Below, piece by piece: positions 1-64,000 of a DNA stretch of 64,000 bases. The position numbers and the translations under genes are program-made. Origin of the DNA: Methanobrevibacter millerae (GTDB lineage: Archaea > Methanobacteriota > Methanobacteria > Methanobacteriales > Methanobacteriaceae). Under the pieces are notes generated by a model, which worked only from the letters and a program-made list of their open reading frames with translations, was not told where the DNA came from and did not search any database. How positions within the stretch are numbered: position 1 is the first letter of the stretch; each line of letters opens with the position of its first letter. The stretch is from contig NZ_FMXB01000013.1 in assembly GCF_900103415.1 (NCBI RefSeq), positions 1 to 64,000 on the forward strand, given 5' to 3'.

Positions 1-1
1 A

Positions 2-268
2 AACATGATATTTCCTCTATCGAGATTCATACAAAGACTTAAAGATAAATTCCAACTCTACAAACCCGAAGCAGACGGTGTACAATTCACAAACGCAAAA
101 AATACAAGCAAAACATGCCACCACTGCCAACACATCAATGAAGATTTGGATGTAAAAGAACGGGAATGGATGTGTCCGAAGTGTGGAAAAATACTTGATA
201 GGGATGTAAATGCCGCAATTAATATACTGAACCGTTGGTGCGACGGGGATAGCCTAGTTCAGACTTAA
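2..268 (+). CDS. tnpB: TnpB (IS200/IS605 OrfB) transposon nuclease, C-terminal part
   Basis: RNA-guided endonuclease of IS200/IS605-type elements; only the last ~89 codons lie in the window and the frame is open to the left edge. The sequence shows the C-terminal zinc ribbon, CHHC then CPKC about 17 residues later, directly followed by LDRDVNAAINI, which carries the last RuvC acidic residue of the family. An element right-end hairpin follows the stop, so this is the element's 3' side. Whether the upstream part (and any TnpA) is intact cannot be seen. The insertion interrupts the HAD phosphatase gene on the opposite strand. Confidence 0.85.
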   Translation, partial: NMIFPLSRFIQRLKDKFQLYKPEADGVQFTNAKNTSKTCHHCQHINEDLDVKEREWMCPKCGKILDRDVNAAINILNRWCDGDSLVQT

Positions 269-298
269 TAGACTATTAAGCAAAAAAAATCTAGGAAT

Positions 299-328
299 CC
301 CCGACCTCTAAAAGGTCGGGGAGGTTCA
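299..328 (+). mobile_element. Right end of the TnpB element with hairpin
   Basis: A perfect 9-bp stem (299-307 with 313-321, CCCCGACCT/AGGTCGGGG, loop of 5) lies 30 bases after the tnpB stop and is followed by GGTTCA. Subterminal hairpins followed by a short terminal sequence are typical of IS200/IS605 right ends, where the TnpB guide RNA also ends. The exact boundary (about 328) is inferred from where HAD coding similarity resumes and may be off by a few bases. Confidence 0.7.
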
Positions 329-674
329 ATGATTCTGTTGATCTGTTTGAATCGATTGCCAAAAGAATTCCCTTTTCCTCTAAGCTTTTTAGAGTTTCAT
401 GAACGCCTTCAAATGGCTTTGTATTTTCCTTTTCTGAGCTGTTATAGATTTCCCTATAAGTATTTTTGATAAGCTCCATATTTTCAATCGTGTTTTCATC
501 TTTCAGGATTAGCGATACTGTCTGGTCGATGTTTCCTCCTAATTTTTCAAGATATTCATCGTCCGTTAATGTTTTAAAACCGTTAACGCTTAACGCTTCG
601 TTAAAGCAGGATATAACGTCAGCTGCTGAATCCAGTATCGTTCCGTCAAAATCAAAAATTGCCAGCTTTTTCAT
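329..674 (-). pseudogene. HAD-family phosphatase (Gph-like), truncated by the TnpB element
   Basis: N-terminal part of a haloacid-dehalogenase-fold phosphatase. Motif I is FDFDGTILD near residue 8, followed by a helical cap region, and motif II is the SN of LAIDSNRS near residue 108. The family normally continues for about 100 more residues carrying the motif III lysine and motif IV acidic pair. Here the frame instead runs into the transposon end, and its last ~11 codons (ending at 291) read the right-end hairpin, so the catalytic core is incomplete. Its ATG overlaps the comB stop (ATGA at 671-674), which implies translation after comB. The original 3' part may lie beyond the left edge, upstream of the element. 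Substrate is unknown. Confidence 0.75.
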
Positions 675-1357
675 AATAAAACCTTGATAATGTTATTTTC
701 ATAGATTCCAACATTTTTTGAGGAGTTTTTGGCTAAACTGTAGGCAATGTCATCTTCATATCCGAGGCCTTTAAGCTTGTTTCCTGAGGTTGATTCGTAA
801 AATGCCTTTTTTACCTCTTCAAAATCTCTGCTTGCAAGGACTGCTGATTTTGCATACTCGCTGATTTCGCATTCCTCACATTTCTTAGATATTTGATGAA
901 TTATTTCACCTGCAGCCAGAAAGTCTTCAATGGCGAATTTCTCCCACACACCAGCCATTACCAAATCGATATGGCTTTCGGCCACTTTTAAACTTGCTTC
1001 TGCAACGGCCTCGGCGTTATTCAAACATCCGATTAAAACAGTTGAGTTCATTTTCTCAAGTATTCGGGTTCCGTTGCTCGTCGTTAATATTAACGTATCA
1101 GCATCGGTACTGAAATCATTGATTGCCGTCGGTGAGTTTCCGATGTCGAATCCTTCGATTTTAGCGCCCTTTCTTTCGCCCGCAATGACTCCTCCAACTT
1201 CACTTTTAAGCTTAAAAGCATCTTCCGGCGTAAAGCAGGGAATGATTTTTGAAAACTTGTCCAAGGCGGCCGTAATCGTGGTGCTCGCCCTTAAAACGTC
1301 AACCATTATGGAAACGTCGCTTGATGAAGTTTCTTCAAAACTTAATGTAACTTTCAT
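671..1357 (-). CDS. comB: 2-phosphosulfolactate phosphatase ComB
   Basis: Hydrolyses 2-phosphosulfolactate to sulfolactate, the second step of coenzyme M synthesis from phosphoenolpyruvate and sulfite. The 228-residue length fits the family, and the N-terminal signature VDVLRASTTI (about residues 19-28) and the later TTSNGTR segment are as expected for ComB. Coenzyme M is the methyl carrier used by Mtr and Mcr, whose genes follow in this window. The gene is divergent from the 1393 gene over only 35 bp and is translationally coupled to the disrupted HAD gene by a 4-base overlap. Some rumen Methanobrevibacter need external coenzyme M, so comB suggests this strain may make its own; the other com genes are not in view. 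Confidence 0.92.
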   Translation of the reverse strand: MKVTLSFEETSSSDVSIMVDVLRASTTITAALDKFSKIIPCFTPEDAFKLKSEVGGVIAGERKGAKIEGFDIGNSPTAINDFSTDADTLILTTSNGTRILEKMNSTVLIGCLNNAEAVAEASLKVAESHIDLVMAGVWEKFAIEDFLAAGEIIHQISKKCEECEISEYAKSAVLASRDFEEVKKAFYESTSGNKLKGLGYEDDIAYSLAKNSSKNVGIYENNIIKVLL

Positions 1358-1392
1358 AGTTATATATTAGGCTTTTTAATATATTATATACT
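1358..1392. promoter_or_regulatory. Divergent promoter region comB / 1393 gene
   Basis: A 35-bp gap between two divergent start codons contains TATA-like tracts for both directions (TTATATATTA on the plus strand, ATATAATATATTA on the minus strand). With archaeal spacing of about 25 bp from TATA box to transcript start, both transcripts would be leaderless or nearly so. This is inferred from spacing alone. Confidence 0.5.
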
Positions 1393-1914
1393 ATGAAAAT
1401 CGTTACGACACCGATGTGTGAGGAAGTTGTAAGGCTTGCCGGCATTAATGAGTATAAGCTCAACAAAAACCCCGATATGGAAGAGGGTGACTTGGCTATT
1501 TTGTTTTCTGAAAGCAAGGTTGAAATGGATTCAATGGCCATCAAGCTCAACACTCCAAGGCAATTGTTTGAAAGCATAAGGGAAGTTTCCAAACTGACGG
1601 GCCATGAACTCTCAGATGATGAGATTTTAGAGTTCTTTAACGGATATGGCTTGTGTCTGAAGTATCTTGAAGACCATGACAATTCTCATGTTAGGGTTAA
1701 GGTCTATTCCAATTTCCTAAAAGACATTATCCTAAACATCGGCTTTAAGATAGATGACGGGAATTACGACTATGCAATTTATCCGGATTACGTGAAGGAC
1801 AAAATCGACGAAGAAGGCTCTGAATTGATTGAAATCCCTTCCCACGGCTTCGTCAGCAAAAATCCATTTGAAAGGATTGAAGTGAGATACGCCATTTTGG
1901 AAAAATTAATATAG
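1393..1914 (+). CDS. Conserved methanogen protein, not firmly recognised (small methanogenesis-marker type)
   Basis: A 173-residue soluble protein with no signal peptide or membrane segment. It starts MKIVTTPMCEEVVRLAGI and is rich in acidic residues. I do not recognise a catalytic motif. Its place directly before a methanogenesis marker 7 gene, in the same direction and 50 bp apart, resembles clusters in which small methanogen-only proteins (Mmp5 or Mmp17 type) sit beside Mmp7, but I cannot assign it to one of them from sequence alone. A role in Mcr assembly or modification is inference from context only. Confidence 0.55.
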   Translation: MKIVTTPMCEEVVRLAGINEYKLNKNPDMEEGDLAILFSESKVEMDSMAIKLNTPRQLFESIREVSKLTGHELSDDEILEFFNGYGLCLKYLEDHDNSHVRVKVYSNFLKDIILNIGFKIDDGNYDYAIYPDYVKDKIDEEGSELIEIPSHGFVSKNPFERIEVRYAILEKLI

Positions 1915-1964
1915 ATTAAGGCCGATAAATTATTAATAATATAGACTTTATGTGAGAGATAGTT

Positions 1965-2882
1965 ATGTATGAAACATTAACGTTTACCGGTGGAGTTCAC
2001 AGAAGCGATGAAATGAGGGAACTGATTGAAGACTTGGGCGGTTTCATTCTTCAGGACAATGTTTTGCAGATGGAGCTTGTTTTAAGCATGGCCGTTCCCT
2101 TAAATGACGTTGCTCGAGTTGAAGAAAAAGCAAAAGAGCTTTTGGCAAAAATCAGCGTAGCGCCAATGGCAGGTTCCGAAATAGCCATTGTGTCCCCGAC
2201 GCTTGCAAGGCACCACCTGCCTCACGCCGCATGTGACATATCAGAATATCTGCGTGAATACGGTGCAAAAGATAACATGGTAGGTCTTGCAAGGGGTGAC
2301 GGAAAGGGAACTTCAGGCATTTCAGAAAGGGAAAAGCAATTGATTGAAGAGCATGACATTGCCATTTTCGCCCTCGGAAGCTTTGAAACCTGCATTAAAA
2401 CAAAATCATTCTTATATGATGACATTGACATTCCTGTAATCGTTACCGGCTCACCGGACATTCCTGTCGAGGAGCTTCCGGGAGCTGACGCATATGTCGG
2501 AGACCTCGGAAGGATTCCTAGAAGATTGAGAAGAGGTCCGGACATCAGGGCTCTTGAAAAGCTTGTCGAAACCGTTGAAGAGATTTTAAATAATAAAAAA
2601 CGTGAAATGAGCATGGATCCACCGCTCGTGCCATCAATAGTCGTTAAAAACGCAATTGAAAATCAGGTTCCTGAAGTAAAGGACGTTATCTCTCCTGCAC
2701 CGGTTACTTCACAGCTTGACGGCGTTCGCGTAAAGCTCGATTACGACAAATACCATGAAGCAATTGAAAACGTTGTAATTGACGGCAAGAAACTGTCTGA
2801 AATCGCAGACATTAAAAAATCCCAGATGTATGACTACATTCTGGTTAAAATAAATAGTGAAAGTTCTCTTATCGAGAACTAA
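1965..2882 (+). CDS. Methanogenesis marker protein 7
   Basis: A 305-residue protein that appears to match methanogenesis marker 7, a family found only in methanogens. It has an N-terminal alpha/beta part, a central segment with [10 protein letters not shown] (near residues 108-117) and a [15 protein letters not shown] segment near residue 183. Marker genes of this group cluster with genes for coenzyme F430 handling and Mcr activation, and here the mcr operon is 1.7 kb away. No biochemical role can be read from the sequence. The stop codon sits at the foot of a hairpin (2862-2880) followed by a T tract, facing the convergent mmp10. Confidence 0.75.
2862..2880 (+). terminator. Terminator hairpin overlapping the end of marker 7
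   Basis: Perfect 7-bp stem AGTTCTC/GAGAACT with a 5-base loop formed by the last codons of the gene, ending at the first base of the TAA stop. A run of eight T follows near 2890. Confidence 0.6.
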
Positions 2883-2896
2883 AATCTTTCTTTTTT

Positions 2897-4141
2897 TTAA
2901 AGCATTCTCATTCCGTAGAAATTGATTGCATCCACCAAATCATTGAAGTCTTCAAGCTCTCTTTCTATGACATTCTCGTCTGTCATGTCAATGCTCAGCT
3001 CGCCGTCCACAGTTAATGTGTCCGGGCCACGTCCCACTAAACGGTCAACTCCGTCGGCGCTCAAAATCCTTTCGGCATCAATCTGGTGAACGAATGATCT
3101 TCCCGGAAGTATTACGGCATCCTTGATTTCGCTTAGGTCCAAGTTTTCCAAGTCCTCTTTTGTTATAAGGCAGGCAATTTCCTTTTCAACGGCAACGACA
3201 TTGACGCTGTCGACTTCTAATTTATCGAAAATGTTTTGAATGTATGGTGCGGCTATTTTTGAAGTTATTAATGTCGCCTCTCCGGTTACCGGCTTTATGA
3301 ACTGCAGGAATATCTGGTTTTCGTCTTTAGCTATTGCAAACGGTCCGCCGGTTTCGGGATCGCACAGTGGAGTTCCGGTAATTCTGAAGTTATATTCATT
3401 ATTTAAATCCTTTACCATCTGAGCGAATTCATCGATTGGCTGGGATTCATGTCCCTTCAAGATGGGTTCGTTTCCCAAAATAAGTCCTTCGTTGAAGGTG
3501 TTTGCAAACCTCATTAAAATAAATCCTTTTGCTCCCCACTCCTCCAGGTCATTGCATGTCTGTCTTAAGACATCTCCGTCATTGACGCCAGGGATTATCA
3601 CGGCCGCTCCGGTAAGCTTTATGTTTTCGCAGAATATCTTGCACGCGCCGAGAGCCTCTTCGGTGTATTTGTCCTTTACCCACTTATGGCGAAGTACGGG
3701 ATCGGTTGAAAAGACGGTGAACGTCGCTTCCTCAACGCCGTTATTAATCAATCTGCTTGCAACTTCCCTGTCGCTTATTCCCTTGCCGCAGCTGTACCCG
3801 AGGTGTGACTTTATCGAGAACTGCTTTAATTGGGCGGTTAATGATTCAAGATGCGGATAGCAGCTTATGTCTCCGCCTCCGCTGATGTCGGCTATCACTT
3901 CGCCTGCGCCCATGTTCATCATCACTGCGGTTTGAACGGAGTTCATGACTTCAAAGGGGCTTTTGAATTCGCTTTGTGAGTCCGCAACTCCTTTTGAACA
4001 TCTCTCACAGCCTACTTTATTGGGAAGACAGTGTGCACAGCCAAACACTTTAATTTCCTTTACCTTTCTGAAGTAACAGTATTTGCAAAAACCGTTACAG
4101 TCCTTTCCAGGTATTCCTCCAACATCCGCTACAACATGCAT
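2897..4141 (-). CDS. mmp10: Mmp10, radical-SAM methyltransferase for McrA arginine
   Basis: Methanogenesis marker 10 (414 residues). Members of this family are cobalamin-using radical-SAM enzymes that methylate the buried arginine near the Mcr active site to 5-methylarginine. The N-terminus carries the radical-SAM motif C15-x3-C19-x2-C22, followed by a second cysteine group, C35-x2-C38 and C45-x2-C48, expected for an extra metal site. A glycine-rich SAM segment (ADISGGGDISCYP) follows. The target arginine is present in McrA here (R271). The gene lies just upstream of mcr on the opposite strand, which fits the role. Confidence 0.92.
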   Translation of the reverse strand: MHVVADVGGIPGKDCNGFCKYCYFRKVKEIKVFGCAHCLPNKVGCERCSKGVADSQSEFKSPFEVMNSVQTAVMMNMGAGEVIADISGGGDISCYPHLESLTAQLKQFSIKSHLGYSCGKGISDREVASRLINNGVEEATFTVFSTDPVLRHKWVKDKYTEEALGACKIFCENIKLTGAAVIIPGVNDGDVLRQTCNDLEEWGAKGFILMRFANTFNEGLILGNEPILKGHESQPIDEFAQMVKDLNNEYNFRITGTPLCDPETGGPFAIAKDENQIFLQFIKPVTGEATLITSKIAAPYIQNIFDKLEVDSVNVVAVEKEIACLITKEDLENLDLSEIKDAVILPGRSFVHQIDAERILSADGVDRLVGRGPDTLTVDGELSIDMTDENVIERELEDFNDLVDAINFYGMRML

Positions 4142-4509
4142 GATTTAAAATTTTGTTATTTTTTTATATAAATATGATTGTTGATTAGAGTATTACAAAA
4201 AGTATTATTTATTACTCAGGATATAAAAAGTATTAATTAAGGAAAAATAATCGTTTTAAAAATGAAAAGTAATTAATGCCTGAAACTTTGATTTATATCT
4301 GATTTTTTCATTTGAATTTTATAAAACAGCTTTTTAAATTAATTTATGGGATTTCATTATTATATTGAAATATTGAAAAGTAATACTTTTGAACTCATTT
4401 TTCTTAATTGCAAATTCTATTATTATACTTTATAAACTTTTCTATAAATTCTTAGGGGTAATCTTTATATTATATCTTAATTAAAGATAAATTTGTATAC
4501 CATATGGCT

Positions 4510-4538
4510 AGCTATATGCAAAGACTATCTTTGTAGCT
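4510..4538 (+). promoter_or_regulatory. mcr leader stem-loop 1
   Basis: AGCTA (4510-4514) pairs with TAGCT (4534-4538); after a TATG bulge, CAAAG (4519-4523) pairs with CTTTG (4529-4533) around the loop ACTAT. All ten pairs are Watson-Crick. Confidence 0.55.
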
Positions 4539-4541
4539 TTA

Positions 4542-4570
4542 CTCAATTTGGGGATAGCATCTCCATTGAG
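4542..4570 (+). promoter_or_regulatory. mcr leader stem-loop 2
   Basis: CTCAAT (4542-4547) pairs with ATTGAG (4565-4570); after a two-base bulge, GGGGAT (4550-4555) pairs with ATCTCC (4559-4564) with one G-U pair, around the loop AGC. It lies 31 bases before the AGGAGG ribosome site. Confidence 0.55.
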
Positions 4571-4612
4571 AGTGGTATATTAGTTAAACTCTATTTATTT
4601 AGGAGGGAAAAA

Positions 4613-5944
4613 ATGGCAAAGTTTGATGATAAAATCGATTTATTCGATGATAGAGGCAACGAAATTGCATCTGACGTACCAATCGAAGCTATCAGTCCGT
4701 TAAGGAACCCTGCAATACAAAAAATTGTAAAAGGTGTTAAAAGAACCGTTGCAGTAAACTTAGAAGGACTCGAAAAATCTGTTAAAACAGCATCTGTTGG
4801 TGGAGACAAATCTAGAATCTTAGGTAGAGAATTAGATCTCGCTATTGTAGATAACGCAGAAGCAATCGCAGACAAAATGAAAGGTATTATTCAAGTTTCA
4901 GAAGGCGATGATACTGTTGTAGAACCTATTTCCGGAGGAAAAAGGTTATTAGTACAAGTACCAACCAAAAGAATCGACGTTGGTGCTGAATACTCCGCAG
5001 CTCCATTATCAACCGCTTCCGCTTTAGTACAATCCGTTATCGACATTTGTGATGTTGATATCTACGATGCAAACTTCGTAAAAGCTGCAGTATTAGGTAG
5101 ATACCCACAATCTGTAGACTACAAAGGATCCAACATTGCAACCATGTTAGACATTCCACAAAAGCTCGAAGGTGCAGGTTACGGTTTAAGAAACGTAAAA
5201 GCAAACGACTTCGCTGCTGCTACCTTGAAAAACACTTTCCAAGCTACCGCATTAGCTGCAATCTTTGAACAAACCGCTATGTTTGAAATGGCAGACGCAT
5301 TAGGTTCATTCGAAAGATTACACTTATTAGGTTTAGCTTACCAAGGTTTAAACGCAGATAACTTAGTATATGACTTAGTAAAAGAAAACGGTGCAGAAGG
5401 TACTGTTGGAACTATCGTACAAGCAATCATTGCTCGTGCAGAAGCTGACGGCGTAATTGCTCCTCAAGAACAATTAACCGATTTCGCTATTTACAACACT
5501 GACGACGCTGCTAAATGGAACGCATACGCTGCTGCTGGTGCTGTAGCTGCAACCATGGTCAACGTCGGTGCTGCTCGTGCTGCTCAAGGTATTCCATCCA
5601 CTTTATTATACTTCAATGACAACCTTGAATTCGCAACCGGTTTACCTGGTCTCGACTACGGTAGAGCAGAAGGTGTAGCTGTAGGATTCTCATTCTTCTC
5701 TCACTCCATTTACGGTGGTGGAGGTCCTGGTTTGTTCAACGGTAACCACGTTGTAACCAGACACAGTAAAGGATTCTGTATCCCTTGTGTAGCTGCTGCT
5801 ATGTCCTTAGATGCAGGAACACAGCTCTTTTCACCAGAAGCAACTTCTGGTTTAATTAAAGAAGTATACAGTAAAATTGATGAATTTAGAGAACCTATCA
5901 ACGCTGTTGCAATCGCAGCTGATGAAATTAAAGGTGACATCTAA
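4613..5944 (+). CDS. mcrB: Methyl-coenzyme M reductase beta subunit
   Basis: Beta subunit of the alpha2beta2gamma2 enzyme that joins methyl-coenzyme M and coenzyme B to give methane and the heterodisulfide. At 443 residues it matches the usual length. The frame is open upstream to 4493, but the start at 4613 is chosen because of AGGAGG ten bases before it and the family N-terminus [13 protein letters not shown]. The active-site tyrosine falls at Y367 and the coenzyme B-contacting histidine at H379, in the segment [13 protein letters not shown]. First gene of mcrBDCGA; codon use is strongly biased, as expected for a very highly expressed gene. Confidence 0.98.
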
Positions 5945-5977
5945 TTAATTTGAAATATCTAATTTGTAGGTCAGAAC

Positions 5978-6427
5978 ATGGATATTGAAATCTTTCCTTA
6001 CAGGGTTCTTGGAAGCGACACGACTGAAAAGTTGTTGAACGACTTGGAATCATTGGATGACGTTAAAAGAACAGTTATTCACGGTCCTAGATTCCCTAAG
6101 GGTGAAGCCACTTTACCTGAAAAATACAGGGAACGTAGAGTCATACAGGTTAATGGAGAGGACGTTGTCTTGCAGGTTAAGACCGCAAGAATCTTCCTTG
6201 AAATAACGATGGAATCTACAATCAAGGACGTTGAGGAAATCTGTGAAAGACACATCCCATACGGTTTTGACATCAATCAGGACAGGTCCAACTATATCAG
6301 GAAACAGAAGACTGTCACTGACAAAATCAAGTATGGAGATTCCGAACTGCCGGACGATCTGGTAGGAATGACGGACCAATATTCAAAATTCGATGACCAT
6401 GTGAACATTATTAAAAAGGATGACTAG
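5978..6427 (+). CDS. mcrD: Mcr operon protein D
   Basis: 149-residue accessory protein coded between mcrB and mcrC. McrD is not part of the mature reductase; it associates with the apoenzyme and is thought to help in assembly or F430 insertion. The sequence starts MDIEIFPYRVLGSDTTEKLL and is soluble with no cofactor motif. It lies 33 bp after mcrB and 6 bp before mcrC. Its codon use is visibly less biased than that of mcrB, mcrG and mcrA, fitting lower protein need within one transcript. Confidence 0.95.
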   Translation: MDIEIFPYRVLGSDTTEKLLNDLESLDDVKRTVIHGPRFPKGEATLPEKYRERRVIQVNGEDVVLQVKTARIFLEITMESTIKDVEEICERHIPYGFDINQDRSNYIRKQKTVTDKIKYGDSELPDDLVGMTDQYSKFDDHVNIIKKDD

Positions 6428-6433
6428 ATTAAC

Positions 6434-7033
6434 ATGATAGGACGTTGTACTCACGTAGTTGACTGCAGGGAAACAAGCGGAATGGGAAAAGGCGGAAGCC
6501 TTGCTCAAAGGGGCACTTTTGCCGAATGCGGTACTGACGTATGCGCAGTGGCCATGTCTCCTGGACGCAGACACATTACCAAGCCCGTTTGCGAAATCAC
6601 TTTCGGCCTGCGTGAAGCTAATGTTTTGACAAGCACTATGGTTTTGAATGCCGGTGCGGGTGTTCCAAGCGACGCTCCTGCTTCAGGGGGAACATTATTC
6701 GGTCTCACTGACAAGGAAGTGGAACAGATGCAAAACTTCAAGTTGCTCGTAATCCACTTGGGAGGAGTTGCAAATCACTTGATTTACAAGGCAAGGTTGA
6801 TTTTAAGGAACGTTGACAAACACTGCATTATCATATGCGAATCACCGGTTGACTGCGAAGATTTCGCCAAGATAGGCGTTAAGACTTCCAAGGTCATGCC
6901 AACAGAGGACAACATTAAGACCATAGGCACTATCGATGACGTTGTTACGGGTGTTATCCGAGGACAAACAATTTCACAGGAAAAATTAGATGAAATTATT
7001 AGAAAAGTTAAATTAGCATTAGGAGATGCATAA
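6434..7033 (+). CDS. mcrC: Mcr operon protein C (activation component)
   Basis: 199-residue McrC family protein. McrC is known as part of the ATP-dependent complex that reductively activates Ni in F430 of methyl-coenzyme M reductase. The sequence begins [21 protein letters not shown] and carries several cysteines and a glycine-rich segment ([17 protein letters not shown]). Presence of mcrC between D and G marks this as the mcr (isoenzyme I type) operon rather than mrt, which lacks C. The start is 6 bp after mcrD. Confidence 0.95.
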
Positions 7034-7035
7034 TT

Positions 7036-7794
7036 ATGGTACAAATTTATCCAGGTACTTCTCAGGTTGCTCAAAACAGAAGAAACTTCACTAACCCTGA
7101 ATACGAGTTAGAAAAGTTAAGAGAAATCTCTGATGAAGACGTAGTAAAAATATTAGGTCATAAAGCTCCAGGTGAAGAATACAAATCAGTTCACCCACCA
7201 TTAGACGAAATGGATGAGCCAGATGACAGTGTAAGAGAATTAGTAGCACCAATCGACGGTGCAAAAGCAGGAGACAGAATTAGATACATTCAATTCGTAG
7301 ACTCCATGTACTTCGCTCCAGCTCAACCTTTCTTAAGAGCTAGATCTTACTTATCCAGATTTAGAGGAATCGATACCGGTACCTTATCAGGAAGACAAGT
7401 AGTCGAAGCAAGAGAAAGGGATATTGAAAAATTATCCAAAATCTTATTAGAAACTGAATACTTCGATACCGCAAGAACCGGTATCAGAGGTGGAAGTGTA
7501 CACGGTCACTCCTTAAGATTAGATGAAAACGGTTTAATGTTTGATATGCTCAGAAGACAAGTATTCAACAAAGAAACCGGAAAAGTCGAAATGGTTAAAG
7601 ACCAAATCGGTAAAGAATTGGACGAACCTGTTATTTTAGGTGAACCATTAGACGAAGAAACTTTAAGAGCAAAAACCACTATTTACAGAATAGATGGTGA
7701 AGCATACAAAGACGACGTAGACGCTGTAAAAGTCTGTCAAAGAATTCACGTGTCCAGATCCTTTGGTGCATTCAATCCAGAAGCAGGATGGTAG
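7036..7794 (+). CDS. mcrG: Methyl-coenzyme M reductase gamma subunit
   Basis: Gamma subunit (252 residues) of the methane-forming reductase, contributing to the F430 and coenzyme M pocket. It starts [21 protein letters not shown] and contains the conserved [19 protein letters not shown] and [13 protein letters not shown] segments, and ends in the usual [11 protein letters not shown]. It lies 2 bp after the mcrC stop and 6 bp before mcrA. Codon choice is highly biased. Confidence 0.98.
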
Positions 7795-7800
7795 ATTAAC

Positions 7801-9456
<1,656 letters not shown>

Positions 9457-9471
9457 ATAGTTGAACACGGC

Positions 9472-9494
9472 GATAGGTGATTTTTTCACCTATC
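9472..9494 (+). terminator. mcr operon terminator
   Basis: Perfect 9-bp stem GATAGGTGA/TCACCTATC around five T, 15 bases after the mcrA stop, followed by a T-containing tract (CACTTTTAT). Separates mcr from mtr. Confidence 0.7.
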
Positions 9495-9505
9495 CCACTT
9501 TTATA

Positions 9506-9586
9506 AAAATCAAGTATACTTGATTTTCAAAACATTTAAATAAAGAGATATTGATATTATTATATATAGTATTCAAGTTTGCTTGA
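9506..9586. promoter_or_regulatory. Two TCAAG-N4-CTTGA dyads upstream of mtr
   Basis: Site 1 is TCAAG-TATA-CTTGA at 9510-9523 inside a perfect 22-bp palindrome (9506-9527). Site 2 is TCAAG-TTTG-CTTGA at 9573-9586. Same half-sites, same 4-base spacer, starts 63 bp apart (six helical turns), the second ending about 13 bp before the TATA-like element. This looks like a pair of operators for a dimeric regulator; the regulator is not known. Confidence 0.55.
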
Positions 9587-9598
9587 AAAATATCAAAA

Positions 9599-9727
9599 GA
9601 TTTATATTCATAATATTAACAAAGGTTATAATGAGTAATAATTTATTACTTGGTTTTTGTATGGAACAAAAATCATTTCACGTTTATTAAATGATCAATT
9701 TAATAAAAAATATGGAGGAAAAAAATT
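9599..9727 (+). promoter_or_regulatory. mtr promoter and structured leader
   Basis: TATA-like GATTTATATTCAT at 9599, start expected near 9625-9630. The leader then holds three consecutive stem-loops: 9634-9650 (7 bp, AGTAATA/TATTACT, loop of 3), 9652-9674 (9 bp including one G-U, loop ATGGA) and 9683-9707 (10 bp, TTTATTAAAT/ATTTAATAAA, loop GATCA). A GGAGG ribosome site follows at 9714, before the mtrE ATG at 9728. Confidence 0.6.
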
Positions 9728-10744
9728 ATGGACCCTATAACATTAGGTGTTGTTGCATTGATGGGTGCAGTTGCAACTATTGGGGGAGCTGCTGAGGATT
9801 TGGAATCCGATATCGGTTCTCAAAGTAACCCTAACTCACAAGTTCAACTTGCTCCACAGATGGGACATTTACACCGTATGATTAACAAGGCGGCCTCTGG
9901 TGAACCGGTCGCTTATGGTGTTTGGTGTGGTGTAGCTGGTGCTGTTGCATATATATTAATTACCATGTTCGGTGCAATTCCAGGATTCCCTGTTATTGCT
10001 ATTGCAATCGGTGCTGCTGTCGCTGCTTGTGTTCACTCTATTTATACTGTTACATCCCACATGGGTAGGATTGTCGGTCAATCACAATTCGAACAACCAT
10101 TGTTTATGGATGTTTTAACACAATCCTTAGGACCAATCGCTGGTCACGGATTTATAACTAGTTTTTGTATAGTTGGAATTTCTTACTTAATGACTATTCC
10201 ACTAGGTACTTCTAACCCGTTACACGTATTCCCATTACCTCTCTTAGCTATGCTTTGGGGTATTGCTTTAGGAGCTATCGGTTCCTCAACCGGGGACGTT
10301 CACTACGGTGCAGAAAGTGAATATCAGAAATTTGAATTTGGTGGAGGTACCCCTGTAGCTATTCAAGGGGATATTGTTACTAAAGCTCCATTAGGTGCTA
10401 AAAACTCTATGGACGTTGTAAACTTCTGTGCTAAATTCGGTGGACCTTTAACAGGTTTCTGTTTCGGTCTCGTTGTGTTCTTCAGTTTCTGGAACACTGT
10501 CGTATTCGGTTTATACGGCGGAATCATTGTAGGTATTATCATCATTATCTTATTAATTATCATGGATGACAGATTAGAAGTATTTGCAAGGAACAAATAC
10601 GGAGCATATGATGAAGGTGCATTAGAAGCTTCTGCTGAACCAGAAGCAGCTCCTGCAGAAGAAGCTCCAGCTGAAGAAGTTGCAGAAGAAGCAGAAGAAG
10701 CTCCTGAAGAAGAAGCTGAAGCTGAAGAAGCTGGTGAAGAATAA
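9728..10744 (+). CDS. mtrE: Tetrahydromethanopterin S-methyltransferase subunit E
   Basis: Membrane subunit of the Na+-pumping complex that moves the methyl group from tetrahydromethanopterin to coenzyme M. It starts MDPITLGVVALMGAVATIGG and has about six hydrophobic membrane segments, with the conserved GSQSNPNSQVQLAPQMGHLH segment near residue 31. The 338 residues exceed the usual ~300: after the last membrane helix and the DDRLEVFARNKYG segment there is a tail of about 42 residues made almost only of Ala, Glu and Pro. First gene of mtrEDCBAFGH; the order is that of Methanobacteriales. Confidence 0.97.
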   Translation: MDPITLGVVALMGAVATIGGAAEDLESDIGSQSNPNSQVQLAPQMGHLHRMINKAASGEPVAYGVWCGVAGAVAYILITMFGAIPGFPVIAIAIGAAVAACVHSIYTVTSHMGRIVGQSQFEQPLFMDVLTQSLGPIAGHGFITSFCIVGISYLMTIPLGTSNPLHVFPLPLLAMLWGIALGAIGSSTGDVHYGAESEYQKFEFGGGTPVAIQGDIVTKAPLGAKNSMDVVNFCAKFGGPLTGFCFGLVVFFSFWNTVVFGLYGGIIVGIIIIILLIIMDDRLEVFARNKYGAYDEGALEASAEPEAAPAEEAPAEEVAEEAEEAPEEEAEAEEAGEE

Positions 10745-10756
10745 GGAGGTTTTCTT

Positions 10757-11458
10757 ATGGATCCAATTAGTTTAATTTTATTCATCGCAATAGGCGGTAT
10801 TATGATTGGTGCAGGTGTGCACTTTATTCCTGTAGGAGGTGCTCCTGCAGCTATGGCAACAGCTACTGGTGTAGGTACCGGTACTGCTATGTTAGCTGCT
10901 GGTGCAGGTTTAACAGGTTTAATTACTGCTGCAACTATGACTGGTGAACCATTCTATATAGTAGGTATAGGCGGTGCAATAGGTGCTATGATCATGATGG
11001 GTATTACAATGCTCATTGCAAACTTCATCTACATCTTCGGTGTAGGTATCGTACCTGCTGCATCAAAAGTAAATGTTGACTGGATTACCAAACGTAACCA
11101 GGAAGCATACAAAACCCCTGGTACTGAAGGTCACGGTGTACCATTAACTTCATTCGTAAGTGGTCTTATCGGTGGATTCTTCGGTGGTTTCGGTGGTGGA
11201 TTAGTCTACTACGGAATCTATCAGGCTGTTCAGGACAGTACTTTTATTTCCGATCCTGCTGTAAGCGTTGGTTTAGCTGCAATTTTAGGTGTAGGCGTCT
11301 TCTTTATCAACTCTGTTATCGCTTCATATAACATTGGTGGTACTATCGAAGGTATGCACGACCCTAAATTCAAAAGAATCGGTACTGGTGCATTAGCTTG
11401 TGGTATTGCATCTGTTGTACTCGGAATTTTCTGTATTATTTTAACTGGAGGTATCTAA
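10757..11458 (+). CDS. mtrD: Tetrahydromethanopterin S-methyltransferase subunit D
   Basis: 233-residue multi-helix membrane subunit of the Mtr complex. It starts MDPISLILFIAIGGIMIGAG and is dominated by glycine-, alanine- and isoleucine-rich membrane segments, with a polar loop around residues 110-135 (WITKRNQEAYKTPGTEGHG). Together with MtrC and MtrE it forms the membrane part through which Na+ is moved. A strong AAGGAGG site precedes it, in the 12-bp gap after mtrE; mtrC starts 1 bp after its stop. Confidence 0.97.
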   Translation: MDPISLILFIAIGGIMIGAGVHFIPVGGAPAAMATATGVGTGTAMLAAGAGLTGLITAATMTGEPFYIVGIGGAIGAMIMMGITMLIANFIYIFGVGIVPAASKVNVDWITKRNQEAYKTPGTEGHGVPLTSFVSGLIGGFFGGFGGGLVYYGIYQAVQDSTFISDPAVSVGLAAILGVGVFFINSVIASYNIGGTIEGMHDPKFKRIGTGALACGIASVVLGIFCIILTGGI

Positions 11459-11459
11459 A

Positions 11460-12275
11460 ATGTCTGCTGGTGGAAGTGCTGACGGTGCAGCTGCAGGTGC
11501 AATTAATTCAACACACCTTTTAATCGCAGGTATCGTCGGAGGATTACTTTGTATATACGTATCAGGCTTTTTAAATGAAACTATAGGTTCAGTTATTGCA
11601 GGTATTGGTGCTGTTCTCGCAATCGTATGGGGAGCAGATGCTATTCGTAGAGTAGCAAGTTACGGTTTAGGTACTGGTGTACCATCTATCGGATACATGT
11701 CATTATCTGTCGGTGTCATCTCAACATGCGCAGGTATCAGTTTAGCATCCATTTTAAAGATGGGTATTCTCGGACCTGTAGCTGCTTTTGTCATTGCAGT
11801 TATCATTGGTGCAATCATTGCTATCATCGCAACTAAGATTGTCGGTATGAAAATCCCAATCATGCTTCAATGTACTATCGAAATTGCCGGCGCTGCATGT
11901 TTATCCATTTTAGGATTCTCAGTTGCTATCGCAGGTAGTTATGACATGACTGCAATTTATGAAAATGTTGTTGCTAGTGGTTATATCGCCGTATTATTTA
12001 TCTTATGTACTATGGCTATCCAACACCCATTCAACGCATGTTTAGGACCTAACGAAGATCAAGTCAGAACTTTAAAATGTGCTGCTTCAACCGCATTCTT
12101 ATCCATGACTATTGTAGGTATCATGTCCTCAATCAGTGGTGGACTCGGATGGGCTATTGTATTAATAGTCGGTTTAATCGGTTGGGTAATTTCATTCAGA
12201 GCATTCGTAACTGCTTCATGCAATGATGCGGCATCAACAAGATGGGCTGGATTATGGCCTAATGTAGAGGAATAG
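11460..12275 (+). CDS. mtrC: Tetrahydromethanopterin S-methyltransferase subunit C
   Basis: 271-residue membrane subunit of Mtr with about seven hydrophobic segments. The N-terminus (MSAGGSADGAAAGAINSTHL) is short and polar, and a conserved polar loop HPFNACLGPNEDQVRTLKCA lies near residue 190. It is coded 1 bp after mtrD, with the ribosome site (GGAGGTATC) inside the end of mtrD, so the two are likely translationally coupled. Confidence 0.97.
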   Translation: MSAGGSADGAAAGAINSTHLLIAGIVGGLLCIYVSGFLNETIGSVIAGIGAVLAIVWGADAIRRVASYGLGTGVPSIGYMSLSVGVISTCAGISLASILKMGILGPVAAFVIAVIIGAIIAIIATKIVGMKIPIMLQCTIEIAGAACLSILGFSVAIAGSYDMTAIYENVVASGYIAVLFILCTMAIQHPFNACLGPNEDQVRTLKCAASTAFLSMTIVGIMSSISGGLGWAIVLIVGLIGWVISFRAFVTASCNDAASTRWAGLWPNVEE

Positions 12276-12287
12276 GAGGAATCGAGT

Positions 12288-12605
12288 ATGGCTCAAATGT
12301 TACCTATGGTACAGATTGTACCTGAAATGAATTTCGCTTATGACCCAGTTACTGGGATTATCGGATCATCTTTAGGTTCAGGAATTGTTCTCCTATCTAT
12401 GGATGATGTTGCTGAAAGTGTTGATAAAGTAGAAGCAGCAGCAGACGAATTGATGGCATCTTTAGATCCTTATTCAAGCCCTGCCGGATCTTTCCCAGGA
12501 AGGGAAGGCTCTTACATTACTGCAGGTATGTTAACTAACATGGTATACGGATTCTTGATTGCTTCATTGATTATATTTGCTGCATTATCAATAGGGGGTA
12601 TCTAG
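12288..12605 (+). CDS. mtrB: Tetrahydromethanopterin S-methyltransferase subunit B
   Basis: Small 105-residue Mtr subunit. A soluble N-terminal part (MAQMLPMVQIVPEMNFAYDP) with an acidic helix (DDVAESVDKVEAAADELM) is followed by one C-terminal membrane helix (about residues 82-104). An AGGAGG site lies ahead of the start. The stop is directly abutted by the mtrA start. Confidence 0.95.
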   Translation: MAQMLPMVQIVPEMNFAYDPVTGIIGSSLGSGIVLLSMDDVAESVDKVEAAADELMASLDPYSSPAGSFPGREGSYITAGMLTNMVYGFLIASLIIFAALSIGGI

Positions 12606-13319
12606 ATGGCTGATAAAAAAGCTCCTGCAGACGGCTGGCCGGTTATCAGTGGGGATTACATTGTAGGTGATCCTGAAAGCCCTGTTGCAGTAACCACATT
12701 GGCTTCACACATTGAAGCTGAATTATCTGGAGCAGCTATTGCAGGCCCATGTAAAACTGAAAACTTAGGTATAGAAAAAGTTGTTGCTAATATTATTTCT
12801 AATCCTAACATCCGTTTCTTGATTTTAGCCGGCGCTGAAGTGCAAGGCCACATTACCGGTCAAAGTTTCAAGGCGCTGCACGAAAACGGTGCTGACCCGG
12901 AAAAGAAAAAGATCATTGGTGCAACCGGTGCTATTCCTTTCGTAGAAAACGTTCCACTCGACGGTGTTGAAAGATTCCAGCAACAATTGGAAATCATCGA
13001 TTTAATCGACACTGAAGATATCGGAGCTATTCAATCAAAAATTAATGAATGTGTAGAAAAAGATCCAGGTGCTTTCGAAGAAGAAGCTATGGTTATTTCC
13101 GTAGATGAAGACGGTGATGATGAAGATACTGGTGAAGCTATCAGAGTTGTTTCTGCTGAAACCGCACTTATTGAATCCAGAATCAGAAATATCAATACCA
13201 AAATCGCAATGGTCGGTGCTGTTCAAAGGAACATGGCCGGAAATTACGCTGGTAAAGTCCAAGGTATAATGATCGGTTTAATCTTCACTTTAGTGATTGG
13301 ATTTTTATTCTTGATATAA
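12606..13319 (+). CDS. mtrA: Tetrahydromethanopterin S-methyltransferase subunit A (corrinoid protein)
   Basis: 237-residue subunit carrying the cobamide that shuttles the methyl group. The cytoplasmic corrinoid-binding domain fills residues 1-170; H82 in [10 protein letters not shown] fits the histidine that ligates cobalt (H84 in relatives). A linker rich in acidic residues (about 160-180) leads to a single C-terminal membrane anchor ([18 protein letters not shown]). It begins immediately after the mtrB stop. The cobamide link to cobY, 3 kb downstream, is notable. Confidence 0.97.
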
Positions 13320-13332
13320 GGAGGTATTAATT

Positions 13333-13539
13333 ATGGTAGAAATTTCAAACAAACCTATTGTAAGTGGAATTAGAAATGCTTCCGATGATGCTGAATACAG
13401 TTCAAAACTGATCGCAAGAGAAGGTAAACTCTTCGCAGGATTACTTGCAACCAGAGTAAAAGGAATTGCTTTAGGAATTTGCATTGCACTCCTTTTAGTC
13501 GTAGTTATACCTTACATTGCAATGTTTTGTGGATTATAG
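13333..13539 (+). CDS. mtrF: Tetrahydromethanopterin S-methyltransferase subunit F
   Basis: 68-residue small Mtr subunit related to the C-terminal part of MtrA. A polar N-terminus (MVEISNKPIVSGIRNASDDA) is followed by a single membrane helix (about 45-67). Preceded by AAGGAGG at 13318, 13 bp after mtrA; mtrG follows 11 bp later. Confidence 0.95.
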   Translation: MVEISNKPIVSGIRNASDDAEYSSKLIAREGKLFAGLLATRVKGIALGICIALLLVVVIPYIAMFCGL

Positions 13540-13550
13540 AGGTGTTTTAA

Positions 13551-13805
13551 ATGAGTGACGAAGAAAATTCAGTACCTCAAGTAATGGTATCTCCTGATGA
13601 TTTCAACCCTTTACTCGCAAAATTAGATGCTGCTGAAGAAAAAGTTGATTTCACAGTAGGTGAATATTACCAACGTTTAGGCCAACAAAGCGGAAGGGAC
13701 GTTGGAATATTATACGGTATTATACTTGGATTATTTATATTGATAGTATCTATAAAATTTGGTGCCATAGCAATGTTTCAAACATTACTGGCTGGTCTTT
13801 TATAG
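13551..13805 (+). CDS. mtrG: Tetrahydromethanopterin S-methyltransferase subunit G
   Basis: 84-residue Mtr subunit with a cytoplasmic N-terminal helix pair ([20 protein letters not shown]) and one C-terminal membrane helix (about 55-80). It is coded 11 bp after mtrF and 12 bp before mtrH, with GAGGTG and GGAGG ribosome sites in the gaps. In the complex it accompanies MtrA, B and F around the membrane core. Confidence 0.95.
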
Positions 13806-13817
13806 GAGGATTATAAC

Positions 13818-14750
13818 ATGTTAAGATTTGATAAAGAACAACTCGTCGTAGATATTGCTGGAGTAAAAATGGGAGGACAACCTGGTGAATACCCTACCGT
13901 TTTAGCAGGAACTATCTTTTACGGCGGACACAAAATTATTAGTGATGAAAAAGCAGGTACTTTTGATAAAGACGCTGCTGATGAAAGAATTAAAACCATG
14001 GAGGAAATGTCTGACGTAACAGGAAACCCTTGTGTTGTACAAACATTCGGTGCTACCGCAGAAGCTATGGTAAAATACCTGGAATTCGTAGGGGACAACT
14101 GTGACAAACCTTTCCTTATCGACTCAACTGCAGCTGCAGCAAAAATCGCAGGTGTAGAATACGTACAGGAAGTCGGATTAGCTGAAAGGGCTGTATACAA
14201 CTCTTTAAGTATGGCTGCAGAACCTGGTGAAATTGAAGCAGTTAAAAACTCCGACATCGACGCATCCATTCTCTTAGGATTCAACCCAATGACTCCTGGT
14301 GTAGAAGGAAAAATCGAAATCTGGGAAACCGGTGGATCTGTAATCGACCAAGGTATTCTCGAAATGGCTGACGAATGTGGAATCACCAAACCATGGATGG
14401 ACGTAGCAGTTACTCCATTAGGTCAAGGTGCAGGACCTGCAGTAAGGACCTCCTTCGCTGTAAAAGCTAAATGGGGTTACCCAGTAGGATCCGGTATTCA
14501 CAACGTTCCATCTGCATGGGACTGGTTAAGAGGATACAAAAAAGAACACAAAGAAGCATGGCCTGTTTGTGATATCGGTTCAAACATTGTTCAGCAAATG
14601 GCTGGTGGAGACTTCGTTCTTTTCGGACCTATCGAAAACGCAAGAATCGCATTCCCAGCATGTGGTATGGCAGATATCATGATTGCTGAAGCAGCAAAAG
14701 ATATCGGTACCGAACCTGTCGAAGACCACCCAATTAACAAATTATTATAG
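13818..14750 (+). CDS. mtrH: Tetrahydromethanopterin S-methyltransferase subunit H
   Basis: 310-residue soluble subunit that transfers the methyl group from methyl-tetrahydromethanopterin to the cobamide on MtrA. It has a TIM-barrel fold typical of pterin methyltransferases; the sequence shows the start MLRFDKEQLVVDIAGVKMGGQPGE in two pieces of conserved family text, LIDSTAAA near residue 101 and ILLGFNPMTPG near 152. Last gene of the operon, followed within 20 bp by a terminator. Confidence 0.97.
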   Translation: MLRFDKEQLVVDIAGVKMGGQPGEYPTVLAGTIFYGGHKIISDEKAGTFDKDAADERIKTMEEMSDVTGNPCVVQTFGATAEAMVKYLEFVGDNCDKPFLIDSTAAAAKIAGVEYVQEVGLAERAVYNSLSMAAEPGEIEAVKNSDIDASILLGFNPMTPGVEGKIEIWETGGSVIDQGILEMADECGITKPWMDVAVTPLGQGAGPAVRTSFAVKAKWGYPVGSGIHNVPSAWDWLRGYKKEHKEAWPVCDIGSNIVQQMAGGDFVLFGPIENARIAFPACGMADIMIAEAAKDIGTEPVEDHPINKLL

Positions 14751-14764
14751 ATATATAGGGTCCC

Positions 14765-14791
14765 GGTTAGATGATTCTTATCATCTAATCC
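14765..14791 (+). terminator. mtr operon terminator
   Basis: Nine-bp perfect stem TTAGATGAT/ATCATCTAA (14767-14775 with 14780-14788), extended by a G-U and a G-C pair, loop TCTT, followed by seven T from 14794. Confidence 0.75.
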
Positions 14792-14827
14792 ACTTTTTTT
14801 ATTTTTTTCTAACTTTTTTTAACAAGA

Positions 14828-14836
14828 TTTATATTA
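14828..14836 (+). promoter_or_regulatory. TATA box of the marker 14 gene
   Basis: TTTATATTA preceded by CAAGA, about 58 bp ahead of the ATG. The same TTTATATT core is seen ahead of mcr, mtr and mvh; a GGAGAGG ribosome site lies at 14871. Confidence 0.5.
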
Positions 14837-14885
14837 TCTTAACAATAGATTATTATTTAACTTTAAATTTTGGAGAGGTTGAATA

Positions 14886-16355
14886 ATGTCTTTTTTAAGT
14901 AAAATTTTTAGCAAAGGTCCAAAGCCTATCATTGCCCATTCCAAAGAGGGAAACCTGGATATGTTGAGGGCGCAGAGGGCAGGTCCTGCAGCTCCCGGAG
15001 CTGTAAAAAAGCCTGATGTTTTTTATGTAACTGCTTCAGTTGAACTGGGTAACACTACAACCAAATGTATTGTAATGGCCACCAATCTGAATACGAGCGA
15101 GTCCTATCTTTTAAATAAAACGGTCAAGATGACACGTGACATCAGAAAGCCAAAGGCAAATGAAGATGTTTTCGGTAAGACTGTATGGGGCATTGAATTG
15201 TCTAAAGAGGCCGTAACCGAACTGATCAGAGATACTGTTTTAGAAGCATTGAAGAAATGTAACGTTGACAAGGATGAGGATCTTGATTTCGTCGTAAGGT
15301 CAACCGGGGTAACCGCAGGTTTTGCAACCGCTGAGGAAGCCGGTCAGTTAATTATCGCACTTGCTGACGGATGTCTTGAAGCCGACATTCCACCTCGTAA
15401 GATGTCTCCTGCAATGAGCATCTCACAGCTTCCTGAAAGACTTCAAAAGCACTCACTTCTGGAAAATATATTATTTGACGGTGCTGTTGTAAGTGTAGTT
15501 CCTCCGGAAGGTAAGGAAACCGTTGCAAACGAAATGGAAGGGGAGCTCGTTACTGCAGGTATCAAGCTGGGTGCAAAATGGACTGATGTCGACTACAGAA
15601 ACCCTTGCGTTTCACTGGATTTCGGTTCAACACTCGCAGGCCGTATCGTCAATGACAATGAGCCTTACGCAAACACTGTCGGAAACTTTTTAGGTCTTGC
15701 TGGTGTTGTAAGCGACGCATTGGCACGTGGTACCGGTAAAATTGACATGAAAAACGGTGCAGCCATTGATATCTATAATGAAAAGGCCGCCAAAAAGGCT
15801 GACAAGAAGAAAGCCGAAGCAAACGCACTTGAAGCTCACAAATTAATCAACATTCAAAAAGTACCGATGGACGTTGAAAGGTTCGGAACCGTTCCGGTCA
15901 ATCCTGAAGCCGCAGCTAATGCCGGAACCACTCTAATCGGATGTGATGTCGGTTTCAACGGTGACAAGCTGCCTGAACTCACTGAACTCGGTAAGCAGTT
16001 CTATGACGAGGACGGATTGGGTACCTTATTATCTACTCTAGACTACGTAAGTACCAATATCGTAACTAGAGTTCTTGACGTTGCATTTGCCGAAAACGTA
16101 ATCATCCCAGGATCTGCTTTGGGAATTACAGGACGTGCAGGAATCACCGGACGCAAGCCTGAACTCATTTTAGAAGCCGTTCAGGACAAGTTCGAAAGCG
16201 TAGTTTTCGTTGAAGACGGTCTCGCTTTAGGTTCTGCAATCATGGCCAGATGTATGAATTCCATGGGTACTCCAAAAGTTCCTATCGGAGGAAAACAGGG
16301 CGGAAGATGCATCCTTAAAGACCGTATGAAAATGGCCGGAGGAAAATTCGCCTAG
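14886..16355 (+). CDS. Methanogenesis marker protein 14
   Basis: 489-residue protein of the methanogenesis marker 14 family, confined to methanogens. The pattern TASVELGNTTTKCIV near residue 50 and SLDFGSTLAGRIV near 241 resemble phosphate-binding loops of the actin/hexokinase (ASKHA) ATPase fold, and a late GSALGITGRAGITGRKPEL segment fits the adenosine loop of that fold; this fold assignment is my inference. Function is unknown; its position after mtrH suggests a role linked to Mtr, for example corrinoid reactivation, which ASKHA ATPases perform elsewhere. Likely transcribed from its own promoter, with cobY 10 bp downstream. Confidence 0.82.
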   Translation: MSFLSKIFSKGPKPIIAHSKEGNLDMLRAQRAGPAAPGAVKKPDVFYVTASVELGNTTTKCIVMATNLNTSESYLLNKTVKMTRDIRKPKANEDVFGKTVWGIELSKEAVTELIRDTVLEALKKCNVDKDEDLDFVVRSTGVTAGFATAEEAGQLIIALADGCLEADIPPRKMSPAMSISQLPERLQKHSLLENILFDGAVVSVVPPEGKETVANEMEGELVTAGIKLGAKWTDVDYRNPCVSLDFGSTLAGRIVNDNEPYANTVGNFLGLAGVVSDALARGTGKIDMKNGAAIDIYNEKAAKKADKKKAEANALEAHKLINIQKVPMDVERFGTVPVNPEAAANAGTTLIGCDVGFNGDKLPELTELGKQFYDEDGLGTLLSTLDYVSTNIVTRVLDVAFAENVIIPGSALGITGRAGITGRKPELILEAVQDKFESVVFVEDGLALGSAIMARCMNSMGTPKVPIGGKQGGRCILKDRMKMAGGKFA

Positions 16356-16365
16356 TGGTTTTTTC

Positions 16366-16974
16366 ATGATTTATGCTGTTGTGATGGCTGGAGGTAGAGG
16401 AACACGCCTTGAAACTCCAGTCGAAAAACCTCTTTTTAAATTACACAATAAACCATTGATTAAATACGTACTTGACAATATAAATTCATCTAAATTGATC
16501 GAAAAAACGATTATTGCAACGAGTCCAAACGCTCCCGAAACCGAGGAATACGTTAAGAAGTTAAACTATGAAATTCTCGATACTCCGGGCGTCGACTATC
16601 TGAATGATTTGTCCTTAATACTTAAAAGTTTCGAAAAAAAATCCACTGAAGACATTCTGCTTTTCATAAACGCCGATTTGCCATTCATCAAAGGTGAATG
16701 CATCGACTACATCCTGAAGCAGTATTTTAAAAGCGGAAAGGAGGCATTGTCAACCTTAATACCGGTAACTGTCTTCAACGATTTGGGTCTTAAATACGAA
16801 TACGAATACCAGGGTCTCGTTCCCGTCGGCGTCAACGTCCTTAAAAGCATTGACAGGATTCAGGATGAGACGCAGCTCGTAATTGAAAAAGAGGAATTGG
16901 CATTTAATATCAATACCCTTCAGGATGCAAGTGTTGCTGACAAATATACTTTTAAATATAATGAATGCATATAG
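16366..16974 (+). CDS. cobY: Adenosylcobinamide-phosphate guanylyltransferase CobY
   Basis: GTP-dependent nucleotidyltransferase of archaeal cobamide synthesis that makes adenosylcobinamide-GDP. The 202-residue protein has the Rossmann-type NTP-binding start VVMAGGRGTRLETPVEKPLF (residues 5-24) and the acidic INADLPFIKGE segment near residue 103. The cobamide end product is the cofactor of MtrA, coded 3 kb upstream, so the order mtr, marker 14, cobY is functionally coherent. It is 10 bp after the marker 14 gene and so probably cotranscribed. Confidence 0.88.
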   Translation: MIYAVVMAGGRGTRLETPVEKPLFKLHNKPLIKYVLDNINSSKLIEKTIIATSPNAPETEEYVKKLNYEILDTPGVDYLNDLSLILKSFEKKSTEDILLFINADLPFIKGECIDYILKQYFKSGKEALSTLIPVTVFNDLGLKYEYEYQGLVPVGVNVLKSIDRIQDETQLVIEKEELAFNINTLQDASVADKYTFKYNECI

Positions 16975-17015
16975 ATAATATATAATTAAATTTAATATTT
17001 TTATCAGGTGATTTA

Positions 17016-17282
17016 ATGGAAAACAAACAGATTCCTAAAAGAGAAGAAAAATTATGGAGCGAAATTAGAAACTACCAGGTGGCAACCAACAACGCACGTA
17101 TCCTGGGCGTTTTGGATGAACTCATTATCAACGAAAAAACCGGTAAAATCGTTGATATCGCTATCCGTGTAGAAGCTGACCGCAATATCCACGTAAAAGG
17201 CGCCAAAAGAAACGGAGACCTGTTGCTTGTTCCTTTCGCAAAAGTGGAAAAAGTCGGCGAGTTCATTATCGTAACTGAATAA
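17016..17282 (+). CDS. PRC-barrel domain protein
   Basis: 88-residue protein consisting of a single PRC-barrel-like beta domain: strands around residues 19-34 (NYQVATNNARILGVLDE), INEKTGKIVDIAIRV, and a closing PFAKVEKVGEFIIV. Such small archaeal proteins are widespread; their role is not known, though PRC barrels mediate RNA or protein contacts elsewhere. An AGGTGAT ribosome site at 17007 supports the start. Independent gaps of 41 and 105 bp separate it from cobY and sufC. Confidence 0.75.
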   Translation: MENKQIPKREEKLWSEIRNYQVATNNARILGVLDELIINEKTGKIVDIAIRVEADRNIHVKGAKRNGDLLLVPFAKVEKVGEFIIVTE

Positions 17283-17387
17283 TCCTTTCAGTTATACTCT
17301 TATTTTTTTCAAGCATTGATAAAACAATGTTATATTAACTTATTTATAGTTTGATTTATAAAAATTAATTAAAAAGATTTGGTGATA

Positions 17388-18146
17388 ATGATGTTACTTG
17401 AAATTGAAAATTTAGCCGTTGAGGTAGGCGGAAAAAGAATTTTAAATGATATTAACCTTTCAATTGCTGAAGGTGAAACCCATGTTCTTCTAGGCCCGAA
17501 CGGCGCAGGAAAAAGTACCTTATTCTTAACTATTCTAGGTTTCCCGCAATACGATGTCGTAAAGGGAAGCATAAAATTTAAAGGCCAGGACATTACCGGT
17601 CTTACAACTGCCGAAAGGGTTCAGCTGGGAATCGGCGTAAGCTTCCAGTCCCCTCCTTCAATAAGGGGTGTTTCTGTAAGGGATTTATTAAAAATCGAAT
17701 CCCATCAGGACATGGATGAGGATTTAAACCCTAGGATGCAGGAACTTGCAAAGCAATTAAAGTTCAGCGACGAGTTTTTAGACAGAGATGTCAACTTCGG
17801 ATTTTCAGGAGGGGAAGTCAAAAGGTCTGAGATTTTACAGCTTCTGGCACAGATGCCTGACTTTACTATGTTTGACGAGCCGGACTCAGGCGTTGACATT
17901 GAAAACGTAGAATTGTTAGCTTCTGAAATCGGAACTCTTTTAGACAAGGACAAGCCTCCGAGAAGCAGGAAAAGAAGCGGACTTTTAATTACTCACCTGG
18001 GATATATTTTAAACTTCGTAAGTGCCGATAAGGCTCACGTTCTGATGAACGGCGTCATTTCCTGTTCAGGTAACCCTACAGAGATTCTTGAAGATATTAG
18101 GAAAAATGGATTTAATGGATGTGTTGAGTGTGCGCAATGTTTATGA
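17388..18146 (+). CDS. sufC: Fe-S cluster assembly ATPase SufC
   Basis: ABC-type ATPase of the SUF Fe-S assembly scaffold. Walker A is LLGPNGAGKST (about residues 33-43), the signature FSGGE near 141 and Walker B TMFDEPDSG near 163. The frame is open from TTG at 17379, but GGTGAT at 17381 fits a ribosome site, so the start is ATG 17388 or 17391. SufC and SufB/D pairs are the minimal SUF system of methanogens, and Mvh directly downstream needs many Fe-S clusters. Its 3' end overlaps the next gene by about 41 bp. Confidence 0.92.
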   Translation: MMLLEIENLAVEVGGKRILNDINLSIAEGETHVLLGPNGAGKSTLFLTILGFPQYDVVKGSIKFKGQDITGLTTAERVQLGIGVSFQSPPSIRGVSVRDLLKIESHQDMDEDLNPRMQELAKQLKFSDEFLDRDVNFGFSGGEVKRSEILQLLAQMPDFTMFDEPDSGVDIENVELLASEIGTLLDKDKPPRSRKRSGLLITHLGYILNFVSADKAHVLMNGVISCSGNPTEILEDIRKNGFNGCVECAQCL

Positions 18147-19365
18147 GGATGCCGAAAGGGCTATAAATAAGAAAGCTGCCATCGGGGCAGATGTCACTAT
18201 TGAAAACTTCTCAGATGAAGCTGTTAACGCTTTGGACTTGCTTGATGATTTGGATGACGTTGACAAAAAGACCAAAAATACTCTTTTAAAAGTAGGTGTC
18301 GATACCGAAGAAAATAACCGTTCAGGTTCTTTTCTCCAAGTAGATCAGACCAACGTCTTTACCAACAACTCCATTTCCGACTCCATCGAGGTCATGGGAA
18401 TGGCAGTTGCAATGGACAAGTACAAATGGCTTGAAGACTACCTGTGGAAGGTTGTAAAGCCTGACGCTGACAAGTACACTGCCAAAACCGCATTAAGGGA
18501 AAAGGAAACAGAAACCGTAAGCGGATACTTTGTAAGATCACTTCCGGGAACCAAAGAGGTAATGCCGGTTCAGGCCTGCATGTTCATAGGCGACGAAGCG
18601 GTAATGCAGACTGCACATAATGTCATAATTGCAGAGGAAAACTCTGAATTACATTTAATCACAGGCTGTGCAACGGGTGACGATATCGCATCAGCAATGC
18701 ACGTCGGAGTCTCCGAGATGTATTTAAAGCCAAATTCAAAAATCACTTTTACCATGGTTCACAACTGGGCAGAGCAGGTTGAAGTAAGGCCAAGAACCGG
18801 AGTTAAACTGATGGATGATTCAACCTACATCAACAACTACATCCTGACCAGTCCGGTTTCAACCATTCAGTCCTATCCTACAGCATACTGTGACGGTAAA
18901 AACTCAAGGGCTATTTTCCAGTCAATTCAGGGCGGTAAAAAGGACTCAATTATTGATGTGGGATCACGTGTACTTTTAAACGCTCCTAACGCAAAGGGCG
19001 AGGTCATATCAAGGGCAGTCTCACAGGATGAGTCCAAAATCTATTCAAGGGGACACCTTTCCGGAACGGTTCCCGGAGTCAAGGGACACCTCGAATGTCA
19101 CGGATTGGTATTATCCGACGACAGCATGATTTACGCTGTTCCTGAGTTAGAAGCAAGCTCAGCCAACCTTGAAATGTCTCACGAAGCGGCCGTAGGAAAG
19201 ATTTCAGAAGACGAAATCAACTATCTCACCTCAAGGGGAATCTCAGAAGAGGATGCGGAGTCCATGATTGTAAGGGGCTTTTTAAACATGGACATTACCG
19301 GTTTGCCGGATGAACTGGCAGCTCAAACCCAAATGATGATTGATATGAGCGTAGATGGAATGTAA
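18106..19365 (+). CDS. sufB: Fe-S cluster assembly scaffold SufB/SufD
   Basis: Partner of SufC that forms the scaffold on which Fe-S clusters are built. The C-terminal two thirds form the right-handed beta-helix of the family (HLITGCATGDD, then EMYLKPNSKITFTMVHNWAEQVEV near residues 205-235) and the tail has the helical EAAVGKISEDEINYLTSRG segment. A start at 18106 is preferred because AGGAAA precedes it; the frame is open to 18088 and an alternative ATG is at 18115. Whichever is used, it starts inside sufC, so coupling is likely. About 419 residues. Confidence 0.88.
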   Translation: MDLMDVLSVRNVYEDAERAINKKAAIGADVTIENFSDEAVNALDLLDDLDDVDKKTKNTLLKVGVDTEENNRSGSFLQVDQTNVFTNNSISDSIEVMGMAVAMDKYKWLEDYLWKVVKPDADKYTAKTALREKETETVSGYFVRSLPGTKEVMPVQACMFIGDEAVMQTAHNVIIAEENSELHLITGCATGDDIASAMHVGVSEMYLKPNSKITFTMVHNWAEQVEVRPRTGVKLMDDSTYINNYILTSPVSTIQSYPTAYCDGKNSRAIFQSIQGGKKDSIIDVGSRVLLNAPNAKGEVISRAVSQDESKIYSRGHLSGTVPGVKGHLECHGLVLSDDSMIYAVPELEASSANLEMSHEAAVGKISEDEINYLTSRGISEEDAESMIVRGFLNMDITGLPDELAAQTQMMIDMSVDGM

Positions 19366-19371
19366 TTCCAT
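19355..19371 (+). terminator. suf operon terminator containing the sufB stop
   Basis: Stem ATGGAAT/ATTCCAT (7 bp) with loop GTA; the TAA stop of sufB straddles the loop and the right arm. A run of eight T starts ten bases later. Confidence 0.6.
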
Positions 19372-19675
19372 TTACAATTCTTTTTTTAAAACTTGTTTCA
19401 TACTATATAAACTTTTTGACTTTTTTTTCTAAGTAACCTTTATATTAATTATAAATAAGTAATATATTATCAGTACATTTAATGTTATGCTGAGCTAGCT
19501 CATTAAAGTACATAAATTGTGAAATTAAGGCAAGCCTAAACATTTTGCCTTAAAAAAACGATTTTAAAATTTTTTAAAAAATTCTAAAATTGGTGTTTCG
19601 GAAAAGATATCTAGGGAATGTCTTTTTTGGAACTGAAAAAACAATAAAAAAATTTGATAGAGGAGGAAAAACTCT
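19366..19675 (+). promoter_or_regulatory. mvh promoter and structured leader
   Basis: A 310-bp gap without genes. The likely TATA box is CCTTTATATTA at 19437-19447 (a weaker ACTATATAAAC lies at 19402). The leader of about 210 nt then contains a hairpin at 19473-19511 (4 bp, one bulged A, 7 bp; GTAC-A-TTTAATG with CATTAAAGTAC, with a 12-bp palindrome TGAGCTAGCTCA in its loop side), a second at 19525-19553 (TTAAGGCA/TGCCTTAA, 8 bp) and a weaker third at 19602-19626. GAGGAGG at 19662 precedes the mvhD ATG. Confidence 0.6.
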
Positions 19676-20101
19676 ATGGCTGATGATGTAAAAATTGTAA
19701 TGTTTTGTTGCAACTGGTGTTCCTATGGAGGAGCGGACACAGCAGGTACTGCACGTATGCAATACCCACCGAATATCAGAGTTATTCGTGTAATGTGTTC
19801 AGGAAGAATTGACCCACAATTTATCTTAAAAGCATTTAAAGAGGGTGCTGACGGTGTATTTGTAGCAGGATGTCACATGGGTGACTGCCACTATGACGCT
19901 GGTAACTACAAATTGGATCGTAGAATGAGATTAATTTATAAATTGGTTGAAGATATGGGAATTGGAAAAGAAAGAGTTCACCACGACTGGATTTCCGCAT
20001 CCGAAGGTGAAAAGTTCTCTAAATCCGTTAACATGATGGTTAACAGAATTAAAGACTTAGGTCCAGCTCCATTAAAAGACCAATTAAACGCTGAAGGATA
20101 G
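19676..20101 (+). CDS. mvhD: F420-non-reducing hydrogenase, electron-transfer subunit MvhD
   Basis: 141-residue protein holding a [2Fe-2S] centre that passes electrons from the Mvh hydrogenase to heterodisulfide reductase HdrA. Cysteines in [19 protein letters not shown] (residues 10-28), VMCSGRIDP (near 41) and [13 protein letters not shown] (near 65-77) are the conserved family set. First gene of mvhDGAB, preceded by a strong GAGGAGG site; mvhG follows 16 bp later. Confidence 0.95.
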
Positions 20102-20117
20102 ATTGGAGGAGTTAAAT

Positions 20118-21044
20118 ATGGCAGATAAAGTAAAAATAGGAACTATGTGGTTTGGCGGTTGTTCCGGTTGCCACTTATCAATTGCAGATTTCCACGAATC
20201 CTTGATTGACGTAATGGAATTAGCAGAATTTGAATTCTCTCCAGTACTCATGGATACAAAATACGATGAAGTTCCTGAATTGGACATCATCATCGTAGAA
20301 GGTGGAATAAGAAACGACGAAAACAGAGAATTAGCTGAAATGTTAAACGAAAAAGCTAACATGGTTATTGCTTACGGAACTTGCGCATGTTACGGTGGTA
20401 TTCCAGGTCTCGGTAACTTATGGACCGTTGATGACTTAACCCAAGAAGCATATGTTAACTCCGTATCTACTGTAAACCCAGAAGGTGTCATTCCTCACGA
20501 AGACGTACCTCACCTGGAAAGCAGAGTAAGGCCAATCGGTGAAGCTATGGACATTGACTTGATCATTCCAGGATGCCCACCACGTTCCGACGTTGTAGCT
20601 GAAGCAGTTCTTGCTTTATTAAACGGCGAAACAATTGAATTGCCTGCAACCAACTTATGTGAAGTATGTCCTAGAGAAAAACCACCGGCAGGTCTTGCTA
20701 TGGACTTCATTAAAAGACAATTCGAAGTAGGTCTTCCAGAACCTGATTTATGTCTGATTTCCCAAGGTCTCGTATGTATGGGTCCTGCAACCGTATCCTT
20801 ATGTGGTGCAGAATGTCCTTCCATTAACGTCCCATGTAGAGGATGTTACGGACCTACCTCAAAAGTATTAGACCAGGGTGCTAAAATGATCAGTGCTATC
20901 GCATCTGACTACGGTGTAAACGAAGATAAAACAGTAGATCCTGAAACTGTTGCTGACCAATTGGATGATATTGTAGGTACTTTCTACTCTTACACATTAC
21001 CTGCAGCATTAGTACCAATGAAAATGCAAAAAGGAGGAGAATAA
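20118..21044 (+). CDS. mvhG: F420-non-reducing [NiFe]-hydrogenase small subunit
   Basis: 308-residue Fe-S small subunit relaying electrons from the NiFe site. Proximal-cluster cysteines are in [11 protein letters not shown] (C15, C18), YGTCACYGG and PGCPPR; the medial and distal sets include [10 protein letters not shown] and the [18 protein letters not shown] segment. The frame is open to a TTG at 20103, but GGAGGAG at 20105 with ATG at 20118 sets the start and matches the usual length. The mvhA ATG starts 1 bp after its stop. Confidence 0.96.
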
Positions 21045-21045
21045 A

Positions 21046-22473
21046 ATGGTTAAACTTACTATGGAACCTGTCACTCGTATTGAAGGACACGCAAAAATCA
21101 CTGTCCATCTTGATGACGCAGGAAATGTTGAAGAAACAAGATTACACGTTATGGAATTCAGAGGTTTTGAAAAATTCTTAACAGGCCGTCCTGTAGAAGA
21201 ATTGCCTAGATTAGTACCTCGTATCTGTGGTATCTGTGATGTACAGCACCACTTGGCAGCTGCAAAAGCGGTCGACCAGATTTTCGGATTCGACGATTAC
21301 GAAATTTTACCTACCGCTTACAGGATGAGGGAAATCATGAACTGGGGTTCATACATGCACTCCCACGCACTTCACTTCTACTTCCTGGCTGCTCCGGATT
21401 TAATCATTCCTAACGGAACCAGAAAAACCAGAAACGTTTTCCAAGTCATTAAAGACATGCCTGAAATTGCGCTTCAAGCAATCAACATCAGAAGAAACGG
21501 TTTAGAAATGGTCAGAAAAATAGGCGGACGTCCTATTCACCCTACCTCATCCACCCCTGGTGGTATCTCAACCGAACTTGACGCTGACACTCAAAAAGAC
21601 TTGCTTGAAAGAGCAAAACAAAACGTAGAATTAGCACAAGCTACTTTAGACTTAGCTATTCCTGTATTTGAAGAAAACATCGACTTAGTTGCTTCATTAG
21701 GTAACTTCGGCGACACAAGACACTGTGGTACCGTAAAACCTGATGGAACTTGGGATGTATATAACGGAAACATCAGATTCAGAGACAAAGACGGAAGCGA
21801 AATGTTTGAATACAGAAACGAAGAGTACACTGATTACGTTGCAGAACACGTAAAACCTTACTCCTGGTTGAAATTCCCATACATCAAAGACATGGGATAC
21901 CCTGAAGGTATTTACAGAGTAGCACCGTTATCAAGAATCAACGTCTGTGATCAAATGCCTAAAGAAGCACCTTTAGCACAAGAAGCTCTCAAAGCATTCC
22001 GTGATGCTTTCGGTTATGCACAGGCACCTTTATTATTCAACTACGCTAGACTCATCGAACTTTTAGCATCAGCTGAATGTGCTGTTGCAGCACTCGAAGA
22101 AGATTTATCAGGCAAAAAATTCCCTGATGAATTAGAAAGAACCGAAGGTAAAGGTGTAGGTATTGTAGAAGCTCCTCGTGGTACTTTAATCCACCACTAC
22201 GAGTCTGATGACAACGGATTATGTAACTACGCAAACATTGTTGTTGCTACAATCCAAAACAACCCAGCTATGGAAATGGGTATTCACCAAGTAGCTAAAG
22301 ACTACATCAAACCTGGTGTAGAAGTGGATGACAGCATCTTCAACTTAATGGAAATGGTTATCAGAGCTTACGACCCATGTTTATCATGTGCTACCCACAC
22401 AATGGATAGTCAAATGAGATTAGCTGAAGTAAATATTGTAGACAGTGAAGGAAACCTCATTAAAAGATTCTAG
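21046..22473 (+). CDS. mvhA: F420-non-reducing [NiFe]-hydrogenase large subunit
   Basis: 475-residue catalytic subunit that oxidises H2 and, with MvhDG and HdrABC, couples this by electron bifurcation to heterodisulfide and ferredoxin reduction. Ni-Fe ligands are C61 and C64 ([11 protein letters not shown]) and C445 and C448 (DPCLSCATH). A 24-residue tail follows H451, the usual cleavage point of the maturation protease, so the mature enzyme should lose it. AAGGAGG lies inside the end of mvhG. Confidence 0.97.
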
Positions 22474-22493
22474 ATTTAAGGGGGTTTTAGTAA

Positions 22494-23732
22494 ATGATTA
22501 TAATTAACGATGATGGCTGTATCAAATGTGGTGCATGTGAAGGCACATGTCCTACCGCAGCTATTGAATTAACGCCTACTACAATTATTCACTGTGACCT
22601 TTGTGGCGGAGAACCTAAATGTGCAGATGTCTGCCCTAACGCAGCGCTGAAAGTGGAAGATTACGAAATTGCTGATGGTGTCGAGCAAGCAAGATTAGTA
22701 TTCAACTCAATTTTATGCGACTCATGCGGTAAATGTGCAGAAGTCTGTCCTCAGGAAACTCTCGTTGTCACAGAAGAAAAATTGAAAGAAGTAAAAGGTT
22801 TCTGTGTAATGTGTCAGAAATGTGTTGATATCTGTCCGGTAGATGTAATCGGTATTCCAGGCGTTGTCGAACCTAAAGAATACGATTTAGACCTCTCCGG
22901 TAAAGGTCCTGTATACATCGCTGATTGTGTAGGATGCGGATCCTGTGTAGACCCATGTCCGGTCGGCGCAATCACTCTCGAAGCTTACGGAACTCCTATT
23001 ACCGTAGACGACGACAAATGTATCAGATGCGGATTATGTTCACAGACATGTCCTTGGAACAAAATCTTCATCTCCGAGAAAAAACCGGTCAAACGTGAAA
23101 AAGAAATCAAATCATTTAATTTCGCTGCTTCCAAGTGTATCGGATGTAACACCTGTATCGAAGCTTGTCCTGGTGACTTCATCAAACCAGTCGGCAAGGA
23201 CTTGACCGTTCAGATTCCTGAAGCATGTGCAGCATGCAGTCTCTGTGTAAACCTCTGTCCTGTTGACGCATTGGATATTGAAGTCGAATGGGGTGAAGGC
23301 GCACCTGTAGACGCTGAAGGAATCGGCCGTGACGTTGAAAAATGTGACTTCATCGGTGCATGTGCAAACAAATGTCCAACTGAAGCTATTCGCGTTGTAA
23401 CCAAAACAGGTATGCTCTGTCCTGCATTGGAAGAAACCGGCGGGGACCCATCTTTTGTCAGCTGTATCAGATGTGGTGCCTGTGCATCAGTTTGTTCCAA
23501 CAACGCATTGAATGTGGGCTCTATTGAAATCACGATTGACGGCGAAGCTGTCATGAGAGACAGAATAGAATTCAACCCATCCAAATGTGACGCATGCGGT
23601 GACTGTATAAGTGCCTGTCCTTACGACATGCTCCACGAAACAGAAAATCCTAAATTACCAATTGCAGGATTCTGTACCCTTTGTGGTCAATGTATCGAAG
23701 CATGTCCTGAAGACGCATTATGTTACAAATAG
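22494..23732 (+). CDS. mvhB: Polyferredoxin MvhB
   Basis: 412-residue protein of six tandem two-cluster ferredoxin units, room for twelve [4Fe-4S] centres; it is thought to carry electrons from Mvh. I count twelve cysteine groups, most of the form C-x2-C-x2-C-x3-CP (for example CIKCGACEGTCP at 10-21). Two deviate: the second (CDLCGGEPKCADVCP) has a longer spacing, and the ninth (CDFIGACANKCP) has isoleucine where the second cysteine would be. Last gene of mvhDGAB; its stop lies in a terminator hairpin. Confidence 0.96.
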   Translation: MIIINDDGCIKCGACEGTCPTAAIELTPTTIIHCDLCGGEPKCADVCPNAALKVEDYEIADGVEQARLVFNSILCDSCGKCAEVCPQETLVVTEEKLKEVKGFCVMCQKCVDICPVDVIGIPGVVEPKEYDLDLSGKGPVYIADCVGCGSCVDPCPVGAITLEAYGTPITVDDDKCIRCGLCSQTCPWNKIFISEKKPVKREKEIKSFNFAASKCIGCNTCIEACPGDFIKPVGKDLTVQIPEACAACSLCVNLCPVDALDIEVEWGEGAPVDAEGIGRDVEKCDFIGACANKCPTEAIRVVTKTGMLCPALEETGGDPSFVSCIRCGACASVCSNNALNVGSIEITIDGEAVMRDRIEFNPSKCDACGDCISACPYDMLHETENPKLPIAGFCTLCGQCIEACPEDALCYK

Positions 23733-23749
23733 GTGTATTAACACCTATT
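23728..23749 (+). terminator. mvh operon terminator containing the mvhB stop
   Basis: Nine-bp stem AATAGGTGT/ACACCTATT, loop ATTA; the TAG stop (23730-23732) is in the left arm. Followed by CTTTTTCTTTTTTTT. Confidence 0.75.
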
Positions 23750-23868
23750 GCTTTTTCTTTTTTTTAAAAATCTTAGCTATTTTTGATGTAAATCTTCTCT
23801 TTTTTAATGGTATTATTGATTCTTTAAGGGACGGTTAATTAAAGTGATGGTTTTTTAGTTGTTTTTGA

Positions 23869-25110
23869 TTATAAATCGTCATAAACGACGTTTCCATTTA
23901 CAATCGTCATGACGGGAGCGCCTTCATATTCCCATCCGTCAAAGGGTGAGTACTCGGCTTTGGTTTTAAACGTTGAAATGTCGAATTTTCCTGTTTTTTT
24001 CAAGTCAACGACGGTAAAGTCGGCATCGTTTCCTACTTTTATTTCTCCTTTGCTTTTTAAACCGAATACTTTGGCGGCGTTTGCTGATAAAATCTTTTCA
24101 ATCAACTCGAATTTTAGATTTCCTTTATTTACTTGCGTTAACAGCAGGCTTGCAACGGTTTCAAGGTTAGGAATTCCCGGTGATGAGGTGAAGACTCCTT
24201 TCTGTTTATCCTCTAAAGTGTGGGGCGCATGATCGGTTCCGATGATTGAATTTTCATCGATGTCTTTAATTCTTACACTTTTGTCTATGGGTCTTAAAGG
24301 CGGGTTGGTTTTTACCATTGTTCCATACTTTTCGAATGCCGAATTGTCAAGGAGCAGATGGTGGGGTGTAAACTCATAGCTTATATTGTTTTGACGTGCA
24401 ATATTTAGGGCACTTTTGCTTGACAAGTGGCAAATGTGTAAACGTAGGTTGTTTTTCCTTGCAAGCTCAATCGTTTGCTTAACTGATTTATCTTCTGAGG
24501 TATATGGTCTGGCATAAGAATAGTCAATTGGCTCATTTGAATCTTCAAGTCTTTTACTTTCTTCCTGCACAATGCTTCTTTTCTCGCAGTGGGTTGCAAC
24601 AAGGCCGTTATAGTCGCTTTCCTGCATTAAAACTCCCAGGTTGTGGAAAATCTCGGCCAATGACTCGTCCGTTTCAAGGTCCATGAAAACCTTAAATGAA
24701 ATGGGGTTCAATTCCATCATTTTTTTCATTTCACTTAATTCATTGTGTCCCGCCTGAAGGTAAAAGTTGACGGCTGATTTTTTTGAAGCTATTTCCATTT
24801 TTTCCTTTAGCGCATTATATGTGTTTGTTTTGGGAAGGGTGTTTGGCATGTCGATTACAGTGGTAAAGCCTCCGTGTGCTGCAGCTTCGCTTCCTGTCCT
24901 GAAGTCTTCCTTTTGGGTAAGTCCCGGATCCCTGAAGTGAACGTGAGGATCGATGAAGCCCGGCAATAAATAATTTGACTTGATGTCAATTGTCTTATCT
25001 GCCTTAACCTTTTCCCTTGTTATTTCAACAATCTTTCCGTTATCTACGGCAATGTTGTATTCGCCGCTTTTTTCGCTTAACCTTGAGTTTTTAATCAGCA
25101 AGTCATACAT
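23869..25110 (-). CDS. pyrC: Dihydroorotase PyrC
   Basis: Zinc amidohydrolase (413 residues) that cyclises carbamoyl-aspartate to dihydroorotate in pyrimidine synthesis. The metal-binding DPHVHFRDPG is at about residues 54-63, followed by EAAAHGGFTTVIDMPNT; the later ligands are in THCEKRS and HICHLSS and the catalytic aspartate in IIGTDHAPHT near residue 292. The length and motifs fit the class I type. Divergent from the nucleotidyltransferase gene over 40 bp. Confidence 0.93.
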   Translation of the reverse strand: MYDLLIKNSRLSEKSGEYNIAVDNGKIVEITREKVKADKTIDIKSNYLLPGFIDPHVHFRDPGLTQKEDFRTGSEAAAHGGFTTVIDMPNTLPKTNTYNALKEKMEIASKKSAVNFYLQAGHNELSEMKKMMELNPISFKVFMDLETDESLAEIFHNLGVLMQESDYNGLVATHCEKRSIVQEESKRLEDSNEPIDYSYARPYTSEDKSVKQTIELARKNNLRLHICHLSSKSALNIARQNNISYEFTPHHLLLDNSAFEKYGTMVKTNPPLRPIDKSVRIKDIDENSIIGTDHAPHTLEDKQKGVFTSSPGIPNLETVASLLLTQVNKGNLKFELIEKILSANAAKVFGLKSKGEIKVGNDADFTVVDLKKTGKFDISTFKTKAEYSPFDGWEYEGAPVMTIVNGNVVYDDL

Positions 25111-25150
25111 AAGTAATTATTTAAATATCTTGACTTTTATATTTTCTATT

Positions 25151-26218
25151 ATGTCTTGCGTATCTGAAATTCTTGAAAGGGATATGAATCTTTTTAATGA
25201 ATATTTAAACACTGATGTCAAAAAAACCGAAGGGTCTGGCAATATCGATTTGGTGGCGGACTTTACCGAGTACAATCCGCTGCACAACGGCCATTATCAC
25301 TGCATGAAGGTTGCAAGGGCCAAAGTTCCCGATTCATTATTCGTAGCTGTTGTTCCCGGTTTATTTGAGAGGAGTGGTAGGGGCATTCCCTATATATTGC
25401 CTCGTGAGTTAAGGGCTGAAATTGCGGTTTCATTAGGCGCTGACGTTGTCGTTGAAGGTCCTCCGATGGGCGTTATGGGTTCCGGACAGTATTCCCTGTG
25501 TTTGTGCAAGATGTTTCAGGCATTGAACACTGACTTTATCCCCCGAGGATACAATCCCGACGAGAACTTTACTGAAATTTTAAATAGGATTAATATGGGC
25601 CATCACATTGCGCCGAAGCCTTATAAAATCGTTGATAAAACCACCGGCGAGATTCTTTTAAAGGATAAGCTTAAAGAGGACAATTATGTCATAACCTCAT
25701 TTTCAAATTCGTTATCTAAAATTGGATTTGACTATAAGGATAAATTCATTTTCGTTGAAAGGATTGAAGGCGTAAGCGGAACCCGAATCCGTGAGGCTGT
25801 AATGAGCGGAAACTTTGATGATGTTGCAGACATGATGCCTTCTAAAACCGTTGAGGTTTTATCTTCAAACAAGGATAAGATCATATTCGGCAAAAGGGAT
25901 GAGGCAGCCATTCTTGAGAATGTGAATAATTTGGATTTATCGAAGTTGAATCTTTTTAATGAAAAATTAGCTATTGAGATTGAATCATTAAGGCCCTTTG
26001 ATGATTTAAGTGATGTTTTAAATGCAATTCCCCAGGGCTTTTCAACCCATTTTAAGGAAAGGATTATAAGCGTTCTTGAAAATCCTGTAAAAAAAGAAGA
26101 CGTGTCACTCTTTATAGACAAATACCCTTCACAAATCAGGGTACTTAAATATAAAGACAGTGACGTTTTAAGCTTGTTTAAAGAGAAAGTAAACACTGAG
26201 AATGTCTCAGTGTGCTAA
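25151..26218 (+). CDS. TmcAL-like HxGH nucleotidyltransferase
   Basis: About 355 residues with an N-terminal adenylyl-transferase fold: FTEYNPLHNGHYHCM (near residues 38-52) carries the HxGH motif and GVSGTRIREA (near 210) the ISSTxIR-like motif. This arrangement resembles TmcAL/YlbM proteins, which in bacteria ligate acetate to the wobble cytidine of elongator tRNA-Met. The C-terminal helical part is family-like but weakly conserved, so the substrate is uncertain. The frame is open to 24980 across pyrC; ATG 25151 is chosen as the first start after the divergent promoter. Its end overlaps the convergent zinc-finger gene by 12 bp. Confidence 0.7.
   Translation: MSCVSEILERDMNLFNEYLNTDVKKTEGSGNIDLVADFTEYNPLHNGHYHCMKVARAKVPDSLFVAVVPGLFERSGRGIPYILPRELRAEIAVSLGADVVVEGPPMGVMGSGQYSLCLCKMFQALNTDFIPRGYNPDENFTEILNRINMGHHIAPKPYKIVDKTTGEILLKDKLKEDNYVITSFSNSLSKIGFDYKDKFIFVERIEGVSGTRIREAVMSGNFDDVADMMPSKTVEVLSSNKDKIIFGKRDEAAILENVNNLDLSKLNLFNEKLAIEIESLRPFDDLSDVLNAIPQGFSTHFKERIISVLENPVKKEDVSLFIDKYPSQIRVLKYKDSDVLSLFKEKVNTENVSVC
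26193..26213. terminator. Hairpin shared by two convergent gene ends
   Basis: Perfect 9-bp stem ACACTGAGA/TCTCAGTGT, loop ATG, inside the 12-bp overlap zone of the convergent genes. It contains the stop of the minus-strand gene. A T-rich stretch follows on the minus strand, so it may terminate that transcript. Confidence 0.5.
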
Positions 26219-27232
26219 TGCGTTTATGAACTGGCCAGGATTTTTAAGTCCCATTACAGCATCGAAGAATGTTGGATAGGTAACGCTTAACCTAAATACG
26301 TATAGTATGTAGAAAATCACGACAATGATGACTATAACCAGAACTATTGTTAAAAGAATGTCTACAGCACCGTAAGGCTCTTTTTCATCCTTGTAGTCAA
26401 TATTATGGATTGATTCCCTTTGGTTATAAAGGCCAGGGTTTTCTCTTCTTGCAAGCTCTTCGCGAACCCTTCTTTCTATTTCTTCTTCCTGTGAAAGAGG
26501 TCTTTGCTGAGCTGGAGCCTGCCTTGGAACTTCCTGATATTGTTGAACAGGTTCTTGGTATTGCGGTTCCGGCTGCGGAGGCCTTGGAGTGTATTCCTTT
26601 CTTGTAAGTGAGCCGTATTCTGCTTCGTCACGTGCCAGCTGTTCGTTTAGCGGCACTTCAGGTTCCTCATCAAAGTACAAATCGTCAAGGTATCTTTCGT
26701 ACTTGTCTTCAAGTTCCTGCCTTGCTGAGGTTTCCGGAGGCTCGTAGGAGTGATCAGGATAGATGAACTCGTCGTTTTGTGGTTGTGGTTGTCTTTCGAC
26801 ATATTCTGGCCTTATTTCCTGGACAGGTTCAGGTTGGATGAATTCCTGTCTTACGTCTTCAACAGGACGCTCCGGGATGACTTTCTCTTCAGCGTATGCG
26901 GACTGCACTCCGCCTTCATACTGGATGCTGTCCTTGATGTTGTAAGGTGAATCGTCGGCAACCTTCTGGTTTGAGACCTGGACTTCTTCAGGAGTTCCCT
27001 TTGTGAGGCTTGCCATGTCAAGGTCGTCTTCACTCTCTGTTTCAACTCTAGGAGCTTCAGCCGTTTGAGGTTTTTCACTCTCTTGCACAATTCCAGTTCC
27101 CACAATCTTTTCCAGACACTCTTTACAGTACACGTTTCCAGCTAACTCTAATCCACACTCTTTACAGATGGATTTACCGCAAATTGCACAGGTATCTGTG
27201 CTTTCCCTACTCGGATGATAATAACATTCCAT
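26207..27232 (-). CDS. Zinc-finger (B-box-like) membrane protein with PQ-rich linker
   Basis: 341 residues in three parts. The N-terminus (about 1-45) is a compact zinc-binding domain with C3, H6 and C-x2-C pairs (CAICGKSICKEC, CKECL), like B-box fingers. Residues ~50-285 are low-complexity, rich in Pro, Gln and Glu (repeated PQPQ, PVQ, EPEV), with no clear fold. Near the C-terminus a membrane helix (about residues 292-314, ILLTIVLVIVIIVVIFYILY) is followed by a short tail. The finger would be cytosolic. Function is unknown; scaffold or tethering roles are guesses. Confidence 0.7.
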   Translation of the reverse strand: MECYYHPSRESTDTCAICGKSICKECGLELAGNVYCKECLEKIVGTGIVQESEKPQTAEAPRVETESEDDLDMASLTKGTPEEVQVSNQKVADDSPYNIKDSIQYEGGVQSAYAEEKVIPERPVEDVRQEFIQPEPVQEIRPEYVERQPQPQNDEFIYPDHSYEPPETSARQELEDKYERYLDDLYFDEEPEVPLNEQLARDEAEYGSLTRKEYTPRPPQPEPQYQEPVQQYQEVPRQAPAQQRPLSQEEEIERRVREELARRENPGLYNQRESIHNIDYKDEKEPYGAVDILLTIVLVIVIIVVIFYILYVFRLSVTYPTFFDAVMGLKNPGQFINALAH

Positions 27233-27300
27233 AATATTACTCTCTCTAAACAGTTAATATGATAGAATATTTGTAGTTTCAAGTTATATAATGTTTGTCT

Positions 27301-27534
27301 TTAATGGTCTTTTTTGATGGTGGTGATTTTTTCGGCTAAAATTTCACATGCTATCAAATCGTCAATTGTTGCCAAGGTGGTCTTGAGGGAATCGTTGTCG
27401 GTTTCGTATGTGATGGTGTTTTCGCTTAATTTTGAGCTTAGGAAGTTTTCATTGTCAACTTCCAGGGTTTCGTATATGATTTTTGCTTTTTTACTGCTTT
27501 TGAATTTTAATTGTGTTTTTGATTTGACTTTCAT
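27301..27534 (-). CDS. KEOPS complex subunit Pcc1
   Basis: 77-residue protein resembling Pcc1, the small dimerising subunit of KEOPS, which makes the t6A modification of tRNA. The sequence fits the family beta-beta-alpha layout, with a C-terminal helix containing the typical TLATIDDLIACEILAEKI text (Pcc1 members commonly read R-x-x-N-x-x-x-R-x-L here). Lys-rich N-terminus. It stands alone between the zinc-finger protein and a methyltransferase gene. The small size limits certainty. Confidence 0.7.
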   Translation of the reverse strand: MKVKSKTQLKFKSSKKAKIIYETLEVDNENFLSSKLSENTITYETDNDSLKTTLATIDDLIACEILAEKITTIKKDH

Positions 27535-27650
27535 TGATTTTAGTTTTTGTATTTATTGGTTAATATAATTTTTAGAAATTTCTAAATGATGGGGTATAAA
27601 ATATTAAAAAATAGAAAAGGAATAATGCTTAGCAATTCGCTAAACATCAC

Positions 27651-28868
27651 TTATTCGAATGGTATTGTTGGAGCGAGGTGATATTCCCATTTGAAAGATA
27701 AATCCACGATTTCACCATCTTTTACGTCCTTTTTATATATGTATGAATCGTCATGGCATACCGTAGTCTTTTCATTAAGGATATCATCGCCGTTTATCTT
27801 GAAATTTGTGTAGTCAACGTAACTCGGTACGCGCTTTCCTGATATGTTGCGGATATCGGGGCCTCTTAGATAAACGGTTAATTCTCCGTCGTTGACGCAT
27901 TTCAATTTGATGTCAAATGATTGGGCTTCCGTTCTTAAAACAGCACCTTTTCCTTCCTTCCATTCAAACCAGCCTGGAAAATCAACATCTACTTCATCGG
28001 GTGCATTTAGGATTTCAACTGTGGAATCTCTATTTCTGTTGTTTAGAAGGTCTATCCTTGCGCTGTCTGATGTCTTGTGGATGTTCACGTCAAAGTATCC
28101 TGCATGCAAATCGGCACAGGCATTGAAAATCTTTGAGCATTCCGGAGAGTAATTTTCCTTTATGAACATTTTGTATTCAAAGAAGTTGATTCCTGCCGGG
28201 AACATGTGCCAGGAAGTGCATAATGCATGGAAAAGGTCTTTGATATGATCTCTGGTGGTATCGTCAACTATAAATGCTCCGATATTGGACATGCTGTCGG
28301 TTTTTAAGATCCATTTTTCGTTGGAACGCACTGATCCGAACAGTAATCCGGTACAGAACTGCACTGAATCGATGTTCTTGAATTGTTTTCTGGAATATCT
28401 CAGCATGTTTAAGTGGATATCGTGAAGAATTACTACACAGCCGTCCTTAAGCTGAGGCAGAGTTGCTAAAAATGTTAAACATTCGCCGGGCATTACGTGG
28501 GTCGTATCGATTATTATGCAGTCGATATCTTCTCCGATTTCTTTGTAAACGTCCAGGTAATCGTATCCGTTGTACAGTTTCCAGTTTTCGGTGTTGTCAA
28601 GTTCTGAGGCCATAAAACCCGTCAGCTTTGTATTGTCTTTCCACCAGTATGTTGAAATGTCCACTGAAAAGAGCTTTGTATCTTTATCTTTCCATTTAAG
28701 GAGGTTGACAGTGTTTCCTCCTGATGCCACTCCTATTTCAACGATTTTTTTGGGGTTGTATGTTTCTATGAAATGTTTTAAAAACCAGATTTCATCTTCA
28801 CTCATTTCTACAAGTGTCGTATTGTCATCTTCACTTATTTTTCCAGCTATCAATTCAATTTCGGTCAT
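27651..28868 (-). CDS. SAM-dependent methyltransferase-like protein with C-terminal beta domain
   Basis: 405 residues. Residues ~35-200 form a class I methyltransferase fold of the Methyltransf_24 type: glycine motif KIVEIGVASGGNTVNLL (about 39-55), acidic FSVDIS, and IDCIIIDTTHVMPGE and VVILHDIH in the second half. From about residue 285 a separate beta-rich domain follows (ELTVYLRGPDIRNISGKRVP, then DYTNFKINGDDI); I know similar LRGPD-type domains from surface-polysaccharide proteins of rumen microbes. A role in modifying cell-surface glycans is inferred; no substrate can be named. Confidence 0.7.
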   Translation of the reverse strand: MTEIELIAGKISEDDNTTLVEMSEDEIWFLKHFIETYNPKKIVEIGVASGGNTVNLLKWKDKDTKLFSVDISTYWWKDNTKLTGFMASELDNTENWKLYNGYDYLDVYKEIGEDIDCIIIDTTHVMPGECLTFLATLPQLKDGCVVILHDIHLNMLRYSRKQFKNIDSVQFCTGLLFGSVRSNEKWILKTDSMSNIGAFIVDDTTRDHIKDLFHALCTSWHMFPAGINFFEYKMFIKENYSPECSKIFNACADLHAGYFDVNIHKTSDSARIDLLNNRNRDSTVEILNAPDEVDVDFPGWFEWKEGKGAVLRTEAQSFDIKLKCVNDGELTVYLRGPDIRNISGKRVPSYVDYTNFKINGDDILNEKTTVCHDDSYIYKKDVKDGEIVDLSFKWEYHLAPTIPFE

Positions 28869-29051
28869 GTTTAATCACTTTAGCATTTAATGAAAGTAAT
28901 TTTATAATTAATGGATATATATAACTTTTTAAATTATCTGTTTTTCAATGCATAAACGATGCTTAAAAGGATAATCGTGAAAAATATTGGGAATAAATAG
29001 GTTATTATGGTGAATTATGCATTTAAAGCTTTGTTTTAAAAAAAGAAAAAA

Positions 29052-29074
29052 TAGATGTATTTAAAATACATCTA
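29052..29074 (-). terminator. Terminator containing the stop of the large adhesin
   Basis: Ten-bp stem TAGATGTATT/AATACATCTA, loop TAA; the stop codon of the minus-strand gene (29072-29074) is the outer end of the stem. A T-rich run follows on the minus strand. The smaller adhesin has nearly the same structure. Confidence 0.7.
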
Positions 29075-32000
29075 AGGTTTTATTGTTACTGTGTTTGCAA
29101 TGTTTGCGCCATTATAACTTGATGTTATAATGTATTTTCCAGGCATTAAGTTAATGTTTAATGCAGCTATGCCGTCTTTGTCGGTAACTCTGTCATAGAA
29201 CACACCGTTGATGTTGAAGGTTACGGTTTCACCAGGATATGGAGCGCCCGTGCCGTTAACAAGGGTTGCCTTGAATTTGGTTCCGTCCTTGTATCTCATG
29301 TCAATGTCCTTGGCTGAGAGAACCGGAAGAACGGTAATGTCGTTTGACACTCTGCATCCGTTGTACTCTGCAGTAATGATGTATTTTCCAGGTTCAAGGT
29401 TTAAGTTGAGCCTTGCAACGCCTGATGCATTGGTTTTTCTTTCATAAAAGACTCCGTTGATGTTGAATTTTACGGTTACGTCAGCACCGATAGGCTTTCC
29501 GTCATCGCCTAAAACTGTAACGTAGTACTGTGTTCCGTTTCTGTAGAACTTGGTAACGTCACTGTTGTTGACAAGTCTAGGTTTGATTGTAATGTTGTTT
29601 GCCGCATTTTCGCCTGTAATTGGGTTCATTGCAGTAATCACGTATGTGCCTGCTTCCAGATTGAGGTTCAGTCTTGCTACACCTAAGTTTCCGGATACCT
29701 TACGGTCATAGAGTACTCCGTTGATGTTGAACTGAACTGTAGTTCCGTCCGGGAGGTAGTTTCCTTTACTGTCGAGGAAAGTGGCGTAGTAAGGTTCTGG
29801 GCCTTTCTGGATTTTTGTTACGTCATCACCGAATACCGTTGCAAGAACGGTGATTTTTGAAGTCACGTTGACTGATTTGTGTTCAGCGTCTCCTGCGTAA
29901 ATTACTTCGGCTGTGTAGTTGCCGCTTCCGAGATTGATGTTCATGCCTGCAATACCGCTTGCATTGGTTGTTCTGTTGTATGCTTTTCCGTTAAGGACAA
30001 TCTGGATTGCAATGTTTTCCAATGGATTTCCGTCCTTATCGGTTACAGTAACTAGGAACCTGTCAGGGCTTCCGAAGTATTTGGTTAAATCAGGTGCTGA
30101 AATGACCAGATTGTCTGATTTGACGTTAATGATTCCTTCTGTTGAATTTGATGCGTAGTAGAAATCATCTTCGAAAGTAACCTTGAATGGATAGTCTCCA
30201 GCGGTTAAATTGGAAACCGTGAATGTGGCCTTTCCGTCAGTCAGGTTTTCAGTGTATGTTTTATTGTTGATTGTTAAAGTTACTTTTCCGTTTGGAGCGG
30301 TTGCGGTAACGTTGAATACAGCATCTTCGTCTTCCGTGATGTTATTCGTTTCAACGGTAATTGCGTTGTCCTTTTTGGTCACTTTGAACGTTGCGTTTGC
30401 AGAGCTTTCGAGGTAGTTGTCCTTAGCGTCTTTATATGTTGTGGTAACTGTGTATGAACCTTCAGGAATCCGGATTAAGTCAAGGGTTGCCTTGCCGTCG
30501 GTTAAGTTAACGGTAAATTCCTCTTCGTTTACTTTGAATGTGACGGCGCCTTCAGTTGCGTTAACTCTGGCAGTAATCGTCAGGTTGTCGCCTGCATTCA
30601 AGTCAGCTATTCCGTCTAATTTCGTTTCGGTAGCTACCTGGTTGATTGTAATGTTGTTTTTGACAATTTGGCCTGAAGCACGGTTGTAACTTCTAATTGT
30701 GTATGTGCCGTGGTCTACATCGATTACTGCTGTTGCAACTCCGTCATCACCGACTAATGCTGTGAATACTTCATTTTCAATGAAGAATGAAACATTTGTT
30801 CCTTTTGCCCGTGGGTTTCCTTCTGTGTCGAGGAATCTGGCTGTGAACGTTGCGTTGTTGTAGTCTGCAATAACATCTTCAGCTTCAAGGGTTGTTAGAA
30901 TTGTAACGGTTATTGTCGTGTTTGAAGCTTCGTATTCGTCGTCTCCCGCAAAGGATAGGAATACCTCAAAGATGCCCACTTCAAATCCGTAAACCTCTTT
31001 GGTTATTTGTCCTTTTTCATCTGTAAAGTCGGTGGCATTTCCTGAGCTGGTGGTGAAATTGATTTCTTTTCCGGCTATGCCTTTTGATTTGCTGTCAGTC
31101 AGTGTTATGGTCAGGTTTTTGATTGCGCCATAATACATCGTGACGTTTTCTGCAGTCAATACGGTTGCTTTTTTCGTTGCTTCAAAGGTTGCGTTTGCAG
31201 AGCTTTCAAGGTAGTTTTCGTTAGCGTCCTTGTATGTGACTGTAACCGTGTATGTGCCTTCCTTAGGAACAGCGTATTCTAAGGTTGCTTTGCCTTCAGT
31301 CAGGTTTACGGTGGTTTCGTCGCCGTTTATGTTAAAGATCACGCTTCCTTCTGTAGCATTGACCTCAGCTATAAATGTGAGGTTGTCTTTAACGTTAACG
31401 TCTTTTGCGCCGGTTAAGGTCGTTTCAGTTGCAACCTGATTGATTGTAATTGTGTTTTTGGTGTATTCTGAAGTGACATCGTTTATGATGAGTACTGTGT
31501 ATGTGCCGTGGTTTTTGTCAATTGTTAGTGTTGCGATTCCGTTTTCTCCAATATTTGTTGGATATTCATAGTTTTCGATGTAGAAGCTGACGTTTGTTCC
31601 TTTTGCCAGTGGGTTTCCTTCGGTGTCGAGGAATCTTGCTGTGAACGTTGCGTTGTTGTAGTCTGCGGTCAGGTTGTCTGATTCGATTGTTGTTTTGGCT
31701 GTGATTGTTATGGTTGTGTTTGATGGTTTGTATTCGTCGTCGCCTTCGAAGGTCATGTTTACTTCAAACACTCCTACAGTGTAAGAATTAATCGGCAGGA
31801 TTATTTGGCCGTTTTCATCTGTAGTATTGGTAATGTTTTCGAAAGCAGTGCAAATTTTGATTTCTTTTCTGGCTATGCCTTTTGATTCGCTGTCAATCAA
31901 TGTTACTGTCAGGTTTTTGCTTCCAGCAAAATAGATTGTGATGTTTTCAGCAGTCAGAACAGTTTCTTTTTTGCTTACTTTAAAGGTTGCGTTTGCAGAG

Positions 32001-35000
32001 CTTGTAAGGTAGTTGTCATCAGCGTCCTTGTATGTTGCAGTAACAGTGTATGGGCCTTCACTTAAATCATTCAGTTCTAAGGTTGCTTCTCCACGGGTTA
32101 AATTAACTGCACTTTCTTGGCCGTTAACGTTGAAAACTACGATTCCTTCAGTTGTGTTCACACTTGCAACGATTGTTAGGTTGTCTCCAACATAAATGTC
32201 TTTAATTCCGCTTAAGATGATTTCGGTTTCAACCTGGCTGATTGTGATTGTGTTTTCTTTTGTTTCACCGGTAATCGGGTTACCGCTGGTTATTGTGTAT
32301 GTGCCGTGGTTTTTATCAATCGTTAGCGTTGCAATTCCGTTTTCTGTAACGTTTACTGTATAGTAATCGTTTTCAATGAGGAAACTTACGTTTGTTCCTT
32401 TTGGCAGAGGGTTTCCTTCACTGTCGAGGAATCTTGCAGTAAATATTGTGTTGTTGTAGTCTGCAGTAACGTTATCAGCTTCAATCGTATTTAGGATTGT
32501 GATTGTTGCGGTTGTGTTTGCAGCCTCGTATTCGTCGTCGCCTTCGAATGTAATGTTCACTTCAAATGCGCCCACTACTGTAGCGTAAATTGGAAGGATT
32601 ATTTGGCCGTTTTCATCTGTAGTATTTGTAATGTTTCCGAAATCCGTGTAAATAGTGATTTCTTTTCCGGCTATGCCTTTTGATTTGCTGTCAGTCAATG
32701 TTACGGTAAAGTTATTGTCTGATGCGAAATATGCTGTGACATTATCTGCGGTCAGTACTGCAATTTTCTTGGTCACTTTAAATGATGTGCTCGCATTGCT
32801 TGTGAGGTAGTTTTCCTTTTCATCAACGTATGTTGCAGTAACCGTGTATGGACCTTCTTCCAAGTCATTCAGTTCTAAGGTTGCTTCACCGCGAGTTAAA
32901 TTGACAACAGTTTCTGCACCGTTAATGCTGAAAATTACACTTCCTTCAGTTGCGTTTACGCTTGCAACTGCAGTGAGGTTGTTTCCTATTTCAATATCGC
33001 TTATACCGCTTAATATTGTTTCAGTTGCAACCTGATTGATTGTGATATTGTTGTCTTCAGTTTCCTGGGTAACTGTGTTGACGCTTGTTATGGTGTATTC
33101 GCCATGATCTTTATCAATCGTTAATGTTGCAACACCGTTTGAATCAACATTTACATTGTAGGTGTCGTCACCGATTGTAAATACGACAGGTGTGTCTTTA
33201 GGCAGTGGAACACCGTTTACGTCCACAAATCTGGCGGTGAATGTTGCGTTGTTGTAGTCTGCGGTTAAATCATCTGCTTCAATTGTGCTTTTGACAGTGA
33301 CTGTGGCGGTTGTGTTTGATGGCTCGTATTCGTCGTCGCCTTCATAATATGCATATATGGCATAAGTATCTATTGCATTAGCAAATATTGTCATGTTTAC
33401 TTGGCCGTTGCCGTCTGTAGCTTGGGTATCAACTATAACGCTGTGGATAATTTTAATGTCTTTTCTAACTAATGCTTTTGATGAGCTGTCTGTCAATGTT
33501 ATGGTCAAGATTCCCTCTCCGCCAAGATATAAAGTTAAATCATTGGCAGTCAGGACTGTTGCGGTTTTGGTCACTTCAAAGCTTGCGCTTGCAGAGCTTG
33601 TGATATAGTTGCCGTTAGGGTCATTGTAAGTTGCAGTGACTGTGTAATTGCCTTTGGTCAGGTCGGTTAAGTTCATTGTAGCTTTTCCGTCCGTTAAGTT
33701 TACGGTCGTATTTTGGCCGTTGACATTAAATATCACTAAACCTTCAGTCGCATTGACTTCAGCAATTAAAGTGACTTGAGTTCCCGCAGTCACGTTTTGA
33801 GCGCCGGTCAATGTTGTGACAGTTGCCACAGGATTGATTTTAAGCTTGTTTTCTTTTCTTTCGCCGGTTACAGTGTTTGTAATTATAATAGTGTAGTTTC
33901 CGGCATTTTTGTTAATGTCTATTGTTGCAACACCGTTTTCTCCAACCTGTGTTCTGTATGCATCGTTATCGATTGCAAATGAAACGTATTCTCCTTTAGC
34001 CAATGGATTTCCCTGTGAGTCAAAGAATTTGGCTGAATAGGTTACGTCTCCATAGTCTGCAGTCAAGTCTTCGGATTCGATACTTGATTTGACTGTAACA
34101 GTTGCAGTGGCAGTGGAATTGAGAAGGAGTCTGTCATAACCAGGGAATACCGCTTTAATTTCACATGTGCCAACATCCAGGTTTTCAACTACAACATATA
34201 CTTTACCTTCTTCGTCGGTGCTTAAGTTTAAGTTCCCATAGATTGAATAAATTTGAATATCCCAATATTCCAGAGGAGTGTTGTTATAATCAAGCAAGGT
34301 GAAGACGACTTCTCCTTTTTCGCCTACATTAATTGTGATGTCCGTTGTGTTTATTGAAGTTGGAGTTATAAGCACTGTGAATTTATCGCTTGCAGAACTT
34401 CCCAGGTAGTTGGTACCTTCGTTATATTGTGCAGTGACAGTATATTCTCCTGCAAGGAATCCCATTGGGATGCGTAATGTTGCTGTGCCGTCAACCACTT
34501 CTCTTGTTCTTGAGTCGGTTCCAATGGAGAATGTAACGTTACCTTCGGTTACATTAACTTTTGCAGTAATAATTATGTCTTCCAAGGTATGTAATTCCTT
34601 AACTAGGTTTAATTCGGTTTTGGTTGCTGCCTTGTTGATTTTCACGGTTGATGTTGTACTTGCCATATCATGTTCTGCATTTCCTGTGAATGTTGCGGTT
34701 GCAGTATACGTATTTGCATCAACGCCTCCTAAATCAAGAGTTACCTGACCTTTTGAATCACTTGTTGAGGCATAATCTTCGTTATTCAAATTGATTGTTA
34801 TTGGAACTCCGCTTATGGCTTTGGAACTGCCGTCAACTAATGTTGCTGTTAGTTTGCCTGAATCACCATAAGTTATTGTAACATCGTTCATTGTAAGTTT
34901 AACGGTTGGATCTACGGTTTCGTAGATGTTATTGTTGATGTTTTGATTTTCTCCATCCCATCTGATGGAGTTGTCTCCTGATTTACTGTTAATCAATTTA

Positions 35001-37294
35001 TTTTCTGTTATGGTTGGACTATTTCCGCTTCCATACATTGCAGTACCTGTTCTGGCGGTATTTCCTCTGAATGTATTTTTGGTTATTTTTGCGTTAGCCC
35101 CTTCCCATTTTAAAGATCCTCCGACTGCATTGCTTCCGTTGTTATTGATGAAAATGTTGTTTGTGGCTGTTACATCAGATCCTTTTGTATAAATGGCCGC
35201 TCCACCTTTTTCTGCGAAGTTATACTTGAAGCTATTGTCGCTCATAGTGCTTTTATCACCGTTTGAACTTATCGCACCGCCCAGGTTTGAGGTAGCCGTG
35301 TTTTCTATGAACTCATTGTTTTTTATTGTTGAGGTGCCTTCAATGCTTATTGCTCCACCGCTGGTAGCAGCAGTGTTTTTTGTAAAGTTATTGTTGGTGA
35401 TTTGAGCATTGGAACCGCTTAAATAGATTGCGCCACCGTATTTTCCTTTTCCGTTTTTAAATTCATTATCATCAATTGATGCTTTGTTTCCAATCAGGTA
35501 GAGTGCACCGCCGTTACCGTTCAGCACTTCATTGCTGTCGAAAGTGTTTTTGGAAATGATTGTATCGTTTCCGTTTGAATAAATCGCTCCACCGATACGG
35601 TTTGATTTGGTATTAGTGAATGAATTTTCAGTTATTTTGTTGTTGTTACCGTTGATTGTGATTGCTCCTCCGGATTGGTCATTGGCTGTTGCATTATCGA
35701 TGGTGTTTTTGCTGATGGTATTTGAATTACCGTCGATATACATGGCTCCTCCGCTGCCTTTTGCTTTGGTGTTTTTAATTGTATTTTCACTTATTTTGGC
35801 GTTATTACCAATTAAGCGTATTGCGCCTGCATTGTCTTTTGTAATTTCTGTTTTATCAAATTCGTTATTGATGATATTCGCATAATCTCCTTCCATGTAT
35901 ATTGCTCCACCGGTTGTTGGCGCAATTGTGTTTTGGAATTTGTTGTTGGAGATTATTGCGTTTTTTCCTTCAGCATAGATTGCTCCGCCGCTTCTTGCTG
36001 CAGTACTGTCTATGAACTCATTATTTATAATTACGGTATCTGAACCATGAGTGGTGATTGTTCCTCCGGATCCCCCCGTTTGTTCATTTTTGTTGGTTGC
36101 CACATGGCTTCTGAATGTGTTTCCGCTTATGGTAGCTTTGTTGGCTGCTACAAACATTGCTCCTCCACTGACATCAGCGGAATTGCTGCCAAATGTGTTG
36201 TTGATGATGTCTGCTGAAACTGCGGAATCGCCTCCTGCCCATCTTAGCGCTCCACCAAGTTCTGATGCGTAATTTTCATAGAATTCATTACCGATGATTT
36301 GAGTTTCCTTACAGTAGATACTGATTGCACCACCGTATGTTGCTTTATTAAGATAAAACCTGTTGTTTATGACAGTATTGTTTATTCCAGGAATACTGTA
36401 GTCTTCAGTAAATACGTATCCTTCAAGATCGATTGCTCCGCCGTCTCTTCCTGCTCTGTTGTTTGAGAAAGCGTTGTTATAGATGTAGGTATGGTTACCT
36501 AGTGAAATCATTCCTCCTCCAAGGTTTACTTCAGCAACATTGTTATAGAAATAATTGCCAGTAATAATTGACCTGTTTCCTTCTATACGGAATCCTCCGC
36601 CGCTGCTGTTTGCGTAGTTTGAAATGAAATCGTTTCCGGTAATGGCATTATCATTACCTATTATCAACATTCCTCCGCCGATGTTATATGCGCGATTATT
36701 TTCAAAGTTGTTGTTGGCTATCTGGAAATTGTTACCGTCAATACGGATTGCTCCGCCGCTGCTTGGTGCAGTATTGGCGGAAAATTTGGAGTCTATTATT
36801 GTGCCGTAATCTCCTGTCCAGTAGATTGCTCCGCTGATATACTGTGTAGCAACATTGTTTTCAAAGGTACAGTTATTTATGGTACCGTAATTTCCTGCCC
36901 ATGAAATCGCTCCGCTGTTGGCGGCCTTACCGTTTATAAAATTCAGATTCTTTAGGGTAACGTTGTCTGCATTAATATAGAGTATTGTTCCCACATAATT
37001 TCCGTCTAAAGTCTTACCATTACCGTCTAAAGTAAGACTATTCTTGATTGTCAATGAGTAGGGGTTGGATTCGTCATTCGTATAACTTTCATTTAATACG
37101 ATGACAGCTCCTTCTCCTGCGTCATTAATCGTTTGCTGCAAATCCTTAAAAGTCAAAGAATTAGGATTTGCACTAATTATATCGTTATTTTCTGCACTCA
37201 TAGTTTCATTGTCAAAATCACTCGCCGATACGAATGATAATGATAAGAAAAATACTATGAATAGAATTGAAATAAATTTATATTTATTTTTCAT
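29072..37294 (-). CDS. Adhesin-like surface protein, 2740 residues
   Basis: Secreted giant protein. Residues 1-24 are a signal peptide (hydrophobic ILFIVFFLSLSFVSA). Residues ~45-800 are right-handed beta-helix repeats of the GGAI...NN.F.NN type. From about 850 to 2400 come Ig-like domains in six copies of a roughly 270-residue unit, each having a TTEG/ATEG-V-F strand segment, a TADN-type start and a DYN-type unit. The last ~350 residues are four shorter domains with FNINGVFYxR text, shared with the neighbouring adhesin. No membrane anchor, sortase-like signal or known pseudomurein-binding repeat is visible. Many NxT/S sites. Likely binds other cells or surfaces; the ligand is unknown. Confidence 0.85.
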   Translation of the reverse strand: MKNKYKFISILFIVFFLSLSFVSASDFDNETMSAENNDIISANPNSLTFKDLQQTINDAGEGAVIVLNESYTNDESNPYSLTIKNSLTLDGNGKTLDGNYVGTILYINADNVTLKNLNFINGKAANSGAISWAGNYGTINNCTFENNVATQYISGAIYWTGDYGTIIDSKFSANTAPSSGGAIRIDGNNFQIANNNFENNRAYNIGGGMLIIGNDNAITGNDFISNYANSSGGGFRIEGNRSIITGNYFYNNVAEVNLGGGMISLGNHTYIYNNAFSNNRAGRDGGAIDLEGYVFTEDYSIPGINNTVINNRFYLNKATYGGAISIYCKETQIIGNEFYENYASELGGALRWAGGDSAVSADIINNTFGSNSADVSGGAMFVAANKATISGNTFRSHVATNKNEQTGGSGGTITTHGSDTVIINNEFIDSTAARSGGAIYAEGKNAIISNNKFQNTIAPTTGGAIYMEGDYANIINNEFDKTEITKDNAGAIRLIGNNAKISENTIKNTKAKGSGGAMYIDGNSNTISKNTIDNATANDQSGGAITINGNNNKITENSFTNTKSNRIGGAIYSNGNDTIISKNTFDSNEVLNGNGGALYLIGNKASIDDNEFKNGKGKYGGAIYLSGSNAQITNNNFTKNTAATSGGAISIEGTSTIKNNEFIENTATSNLGGAISSNGDKSTMSDNSFKYNFAEKGGAAIYTKGSDVTATNNIFINNNGSNAVGGSLKWEGANAKITKNTFRGNTARTGTAMYGSGNSPTITENKLINSKSGDNSIRWDGENQNINNNIYETVDPTVKLTMNDVTITYGDSGKLTATLVDGSSKAISGVPITINLNNEDYASTSDSKGQVTLDLGGVDANTYTATATFTGNAEHDMASTTSTVKINKAATKTELNLVKELHTLEDIIITAKVNVTEGNVTFSIGTDSRTREVVDGTATLRIPMGFLAGEYTVTAQYNEGTNYLGSSASDKFTVLITPTSINTTDITINVGEKGEVVFTLLDYNNTPLEYWDIQIYSIYGNLNLSTDEEGKVYVVVENLDVGTCEIKAVFPGYDRLLLNSTATATVTVKSSIESEDLTADYGDVTYSAKFFDSQGNPLAKGEYVSFAIDNDAYRTQVGENGVATIDINKNAGNYTIIITNTVTGERKENKLKINPVATVTTLTGAQNVTAGTQVTLIAEVNATEGLVIFNVNGQNTTVNLTDGKATMNLTDLTKGNYTVTATYNDPNGNYITSSASASFEVTKTATVLTANDLTLYLGGEGILTITLTDSSSKALVRKDIKIIHSVIVDTQATDGNGQVNMTIFANAIDTYAIYAYYEGDDEYEPSNTTATVTVKSTIEADDLTADYNNATFTARFVDVNGVPLPKDTPVVFTIGDDTYNVNVDSNGVATLTIDKDHGEYTITSVNTVTQETEDNNITINQVATETILSGISDIEIGNNLTAVASVNATEGSVIFSINGAETVVNLTRGEATLELNDLEEGPYTVTATYVDEKENYLTSNASTSFKVTKKIAVLTADNVTAYFASDNNFTVTLTDSKSKGIAGKEITIYTDFGNITNTTDENGQIILPIYATVVGAFEVNITFEGDDEYEAANTTATITILNTIEADNVTADYNNTIFTARFLDSEGNPLPKGTNVSFLIENDYYTVNVTENGIATLTIDKNHGTYTITSGNPITGETKENTITISQVETEIILSGIKDIYVGDNLTIVASVNTTEGIVVFNVNGQESAVNLTRGEATLELNDLSEGPYTVTATYKDADDNYLTSSANATFKVSKKETVLTAENITIYFAGSKNLTVTLIDSESKGIARKEIKICTAFENITNTTDENGQIILPINSYTVGVFEVNMTFEGDDEYKPSNTTITITAKTTIESDNLTADYNNATFTARFLDTEGNPLAKGTNVSFYIENYEYPTNIGENGIATLTIDKNHGTYTVLIINDVTSEYTKNTITINQVATETTLTGAKDVNVKDNLTFIAEVNATEGSVIFNINGDETTVNLTEGKATLEYAVPKEGTYTVTVTYKDANENYLESSANATFEATKKATVLTAENVTMYYGAIKNLTITLTDSKSKGIAGKEINFTTSSGNATDFTDEKGQITKEVYGFEVGIFEVFLSFAGDDEYEASNTTITVTILTTLEAEDVIADYNNATFTARFLDTEGNPRAKGTNVSFFIENEVFTALVGDDGVATAVIDVDHGTYTIRSYNRASGQIVKNNITINQVATETKLDGIADLNAGDNLTITARVNATEGAVTFKVNEEEFTVNLTDGKATLDLIRIPEGSYTVTTTYKDAKDNYLESSANATFKVTKKDNAITVETNNITEDEDAVFNVTATAPNGKVTLTINNKTYTENLTDGKATFTVSNLTAGDYPFKVTFEDDFYYASNSTEGIINVKSDNLVISAPDLTKYFGSPDRFLVTVTDKDGNPLENIAIQIVLNGKAYNRTTNASGIAGMNINLGSGNYTAEVIYAGDAEHKSVNVTSKITVLATVFGDDVTKIQKGPEPYYATFLDSKGNYLPDGTTVQFNINGVLYDRKVSGNLGVARLNLNLEAGTYVITAMNPITGENAANNITIKPRLVNNSDVTKFYRNGTQYYVTVLGDDGKPIGADVTVKFNINGVFYERKTNASGVARLNLNLEPGKYIITAEYNGCRVSNDITVLPVLSAKDIDMRYKDGTKFKATLVNGTGAPYPGETVTFNINGVFYDRVTDKDGIAALNINLMPGKYIITSSYNGANIANTVTIKP
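30540..34600 (-). repeat. Six tandem copies of an ~800-bp Ig-domain unit in the adhesin gene
   Basis: The sequence coding for the [TA]TEG-V-x-F strand recurs near 30550, 31350, 32140, 32940, 33745 and 34545, a period of about 800 bp (~267 residues). Copies differ at many positions but share long stretches, so unequal recombination could change copy number. Confidence 0.75.
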
Positions 37295-37447
37295 ATATAA
37301 TTCACCATTATTATTTATCTGATTTGAATTTTAAATATATTTTCATTTGATTTGGTGCTTTTGGTGAATTATTTTTTTGAAAAGAATTTATTTTCAATTG
37401 TAAAGTTATATTTTTATTAAATATTGTTCAGTGAAAAAAGAGAAAAA

Positions 37448-37468
37448 TAGATGTTTTAAAAACATCTA
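37448..37468 (-). terminator. Terminator containing the stop of the second adhesin
   Basis: Nine-bp stem TAGATGTTT/AAACATCTA, loop TAA, with the stop codon (37466-37468) at its end, and a T-rich minus-strand run after it. Confidence 0.7.
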
Positions 37469-40400
37469 TGGGCTAATAATTATTTTATTTGAAATGCTTG
37501 CACCATTATAAGTTGAAGTTATGATGTATTCGCCGGGCATCAGGTTAATGTTCAGGCTTGCAAATCCTGTTTCATTGGTTGTTCTTATGTAGAACACTCC
37601 ATTCACATTGAATTCAATGTTCTGTTTGGCATAAGCATTGCCTGTACCGTCAACAAGCTTAACTATGAATTTGGTGCCGTCCTTGTAGTTCATTTTCACA
37701 TTTTTGGCAGATAATACTGGTAATACCTTGATTTTATTTGAAACAAGGCAGTTTTTGTAGTTTACCGTGATGACGTAATCTCCTGGAGCTAGATTGATGT
37801 TAAGCCTTGCAACTCCATCTTCATTGGTCTTTCGCTGATAGAACACTCCATTTATGTTGAATGTTACTTCCTGACCTGCCTTTACAGGATTTCCCTTGTC
37901 GTCAAGCAATGTAACGTAATACTGGGAGTCGTTTCTGTAGTATTTGACCAAATCATTGTTGTTAACAATTCTTGGAATGACTGTAATTGTGTTTGAGTGC
38001 TGTTCATTGTTTACAGGATTGATTGCCGTTAGGATATATTCTCCCTGATCCAGATTGATGTTTAGCCTTGCCAGACCTTCATCATTAAGGATTTGCCTTT
38101 CATAGAACACTCCATTTATGTTGAACTTGATTGTTGTTCCTTCCTCCAGATAATCTCCATTTGTGTCTCTGAATGTGGCATAGTATTGTGTGCCGTTTCT
38201 GTGGATTTTGGTAATGTCTGAGCCTTCAATTGTGGATTTGATTTCGATAGTTACGTTTTCCGTCAGGTTATATTTTGAAGCGACAATGTTTGCAGTATAG
38301 TTTCCGGAGTTCAAGTTAACTGCTATTGAAGCTTCTCCCTTATCGTTGGTTGTCCTGACCATTTTCTGGCCGTTAATGATGATAGTAATATTAACATTAG
38401 GCACGGGGGACTTGTTGTCATCAATTATGAGCATTTCCAGCCTTTCAGGACCTTTATAGTATTTTGTAAGATTATCTGTAAGCAGGTATACCTCTTCATA
38501 CTCCATGACGCTGAATATGATGTCCTCGGAATCAGATCCCAAGTGGTTCTTGTCTCCAAGGTAGGTTGCCCTTGCAAAGTACCTTCCAGGCTGAAGGTCA
38601 TAAATGTAAAGATTTGCTTCGCCGTTTTTGACTTCTACTTCGTAATTGTCATTGTCTTTTGTGAAAATGACTTTTCCTGAAGCGGTTGTTGAGTTGATTT
38701 TTGCCTTTATGGCAGCCACATCCGCACCGGTTGTTGCGCTTATTGTCGTTTGTGAAGCAATCGGATTAATTTGAACATTATTTGATATTTTTTCATTGTT
38801 TACAGGATTGATTGCAGTGATTATATAATTTCCGCAGTCCAAATCAACATTTAATGTTGCAAGACCGTTGCTGTTGGTCGTTGATTTGTATGGGTTGCCG
38901 TTAATGTTGAATTCAACCTGTCTGTCAGGCAAGGGATTGCCGTTTGTATTTAAAAATCTTGCACTGTATTGGGTGTTTTTATACTCTCCCTGTGCATCGT
39001 TTCCGCTAATTGTTGATTTAACGTTTACTCTAACGTCTTTTTCTTTACTATATTTGTTTACAGTAATCTTTGTCGGGTATTGTCCGGGATTCAAGTTGAT
39101 TCCCATTGATATTTTTCCTTCAATGTCGGTTGTTCTGGTGTTGGAAACTCCATTAATGTAAATGATTACATCAACATTGCTTATTCCGACATTGTTTTTG
39201 TCTAAAACGGCAATTTCCAGTCTTTCAGAGCCTCCATAATATTTATCCAAACCGTTACATGAAATTGTTACAACGCTGTCATCAATAGGTGTGCCCTGTT
39301 TGTAGACATTGTTTGTGATTCGGGCATCGCCGCTGTTCCATCTGATGCAATTGTCGCTTTCCTTGCTGTTATAGAATGTGTTTGAACTTACGGTTGCACC
39401 GGATCCGTCACCGTAAATGATATTTCCGCTTGTAACTCTGTTCCCGCTGAATATGTTTCCGGTTATTGAAGCACCGCTTCCTTCCCATCTGATTGCTCCG
39501 GCACCGCTTGCACTGTTTTCTACAAAGCGATTGTTGGTTGCCTGTCCGTTCGGTCCGTCAAAGTAGAATGCTCCCCCGTTTTTGGCAGCGCTATTTTGCG
39601 TAAATGAATTGTCGATTAACTTATTGTCGCTTCCTGTTGTATAGATTGCTCCACCGTATCCCTGGGCTGAATTTCTTGTAAATGAATTTGAAATCACTTG
39701 GAAATTGTTACCGTTAAGCATTAAAGCTCCTGAAGATGTTGTCTGTGCGGTGTTTCCTGTAAACTGATTGTATTTTAAAACTGCATCATGGCCGTTCCAA
39801 AAGAGTGCGCCGGCATTGTTGCCTGCTCTGTTGTTTGAGAAAACGTTATTGGTTGCAGTTCCCTTGTTTCCGTTCCATCTCATGGCACCTCCGGTATTTG
39901 CATAATTGCTGGTCAATGTGTTCTGGTAAAATTCAACACCGTCACATTTGAGGTATATTGCTCCTCCGCTTCCTGTTGCCTGATTATTTGAAAATGTGTT
40001 TCCATAAACTTTGCTGTTCGCTCCGTCAAAGTAGAGTGCTCCTCCGCTTTCACCTACGGTATTTCCTGTAAAGACGTTGTTGGATAATGTTCCGTAAGCT
40101 CCGGACCAGCCAACTCCACCTCCGCAGGTATTTGCCTTGTTGTTGGTGAATTGGTTGTCTGTTATTATAATGTTGGTTGACTTGGCGCTGACATAGATTC
40201 CACCGCCGCTTTGCTTGGTGGCGGAATTTCCATTAAACTGATTGTTTCTTATAATTCCGTTCGGAGCATCCCAGTATACGGCACCACCGATTTCACTTCC
40301 CGTATTTGAGATGAACTGATTGTTTTCTAAAATTCCATTGCTTCCTCTCCAGAGGATGGCTCCTCCGCCGTTTGAGTTTCCATTGATGAAGTTCAGATTT

Positions 40401-40735
40401 TTAATTACAATGTTGTCTGCACCCTCATTAATGAAAAATATCCTTGCTGAATTTTTTGCATCAATCGTGTGACCATTGCCGTCTATTGTCACACTTTTGG
40501 TTGTTGAATAGATTGCAATGCCGTTTGTTGGATCATCTTCGCTCCATTCATAATCACATTCCAGTACTATCGTCTCTCCGTTCTCAGCTGACCAGATTTC
40601 GCTTTGAAGATTTCCAAAACTTTGCTTTTCAGTTGACAGCATTGTTTGATTATCGCTATCTGCCGCTGATACAATGGATAATGAAATAAAAAATACTAGA
40701 AAAATCAATATTGCGAAATTAAACTTCCTCTTCAT
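37466..40735 (-). CDS. Adhesin-like surface protein, 1089 residues
   Basis: Shorter relative of the preceding adhesin. A signal peptide (residues 1-24, FAILIFLVFFISLSIVSA) is followed by beta-helix repeats (about 60-480; GGAIYL, NN.F..N), then Ig-like domains with the K-YYG/GPERLEM type of start (near 510, 745), and a C-terminal set of FNINGVFYxR domains ending ...NKIIISP. Its last ~170 residues closely parallel those of the 2740-residue protein. Gap to that gene is 171 bp and a separate promoter is likely. It too shows no clear anchor. Confidence 0.85.
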   Translation of the reverse strand: MKRKFNFAILIFLVFFISLSIVSAADSDNQTMLSTEKQSFGNLQSEIWSAENGETIVLECDYEWSEDDPTNGIAIYSTTKSVTIDGNGHTIDAKNSARIFFINEGADNIVIKNLNFINGNSNGGGAILWRGSNGILENNQFISNTGSEIGGAVYWDAPNGIIRNNQFNGNSATKQSGGGIYVSAKSTNIIITDNQFTNNKANTCGGGVGWSGAYGTLSNNVFTGNTVGESGGALYFDGANSKVYGNTFSNNQATGSGGAIYLKCDGVEFYQNTLTSNYANTGGAMRWNGNKGTATNNVFSNNRAGNNAGALFWNGHDAVLKYNQFTGNTAQTTSSGALMLNGNNFQVISNSFTRNSAQGYGGAIYTTGSDNKLIDNSFTQNSAAKNGGAFYFDGPNGQATNNRFVENSASGAGAIRWEGSGASITGNIFSGNRVTSGNIIYGDGSGATVSSNTFYNSKESDNCIRWNSGDARITNNVYKQGTPIDDSVVTISCNGLDKYYGGSERLEIAVLDKNNVGISNVDVIIYINGVSNTRTTDIEGKISMGINLNPGQYPTKITVNKYSKEKDVRVNVKSTISGNDAQGEYKNTQYSARFLNTNGNPLPDRQVEFNINGNPYKSTTNSNGLATLNVDLDCGNYIITAINPVNNEKISNNVQINPIASQTTISATTGADVAAIKAKINSTTASGKVIFTKDNDNYEVEVKNGEANLYIYDLQPGRYFARATYLGDKNHLGSDSEDIIFSVMEYEEVYLLTDNLTKYYKGPERLEMLIIDDNKSPVPNVNITIIINGQKMVRTTNDKGEASIAVNLNSGNYTANIVASKYNLTENVTIEIKSTIEGSDITKIHRNGTQYYATFRDTNGDYLEEGTTIKFNINGVFYERQILNDEGLARLNINLDQGEYILTAINPVNNEQHSNTITVIPRIVNNNDLVKYYRNDSQYYVTLLDDKGNPVKAGQEVTFNINGVFYQRKTNEDGVARLNINLAPGDYVITVNYKNCLVSNKIKVLPVLSAKNVKMNYKDGTKFIVKLVDGTGNAYAKQNIEFNVNGVFYIRTTNETGFASLNINLMPGEYIITSTYNGASISNKIIISP

Positions 40736-40907
40736 TATTTCACCTTAATCTAATTTTTAGATTAGGAGTTTAAATAATTAATTAAATTTTTTGAAATCGG
40801 AAAAATTCATGAAAAATTTTGAAAAATAAGAAACATTTATTAATGACTAATGTGAAATATTTAAATATTCTATTTATTATATAATTTTTATTTCGGAGGA
40901 ATTTATT

Positions 40908-41390
40908 ATGGTTCGTGCTTATACAAGAAGAGATTATATTAGAAAAACCCCAAATTCAAGAATCGTACAATACGATATGGGTAATTTAAGAGAAGAATTT
41001 CCAGTTTCAGTCAGTTTAGCTGTTAAAAAGCCAGCTCAAATTAGACACAATTCCTTAGAAGCAGCTCGTATTGCTTCAAACAGGTTAATGCAAAGGGCAG
41101 CCGGAAGGTTAGGTTATCACCTTAAGTTAAGAGTATACCCTCACCAAATCGTAAGGGAAAACCCAATGGCAACCGGCGCAGGTGCAGATAGGGTTCAATC
41201 CGGTATGAGAAACGCTTTCGGTAAACCTATCAGTGTTGAAGCTATTGTTAAAAAAGATCAAAGAATCATCACAGTTGATATTCAGCCAAAACACTTTGAA
41301 GAAGCAAAGATTGCATTGAAAAGGGCAGGTATGAAATTGCCAGTTCCTTGTAAAGTTGTTGTTGACAAAGGTGCAGAATTATTAAAATAG
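40908..41390 (+). CDS. rpl10e: Ribosomal protein L10e (uL16)
   Basis: 160-residue archaeal uL16-type protein of the large ribosomal subunit, near the tRNA sites. Starts [20 protein letters not shown] and has [19 protein letters not shown] near residue 69 and the [18 protein letters not shown] segment expected for the family. AGGA precedes the ATG, and AT-rich TATA-like sequence (TTTATTATATAAT) lies about 40 bp ahead. It stands alone and marks the end of the adhesin block; after it base composition drops sharply. Confidence 0.95.
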
Positions 41391-41414
41391 ATTTATTTTA
41401 ATTAATTCTATTTT
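41384..41414 (+). terminator. Terminator containing the L10e stop
   Basis: AAAATAGA (41384-41391, which includes the TAG stop) pairs with TCTATTTT (41407-41414), 8 bp, with more T following. Confidence 0.6.
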
Positions 41415-41466
41415 TTACTATTTTTTTTCGTAATGTTTTTAACCATCTTTTAACAGAGTGTATTAT

Positions 41467-42234
41467 ATGTTTGAAACTTGGGATGAAAAATGGTTTTTAT
41501 TAAAGCAATTAGTCAAAAGGGATTTCACTACAAAATATAAGGAATCTTTTTTAGGTATTATTTGGAGTTTTTTAAATCCATTATTAATCATGATTATTTT
41601 TACTGTGATATTTTCTGTTTTGTTTAGGCGGGAAATTCGTAATTTTCCAGTTTATTTTCTAACAGCCAGAATCATATATCAATTTTTTGTAGATGCTACT
41701 GGTGGCGCTATGAGATCTATTAGAGCTAATAGATCAATTTTAACTAAAATTTTTGTTCCAAGATATATGTTTGCTATTTCATCCATTTGTTATGAATTTA
41801 TAAATTTTTTAATATCATTAATAATTTTATTTGGGGTCATGATAGTCACTGGCGAACATTTCCATTTAATGATGTTTGCTTCAATCATTCCATTTATTTT
41901 TCTTATCATAATGATTTTTGGTGTAGGTTTAATTTTAGCAGTATTAAACACATATTTCTCTGATATTGGACATTTTTATTCCATATTTGCTTTAATATTA
42001 ATGTATGCTTCTGCTTTATTTTATCCAATTGAAATTGTACCTGCTAATGTTCAGGCTATTTTTACTTTAAATCCTTTATATATTGCAATATCATGTTTTA
42101 GGGATGCTATTATGTATCATGTATTTCCAGATATTTTGTCATTAATGTATCTTGCCGTATTTTCAGTAATGTTATTTGGTGTAGGATTTTTATTATTTAG
42201 AATTCATGAGAAAAAATTAGTTTTACAACTTTAA
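41467..42234 (+). CDS. ABC-2 type polysaccharide export permease (Wzm/TagG-like)
   Basis: About 255 residues with six membrane helices, of the ABC-2 permease family that exports O-antigen, teichoic acid and similar polymers. The N-terminal amphipathic part (FLLKQLVKRDFTTKYKESFLGIIWSFLNPL) is the family's hallmark. The frame is open from a GTG at 41458; ATG 41467 is chosen. The ATPase gene follows 13 bp later, so the two form one transporter. It heads the surface-polymer island. Confidence 0.88.
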   Translation: MFETWDEKWFLLKQLVKRDFTTKYKESFLGIIWSFLNPLLIMIIFTVIFSVLFRREIRNFPVYFLTARIIYQFFVDATGGAMRSIRANRSILTKIFVPRYMFAISSICYEFINFLISLIILFGVMIVTGEHFHLMMFASIIPFIFLIIMIFGVGLILAVLNTYFSDIGHFYSIFALILMYASALFYPIEIVPANVQAIFTLNPLYIAISCFRDAIMYHVFPDILSLMYLAVFSVMLFGVGFLLFRIHEKKLVLQL

Positions 42235-42247
42235 TTGGGGAGTTAAT

Positions 42248-43966
42248 ATGAAAAAAAATAATAATTATGGATTATATTTTAATTCAAAACAGGATGGAAA
42301 GAAAATTATTAATCACCATTTTAATTTTAATAATATTGATGATGAAAAGTTTAAAGAAGAAGCATTGTTTATTTATAATTCTATAAATGAAGGAAAAATA
42401 GATTTAAATCCTGATGAAAAAGAAGAAATATTTCAAGAACTAGAATTAATTTTAAATCATTTTAATTCATCCCAATCAAATGAAAAATCTAAAGATTCAC
42501 TAATTTCTAAAAATTTGGATAATGAAATTAATTCATATTTTAGAGTTAATCAAAATATGTCTGAGAAATATTCTTCTTCTGAAAATAGTTTTAATCCCCA
42601 TGTTGAATCCATGGCTTTAAGTAATGATTCTGAGAATAAATCTTTGTTGGAGGGGAATATTGATAATAAAAACAATGAAAAATCATATATTGGGGATTTC
42701 ATTTCTGTGGAAGATGATGTTTCTGGTGAGTTATCTGTTGTTGATGTTGAAGATGAGGAAGTTCCTACTGATGATGAAGTATTTGATGAACCATTGGAGA
42801 TTAACATTGAAAAAGAGTTACCAATTCCAGAGGAAGGTACGGATTATGTGCTGGAAGATGCTACTGGTGAAGATGTAGCAACTAATGTTGTGGGAGAGGA
42901 ACCAACTGAAACACAGAAGGTGTTAGATGAAAAATCTGGTGAGTTATCTGTTGATGATGCATTAAATGAGTTAGTCGATGATGAATCTTCTATATTAAAT
43001 AATGATTTAGTTATTGAAGATTCTTTTGATGATTCTATTTCTGTGGAAGATGATGTTTCTGATGAGTTATCTGTTGTTGATGTGGAAGATGATGTTTCTG
43101 ATGAGTTATCTGTTGTTGATGTGGAAGATGATGTTTCTGATGAGTTATCTGTGGATGATGCATTAAATGGTTTAATTGAAAATTATTCTAGTGAAGTAGC
43201 GATTAAAGTTGAAAATTTATCAATGCAATTTAAAGTTTCTAAAGATAAAATTGATACATTAAAAGAACTAATTATTAGGACAATTAAACGAAATAAATCT
43301 GAATCTAAAATTGTTACTGCATTGGATGGTATTTCTTTTGAAATTCCTAAAGGGGATCGTGTGGGAGTCATTGGTTTTAATGCGGCTGGAAAAAGTACTC
43401 TTCTTAAAGTTTTAGCAGGTGTTTATGATGCTACTGGAGGTACTATTGAAACTAAAGGAAAAATTGCACCATTACTTGAATTAGGTGCAGGTTTTGATTT
43501 TAATTATACTGGGAAAGATAATATATTTTTATATGGTGCATTTTTAGGTTATTCTGAAGATTTTCTAAAAGAAAGATATGATGAAATATTAGAATTTTCA
43601 GAGTTAGGGGATGCAATTAATTATCATGTTAAAACATATTCTTCAGGTATGAGGGCAAAATTAGCTTTTTCAATTGCAACTATTGTTGAACCAGATATTT
43701 TAATATTGGATGAGATTCTATCTGTAGGAGATATTAAATTTAGAAAGAAAAGTTCTGATAAAATACGTTCTTTAATAAATTCTGGTATTACAGTTTTACT
43801 TGTTTCACATTCTGTTGGTCAAATAAGAGATTTATGTAATAAAGCAATTTGGATTGATGAAGGTAAATTAATAATGTATGGTGAAGTAAATGAAGTTTGT
43901 GATGCTTATATAAAAGCAGCAGCTAATGCTACTAAAGATCAATTAGAAAATATACAGTTGAATTAA
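42248..43966 (+). CDS. Polysaccharide export ATPase (Wzt/TagH-like) with long acidic N-terminal extension
   Basis: 572 residues. The C-terminal ~255 are the ABC ATPase: IKVENLSMQFKV at about 318, Walker A GFNAAGKST near 376-384 (family usually GxNGAGKST), signature SSGMRAKLAFS near 470 and Walker B DILILDE near 489, and an H-loop LLVSHS. The first ~315 residues are unlike normal ABC ATPases: an acidic low-complexity region with a 13-residue repeat (DDVSDELSVVDVE) in three tandem copies from residue 268 (43049 on). The function of the extension is unknown. Partner of the permease just upstream. Confidence 0.85.
   Translation: MKKNNNYGLYFNSKQDGKKIINHHFNFNNIDDEKFKEEALFIYNSINEGKIDLNPDEKEEIFQELELILNHFNSSQSNEKSKDSLISKNLDNEINSYFRVNQNMSEKYSSSENSFNPHVESMALSNDSENKSLLEGNIDNKNNEKSYIGDFISVEDDVSGELSVVDVEDEEVPTDDEVFDEPLEINIEKELPIPEEGTDYVLEDATGEDVATNVVGEEPTETQKVLDEKSGELSVDDALNELVDDESSILNNDLVIEDSFDDSISVEDDVSDELSVVDVEDDVSDELSVVDVEDDVSDELSVDDALNGLIENYSSEVAIKVENLSMQFKVSKDKIDTLKELIIRTIKRNKSESKIVTALDGISFEIPKGDRVGVIGFNAAGKSTLLKVLAGVYDATGGTIETKGKIAPLLELGAGFDFNYTGKDNIFLYGAFLGYSEDFLKERYDEILEFSELGDAINYHVKTYSSGMRAKLAFSIATIVEPDILILDEILSVGDIKFRKKSSDKIRSLINSGITVLLVSHSVGQIRDLCNKAIWIDEGKLIMYGEVNEVCDAYIKAAANATKDQLENIQLN
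43049..43165 (+). repeat. 39-bp tandem repeat in the ATPase gene
   Basis: Three copies (43049-43087, 43088-43126, 43127 on, the last diverging near its end) coding for DDVSDELSVVDVE. The first two copies are nearly identical at the DNA level, so copy number may vary. Confidence 0.8.
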
Positions 43967-43976
43967 GGTAATAATA

Positions 43977-46900
43977 ATGCACAAGTATAAATTTTCTATT
44001 ATTACATGTTTTCGCAATTCTGAAAATTATATAAAAAAATCTCTTGAATCTATAATTAACCAAAGTATAGGCTTTGAAGAAAATATTCAATTAATTCTGG
44101 TTAATGATGGAAGTACTGATTATTCGATGCAAATTGCTAATGAATATGTGGAAAAGTTTCCCAATAATATTACATTATTATTTCAAAATCATTTGGGAAT
44201 ATCTTATGCACGGAATTTAGGATTAAAACATGCTGAAGGTAAATACATTAATTTTTTAGATATTGGTGGCCATTTATCTGAAAATGCTTTGAAAGATATT
44301 TTTGATTTTTTTGAAGAAAATTTTGATGAAATCGATGTTGTTTTCATTCCCAAAAATTATATTGGTAGATTAAATGATACTGATGAAACTACTCTTAATT
44401 TTCATGAATCATTTATCGGGAATTTAGAAAGGTTTCCTAACAATCCTTTGATTTCTATTTCATATTCATTTATTAAATATGAGTTGATAAATGATTATTA
44501 TTTTGAAAATAATTTAATATGTTCTGAAGATTTATTGTTATTAAATAAATTATTATTAAACAAAAAAACTTATGGATTTATTCCTTTATTAAATAGAAAA
44601 AGACAGAATTTAGAAAATATTTTAGAAAAATTTTCATTCAATAATAAATGTTACACATATCGTATTAAAAAATATTATATCAATCTTTCAAAAAGATGTT
44701 TAGCTGAATATGGTAATGTTCCTAAATTTATTCAATATTCATTACTCTATGATTTATTAACTGTTCTTAAACAACCAGAATTAAACATTTCAGAAAATAA
44801 ATGTGATTTTTTTAGGACTTTAAATGAATTTTTACAGTTTATTGATGATGATGTAATCTTTGACAATGAATATGTTGATGAAAAATTGAAATACTTTATA
44901 TTATATCTTAAATATGGGGATATTGATTATGAAATTCATGATTTCAATGTAATAGCTAAAATTGAGGGTTATACATTAGATGAATTAAATATTCATAAAT
45001 TTTGGTATGATAAAATAGAACTGGATGATGATAATTTACATATTTCTGCAGTATTTAATAGTTATTTTGACATAGAGGATATTTCAATAGTCGCCGTTAA
45101 AGAAAAAAATGGTGGATATGAATTATTTAAAGCAGCATTTATTGAAAATGATAAACATAAAAATACTAGATTTTTATCTGTTGATTGGAGTTATGCTTAT
45201 CCATTTAATATCAAAATCCCTATTGATGATTTAATCGATTCAAAAATAAGGATTCGTGTAAATTACCATAAGAATGGTGATAACACTGATTTTGATTGGG
45301 ACAATATTTCTTTTTCATATTTGGATGGTAACTTTACCCATAACTGTATCTTTTCTGATTATGTAAATAATTTTGTTAAAGATGATTTAAGAGTATCTTT
45401 TGAGGAGAGATCTTTTTTCATTAAAAGGGGATATAAATTTTCAGTAGTAATGGCTATTTATAATACTGAAGACTATGTTGGTGAAGCTATTGATTCAATC
45501 ATAAATCAAAGTATTGGATTTGAAGATAATATTCAATTAATTTTAATAGATGATGGAAGTACGGATAATACGAATAATATACTTTCAGAGTACCAAAAGC
45601 AATATCCAAATAATATTATTCTTTTAACTCAAGAAAATCAGGGCCAGGCAACTGCACGTAATAATGGATTAAAATATGTGCAAGGTAAGTATGTAAACTT
45701 CCTGGATAGTGATGATTATTTATCCGAAGATGCCTTGGAAAAAGCATTCGCATTTTTAGAAGAGCATGAAAATGAAATTGATTTTGCATCCATTCGCCAA
45801 AAGCATTTTGGTAGAAAAGATAGTCAACACATGTTAAATTATAGGTTTAATGAAGGGGATAGGATTATAGATTTAATCGAAGAACCCAATAATCCCCAGC
45901 TTGCTTGTAATGCAGTATTTTTTAAGAATAATTTATTTAATAAATACAAATTCCCTGCAAATGTTGTGTCTTCAGAAGATGCGATAATGGTGAATAAGAT
46001 TTTATTCGAAAAGAAAAAATATGGTGTTTTAGAAGAACCTGTTTATTATTATAGGAAACGTGAGGATTTAACTTCTACAATAGATTTAGTAACCACTCAA
46101 AAGGAATTTTTCACGGATAAGTTAAAATATTATTATTTGGAATTAATAAATTATTCGCTTGAAAAAGAAGGTGAAGTTCTTGAATTCATTCAATATATGC
46201 TGGCATATGATTTACAGTGGATGTTACAAGAACCAAATGTTGATATTTTGGAAAATGAAACTAAAATAAGTGAATTTTGGTATTATTTAAATCATGTTAT
46301 TAATTTCATAGATTATGATGTTATTGTAAATAATAGAAATATTAATATACGTTTATTAAAACAATTCTTTATTTATCTTAAAAATGATGATATTTACACG
46401 GAGATTGCTCAAAATACTGCATTAATAAAGACCAAAAATTATGGGTTAGATGATTTCCAAGACCATAATATTTGGTTAGATATAGTGGAAATTCATAATG
46501 GATTTTTTAATATTTCGGGATTATTATATTCTCATTTTAACACGAATCATGTTTCAATTGGTGCTGTTAAAGAATCTTTGGATGGGACATACCAGTATTA
46601 TGGTGGAAAAGATGTTAACTACACTTCTCGCCAAGATTTAACTTATTTGGGTATTACTTGGGAGTATAGACATACTTTTGATATTAAAGTCCCTATTTCA
46701 GAAGGTGAAGTTTCTAATATTAAGGTTAAAGCAACATATCATATAAATGGTGATAAAACTGATTTTAGTAAATCAAATGTGATAACGGCTTTTCATAATT
46801 TGGATTTCAATAAACATGCAGGTTTTTCAAATACCAGTAATTATTTAATTAAAGATTCTATGATGGCTTTATTTGAAGACAATAAATTTTTAATACGTCC

Positions 46901-48119
46901 ATATTCATATACTCGGATGATTAAATATGAATGTGATGTTTTAGCAAGAATAATTAAAGAACATCAGAATCATTTCTTATCTGCAGTATTTTATAGATTT
47001 TTATACTTAATTTCATACCCATTTGTTTCTCGCAAACATAAAAAGAATCCTACATTTATATTTATGGATAGAATTGAATCTGCTGATGATAATGCATTTT
47101 ATCTTTTCAAATATGCAGTATCTCAAAAAGATAATGTGAATAAATATTTTGCATTATCTAAAGATAGTAAAGATTTCTCTAAAGTTTCTAAAGTGGGAAA
47201 AGTATTAAAATATGATTCATTTAGACATAAAATGAAATATCTTTTTGCAGATAAAGTTATATCTTCACATACTTATCAATCCACAATTAATCCATTTTTC
47301 ACTGATGATGAGGAAATATATTTATATTCAAGCATAACAAAACCAGATTCATATTTCCTTCAACACGGGGTTGCAAAAGAGGATTTATCAAGTTGGTTTT
47401 CCAAATATGATAAAAATGTACGTTTAGTGTTAACCTCAGCAGATTCCGAGCGAGAATCATTTTTACAGGAAGGATATAATTATGATGAGGATATCGTAAA
47501 AGCATTTGGTCTTCCTCGTCATGATTATCTTTGGAGTGATGATAAAAAGCAAATCTTAATAACTCCAACGTGGAGAAAAAATTTAAGGGGATCTAAAAGT
47601 CTTTTTATGGGTTCTGATTATTTCAAATCATTAAATGAACTTTTACATGATGAAAAATTAATTAATGTTGTGGAAAAATATGGTTTTAAGATTGTTTTTA
47701 AACCTCATCCCGAATTAGAACGATTTGTTAATGATGATGAGAGATATTTGGATTTATTTGAAATTGATGAAAGAATTAAAATAGTTAATGAGGTATCTTA
47801 TCAGAAATTATTTGCTGAATCATCTCTTTTAATAACTGATTTTTCATCAGTATTCTTTGATTTTACTTATTTGAAAAAACCGCTCATTTATTATCAGCCA
47901 AATGATGACTATCATTATGAAGAGGATTATTTTGATTATGAAACTATGGGATTTGGTGATGTAATCACAGAAAAAGATATTCTAATTAATAAAATTGAGT
48001 TTTATTTAAATAATGGTTGTATTATGGAAGAGGAATATCAAAATCGAGCAGATACATTTTTCAAACATCATGACGGTAAAAACTCTGAAAGAATCTATGA
48101 TTGGATAAAAAATCATTAA
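43977..48119 (+). CDS. Bifunctional-looking GT2-GT2-TagF surface-polymer transferase, 1380 residues
   Basis: Three parts. Residues ~1-480: a GT2 glycosyltransferase fold plus a beta domain; the NDGS segment is present (N43, D44) but the DxD-position reads DIGG (D95-G98) instead of DSDD, so this copy may not be catalytic. Residues ~485-965: a second GT2 with intact IDDGS and LDSDDYLS, and its own beta domain. Residues ~975-1380: a CDP-glycerol glycerophosphotransferase (TagF) domain with FLQHG, FKPHPE and LITDFSSVFFDF segments. Units one and two look like a tandem duplication. Likely polymerises or extends a polyol-phosphate-like chain at the membrane; actual donor is unknown. Very AT-rich. 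Confidence 0.8.
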   Translation: MHKYKFSIITCFRNSENYIKKSLESIINQSIGFEENIQLILVNDGSTDYSMQIANEYVEKFPNNITLLFQNHLGISYARNLGLKHAEGKYINFLDIGGHLSENALKDIFDFFEENFDEIDVVFIPKNYIGRLNDTDETTLNFHESFIGNLERFPNNPLISISYSFIKYELINDYYFENNLICSEDLLLLNKLLLNKKTYGFIPLLNRKRQNLENILEKFSFNNKCYTYRIKKYYINLSKRCLAEYGNVPKFIQYSLLYDLLTVLKQPELNISENKCDFFRTLNEFLQFIDDDVIFDNEYVDEKLKYFILYLKYGDIDYEIHDFNVIAKIEGYTLDELNIHKFWYDKIELDDDNLHISAVFNSYFDIEDISIVAVKEKNGGYELFKAAFIENDKHKNTRFLSVDWSYAYPFNIKIPIDDLIDSKIRIRVNYHKNGDNTDFDWDNISFSYLDGNFTHNCIFSDYVNNFVKDDLRVSFEERSFFIKRGYKFSVVMAIYNTEDYVGEAIDSIINQSIGFEDNIQLILIDDGSTDNTNNILSEYQKQYPNNIILLTQENQGQATARNNGLKYVQGKYVNFLDSDDYLSEDALEKAFAFLEEHENEIDFASIRQKHFGRKDSQHMLNYRFNEGDRIIDLIEEPNNPQLACNAVFFKNNLFNKYKFPANVVSSEDAIMVNKILFEKKKYGVLEEPVYYYRKREDLTSTIDLVTTQKEFFTDKLKYYYLELINYSLEKEGEVLEFIQYMLAYDLQWMLQEPNVDILENETKISEFWYYLNHVINFIDYDVIVNNRNINIRLLKQFFIYLKNDDIYTEIAQNTALIKTKNYGLDDFQDHNIWLDIVEIHNGFFNISGLLYSHFNTNHVSIGAVKESLDGTYQYYGGKDVNYTSRQDLTYLGITWEYRHTFDIKVPISEGEVSNIKVKATYHINGDKTDFSKSNVITAFHNLDFNKHAGFSNTSNYLIKDSMMALFEDNKFLIRPYSYTRMIKYECDVLARIIKEHQNHFLSAVFYRFLYLISYPFVSRKHKKNPTFIFMDRIESADDNAFYLFKYAVSQKDNVNKYFALSKDSKDFSKVSKVGKVLKYDSFRHKMKYLFADKVISSHTYQSTINPFFTDDEEIYLYSSITKPDSYFLQHGVAKEDLSSWFSKYDKNVRLVLTSADSERESFLQEGYNYDEDIVKAFGLPRHDYLWSDDKKQILITPTWRKNLRGSKSLFMGSDYFKSLNELLHDEKLINVVEKYGFKIVFKPHPELERFVNDDERYLDLFEIDERIKIVNEVSYQKLFAESSLLITDFSSVFFDFTYLKKPLIYYQPNDDYHYEEDYFDYETMGFGDVITEKDILINKIEFYLNNGCIMEEEYQNRADTFFKHHDGKNSERIYDWIKNH

Positions 48120-48132
48120 TGTTGGTGATTTT

Positions 48133-50766
48133 ATGGGATCTAAAGATTTTAATTCAATATATTTTTCTATTGTAATGGCATGTTATAATGTAGAAGATTA
48201 TGTTTGGGAAGCTATAGATTCTGTAATTAATCAAAAATTTGATTTTAAGAATCATGTTGAAATAATATTAGTGGATGATGGTAGTTTTGATAAAACTTCA
48301 GATATTTGTAAAGAATATGTTGAAAAATATCCGGATAATATTAAATATTTTTATAAAGAAAATGGTGGTCAGGCTTCTGCAAGAAATTTTGGAATCAAAC
48401 ATGTGGCAGGTAAATATGTTAACTTTTTAGATGCTGATGATAAATTAATGGAAGATACATTAGCTAATGTTTTTGATTTTTTTGAAGAAAATTACTCTGA
48501 AATTGATGTGGTTTCTGTTCCAATGTATTTTTTTGAAAGACAAACCGGTGACCATCCGCTTAATTATAAATTTGAGGAAACTAAAGTAGTTGATTTAAAT
48601 GTACAATGGAATTATCCTCAATTAGCAACTAATTCTGCTTTTATTAAAAAAGAAGTTTTAAATGATTTTCAATTTGATACTAATTTAATCAGCTCTGAAG
48701 ATGCAATAATGGTTAATAAATTATTATTGGAGAAAAAAGCTTATGGTGTAGTTGAAAATGGGGGTTTATGCTATAGAAAACGTTTTGATGAAACTTCTAC
48801 CATTGATACATCAAAATTGGATAAGCGCTTTTATCTTGGCCGTTTGAATGGTTTTTTTAAGGAATTGGTTGATTATTCACTTAATAAAGTTGGATATGTG
48901 CCTAATTTCATTCAATATGTTATTGTTTATGATATCAAATGGATGTTGATGTCTGAAGAGAGATTTGATGTATTAAATGATGAAGAGTTAATTGAATTTA
49001 ATAATGGTGTTAATTATGTATTTAAATACATCAATGATGAAGTTATTGATTGTCATTTAAAAAAAGACCCTTGGAAAATAAGAAAATGTATTTATGAATT
49101 AAAGTATGGTGAAAGTGAAATTCTTCAAAAGGATGATGATATTGTATTGTGTACTAATAATGTTATTTTAGACGAATTATCGATTCATAGATTTTATTTG
49201 GACATAATAGAAATTAAAAATAATTATTTGTTTATTTCTGGTTTTTTAAAATCCTATTTTAAAAGTTCTGATGTTGATATCATACTAGTTAGTAAAAGTT
49301 CTAATGGTGAGGAAATATTTTCATCAAAAACTTTTAACTATTTTAATAGAAAAGAAAGTAAAATATCTGAATCATATATTAATTTTGATTTTAAAGTCCC
49401 TTTATCAATTAATGAGGAATATGAGTTTAATATTCAAGTTAAATCTAAAGAATTTGGTGATTCATTTGAGCTTCCGATTAGTTTTTTAAATTATGCTCGA
49501 TTGTCTGAAGTGAGTAATTATGCAGTTTGGGATAACTATATGATTCATTTTAAAAATAACACTATTTTTATCATGCAGTACTCTTATTCTAAAATGTTTA
49601 AATGGGAAATTAGAATTTTATTGGTGATTTTAAGACATATTCCATATAATTGGTTTTCCACATTGTTTATCAGATTTATTTATTTGATTCTATTCCCTTT
49701 TTTTAAGGATAAAAAGATTTGGATGTTCATGGATCGTCGTGAAAGTGCTGATGATAATGCAGAACATCTTTATAGATATTGTAGCAACATTGATGATGGC
49801 ATTAATAAATATTTCACTTTATTTAAAGATTCAAAAGATTTCAAGAGATTATCTTCATCACTAAAAAATATAATTTCTTTTTATTCAATAAAACAAAGGA
49901 TTTTATATTTGTTTTCTGATATGATTATTTCATCACATCCTGACGAGTTTGTTTTAAATCCATTTTGGGGGAAAAATTCAAAATTATATTCTGGTCTCAT
50001 TAATTCTAAAAAAATATTCCTGCAGCATGGAATTACAAAAGATAATGTGTCATTATGGCTTAGAAAATATGATAAGAATTTAGACATGTTAGTCACGGTT
50101 TCTGAAATGGAAGCACAATCCTTTTTAGAATATGAATATAATTATGATAAAGACGTAATAAAAGTATTGGGATTTCCAAGATTTGATGATTTGACTGATG
50201 CTTCTGATAAAAAGCAGATTTTGATAATGCCTACTTGGAGGAGAAGTATTGACCATCTCAAGAATGAACAAATTATCAAATCACTTTATTTCCAAAAAAT
50301 GAATTCATTATTTAACAATGAACGATTCATTAAATTGGCACAAGACAATGATTATGATATTATAATCAAACCTCATCCTAAAATTATTGATATCATCAAC
50401 TTATTTGATACAAATGATTATGTATATATAGATAAGACGAGCGGTTATCAAGATTTATTCAATAATTCTTCTTTATTAATCACAGATTATTCAAGTGTTG
50501 CATTTGATTTTGCATACATCAAAAAGCCAGTAATTTATTATCAATACGCAGATGACTATCATTTTGAGGAAACCTTCTTTGATTATGAAACAATGGGTTT
50601 TGGAGAAGTAATTTCAGATGAAGATGAATTAATCAACCTTGTTGATAAATATATAATAAATGATTGTGAAATGAAAGAAGAATATAAAAATCGTGTCGAT
50701 AACTTTTATAAATTTAAAGATAAAAATAATTGTAAACGTGTTTATGAAGAAATTAAAAAATTATAA
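48133..50766 (+). CDS. GT2-TagF surface-polymer transferase, 877 residues
   Basis: Same layout as the second and third parts of the preceding protein: GT2 domain (about 10-300) with VDDGS and LDADD, beta domain (~340-470), and TagF domain (~500-877) with FLQHGITKD, IKPHPK and LITDYSSVAFDFAYIKKP. The two proteins are clear paralogs (13 bp apart, same strand). A plausible job is adding sugar and polyol-phosphate units to one polymer. Donor and acceptor cannot be read from the sequence. Confidence 0.82.
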   Translation: MGSKDFNSIYFSIVMACYNVEDYVWEAIDSVINQKFDFKNHVEIILVDDGSFDKTSDICKEYVEKYPDNIKYFYKENGGQASARNFGIKHVAGKYVNFLDADDKLMEDTLANVFDFFEENYSEIDVVSVPMYFFERQTGDHPLNYKFEETKVVDLNVQWNYPQLATNSAFIKKEVLNDFQFDTNLISSEDAIMVNKLLLEKKAYGVVENGGLCYRKRFDETSTIDTSKLDKRFYLGRLNGFFKELVDYSLNKVGYVPNFIQYVIVYDIKWMLMSEERFDVLNDEELIEFNNGVNYVFKYINDEVIDCHLKKDPWKIRKCIYELKYGESEILQKDDDIVLCTNNVILDELSIHRFYLDIIEIKNNYLFISGFLKSYFKSSDVDIILVSKSSNGEEIFSSKTFNYFNRKESKISESYINFDFKVPLSINEEYEFNIQVKSKEFGDSFELPISFLNYARLSEVSNYAVWDNYMIHFKNNTIFIMQYSYSKMFKWEIRILLVILRHIPYNWFSTLFIRFIYLILFPFFKDKKIWMFMDRRESADDNAEHLYRYCSNIDDGINKYFTLFKDSKDFKRLSSSLKNIISFYSIKQRILYLFSDMIISSHPDEFVLNPFWGKNSKLYSGLINSKKIFLQHGITKDNVSLWLRKYDKNLDMLVTVSEMEAQSFLEYEYNYDKDVIKVLGFPRFDDLTDASDKKQILIMPTWRRSIDHLKNEQIIKSLYFQKMNSLFNNERFIKLAQDNDYDIIIKPHPKIIDIINLFDTNDYVYIDKTSGYQDLFNNSSLLITDYSSVAFDFAYIKKPVIYYQYADDYHFEETFFDYETMGFGEVISDEDELINLVDKYIINDCEMKEEYKNRVDNFYKFKDKNNCKRVYEEIKKL

Positions 50767-50782
50767 TTTATATGTGGTTTAA

Positions 50783-51799
50783 ATGGTTTTACCGAAAGTT
50801 TCGATTATTATTCCGATTTATAATCCTGGAGAATATTTCGTCAAATGTTTAGATTCGGCTATTAATCAAACATTAACTGATATTGAGATTATTTGTATCG
50901 ATGATGGATCTACAGATGATTCAATTAACCTTTTAGAAAAATATTCAAAAAATGATGAAAGATTTAAGATATTTCATCAGGAAAATCTTGGTGCTGGTGC
51001 TGCAAGAAATAAAGGCATTGAAAATGCTAATGGCGAATATATTGTTTTCTTAGATTCTGATGATTGGATTGAAAAGGACATGTGTGAAAAATTGTATAAT
51101 CATGCAAAACACTTGGATGTGGATTTGGTTCTATTTGATGTAATTTGGTATCATAAAGACAATAAAAAAGAGTTATTTAAGTATTTCTCTGAGGATGAGT
51201 TTAATCAGGATTATAATTCTTTTGTGTTTGATAGAAAATTTATTCATGAAAAAGTTGTGGATCCAAGTTTGGGCGTAATTTGGTCTAAATTTTACAAAAC
51301 TTCCTTTTTAAAGGATAATAATATAAAGTTTTCCACATATAAAATTTATAATGACGTTGTTTTTCATTTTAAAACAATATTGTCTGCCAATAAAATTGCA
51401 TACTATCCTCATGTTTTCTATCATTATATTAAAGTAGGCCAGCCGTCATTACAAACATCTTATCGCTGGGGTAAATATGAATCAACATGGTTTAATGTAA
51501 TGATGGAAGTTCGTGAATTTTTGTTGAAAAATAATTTGATGGATGAATTTAAAATGACATTTATCAATTATTCATTTGTTAGTTTTGAAAGAAAACTTAG
51601 GGGCACAGATGAAAAATATAAAGAAGAGTTTTTTGAAAAAATAAAATATTTTTATGAGTCTTTTGATTTATCTATTGATGAATTTAAATCTTTGATTTTT
51701 CTATATCAAACATATTATGTGCATGTTTTATGTTCTGATGATTATGGAGAATTTAATAAAATGAATATTGTTTTTGATGGAAAAAATATTTCTATCTAA
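50783..51799 (+). CDS. GT2 family glycosyltransferase
   Basis: 338 residues. GT-A fold with VSIIIPIYNPGEYFVKCL at about 5-22, CIDDGSTDDS near 38 and FLDSDDWIEKDM near 91, all catalytic features intact. The C-terminal 100 residues are helical and family-variable. It belongs to the same operon (16 bp after the 877-residue transferase) and would add one sugar in surface-polymer synthesis. Ends 5 bp from a convergent coiled-coil gene. Confidence 0.85.
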   Translation: MVLPKVSIIIPIYNPGEYFVKCLDSAINQTLTDIEIICIDDGSTDDSINLLEKYSKNDERFKIFHQENLGAGAARNKGIENANGEYIVFLDSDDWIEKDMCEKLYNHAKHLDVDLVLFDVIWYHKDNKKELFKYFSEDEFNQDYNSFVFDRKFIHEKVVDPSLGVIWSKFYKTSFLKDNNIKFSTYKIYNDVVFHFKTILSANKIAYYPHVFYHYIKVGQPSLQTSYRWGKYESTWFNVMMEVREFLLKNNLMDEFKMTFINYSFVSFERKLRGTDEKYKEEFFEKIKYFYESFDLSIDEFKSLIFLYQTYYVHVLCSDDYGEFNKMNIVFDGKNISI

Positions 51800-51804
51800 T
51801 ATGA

Positions 51805-52305
51805 TTATTTCTTTTTATTCATATTGCTGATTTTCCTTAGGGGTGATGTAATTTTCCAACTTTTAGAAGATAAAATTTCTTTTTCTTTATTTTTTAGAGT
51901 ATTATTATTTTCTTTTAGATTTTTGTATGAGCATTTTAACATATCATATTTTATATTTGTTTCATGTTGTTGTGTTTTAAGCTGATTGAGTTTCGTGTTT
52001 AATGCAGTATTTTCTTGAGTTTTATCTATTACTTTTTTATTAAGGTCATCTCTTTCATTTAATAAAATATCATAATCTTTTTTTAAATTAGTTAATTTTG
52101 ATTCTGTTTCAATAATTTTTTTTTCAATTTTTTTATTTTCTTTATCCAATCTTTCATTTATTGATTGGTATTTGTTTAATTGTTTATTTATTCTGGTTTT
52201 ATCTTCTTTTTCTTTTTTAATTAGTGACTCAAGATTTATTATATATTCTTTAAGGATATTCTCTTTTGAATTGTTTGTTTTATCACTATAAGTTGATTCT
52301 TTCAT
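51805..52305 (-). CDS. Coiled-coil protein with SWKITSPLR tail
   Basis: 166 residues, almost all one long heptad-rich helix (residues ~20-140, high in Lys, Glu, Asn, Leu) and no signal or membrane helix. The end SSKSWKITSPLRKI resembles a short motif that closes coiled-coil regions in many surface-polysaccharide glycosyltransferases and methyltransferases. No enzyme domain is present, so this may be a stand-alone scaffold or a severed piece of such an enzyme. Faces the GT2 gene with a 5-bp gap. Confidence 0.6.
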   Translation of the reverse strand: MKESTYSDKTNNSKENILKEYIINLESLIKKEKEDKTRINKQLNKYQSINERLDKENKKIEKKIIETESKLTNLKKDYDILLNERDDLNKKVIDKTQENTALNTKLNQLKTQQHETNIKYDMLKCSYKNLKENNNTLKNKEKEILSSKSWKITSPLRKISNMNKKK

Positions 52306-52516
52306 TGAAACACCTATTTATAAAAAAGTTATATTTATTTATATGATACGATTTTAATTATAATTTTTTATTTTTAGATTATTTAATATTTCTATTCTTT
52401 CCTATTTTCAAAAATTTTCCTTTATAAAAAATTTTAAATCAGTTAAATTATTTAATTGATGTTCTCCACATTATTTAAATAGAAGTTAATTAATAATATT
52501 TATATGAGGTGACTTT

Positions 52517-52975
52517 ATGGAAAAGAAATCTTTAATTTTGATTATTGTTTGCATAATTGTATTTTCTTTTGTATTTTTGACATATGCAGGTATTTTTAAT
52601 CAAGAAGAGTCTCTTCAAGTAGGTGAAATTAATTTTAAACTTCCTGAAGGTTATAAATATGTGGGTTTTGTTAAACAAGGATTTCCAAAAACAACTAATG
52701 GATTAGATTCAATTTATTTTGATTTTTATAATGATACGAATATTTCCAATCATGTTAAAGATTTTGTGAATGAATGTGATTCGAAAAATAGATCTGTTGC
52801 TGTATCAAATTTCACAACTAATGATATTTTTGTTTATAAAGCTGTTAGCAGTACTAATTCAAGCCATTATTGGTTTGTATATGGCGACAAAACATATACA
52901 TTTTTCACTTGGAAAGAAACATTTAAAATAGATGATATTGCTCATTATTTAATAGATTCATCAGTAAAAAATTAA
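52517..52975 (+). CDS. Small exported or membrane-anchored protein, function unknown
   Basis: 152 residues beginning with a hydrophobic segment (residues 5-26, LILIIVCIIVFSFVFLTYAG), either an uncleaved anchor or a signal peptide. The outer part has aromatic, Asn- and Ser-rich text and several NxT/S sites. No family recognised. AGGTGA (52505) precedes the ATG. It lies between two convergent/divergent gene groups and is likely its own transcript. Confidence 0.6.
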   Translation: MEKKSLILIIVCIIVFSFVFLTYAGIFNQEESLQVGEINFKLPEGYKYVGFVKQGFPKTTNGLDSIYFDFYNDTNISNHVKDFVNECDSKNRSVAVSNFTTNDIFVYKAVSSTNSSHYWFVYGDKTYTFFTWKETFKIDDIAHYLIDSSVKN

Positions 52976-53186
52976 ATTTTTTTTATTTGATGTATCTTCT
53001 ATTTTTTTTCATTTTCAATTTTATATTAACTTAATCAATAGTTTCCTAAATATTCTTTGTTTAAAATAGGGCCTATTTTGAATATTCCTAAATAACCTGT
53101 TGTTAATATAATAATGTTTTTCTAATAGTTATTGTATTAAGAAAATGAGCAAATTAATGGTTTTAAATCTAATTTAAAAATAAAAG

Positions 53187-53209
53187 AATATAGGTTTATA
53201 ACCTATATT
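53187..53209 (-). terminator. Terminator of the GT39-like gene
   Basis: Perfect 10-bp stem AATATAGGTT/AACCTATATT, loop TAT, about 20 bp beyond the minus-strand stop and followed by a T-rich run in that direction. Confidence 0.6.
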
Positions 53210-53227
53210 TGAGAGTATTGTTTTTTA

Positions 53228-54694
53228 TCACAAAACTTTTAAGAAACAAACATTTTTTGTCTCTATAAGAGGTTTTGTTTTAATATGTTTATCGAATTTT
53301 GAATTTTTAGTTATAATGTAGATATTCTTATCTTGATTGTCTTCAATCAATTTAGGAATTTCATCTTTCGATATCTCTTTAAACTCATATGTGTCATGAA
53401 GTTCACTCAGATTATATCCGTAGAGTTCGCTTGGTGGATTAAGTAGATACATTTCTGTGCAATTTGAATACTCCATGTAAAACATTCTGTTACGTGCATC
53501 ATTAATTACAATTGAATTATTGTCTTGACTTATCTGATCAAAAAATGCTTCTTTATCCATATTATTTGTGGCCCAAAATTCATTAGATGAACTTATTTGT
53601 GATATTCCTGCCAACAACAATAATAAAACCAATGCAAACGAAATTATGAATTCCTTTTTAGCATCAATTTTACCTATTATGAATGAAATCACAAACCATA
53701 ATACGGCTGCGGAAGGTAGTAAGTATCTATCTACCATTATTGGTCTTACGATTGAAACACTTGTTCCGATAACTATTGTCCCGAAATATGCTATAATGCC
53801 ACATAATATATAAAACTTATCTGTCCTGTCCATATCACCAAATTTTCTTAGTGAATAAAGTATGAAAACAGCAAATATCACTATTGAGAATATGCAAGTA
53901 ATAAGATTTCTAGAAGAAGTAACAAAATATCCCAAAAAGCCTATTAAATTCTTTATGGTTAACTCCGGAATCCAATATCCTTCACTAACAAATGATACTT
54001 GGCTTATTAAAGATATGAGCCATGGGGTGAATAAAATTATTCCCGCAATTGCTGAAATTATCCAGTATTTAAGTTTTTCTTTATCGTTCATAAATAGATA
54101 AACAAATAAACATACATAAATACATACAATTGGAATTGCGGCAAAATAATGTGTGTATGCTGCTAAAACAGAAAAGATTGTAAGCAGCGCCCAAGATTTT
54201 GTGTCATTTTTATCCATAACATCTTTTAAATAGATAAATGTTAAGATTACAAATAACATCGCCCAACTGTACATTCTTATTATTGAATAATACACTAAAA
54301 ATTCACTCATAACCGCCATTGAAAAAGCAAATAAACCTGCAGTTAAATATCCATACTCATTTTTTATTTTTGTAGCAGATATAATAAGAATTATTGCATA
54401 GGGCACAATTGACATTAATTTATATATGAAAATTTTATTGGATTCAAGCCCCAAAATTGTTAAAATATCTGTAACTACTTTTAGAAGTAAATAATGAAGT
54501 GGTGGATGGACATCATGAGAAATAACATAAGCCAAATCAGTTATTGGAAAATGAAGAACACTAAGTGTAAAATATTCATCAATATGAATAATCATTTGAT
54601 TGAATGGCGATATTAACATATATCCTAGCATTACGATGCTCAATGCTAGGAAAATTGTACCAATAATATCTTTATATTCTTTATTAATTGTCAT
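53228..54694 (-). CDS. GT39-like membrane glycosyltransferase
   Basis: 488 residues with about 11 membrane helices. The first outer loop has HIDEYFT (about residues 36-42), placing the acidic pair used by GT39/ArnT/PMT-type enzymes, followed by HDVHPPLHYLLLK (about 60-72), another family hallmark. Such enzymes transfer a sugar from a polyprenyl-phosphate donor on the outside of the membrane. The C-terminal ~120 residues form a soluble domain. Acceptor unknown; a glycoprotein or surface polymer is likely given the neighbours. A terminator follows. Confidence 0.75.
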   Translation of the reverse strand: MTINKEYKDIIGTIFLALSIVMLGYMLISPFNQMIIHIDEYFTLSVLHFPITDLAYVISHDVHPPLHYLLLKVVTDILTILGLESNKIFIYKLMSIVPYAIILIISATKIKNEYGYLTAGLFAFSMAVMSEFLVYYSIIRMYSWAMLFVILTFIYLKDVMDKNDTKSWALLTIFSVLAAYTHYFAAIPIVCIYVCLFVYLFMNDKEKLKYWIISAIAGIILFTPWLISLISQVSFVSEGYWIPELTIKNLIGFLGYFVTSSRNLITCIFSIVIFAVFILYSLRKFGDMDRTDKFYILCGIIAYFGTIVIGTSVSIVRPIMVDRYLLPSAAVLWFVISFIIGKIDAKKEFIISFALVLLLLLAGISQISSSNEFWATNNMDKEAFFDQISQDNNSIVINDARNRMFYMEYSNCTEMYLLNPPSELYGYNLSELHDTYEFKEISKDEIPKLIEDNQDKNIYIITKNSKFDKHIKTKPLIETKNVCFLKVL

Positions 54695-54878
54695 ATTATT
54701 AGTTTTGTTTATATATAATATAAGTTTTTTCTTGTTTTTGATTTTTAGTATTTTTAGATATATGAACTAATATTATAGATGATTTGGAGTATTTTCATTA
54801 AATAAATTCGATTATTATTAATTGGGTATGCGAATAACTTTTATAATTTTAATAACAAATATTATTAATAATTAGTTA

Positions 54879-55967
54879 ATGGGAAATTTGAAATTCATGA
54901 CTTTTAAAAATAAAATTTTATCAAAAAGTAATAGCTATAATTTTTACAAAGAAGAATATGAAAAGTACAAACAAAAATATGAAGCTATTTCAAAAGAAAA
55001 TTCTAAATTAAAAGATGAATACAACAAGTTAAATGAAGAATATAAATATTTTTCTAATTTAAAGCGTTTAGAATCTCTTGCAGCTAGTTTTTGTAATAGG
55101 AGTTTTTATAATTATTCATTTCGTGAAGATTTCCCATTAAAATTTAATGATTTTTTAAAAAATCTTCCAGAAGATTCTAGAAAACAAGCTATTCAATTAT
55201 ATTTAAGAGCTAATGCTACCTATTTAATTAATTATACTGATACGTTTTTCACTGATGAAGAATTAAAACTCCAGGATGAGTATATTGAATTTTCAAATAA
55301 AAATGTTTCAGGTAATGAAATTTGCGGTTTTAAATTCACAGATCAAAGCTATAATAAACATTGCTTTATGTATGATTTTTTAACAGGTGAAGATTTGCAA
55401 TATATTGGAAATAAAGATATCATCGATGCCGGTGCTTATATTGGCGATTCATCATTGGCGTTTACTAAATTAACGATATCTAATGTTCATGCTTTTGAGC
55501 CATTTGAAGAATCATTTAATAAGATGCTTGAAAATATTAAACTTAATGATGTTAAAAATATTGTCCCGGTAAAAGCTTCTTTAAGCGATAAAAATGGTGA
55601 GGAAAAAATATATCTTTCAGGGGATAATGTTCAGGGAATAACTTCAGATGAAAGTTTTAGGCGTTATGATAAATCATTCACTGTTGAAACACTGACCATT
55701 GATAAATATGTTGAAGAAAATAATCTAAATGTGGGTTTTATTAAAGTCGATGTTGAAGGTACTGAACAGAGATTGCTAAAAGGTGCTATTGAAACTATTA
55801 AATCACAAAAACCTCTATTAATTTTAAGTATTTACCATAATCCTAGTGATTTTTTTGAAATCAAGCCTTGGATTGAAAAATTAGATTTGGGTTATAATTT
55901 TAAAATATCAAAAGAAAGGCCATGGACATTCTTTGCGGATACCGTTTTGGAATGCAGGCCATATTAA
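54879..55967 (+). CDS. FkbM family methyltransferase with N-terminal coiled coil
   Basis: 362 residues. Residues ~20-65 form a coiled coil (rich in EEYEKYKQKYE). Residues ~180-350 are an FkbM methyltransferase: DIIDAGAYIGDSSLAFTKL (motif I, about 182-200), VHAFEPFEES, and FIKVDVEGTEQRLLKGA (about 287-303). FkbM members O-methylate sugars or polyketides, so glycan methylation is likely. Start 54879 is the first ATG; 54897 is also possible, and no clear ribosome site is seen for either. Confidence 0.8.
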   Translation: MGNLKFMTFKNKILSKSNSYNFYKEEYEKYKQKYEAISKENSKLKDEYNKLNEEYKYFSNLKRLESLAASFCNRSFYNYSFREDFPLKFNDFLKNLPEDSRKQAIQLYLRANATYLINYTDTFFTDEELKLQDEYIEFSNKNVSGNEICGFKFTDQSYNKHCFMYDFLTGEDLQYIGNKDIIDAGAYIGDSSLAFTKLTISNVHAFEPFEESFNKMLENIKLNDVKNIVPVKASLSDKNGEEKIYLSGDNVQGITSDESFRRYDKSFTVETLTIDKYVEENNLNVGFIKVDVEGTEQRLLKGAIETIKSQKPLLILSIYHNPSDFFEIKPWIEKLDLGYNFKISKERPWTFFADTVLECRPY

Positions 55968-56011
55968 TAAAAATTATAAATGATATTTGATAAATCTATA
56001 AATGTGATATT

Positions 56012-56818
56012 ATGGAAACTGTAAGTAATAGAGATGAAATTTCATCATTAAATGATAATAAAATCAATGGCAATCCTAAAATGGAACGCTCCAAAATTAC
56101 TTTTGCAGGTAAAAATAATATTTTGTTCTGCGAAAATAATGTTAATTTAGTTAATTGTAATATAGTATTTAAGGGAAACGATTCGTTAATTTATTTATCC
56201 AGTTGTAAAGGGAATTATTCTTTAAATATGCAAGTAGTTCATGATTCAGTAATTTACATAGGTAAAAATAATGATTTGATTCCACCAATCAATCTTAATG
56301 TACAGGAACATCAGAATTTAATAATTGGTGAAGATTGCAGTATTGGAAGCAATACTAATATCCGAACGGGTGATGCACATATTATTTATGATGAAGAAAG
56401 CAAAGCTAGATTTAATAAAGGTTCAAGCGTTATTATCGGGGATCATGTCTGGTTAGGCCACCAAATTTATGTTGATAAAGGCGTTATTATAGGTTCTGGT
56501 TCTGTTATTGAAAATAATTCTTATATTGCATCTAATTCAATATTAAAATCTAATAGTATTTATCAAGGAAATCCTGCAAAACTCATAAAAGAAAATGTAT
56601 TTTTCACAAAGGATTATGTTGCAAACTTCACAAAGGAAGATTCACGTACTTTTGATACATATAGTAGTAGGGTTTTCTTATATGATGTTGTTGATGGTGA
56701 AACATTAGATATTAAAAAAGTAGATGGTTTATTATCTAGATTTGATGTAAATGAAAAATTAGATTTCGTGCAAAAATTGTTTATTCAAAATAAAAGACAT
56801 AATAGGTTTTCAATTTAA
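56012..56818 (+). CDS. Left-handed beta-helix acyltransferase, copy 1
   Basis: 268 residues of hexapeptide-repeat (CatB/Xat-like) type. A first beta part (~25-105) is followed by the acetyltransferase coil (LIIGEDCSIGSN near 107, GDHVWLGHQIYV near 148, IGSGSVIENN near 166). DAHIIYD (~125) places the probable catalytic histidine. Likely O-acetylates a surface sugar. It converges on a paralog with a 4-bp overlap; the two 3' ends form a hairpin. Confidence 0.78.
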   Translation: METVSNRDEISSLNDNKINGNPKMERSKITFAGKNNILFCENNVNLVNCNIVFKGNDSLIYLSSCKGNYSLNMQVVHDSVIYIGKNNDLIPPINLNVQEHQNLIIGEDCSIGSNTNIRTGDAHIIYDEESKARFNKGSSVIIGDHVWLGHQIYVDKGVIIGSGSVIENNSYIASNSILKSNSIYQGNPAKLIKENVFFTKDYVANFTKEDSRTFDTYSSRVFLYDVVDGETLDIKKVDGLLSRFDVNEKLDFVQKLFIQNKRHNRFSI

Positions 56819-56832
56819 ATATAAAACCTATT
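56801..56832. terminator. Bidirectional hairpin at the overlapping ends of two acyltransferase genes
   Basis: AATAGGTTTT (56801-56810) pairs perfectly with AAAACCTATT (56823-56832), 10 bp; both stop codons are in the loop. Both arms code for the same residues (NRF) in the two opposed genes, and T-rich sequence follows in both directions. Confidence 0.65.
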
Positions 56833-57600
56833 TTTATTTTTATTATTTCTTAATTCTAAAATTTTATTAATTTTTAAATCCATATTTTCGGTACTAGTAA
56901 TCTCTTTTATTTGTTCAAATCCACTTCCAGAATTTATATTTGAATAAATCCATTGATCGCTAGTATAATTCATTGATTCTTCTGTTTCTTTTTTTGTGTA
57001 TCTATGAACAGTCCTACCGTCGAAAAATATGTTTCTTTTAATCTGTTGTGGAGGATTGCCTGCCCAACTTGAGTTAGATTCTATTTTTTTACCACTCATA
57101 ACACTTTTTGCACCAATGATGCTTCCAGATCCTATTTCTGCTCCTCTTAAAATCAATGCTTCTTGAGCTATCCAAACATGATCCCCTATGTAAACATCTT
57201 CAGTTAGATTTATTCTTTCCATTGTGGCCATATCGTAAATTAAATGTGGATCTGCTAAACGAATCCAGATTCCATGAGCAAATAAACAATCTTTCCCTAT
57301 AAATACGCTTTTTTCTTCAGATAAAATCATATATAATTTTGAATTGAAATAATTATTTTCATCAATGAATAAAACTGAATTATTAAAAATATTAACAAAT
57401 AGCTGATAATGATTATAATTTGAAGAAAGGTATACAATTGAGTTATTCCCATTAAAAAGTAAAGTACTTCCATTTAAAACAACATTTTCTTCACATATTA
57501 AAATATTATTTTCTCCATTAAATATAATTTCACTATTTATTAATTCAGGTGAGTTATAAAAAATTTTGTTATTTTTTTCATCTTCTTTTATTATTTTCAT
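56815..57600 (-). CDS. Left-handed beta-helix acyltransferase, copy 2
   Basis: 261 residues, the same layout as copy 1: beta part (~18-90), VFIGKDCLFAHG near 96, DPHLIYD near 115 with the probable catalytic histidine, GDHVWIAQEALI near 136, IGSGSIIGAKSVM. Ends NRFYI while copy 1 ends NRFSI, showing common origin. The copies have diverged strongly elsewhere. Likely acts on a different surface-polymer site. Confidence 0.78.
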   Translation of the reverse strand: MKIIKEDEKNNKIFYNSPELINSEIIFNGENNILICEENVVLNGSTLLFNGNNSIVYLSSNYNHYQLFVNIFNNSVLFIDENNYFNSKLYMILSEEKSVFIGKDCLFAHGIWIRLADPHLIYDMATMERINLTEDVYIGDHVWIAQEALILRGAEIGSGSIIGAKSVMSGKKIESNSSWAGNPPQQIKRNIFFDGRTVHRYTKKETEESMNYTSDQWIYSNINSGSGFEQIKEITSTENMDLKINKILELRNNKNKNRFYI

Positions 57601-58269
57601 TTTTTCCCCTTCTTAATATTATTATTTTTTTTACTCTTAAGAAATTAATATAATCATTCAACGAATTAAGACACATTCATATATAATCATATTATATTTT
57701 CTTCTGGACAACAAATTAATGTTATTCATGATTAAGTTTTATCGGTACTTTATTATCTTTATTTTTTTTATAATTGTTATTATAATGATATCAATATTTA
57801 AATTTATTCATTAATTAGAAATGACTTCAGACAAACGAACACACAGAACCACTACACTAGCGAAAGAATTCTGAGAGTAATAAAATATAAAATGAATAAT
57901 GTGGGGGAAAATTCAGCAAAATACTATTTGTAAAATGATTTGGATATTAAAGAACAATTATGTATTGGATAAGGAATGGTAATTGAAATATTGAAATGAA
58001 GGAAGACTAAACTCATATGCATTAACATACTATTAAACAATGTGCCTTAAACAAGAAAAAATAACAACAAAGAAGATACAATAAATTTCCGCGAAAGTAC
58101 AGTCACAAAAAACCAATTAAAACCCAATATTGTTATAATTTAGTGCCTATTAAAGATTTTTTTGACTAATATATAAAAATGTAAAAAATTCTCAAACCCA
58201 AATTTAATATATTTAAAAAAACTTAATATAATATAGATTTTAATTCAAAAATACATTTATGGTGTAGTT
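57601..58269. other. 669-bp gap with a possible decayed coding remnant
   Basis: The left ~230 bp are AT-rich promoter-like sequence for the minus-strand acyltransferase. From about 57825 to 58150 the plus strand is A-rich with more C and G than the neighbours. One frame reads about 37 codons (through SERILRVIKYKM) before a stop, and continues with four further stops. No family could be recognised, so it may be a broken transposase or simply non-coding. The last ~120 bp, with TATA-like TTAATATAATATA near 58223, likely hold the licD promoter. Confidence 0.4.
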
Positions 58270-59640
58270 ATGGACAAGGATATTAAATTTTTAAAAGAGG
58301 AAATAAAAAAATTAAATAATCAAATCAATAATCTCAATAAAGTTCAAAAGAAAAATGAAAATACTTTAGATTCACATTACACTCTTTTAAATACATTATA
58401 CTTAAATTTTAATCTTAAACCAAAAGGAGTACTTAAAGGTACACAGGATTTATGTTTATCTTTATTAGATTTTATTTCTAATGTTTGCATGAAATATGAT
58501 TTGGAATGGTGGTTAGATTATGGAAATTTATTGGGTGCTGTTAGAGATAAAGATTATGTTCCTTGGGATGATGATATTGATATTGGCATGACAAGGAAAG
58601 ATTGTTTAAAATTTTTAGAAGTTATTGATGATGAAATTAAATATTATCATTTAGATGATATTCTTTTTGTTGTTCCACAAAAAATTATTAAAGAAAACAG
58701 CATTATTGCATTCACACAAATATCTATAAAAAAAGATGGAGGATTATATGCGGGGCTTGATGTTTTTCCAATTGATTTTATTCGTAGTTATCCCGAAAAT
58801 GTTGAAAAAGAATTTTTTAATGCTAAATGTGAATATCATATAAATCTTTTAAATGGAATGGATAAAAAAGATGTAATTAATAAATATTATGATGATTATA
58901 ATTTATCATATGAATATCAGGACTTTTTTATTCCATGTATTGAAACTTATTGGGGGAATACACGAAAATTCACAGTTTTTGATTCAGAAAAACTTTTTCC
59001 CTTAAAAAAAATTGAGTTTCATGGGAAAATATATCCATGTCCAAACAATCCTCATTATATTACATCAAAAAACTATGGAAAAGACTATAAAAATATTCCT
59101 AGAAATGTTAAATTACATAGAAGAGTAAGTGATTTAAAACAGAAAAAAAATGTAAATATGAATTTTAAAAATTTTTTAAAACGATTTGAAGAAGTTAATG
59201 ATGAATTTTCATCAAAAATTCTGCATTCAAAAAATGTAGTTTATTTTAGTAAGAATCAAGATAGATATTTGAATATTAATCAGGAAATACCTAAAAATCA
59301 TGTGATAAAATTTAACTTTAATAGACAATCTTCAAAAAATTGTCGGGGATATATTCAAATAGGAACTGATTGGAATAATAGTATTTTTATTGGACAAATA
59401 GGTGCTGGAAATACATTTGGAATATGGTTAAGAAAAAATGGCATAACTGATTATCATAATACTCCGATTCCCTCAAATTCATTTTTAGGTATTGAATATA
59501 CTTATAAAGATAATACTCATACTTTAAAAGTTGATGATGAAATCGTTCTTCAAATTACAAGTAAAAATTATGAATATAATAATTTATTGAATATAATAGT
59601 TGATAATAATTCTAAAATAACTGATTTAGTAATTTATTGA
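58270..59640 (+). CDS. LicD family phosphotransferase with C-terminal extra domain
   Basis: 456 residues. After an N-terminal coiled coil (~1-40) comes the LicD domain: LEWWLDYGNLLGAVRDKDYVPW and then the metal-binding DDDID (D100-D104). LicD proteins move phosphocholine or related groups from a CDP-carrier onto surface glycans. From about residue 340 a separate ~115-residue beta-rich domain begins (KNCRGYIQIG, NNSIFIGQI), shared with the next protein. Here the donated group could be a phosphonate, because a phosphonate module follows. Confidence 0.85.
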   Translation: MDKDIKFLKEEIKKLNNQINNLNKVQKKNENTLDSHYTLLNTLYLNFNLKPKGVLKGTQDLCLSLLDFISNVCMKYDLEWWLDYGNLLGAVRDKDYVPWDDDIDIGMTRKDCLKFLEVIDDEIKYYHLDDILFVVPQKIIKENSIIAFTQISIKKDGGLYAGLDVFPIDFIRSYPENVEKEFFNAKCEYHINLLNGMDKKDVINKYYDDYNLSYEYQDFFIPCIETYWGNTRKFTVFDSEKLFPLKKIEFHGKIYPCPNNPHYITSKNYGKDYKNIPRNVKLHRRVSDLKQKKNVNMNFKNFLKRFEEVNDEFSSKILHSKNVVYFSKNQDRYLNINQEIPKNHVIKFNFNRQSSKNCRGYIQIGTDWNNSIFIGQIGAGNTFGIWLRKNGITDYHNTPIPSNSFLGIEYTYKDNTHTLKVDDEIVLQITSKNYEYNNLLNIIVDNNSKITDLVIY

Positions 59641-59715
59641 TTAAATATTACAAATTATATTTATTTCTTGAAAAAATGTTTTAAAATCAAAAAATTGCAT
59701 TAGAAGTGATGAAAT

Positions 59716-61122
59716 ATGGAAAACTTAGTTGATTATATTATTAAATTAAATATGGATCAAATTGAAGATTATAAATTTCCATTAGATATACCTTTTGGAT
59801 TAGAAATTAATTATAAAAATGTAAAATATTGTTTAATTGTTCGATTTTCATCGAAAAACAAAAATCTAATCTGTTGCGGGCCAGGAGCCCATGCAAGAGA
59901 TGAAAGGACTTCGAAAGGAATTTTAAAAACCCCTCCTTTTTTTCATCGATGGTCTTGGTATAAATATTTTGAAGAATCTTTCATAGCATATGCAGATCCA
60001 ATTTTCTTTTATGATGATTATATACGTTTAGGATGGTTTGTTGGTGATAAAAAACAATGGTATTTAGAAACTCTATCAATAATTATAAAAAAACTTTCTA
60101 TTAATCAGGGAATTATGCATGAAAATATATTGTTTTATGGTAGTTCTGGGGGCGGATTTACTTCAGTAGGGCTTGGAACATTAATTAAAGGATCAAAAGT
60201 TCTTATAAACAATTCCCAACTTAATGTGATGAATTATCATGAAACACATGTGAATAATCTTTTTAGAATATTATATGATGAGTTTCCAAATTTATCAAAA
60301 AAAGAAATTATTAATCTTATTGATTATCGATTAGATACAATTAAATTATTCAACAGAGAGAAATATATGCCTCCAATTACGTATTATGTTAATATTTTAT
60401 CACAGCATGATATTTATAACCATTGCATACCCTTCATTAAAGAGATATGTGATTTGGAATATTTTGAAAACAATTTTCAAATAAATTTTTATAAAGAAGT
60501 AAAAAAAAGACCCCATAGTTCATTATCAGTAACAGAGTCAATAAAAATTGTTAAAAATTTTTGCAAACAACATTTATATAATAATAAATATAATTATGAT
60601 ATTTTTAATAATTTAATTGAAGAGAATGATTTCTTAAAAAATAAAAATAAATATTTGGTAGAAGAAAATAAATTATTAAATCAAATGTTATATGATTATG
60701 GAAAATATGTCTATTTTAAATCAAAATTTGATACTGGTTCAACTAAATTAAATTTATTATTGCCCATAAATTATTCATTAAAATTTCAGTTGAATAAAAC
60801 CAAATCAAAAAATTGTAGAGGTTATATCCAGATAGGTATTAATTGGAATAATAGTATTTTTATTGGACAAATTAGTGATGAAGTATTTGGAATTTGGCTA
60901 AGAAAAGATGGTGAAACTATGATGAAAAATTCCGAAATTCCATTAAATAAAGATAATATTATAGAATATTCTTATCATGATAATATACATATTTTTAAAG
61001 TTAATAATAAAATTTTATATTCTAATGAAACGACGAAATATAATTACAATAAATTACTTACAATTGTTGAAGATGAAAATACTTTTTTAACAGATTTAAA
61101 AATTTATACTGAATATAAATAA
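59716..61122 (+). CDS. Alpha/beta hydrolase-like protein with the same C-terminal domain
   Basis: 468 residues. Residues ~1-290 look like an alpha/beta hydrolase: nucleophile elbow Y141-G-S-S144-G-G-G, with a candidate acid and histidine further on (HPHSS-like text, RPHSSLS near 267). Weakly similar proteins accompany polysaccharide acetylation systems, so esterase or acyltransferase activity on the surface polymer is possible. A coiled coil (~300-325) leads to a C-terminal domain (~347-468) that copies the one in LicD, including a stretch of 31 identical bases. Confidence 0.65.
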   Translation: MENLVDYIIKLNMDQIEDYKFPLDIPFGLEINYKNVKYCLIVRFSSKNKNLICCGPGAHARDERTSKGILKTPPFFHRWSWYKYFEESFIAYADPIFFYDDYIRLGWFVGDKKQWYLETLSIIIKKLSINQGIMHENILFYGSSGGGFTSVGLGTLIKGSKVLINNSQLNVMNYHETHVNNLFRILYDEFPNLSKKEIINLIDYRLDTIKLFNREKYMPPITYYVNILSQHDIYNHCIPFIKEICDLEYFENNFQINFYKEVKKRPHSSLSVTESIKIVKNFCKQHLYNNKYNYDIFNNLIEENDFLKNKNKYLVEENKLLNQMLYDYGKYVYFKSKFDTGSTKLNLLLPINYSLKFQLNKTKSKNCRGYIQIGINWNNSIFIGQISDEVFGIWLRKDGETMMKNSEIPLNKDNIIEYSYHDNIHIFKVNNKILYSNETTKYNYNKLLTIVEDENTFLTDLKIYTEYK

Positions 61123-61369
61123 TTTTTTTAAATAATATTTATAGATACTCATAAGGGTAATTATTGTAAATTATTTCAAGAATGATTTGTTCTAATTATT
61201 TTTAGAATGGAAATTTTAATGTCTATTATACTTTAAAATTATATCAATTTTCTAAAAACCATAATTAATATTTATTATTACAATTAATTATTTATAATTT
61301 AATCACAAATATTTACTTATATGATGGAGTTTTAATAAAAATTCAATGCATATTTTTGGAGTGATTAAC
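61123..61369 (+). promoter_or_regulatory. AT-rich gap before the phosphonate module
   Basis: 247 bp, over 80% A+T, no ORF of interest. Possible TATA-like stretch near 61290 (ATTTATAATTTAATC). A GGAGTGAT ribosome site at 61358 sets the start of the next gene. Probably holds the promoter for the phosphonate genes. Confidence 0.4.
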
Positions 61370-62071
61370 ATGAAAATCATAATATTAAATTCTGGTTTGG
61401 GTTCTAGATTAGGCAATTTAACTAAAAATCTTCCAAAATCTTTAGTCAATATTAATAATGATGAAACAATTTTTTCAAGAGCTATTAATATTTTATCTAA
61501 TTACTCTAAAGATTTTATTATTACAACCGGATATTTAAATAATGTTTTAATCAAATATTCAAAAAATAATTATTCTAATTTGAATTTTACTTTTGTCCAT
61601 AATTCTGTTTATGATAAAACTAATTATATTAAATCTTTAGATTTGATTGATGAAATTAATGAGGATATTATTCTCTTACATGGGGATTTAGTATTTTCTA
61701 GTGATGTTGCAGAAAAAATAATCTATGCAAAAGAATCCTCAGTTGTTATTGATTCATCAATTGATTTACCTAAAGATGATTTTAAAGCTAAAATTGTAGA
61801 TAATAAAGTAAATTATATTTCTACTAAGTATTTTGGTGATGATGCTGTGGCTTGCCAACCATTTTACAAATTAAAAAAAAATGACTGGAAAGAATGGAAA
61901 AATAAAATTCATGAATTCTGCCAGCAGGGAAAAACTGATGTTTATGCAGAAAATGCATTAAATACTATACTTAATCAAATTACTATTCGTCCATTAGATA
62001 TTATGGGGGATTTATGTACAGAAATTGATGATCAAAATGATTTAAAGAGGGTGAAGGAGTTATTAAAATGA
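61370..62071 (+). CDS. LicC/PntC-like nucleotidyltransferase
   Basis: 233 residues of the sugar-phosphate/choline-phosphate nucleotidyltransferase fold: LNSGLGSRLGNLTKNLPKSLV (about 6-26) is the NTP-binding loop with the catalytic Arg and Lys, and LLHGDLVFS near 103 has the metal-binding Asp. Such enzymes make CDP-choline (LicC) or CMP-AEP (PntC) for LicD-type transfer. A phosphonate acceptor is likely because it overlaps the PEP mutase gene by 4 bp (ATGA). Start is ATG 61370 after GGAGTGAT; the frame is open to 61346. Confidence 0.78.
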   Translation: MKIIILNSGLGSRLGNLTKNLPKSLVNINNDETIFSRAINILSNYSKDFIITTGYLNNVLIKYSKNNYSNLNFTFVHNSVYDKTNYIKSLDLIDEINEDIILLHGDLVFSSDVAEKIIYAKESSVVIDSSIDLPKDDFKAKIVDNKVNYISTKYFGDDAVACQPFYKLKKNDWKEWKNKIHEFCQQGKTDVYAENALNTILNQITIRPLDIMGDLCTEIDDQNDLKRVKELLK

Positions 62072-63363
62072 AAACTGTTTATATTGCTATTAGTGCAGAT
62101 ATATTGCATCACGGGCATATTAATTTAATTAAAAAAGCTTCAGAATATGGAAATCTTATTGTTGGTGTTTTAACTGACGAAGTTGTAGCTACATATAAAA
62201 GATTTCCTGTATTGGATTATGAACAACGTACTTTCATAATTAAAAATATTGAGGGAGTTTCAGATGTTGTTCCGCAATATACTTTGGATTATACGGAAAA
62301 TTTAAAAAAATATAGGCCAGATTATGTATTCCATGGTGATGATTGGAAAAAAGGTGTTCAAAGCCAAATCAGACAAAATGTAATAAACACACTAAGTGAA
62401 TGGAATGGAGAATTAATAGAAATTCCATATACTGAAGATATAAGTATTGATCAAATTAATAACCTAGTTAAAAATGCAGGTTCTGTTCCAGAATCAAGAA
62501 GAGGTAAATTAAAAAAATTAATTTCGCTTAAACCTATTGTTCGTACAATGGAAGCTCATAATGGTCTTTCTGCATTAGTTGTTGAAAATGCAAAAGTCGT
62601 TAAGGATGAAAAAATTAATTCTTTTGATGCAATTTGGGTTAGTAGCTTAACAGACAGTACTGCTAAAGGAAAACCCGATATAGAACTTGTAGACATGACC
62701 TCTAGAATTAATACAATCAACGAAATAATGGAAGTTTCATCAAAACCAATTATTTTGGATGGGGATACTGGAGGATTAATTGAACATTTTGTTTTTAATA
62801 TTAAAACAATTGAAAGAATGGGCGTTTCAGCAATTATTATTGAGGATAAAATAGGATTAAAGAAAAATTCGCTATTTGGTACTGATGTCGAGCAAACACA
62901 AGATTCAATCGAAAACTTCTGTGAAAAAATAAAAGCAGGTAAAAAGGCCTTAATCACTGATGAATTTATGATTATTGCAAGAATTGAAAGTTTAATATTA
63001 AAACAAGGTATGGATGATGCAATCAATCGTGCTAAAGCATATATTAATGCGGGAGCTGATGGAATCATGATACATAGTAGGGAAAAAGAACCTGATGAGA
63101 TATTTGAATTTTGTGAAAAGTTCAACGAATTTGCACCTAAGGTACCTTTAGTTGTTGTCCCAACATCATTTAACCAAGTTTATGAAGATGAATTCGCTAA
63201 AAAAGGAGTAAATATAGTTATTTATGCAAATCATTTAATTAGGAGTGCTTATCCTTCCATGATGGAAACTGCAACAAAAATACTTGAAAATGAACGTTGC
63301 AAAGAAGTTGATGATATTTGTTTGCCAATTAAAGAAATACTTACTTTGATTCCTGACGAGTGA
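62068..63363 (+). CDS. Cytidylyltransferase-phosphoenolpyruvate mutase fusion
   Basis: 431 residues, two domains. Residues 1-~135: a HxGH cytidylyltransferase (ISADILHHGHINL, H14-H17) of the TagD/GCT type with RPDYVFHGDDW near 85. Residues ~150-431: phosphoenolpyruvate mutase (AepX/PepM), which rearranges PEP to phosphonopyruvate, the first step of nearly all C-P bond natural products. The D-G-D of ILDGDTGG is at 231-233 and the diagnostic EDKxxxxxNS at 259-268 (EDKIGLKKNS), separating it from isocitrate-lyase-type relatives. It overlaps the LicC-like gene and is followed 5 bp later by the decarboxylase gene. Confidence 0.92.
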   Translation: MKTVYIAISADILHHGHINLIKKASEYGNLIVGVLTDEVVATYKRFPVLDYEQRTFIIKNIEGVSDVVPQYTLDYTENLKKYRPDYVFHGDDWKKGVQSQIRQNVINTLSEWNGELIEIPYTEDISIDQINNLVKNAGSVPESRRGKLKKLISLKPIVRTMEAHNGLSALVVENAKVVKDEKINSFDAIWVSSLTDSTAKGKPDIELVDMTSRINTINEIMEVSSKPIILDGDTGGLIEHFVFNIKTIERMGVSAIIIEDKIGLKKNSLFGTDVEQTQDSIENFCEKIKAGKKALITDEFMIIARIESLILKQGMDDAINRAKAYINAGADGIMIHSREKEPDEIFEFCEKFNEFAPKVPLVVVPTSFNQVYEDEFAKKGVNIVIYANHLIRSAYPSMMETATKILENERCKEVDDICLPIKEILTLIPDE

Positions 63364-63368
63364 TTAAG

Positions 63369-64000
63369 ATGATTAATGTTGAAGATTTTGTCAAATACTT
63401 AAAAAATATTAACATAGATTTCTTTACGGGAGTTCCAGATTCACAATTATCCTCTTTTGCAGATTATGTTGAAGAAAATTGTGAAAATATTATTGCAGCA
63501 AATGAAGGTAATGCTTTAGCCATTGCTAGTGGATATAATTTATCAACAGGAAATTATCCTTTAGTTTACTTGCAAAATTCCGGATTAGGAAATATTGTTA
63601 ATCCAGTTACTTCTTTGACTCATAGTGAAGTTTATTCGATTCCTGTTGTATATTTAATTGGATGGAGAGGCCAACCAGGGGTTCATGATGAACCTCAGCA
63701 TATCAAACAGGGAGCAATTACTTTAGATCTACTAAATTTACTGGATATTAAATATACTGTTATTTCAAATGAATCTAATTTTGATGAACTTAAAGAAATA
63801 TTTGAAAATGATTTTATTAATCAATTAAATTGTGGAAAAAGTGTGGCTGTTGTTGTTTCTAAAGGTGCATTCGAAGAATATAAAATTAAAAAAGAAAATA
63901 ACAATATTTTAAGCAGAGAAAAGGCTATCCAAACTATTGTTGATTTTTTGTCTGAAAAAGATATGGTCGTTTCCACTACAGGCAAGTCTTCAAGAGAATT
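63369..64000 (+). CDS. Phosphonopyruvate decarboxylase, 5' part
   Basis: Thiamine-diphosphate enzyme that pulls the unfavourable PEP mutase reaction by turning phosphonopyruvate into phosphonoacetaldehyde. 210 codons are present and the frame is open to the window edge. Family features: FTGVPDSQLSSF (about 19-30), the cofactor-activating glutamate in NEGNALAIASGY (near 50), QNSGLGNIVNP, and WRGQPGVHDEPQH (near 100). The thiamine-pyrophosphate GDG motif should lie beyond the edge. An AEP transaminase may follow it. Confidence 0.9.
   Translation, partial: MINVEDFVKYLKNINIDFFTGVPDSQLSSFADYVEENCENIIAANEGNALAIASGYNLSTGNYPLVYLQNSGLGNIVNPVTSLTHSEVYSIPVVYLIGWRGQPGVHDEPQHIKQGAITLDLLNLLDIKYTVISNESNFDELKEIFENDFINQLNCGKSVAVVVSKGAFEEYKIKKENNNILSREKAIQTIVDFLSEKDMVVSTTGKSSRE

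Follow-up and report, generated by a model that had tools for sequence, protein, structure and literature searches.

The capsule O-acetyltransferase CsaC of Neisseria meningitidis serogroup A works on a phosphodiester polymer that has already been assembled, and its serine S114 accepts the acetyl group (PMC7501274). Its active site includes an unusual residue, Q138, whose loss costs about 97% of the activity and which, according to the authors, is conserved in uncharacterised bacterial proteins (PMC7501274). Bacterial gene clusters for CMP-phosphonates are accompanied by LicD-like transferases (PMC6697681). Relatives of both kinds of enzyme are encoded by neighbouring genes in the DNA that we analysed (64,000 nucleotides of Methanobrevibacter millerae, a gut-type methanogen; positions 1 to 64,000 of contig NZ_FMXB01000013.1; hereafter, the window), and the two proteins end in a common C-terminal domain, which we named module K. 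The features under discussion are:

27687-28058, minus strand: module R, the C-terminus of a methyltransferase (27651-28868); a comparator for module sharing, unrelated in sequence to K
58270-59640, plus strand: LicD-family transferase, 456 amino acids, with C-terminal module K (Pfam PF04991, 81.3 bits; cut-off 22.6)
59224-59637, plus strand: module K copy 1, the C-terminus of LicD (49% identity to copy 2; all-beta AlphaFold2 model; ConA-like, galectin, and CBM66 fold matches)
59716-61122, plus strand: CsaC-like relative of the capsule O-acetyltransferases with an alpha/beta fold, 468 amino acids, with a coiled coil and C-terminal module K (SacC/CsaC profile and fold matches)
60145-60147, plus strand: putative nucleophile Ser144 in a GSSGGG elbow, aligned with CsaC S114 and conserved in 31 of 32 family members (profile alignment)
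60217-60219, plus strand: Gln168, aligned with CsaC Q138 (a catalytic residue outside the triad) and conserved in 32 of 32 (profile alignment)
60409-60411, plus strand: candidate acid Asp232, conserved in 29 of 32 (family alignment)
60514-60516, plus strand: candidate catalytic His267, conserved in 32 of 32 (family alignment)
60697-61107, plus strand: module K copy 2, the C-terminus of the CsaC-like enzyme, residues 328-464 (BLASTP against copy 1)
61346-62071, plus strand: sugar/alkyl-phosphate nucleotidyltransferase (NTP_transferase; PF00483, 27.2 bits; cut-off 21.2)
62068-63363, plus strand: cytidylyltransferase-phosphoenolpyruvate mutase fusion, for phosphonate synthesis and CMP activation (TIGR02320, 425 bits, cut-off 320; PF01467, 52.9 bits)
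63360-63998, plus strand: phosphonopyruvate decarboxylase, which runs past the end of the window and is complete where the contig continues (L125:3361-4488; TIGR03297, 457.9 bits; cut-off 312.5)

GC content lies near 0.40 in the first 40 kb, a part of the window that includes what we take, from the translations, to be methyl-coenzyme M reductase and related genes (4.5-23 kb), and it is 0.21-0.30 from 42 kb onward. This sharp fall marks the start of an island (41458-64000) right after a ribosomal-protein-like gene (40908-41390). The low-GC stretch encodes an ABC-2 exporter and ATPase, a TagF-type GT2/glycerophosphotransferase fusion, further transferases, and then LicD and the CsaC-like enzyme; phosphonate and glycan genes continue past the window on the same contig. 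Judged by its gene content, the stretch is a surface-polymer island, and we infer that the polymer is teichoic-acid-like. The exporter ATPase (42248-43966) has a long acidic N-terminal extension of near-identical repeats (DDVSDELSVVDVE), followed by the ABC domain. Shortly before the LicD gene lie two similar-looking genes for hexapeptide-repeat acyltransferases (56012-56818 on the plus strand and 56815-57600 on the minus strand), which are arranged tail to tail with a 4-base overlap.

LicD matches the whole PF04991 profile (positions 1-227 of 227) above the curated cut-off, and it probably transfers a phosphoalkyl group. By their profile matches, the genes downstream of it are a route to a CMP-activated phosphonate, which spans 61346-63998 in this methanogen island and goes on into L125:3361-5572. 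An iron alcohol dehydrogenase then follows the phosphonate genes; its best match is to a phosphonate-type enzyme, below the curated cut-off, and going by this match, the product is possibly hydroxyethylphosphonate. The pathway's presence at the locus suggests that hydroxyethylphosphonate would be found on the surface polymer. Because the phosphonate genes come directly after LicD and its neighbour, and because LicD-like transferases accompany such clusters in bacteria, LicD may be the enzyme that puts the phosphonate on the polymer.

The neighbour of LicD had been described in a preliminary description as an alpha/beta hydrolase. The fold is right, but among characterised proteins the nearest is CsaC, an O-acetyltransferase rather than a hydrolase. 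The protein has no match in Pfam, and the sole meaningful match of a profile built from 23 family members was to SacC/CsaC (6yus/6yuo, E = 3.6e-7). The core of a full-length model was predicted with very high confidence (pLDDT 85-99 per block), and the best five fold matches of this model in the PDB are all CsaC (E = 4e-9). (The K copy of LicD was left out of the acyltransferase alignment behind the model because it was misaligned when mixed in.) Conservation of residues was counted over 32 archaeal and bacterial members of the family; the sequence alignment to CsaC stops before Asp232 and His267. Most likely, as the matches to CsaC suggest, the enzyme acylates a polymer, and we infer that the group transferred is acetyl. 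The CsaC-like family is present in 39 of the 139 genomes of the Methanobacteriaceae that we searched and also in many bacteria, chiefly Bacillota; among genome contigs, the nearest relatives of the window's enzyme are from Methanobrevibacter.

LicD and CsaC-like genes also adjoin in other Methanobacteriaceae (genomes G016, G010, G113, and G124; loci L105, L106, L107, L108, and L109). K is absent from these pairs, and the repeated adjacency supports the view that the two enzymes work together. Two proteins (L125:18748-19293, at the end of the window's contig, and L110:16987-18246) have a CsaC-like start of about 60 residues and then a long coiled coil, without the catalytic part, so that the N-terminal region of the CsaC-like enzyme seems, from these frames, to recur as a module in its own right. 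A CsaC-like protein of genome G042 (L116:6079-7665) has a different, ConA-like-looking insert between its catalytic part and its coiled coil, with a weak MAM-type match in Pfam (E = 0.05).

That two unrelated enzymes encoded next to each other end in the same domain had been noticed previously, and both open reading frames are as described. BLASTP aligns the copies of K (residues 319-456 of LicD and 328-464 of its neighbour) over 138 columns at 49% identity (E = 7e-34), which excludes a chance likeness. The shared part comprises about 125-138 residues (59224-59637 and 60697-61107), rather than the ~115 that had been given. In the DNA, a repeat finder reports 76% identity between 59290-59407 and 60763-60880, and the identical run of 31 bases (59369-59399 and 60842-60872) that had been pointed out is real. 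The closest relative of LicD (48% identical, in G021) has a frame of just 352 amino acids, and the closest relative of the CsaC-like enzyme (65% identical, in G042) has a frame of 305 amino acids, which ends after the catalytic part. As neither relative has K, K does not belong to either parent family and was added to both enzymes as a module.

A profile search with the domain, which had been proposed as a check, matched no named family: nothing in Pfam, NCBIfam, PHROGs, or the sequences in the PDB came close to a cut-off for K, which hence matches no lectin family in these collections. The weak matches in Pfam were far under the cut-off (DnaJ-like_C11_C, E = 0.02; DUF7656, E = 0.09), and a scan of both copies with the Pfam galectin model found no match. 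The organism's own genome holds just the two copies. Only chance matches were found in the 139 genomes of the family (single-sequence and two-row profile searches), in 391 genomes of a bacterial class, and in the seven genomes of the comparison loci; a profile search of 152 genomes of the phylum gave chance matches and nothing convincing. A tblastn search of plasmids and phages was empty, as were pattern scans of genome contigs and viral contigs, which depend on nearly exact words, so that distant relatives would escape them. We rejected several candidates on inspection: L035 (which reached E = 4e-30 when a small set was searched iteratively) is an unrelated frame of 97 amino acids; L213 (E = 2.8e-4) is a chance frame that overlaps another reading frame; and frames of about 1080 amino acids from the search of the family's genomes, which from their sequence are presumably isoleucyl-tRNA synthetase, are chance matches. 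K has no sequence relation to the insert in L116, the tail in L124, or module R, which are terminal domains of related enzymes. No K-bearing enzyme pair was found in any other genome that we searched, so there is no independent case of co-inheritance. Literature searches for ConA-like domains with LicD and for LicD in Methanobrevibacter found nothing relevant. K is a new family, so far an orphan, which its predicted fold places in a known superfamily; the arrangement of domains is new as well.

The earlier guess of a beta-sandwich gained support from structure prediction. An AlphaFold2 model of K, which rests on an alignment of two sequences and is of moderate confidence, is all-beta with 11 strands (mean pLDDT 72, pTM 0.71), and in the full-length model of the CsaC-like enzyme the K part scored lower than the core (pLDDT about 44-73 per block). 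In a Foldseek search of the PDB with the K model, galectins, CBM66, and LamG domains rank first (TM scores of 0.63-0.70, E from 2.6e-5), and the matches in a viral library include many proteins annotated as concanavalin-A-like lectins. A beta-sandwich of the ConA-like superfamily is the best-supported fold for K in these predictions, and the resemblance to galectins is in fold alone. ConA-like folds also act as protein-binding or purely structural domains. Considering both the predicted fold and the partner enzymes, K would bind a sugar.

Our preferred reading, to which we give a probability of roughly 55%, is that K is a lectin-like accessory module that would tether two decorating enzymes to one polymer. 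Two non-homologous decorating enzymes of one surface glycopolymer would each have gained a C-terminal ConA-like sandwich similar to that of galectins and CBM66. The LicD-type transferase would probably add a CMP-activated phosphonate or phosphate group. In the CsaC-type O-acyltransferase, Ser144 would accept an acyl group from acyl-CoA, Gln168 would position the acyl-serine, and His267 would activate a hydroxyl of the sugar. K would probably bind the teichoic-acid-like chain while it is being made, or the lipid-linked form of it, which would keep LicD and the acyltransferase on one chain ahead of ABC export. Targeting of both enzymes to a common polymer is plausible from the gene content, as the partners are of polymer-decorating kinds and the cluster is teichoic-acid-like; we counted CsaC's action on a phosphodiester polymer, together with the TagF-type fusion and the ABC exporter of the island, in favour of decoration of a common polymer. 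The lectin domains of polypeptide GalNAc-transferases are a precedent for enzymes tethered by a lectin.

Terminal modules are shared by neighbouring enzymes elsewhere in the Methanobacteriaceae. Module R, which has no match in Pfam, has about 125 residues with invariant R, D, G, R, R, P, Y, and H columns, and HHalign finds no sequence relation between R and K (probability 0.4%). We found 97 copies of R in 82 open reading frames from 34 of the 139 genomes, on LicD, GT2, CsaC-like, DUF6270, and methyltransferase-type proteins (the loci include L087, L088, L095, L108, L109, L111, L117, and L118). Another R-bearing frame lies within 5 kb for 31 of the R-bearing frames (eight genomes). In G124, a CsaC-like enzyme and an adjacent DUF6270 protein both have R at the C-terminus, an arrangement that, as far as the gene order goes, parallels the K pair of the window. 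The terminal parts of the relatives of both K partners are varied (coiled coils with a KSWKITKPLRK tail, methyltransferase, GT2, or other domains). On these comparisons of sequence, the sharing of a terminal module by neighbouring polymer enzymes is a habit of the family, of which K is a rare example. A more tentative idea, which we think has a lesser chance of being right, is that surface-polymer islands in this family use interchangeable, island-specific, lectin-like modules as address tags, with K as the tag of this island and R as that of many relatives; by acquiring the same tag, unrelated tailoring enzymes of a pathway would be held on the same polymer.

The main rival is that K is a protein-protein docking module: the two K domains would touch each other, or both would bind the same third protein, for example the ABC exporter or the TagF-like polymerase. 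Both enzymes also have coiled-coil stretches, and relatives of the acyltransferase carry coiled coils and the recurring KSWKITKPLRK tail in place of K, so the C-terminus may serve in assembly; the sharing of R by various kinds of adjacent enzyme is likewise compatible with one common docking partner. However, the best fold matches of K are carbohydrate-binding proteins and nothing points to a partner, and we consider docking unlikely.

We think it still less probable that K is a passive extension that was duplicated within the island by recombination, with a role limited to stability or oligomerisation. Islands of this kind often recombine, K is present in one species among those searched, and the closest relatives of the enzymes work without it. 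The divergence of the two copies argues against this explanation. Over the whole domain, the copies are 63% identical in DNA, and 70% of the identical residues are also encoded by the same codon, as compared to 62% expected from codon usage alone. Residues 37-71 of K form a patch with 28 of 34 residues identical (82%), versus 39 of 103 elsewhere (38%, p = 8e-6), and the 31-base run falls inside it. Silent sites agree in 20 of 28 cases in the patch and in 27 of 39 in the rest (p = 1). That the silent sites of the patch are no more alike than those of the rest points to selection at the protein level, not a fresh copy, as the reason that the patch was kept. By the same counts, the duplication is old relative to the turnover of silent sites, which appear to be near saturation. 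To be 82% identical in spite of this, the patch requires purifying selection on both copies. A conserved patch of 34 residues with near-saturated silent sites is as expected of a functional face, which would suit the lectin-like tether. Recent copying, which the preliminary description had proposed as the source of the likeness, is very improbable given these identities in DNA and codons and the silent sites of the patch. Runs of 31 bases or more turned up in just 1.2% of simulations in which the silent sites were fully saturated (p about 0.012), which leaves room for a very short conversion tract.

To our knowledge, little is known about the decoration of archaeal surface polymers. Here, one methanogen locus joins an O-acyltransferase of the CsaC type, which is familiar from capsule synthesis in bacteria, with a LicD transferase and a phosphonate pathway, and two of its enzymes share an unnamed module that is predicted to be lectin-like. 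If K and the widespread module R do bind glycan, this would explain how unrelated enzymes of the same pathway find one chain, and the modules would allow orphan enzymes to be assigned to a polymer.

How does the locus compare with known systems? LicD resembles other members of PF04991 in matching the full profile and in being encoded in a cell-surface polymer cluster, but it carries K, and its donor, judged by the neighbouring genes, is probably a CMP-phosphonate rather than CDP-choline. The locus shares the fusion of PepM with PF01467, the phosphonopyruvate decarboxylase, and a LicD nearby with PntC-type clusters for CMP-phosphonate tailoring (PMC6697681), but it is archaeal, and the iron alcohol dehydrogenase (match below the cut-off) suggests hydroxyethylphosphonate rather than aminoethylphosphonate. 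K is similar to galectins, CBM66, LamG, and other members of the ConA-like lectin/glucanase superfamily in its predicted two-sheet beta-sandwich (TM 0.63-0.70), without a detectable sequence match to any member family. Module R is like K in being a terminal module on surface-polymer enzymes, often in neighbouring genes, and unlike it in sequence. Finally, the window's acyltransferase and CsaC/SacC (PDB 6yuo, 6yuq, 6yus, and 6yuv) are alike in their alpha/beta-hydrolase fold, in the GXSXG nucleophile at S114 and the glutamine at Q138, and in the setting of a polymer with phosphodiester chemistry; the window's enzyme differs in having just 14-15% identity over the fold, in being archaeal, and in the addition of a coiled coil and module K.

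Follow-up and report, generated by a model that had tools for sequence, protein, structure and literature searches.

A gene cluster near the end of a 64,000-nucleotide window of Methanobrevibacter millerae DNA raises the question of which phosphonate this methanogen makes and whether it is placed on a surface polymer. The original prediction, drawn from the analyzed window alone (positions 1-64000 of the 79,294-base contig C13, in a genome of 2.72 Mb), was that 2-aminoethylphosphonate (AEP) is formed by a transaminase probably encoded past the window edge, activated to CMP-AEP by a LicC/PntC-like enzyme, and transferred by LicD to a teichoic-like wall polymer. As the contig extends to position 79294, the sequence beyond the window edge could be read, and the following features were considered:

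41458-43966, + strand: ABC-2 permease and TagH/Wzt-like ATPase, a probable polymer exporter (PF01061; galactan-export Wzt and TagH models, both matched below their cut-offs)
43977-48119, + strand: GT2-GT2-Glyphos_transf fusion, TagF-type (PF00535 twice; PF04464, 144 bits)
48133-50766, + strand: GT2-Glyphos_transf fusion, TagF-type (PF00535; PF04464, 171 bits)
58270-59640, + strand: LicD-family transferase (PF04991, 81.3 bits against a cut-off of 22.6)
59716-61122, + strand: alpha/beta-hydrolase-like protein (GSSGGG motif and a low-confidence model; no Pfam match)
61370-62071, + strand: LicC/PntC-like nucleotidyltransferase of about 233 amino acids with the PF00483/PF12804 fold, first gene of a four-gene operon (PF00483 above cut-off)
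62068-63363, + strand: Fom1-like bifunctional CyTase-PEP mutase of 431 amino acids (PF01467 and PF13714 above cut-off; TIGR02320)
63360 to contig position 64487, past the window edge, + strand: phosphonopyruvate decarboxylase of 375 amino acids (TIGR03297)
Contig positions 64492-65571: iron-dependent alcohol dehydrogenase (Fe-ADH) of 359 amino acids (PF00465 and PF25137 above cut-off)

The last four genes form a single operon in which neighbors overlap or nearly touch (4-base overlaps or gaps), with the Fe-ADH beginning four bases beyond the end of the decarboxylase. A spacer of about 250 bases divides the operon from the upstream LicD and hydrolase-like genes. For the LicC-like gene, 61370, behind GGAGTGATTAAC, is the probable start rather than 61346, judging by the ribosome-binding-like site GGAGTGA and by homologue lengths. 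Both GT2-TagF fusions and the TagGH-like exporter sit about 10-20 kb upstream of the operon, and the genes downstream of it include a nucleotide-sugar dehydrogenase, WecB, UDP-galactopyranose mutase, and glycosyltransferases. The identities of the genes and their order in the operon were observed directly: Pfam profiles confirmed the LicD, LicC-like, and TagF-type genes that had been called from the window, including the two upstream fusions of GT2 with Glyphos_transf. Chance matches are not at issue, since the curated matches span the full length of the proteins and relatives show the identical four-gene order.

The first two biosynthetic enzymes had been anticipated correctly, as both scored above their curated cut-offs. 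The PEP mutase (TIGR02320, 425 bits, cut-off 319.6) occupies approximately residues 145-431 of the fusion and carries the motif EDKIGLKKNS (EDKxxxxxNS) at residue 259. The genome has no other match to the PEP mutase family. The complete decarboxylase matched TIGR03297 with 457.9 bits against a cut-off of 312.5. Two cytidylyltransferases of different folds had also been described side by side; the LicC-like gene is one of them, but the other is the N-terminal domain of the 431-residue mutase protein (approximately residues 1-135) and not a separate second gene. The best solved match of this domain was the Fom1 CyTase (5x3d), with 163 bits and 70 of 133 residues identical (53%), and the HxGH, YKRxP, TLDYxxNL, and HGDDW motifs are kept. 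Fom1 forms CMP-2-hydroxyethylphosphonate (CMP-HEP) in fosfomycin biosynthesis (PMC6697681). Both the fusion architecture and the sequence relation placed the domain in the Fom1 type, and by analogy the fused CyTase is predicted to make CMP-HEP.

The AEP route requires a transaminase, while the HEP route requires a reductase. When the contig was read onward past position 64000, where the AEP transaminase had been expected, none was found, and the next gene was the Fe-ADH. No match to TIGR03301 (AEP transaminase) above its cut-off was present anywhere in the genome. The best full-length PhnW/AepZ-like protein in the genome, on contig C37, reached 228 bits where the cut-off is 361. Sub-cut-off matches of this kind were present in 14 of 14 control genomes, M. 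jannaschii included. An AEP transaminase was rejected both for the cluster, where it is absent, and for the genome, where only this widespread type of aminotransferase occurs. Catabolism by C-P lyase was also rejected, as PhnJ is absent from the genome.

The Fe-ADH conserves the Asp/His metal-ligand motifs of TM0920, clusters in its tree with other mutase-linked Fe-ADHs, and has no second copy in the genome. Its closest curated model was TIGR03405, a phosphonate-linked Fe-ADH family, with 256 bits and thus below the cut-off of 423.7, and it is only 30% identical to a Segatella copri protein annotated as phosphonoacetaldehyde reductase. For these reasons its substrate assignment rests on context, and the protein is regarded as a candidate phosphonoacetaldehyde reductase. 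The original prediction had been staked on a transaminase or another tailoring gene lying downstream; the former is missing, but the latter is present as the Fe-ADH, so that the idea survives in an altered form.

Eleven further loci, from Methanobrevibacter, Methanosphaera, and a third genus of the family, share the order of LicC-like gene, fusion, decarboxylase, and Fe-ADH, with mutase fusions 73-87% identical. Among these 11 loci, one is without the LicC-like gene and one ends at a contig edge before the Fe-ADH. Within the phylum, the fusion was present in 28 of 152 genomes and three of 20 genera. A scan of named genomes, followed by typing of neighboring genes, yielded 99 distinct loci. A reductase was found beside the fusion in 62 loci and an AEP transaminase in nine, while no locus had both (the chance of zero overlap is about 7e-5, assuming independent loci). 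The most telling column of the entire fusion was CyTase residue 44, which was Lys in 61 of the 62 reductase loci (Arg in the remaining one) and in none of the nine transaminase loci. The M. millerae domain carries Lys44 and Tyr75, as does Fom1, and position 75 is Gln in seven of the nine transaminase loci. Along the mutase tree, loci switch between reductase and transaminase only about two times, so few independent events underlie the Lys44 signature, and the pattern at residue 44 is suggestive of substrate selection.

The LicC-like protein pointed in the same direction. Its best solved relatives were LicC (1jyk), IPCT (2xme), and PntC (6pd1), and in the tree it fell within a 28-member clade (SH-aLRT 99) without any transaminase-linked member, all nine transaminase-linked sequences lying outside. 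It was therefore not grouped with the transaminase-linked PntC-like proteins, and the predicted synthesis of CMP-AEP by this enzyme is not supported by its placement with reductase-linked homologues only. The protein is a probable cytidylyltransferase of a reductase-linked subfamily, judging by this placement, and could possibly act as a second or alternative cytidylyltransferase beside the fused CyTase.

These observations bear on a version of the AEP route in which the transaminase is encoded elsewhere, CMP-AEP is formed by the LicC-like enzyme for transfer by LicD, and the Fe-ADH serves something else. Such a route would draw on the distant relation between the LicC-like protein and PntC 6pd1, on the class V aminotransferase of contig C37, and on a relative of the same genus (G083, locus L066), which carries a PntC-transaminase fusion in its phosphonate cluster where the reductase would be and hence represents an AEP version of the locus. 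However, in AEP clusters the transaminase lies inside the cluster and the reductase is absent, the C37 protein is of the sub-cut-off kind seen in every control genome, and the identity of CyTase residue 44 and the clade of the LicC-like protein both side with the reductase group, which makes this route highly improbable. The known Pnt pathway with PntC, found in Treponema denticola and Atopobium rimae, resembles the M. millerae operon in its PEP mutase, decarboxylase, LicC-like nucleotidyltransferase, and LicD-like neighbor, and in some Pnt clusters a fused nucleotidyltransferase likewise occurs alongside a separate one (PMC6697681). PntC proper has been shown to act in AEP activation (PMC6697681), but in M. 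millerae a reductase replaces the AEP transaminase and the LicC-like protein falls in a different clade. With the reductase in the place of the transaminase, a CyTase of the Fom1 (HEP) type, and a reductase-linked LicC-like clade, AEP or CMP-AEP did not hold as the end product, and the comparisons strongly support the HEP branch.

The operon resembles the start of the fosfomycin pathway of Streptomyces wedmorensis, which shares the CyTase-PEP mutase fusion, with 53% identity between the CyTase domains across 133 residues and Lys44/Tyr75 in both, as well as a decarboxylase and a reductase leading to HEP. Because HEP is common to the fosfomycin and dehydrophos routes, the operon might instead supply a soluble, secreted HEP-derived small molecule with antimicrobial activity. 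Antibiotic synthesis was proposed for the PPM-PPD-adh1 cluster of another gut methanogen, Methanocorpusculum vombati, which by its description similarly keeps a mutase, a decarboxylase, and a predicted phosphonoacetaldehyde reductase together (PMC10035134). We consider this unlikely for M. millerae: neither a Fom3 methyltransferase nor a Fom4 epoxidase was recognised among the scanned operon neighbors, nor were typical small-molecule phosphonate tailoring genes recognised next to the operon. Both flanks consist of polymer, glycosyltransferase, UDP-sugar, and export genes, and homologous bacterial clusters run into LicD- or TagF-type transferases. Linkage to polymer genes and the second, LicC-like nucleotidyltransferase also distinguish the operon from the fosfomycin system.

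The gene that directly follows the biosynthetic trio in bacterial reductase clusters encoded a Glyphos_transf protein in nine and a LicD protein in seven of 39 cases (together 16/39). Among 71 distant genes from these loci, LicD accounted for two and Glyphos_transf for at most two (at most 4/71; p about 1e-5). A parallel arrangement is found in Segatella copri (NZ_CP085933, RefSeq), where aepX, aepY, and a phosphonoacetaldehyde reductase gene are followed by genes for a CDP-glycerol glycerophosphotransferase, an O-antigen polymerase, and a flippase. The three biosynthetic steps are shared, and a CDP-alcohol-type transferase and O-antigen genes come after them, but the reductase is of another subfamily (30% identical) and the stretch shown is without a LicC-like gene. 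This locus came from mutase matches in plasmids; in phage records, the mutase matched two unannotated faecal contigs.

In M. millerae, the LicD protein carries the GxLLGAVRxxxxxPWDDDxD motif, in which GNLLGAVRDKDYVPWDDDIDIGM was read, in addition to its PF04991 match. It has a coiled-coil-like N-terminus and a C-terminal beta-rich module, and this module is common to the hydrolase-like protein (53% identity); the LicD structure model was poor (mean pLDDT 50). By adjacency, the LicD protein is a candidate phosphonyl transferase with CMP-HEP as donor, and the larger upstream fusion (43977-48119) is a candidate polymer builder or alternative CMP/CDP-dependent transferase. The idea that LicD always accompanies the operon was rejected. 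Of 139 genomes in the family, 57 have LicD homologues, and 40 of these 57 lack this PEP mutase; the association was weak (17/28 genomes with the mutase versus 40/111 without, p 0.03). LicD was inside the scanned neighborhood of five of the 11 close archaeal loci.

The gene at 59716-61122, between LicD and the LicC-like gene, was absent from the original prediction. Its model, also poor (mean pLDDT 54), matched esterases and a capsule O-acetyltransferase, which is a hint only; it suggests an alpha/beta-hydrolase, possibly an esterase or O-acyltransferase. Membership in the phosphonate pathway was rejected for this gene, which recurs beside LicD in mutase-free genomes, and for this reason it is treated as part of a separate LicD-hydrolase module.

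The LicD protein also weakly matched the lipid cholinephosphotransferase model NF045866, below its cut-off, and two of the 39 downstream genes in the bacterial clusters matched CDP-alcohol phosphatidyltransferase. CMP-HEP could accordingly serve a phosphonolipid, with HEP as an archaeol head group in place of a glycan tag. We regard this as very unlikely, given that no CDP-alcohol phosphatidyltransferase gene was recognised near the archaeal operon and that the operon neighbors are glycan genes.

The preferred reading, which we consider likely, is that the operon makes CMP-HEP and feeds the decoration of a surface polymer. PEP would be rearranged to phosphonopyruvate by the mutase, phosphonopyruvate would be converted to phosphonoacetaldehyde by the decarboxylase, and the Fe-ADH would reduce the latter to HEP, which the fused Fom1-type CyTase would activate to CMP-HEP. 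The phosphonyl-HEP group would then be moved onto a surface glycopolymer by the LicD-type transferase at 58270 or by a TagF-type transferase of the adjoining polymer locus; for this archaeon, we infer the transferase, the acceptor, and the cell-surface location by analogy. Phosphonate synthesis, nucleotidyl activation, the setting among polymer genes, and the archaeal host were all supported as originally proposed: the phosphonate genes are real and ordinary in kind, and the earlier assignment of AEP as their product is very probably wrong. The free hydroxyl group that distinguishes HEP from AEP makes a backbone or bridge use conceivable, in which TagF-type enzymes would polymerise CMP-HEP into a phosphonate-backbone, teichoic-acid-like chain or form a phosphonodiester bridge between glycan units. 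We hold this to be quite unlikely; if true, archaea, and possibly gut bacteria too, would have a wall polymer whose backbone contains C-P bonds.

HEP-bearing phosphonoglycans are reportedly present in Glycomyces and Stackebrandtia. HEP esters on polysaccharide have been reported in marine dissolved organic matter (PMC9381506), and the walls of M. ruminantium contain phosphate at levels like those of teichoic acid, in a polymer reported as unidentified (PMC2812497). A 2016 genome paper described a four-gene cluster of M. millerae ZA-10 (IE19DRAFT_01711-4) that includes PEP mutase and phosphonopyruvate decarboxylase, listed it as unique against SM9, and judged by its location that it perhaps modifies wall polysaccharides (PMC4987999). 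This cluster may be the locus analyzed here. Neither a product nor a reductase or Fom1 interpretation was given there, and matches in methanogens were reported as absent (PMC4987999), whereas relatives of the cluster are now found in three genera. While the pathway logic was already known, the HEP branch, the specificity signature, and the spread are new relative to this literature.

The mutase tree grouped the archaeal operon with Lachnotalea glycerini (74% identical, support 98), and in the Fe-ADH tree the archaeal proteins joined Lachnotalea and two further Bacillota (support 98). This pattern fits a transfer between gut Clostridia and methanogens, in either direction. With gut Clostridia as the closest bacterial relatives, the operon points to bacteria and methanogens having exchanged surface chemistry. 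The contrast between Lys44/Tyr75 and a non-Lys residue with mostly Gln75 suggests a marker that may separate HEP from AEP loci in many genomes. Additionally, the preferred reading predicts HEP esters, which are easily measured, in surface polymers of methanogens from the rumen and gut, with a bearing on phage and host recognition and on methane-mitigation approaches aimed at the cell surface.

A LicD gene paired with a hydrolase-like gene was repeatedly found in the family (genomes and contigs G010:C98, G016:C12, G113:C106, and G124:C92), even in genomes without the mutase, and the pair is an uncharacterised module separate from the phosphonate operon. The two proteins of the window have in common a C-terminal beta-rich module of about 120 aa with 53% identity, for which no match was found in the 60 other archaeal genomes searched:

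59278-59640, module in LicD
60748-61119, module in the hydrolase-like protein

A Methanosphaera LicD (L074:15689-17260) includes an additional N-terminal module of its own. Such extra modules of the LicD and hydrolase-like proteins are possibly glycan-binding add-ons.

Other neighbors were also observed. Small proteins with a single N-terminal membrane segment repeatedly adjoined the phosphonate/polymer loci, and two large adhesin-like proteins adjoined the polymer locus:

window 52517-52975; L002:6311-6823 (past the window's edge); L049:9250-9702; L050:13618-14064, small membrane-segment proteins
window 29072-40735 (-), repeat-rich adhesin-like proteins of 2740 and 1089 aa

A further phosphonate operon, distinct from the window's type, was found in Methanobrevibacter (stretches L054-L068 and L070), and both types were present in one genome, G066. 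Its CyTase-PEP mutase (53-60% identical) has Asn at position 44, and no reductase or transaminase was recognised among its genes, listed here for one example:

L063:10768-16464, CyTase-PEP mutase, metallophosphatase-like, epimerase-like, nucleotidyltransferase-like, NAD-binding 393-aa protein, decarboxylase, LicD

In the same genus the phosphonate cluster also exists in an AEP form: a Methanobrevibacter relative has a fusion that resembles the Treponema denticola enzyme:

L066:7456-9321 (-), PntC-AEP transaminase-like fusion, 621 aa

The HEP-type trio is also present in a second archaeal lineage, because a Woesearchaeota contig (L107:339-1625) carries the fusion, the decarboxylase, and the reductase.
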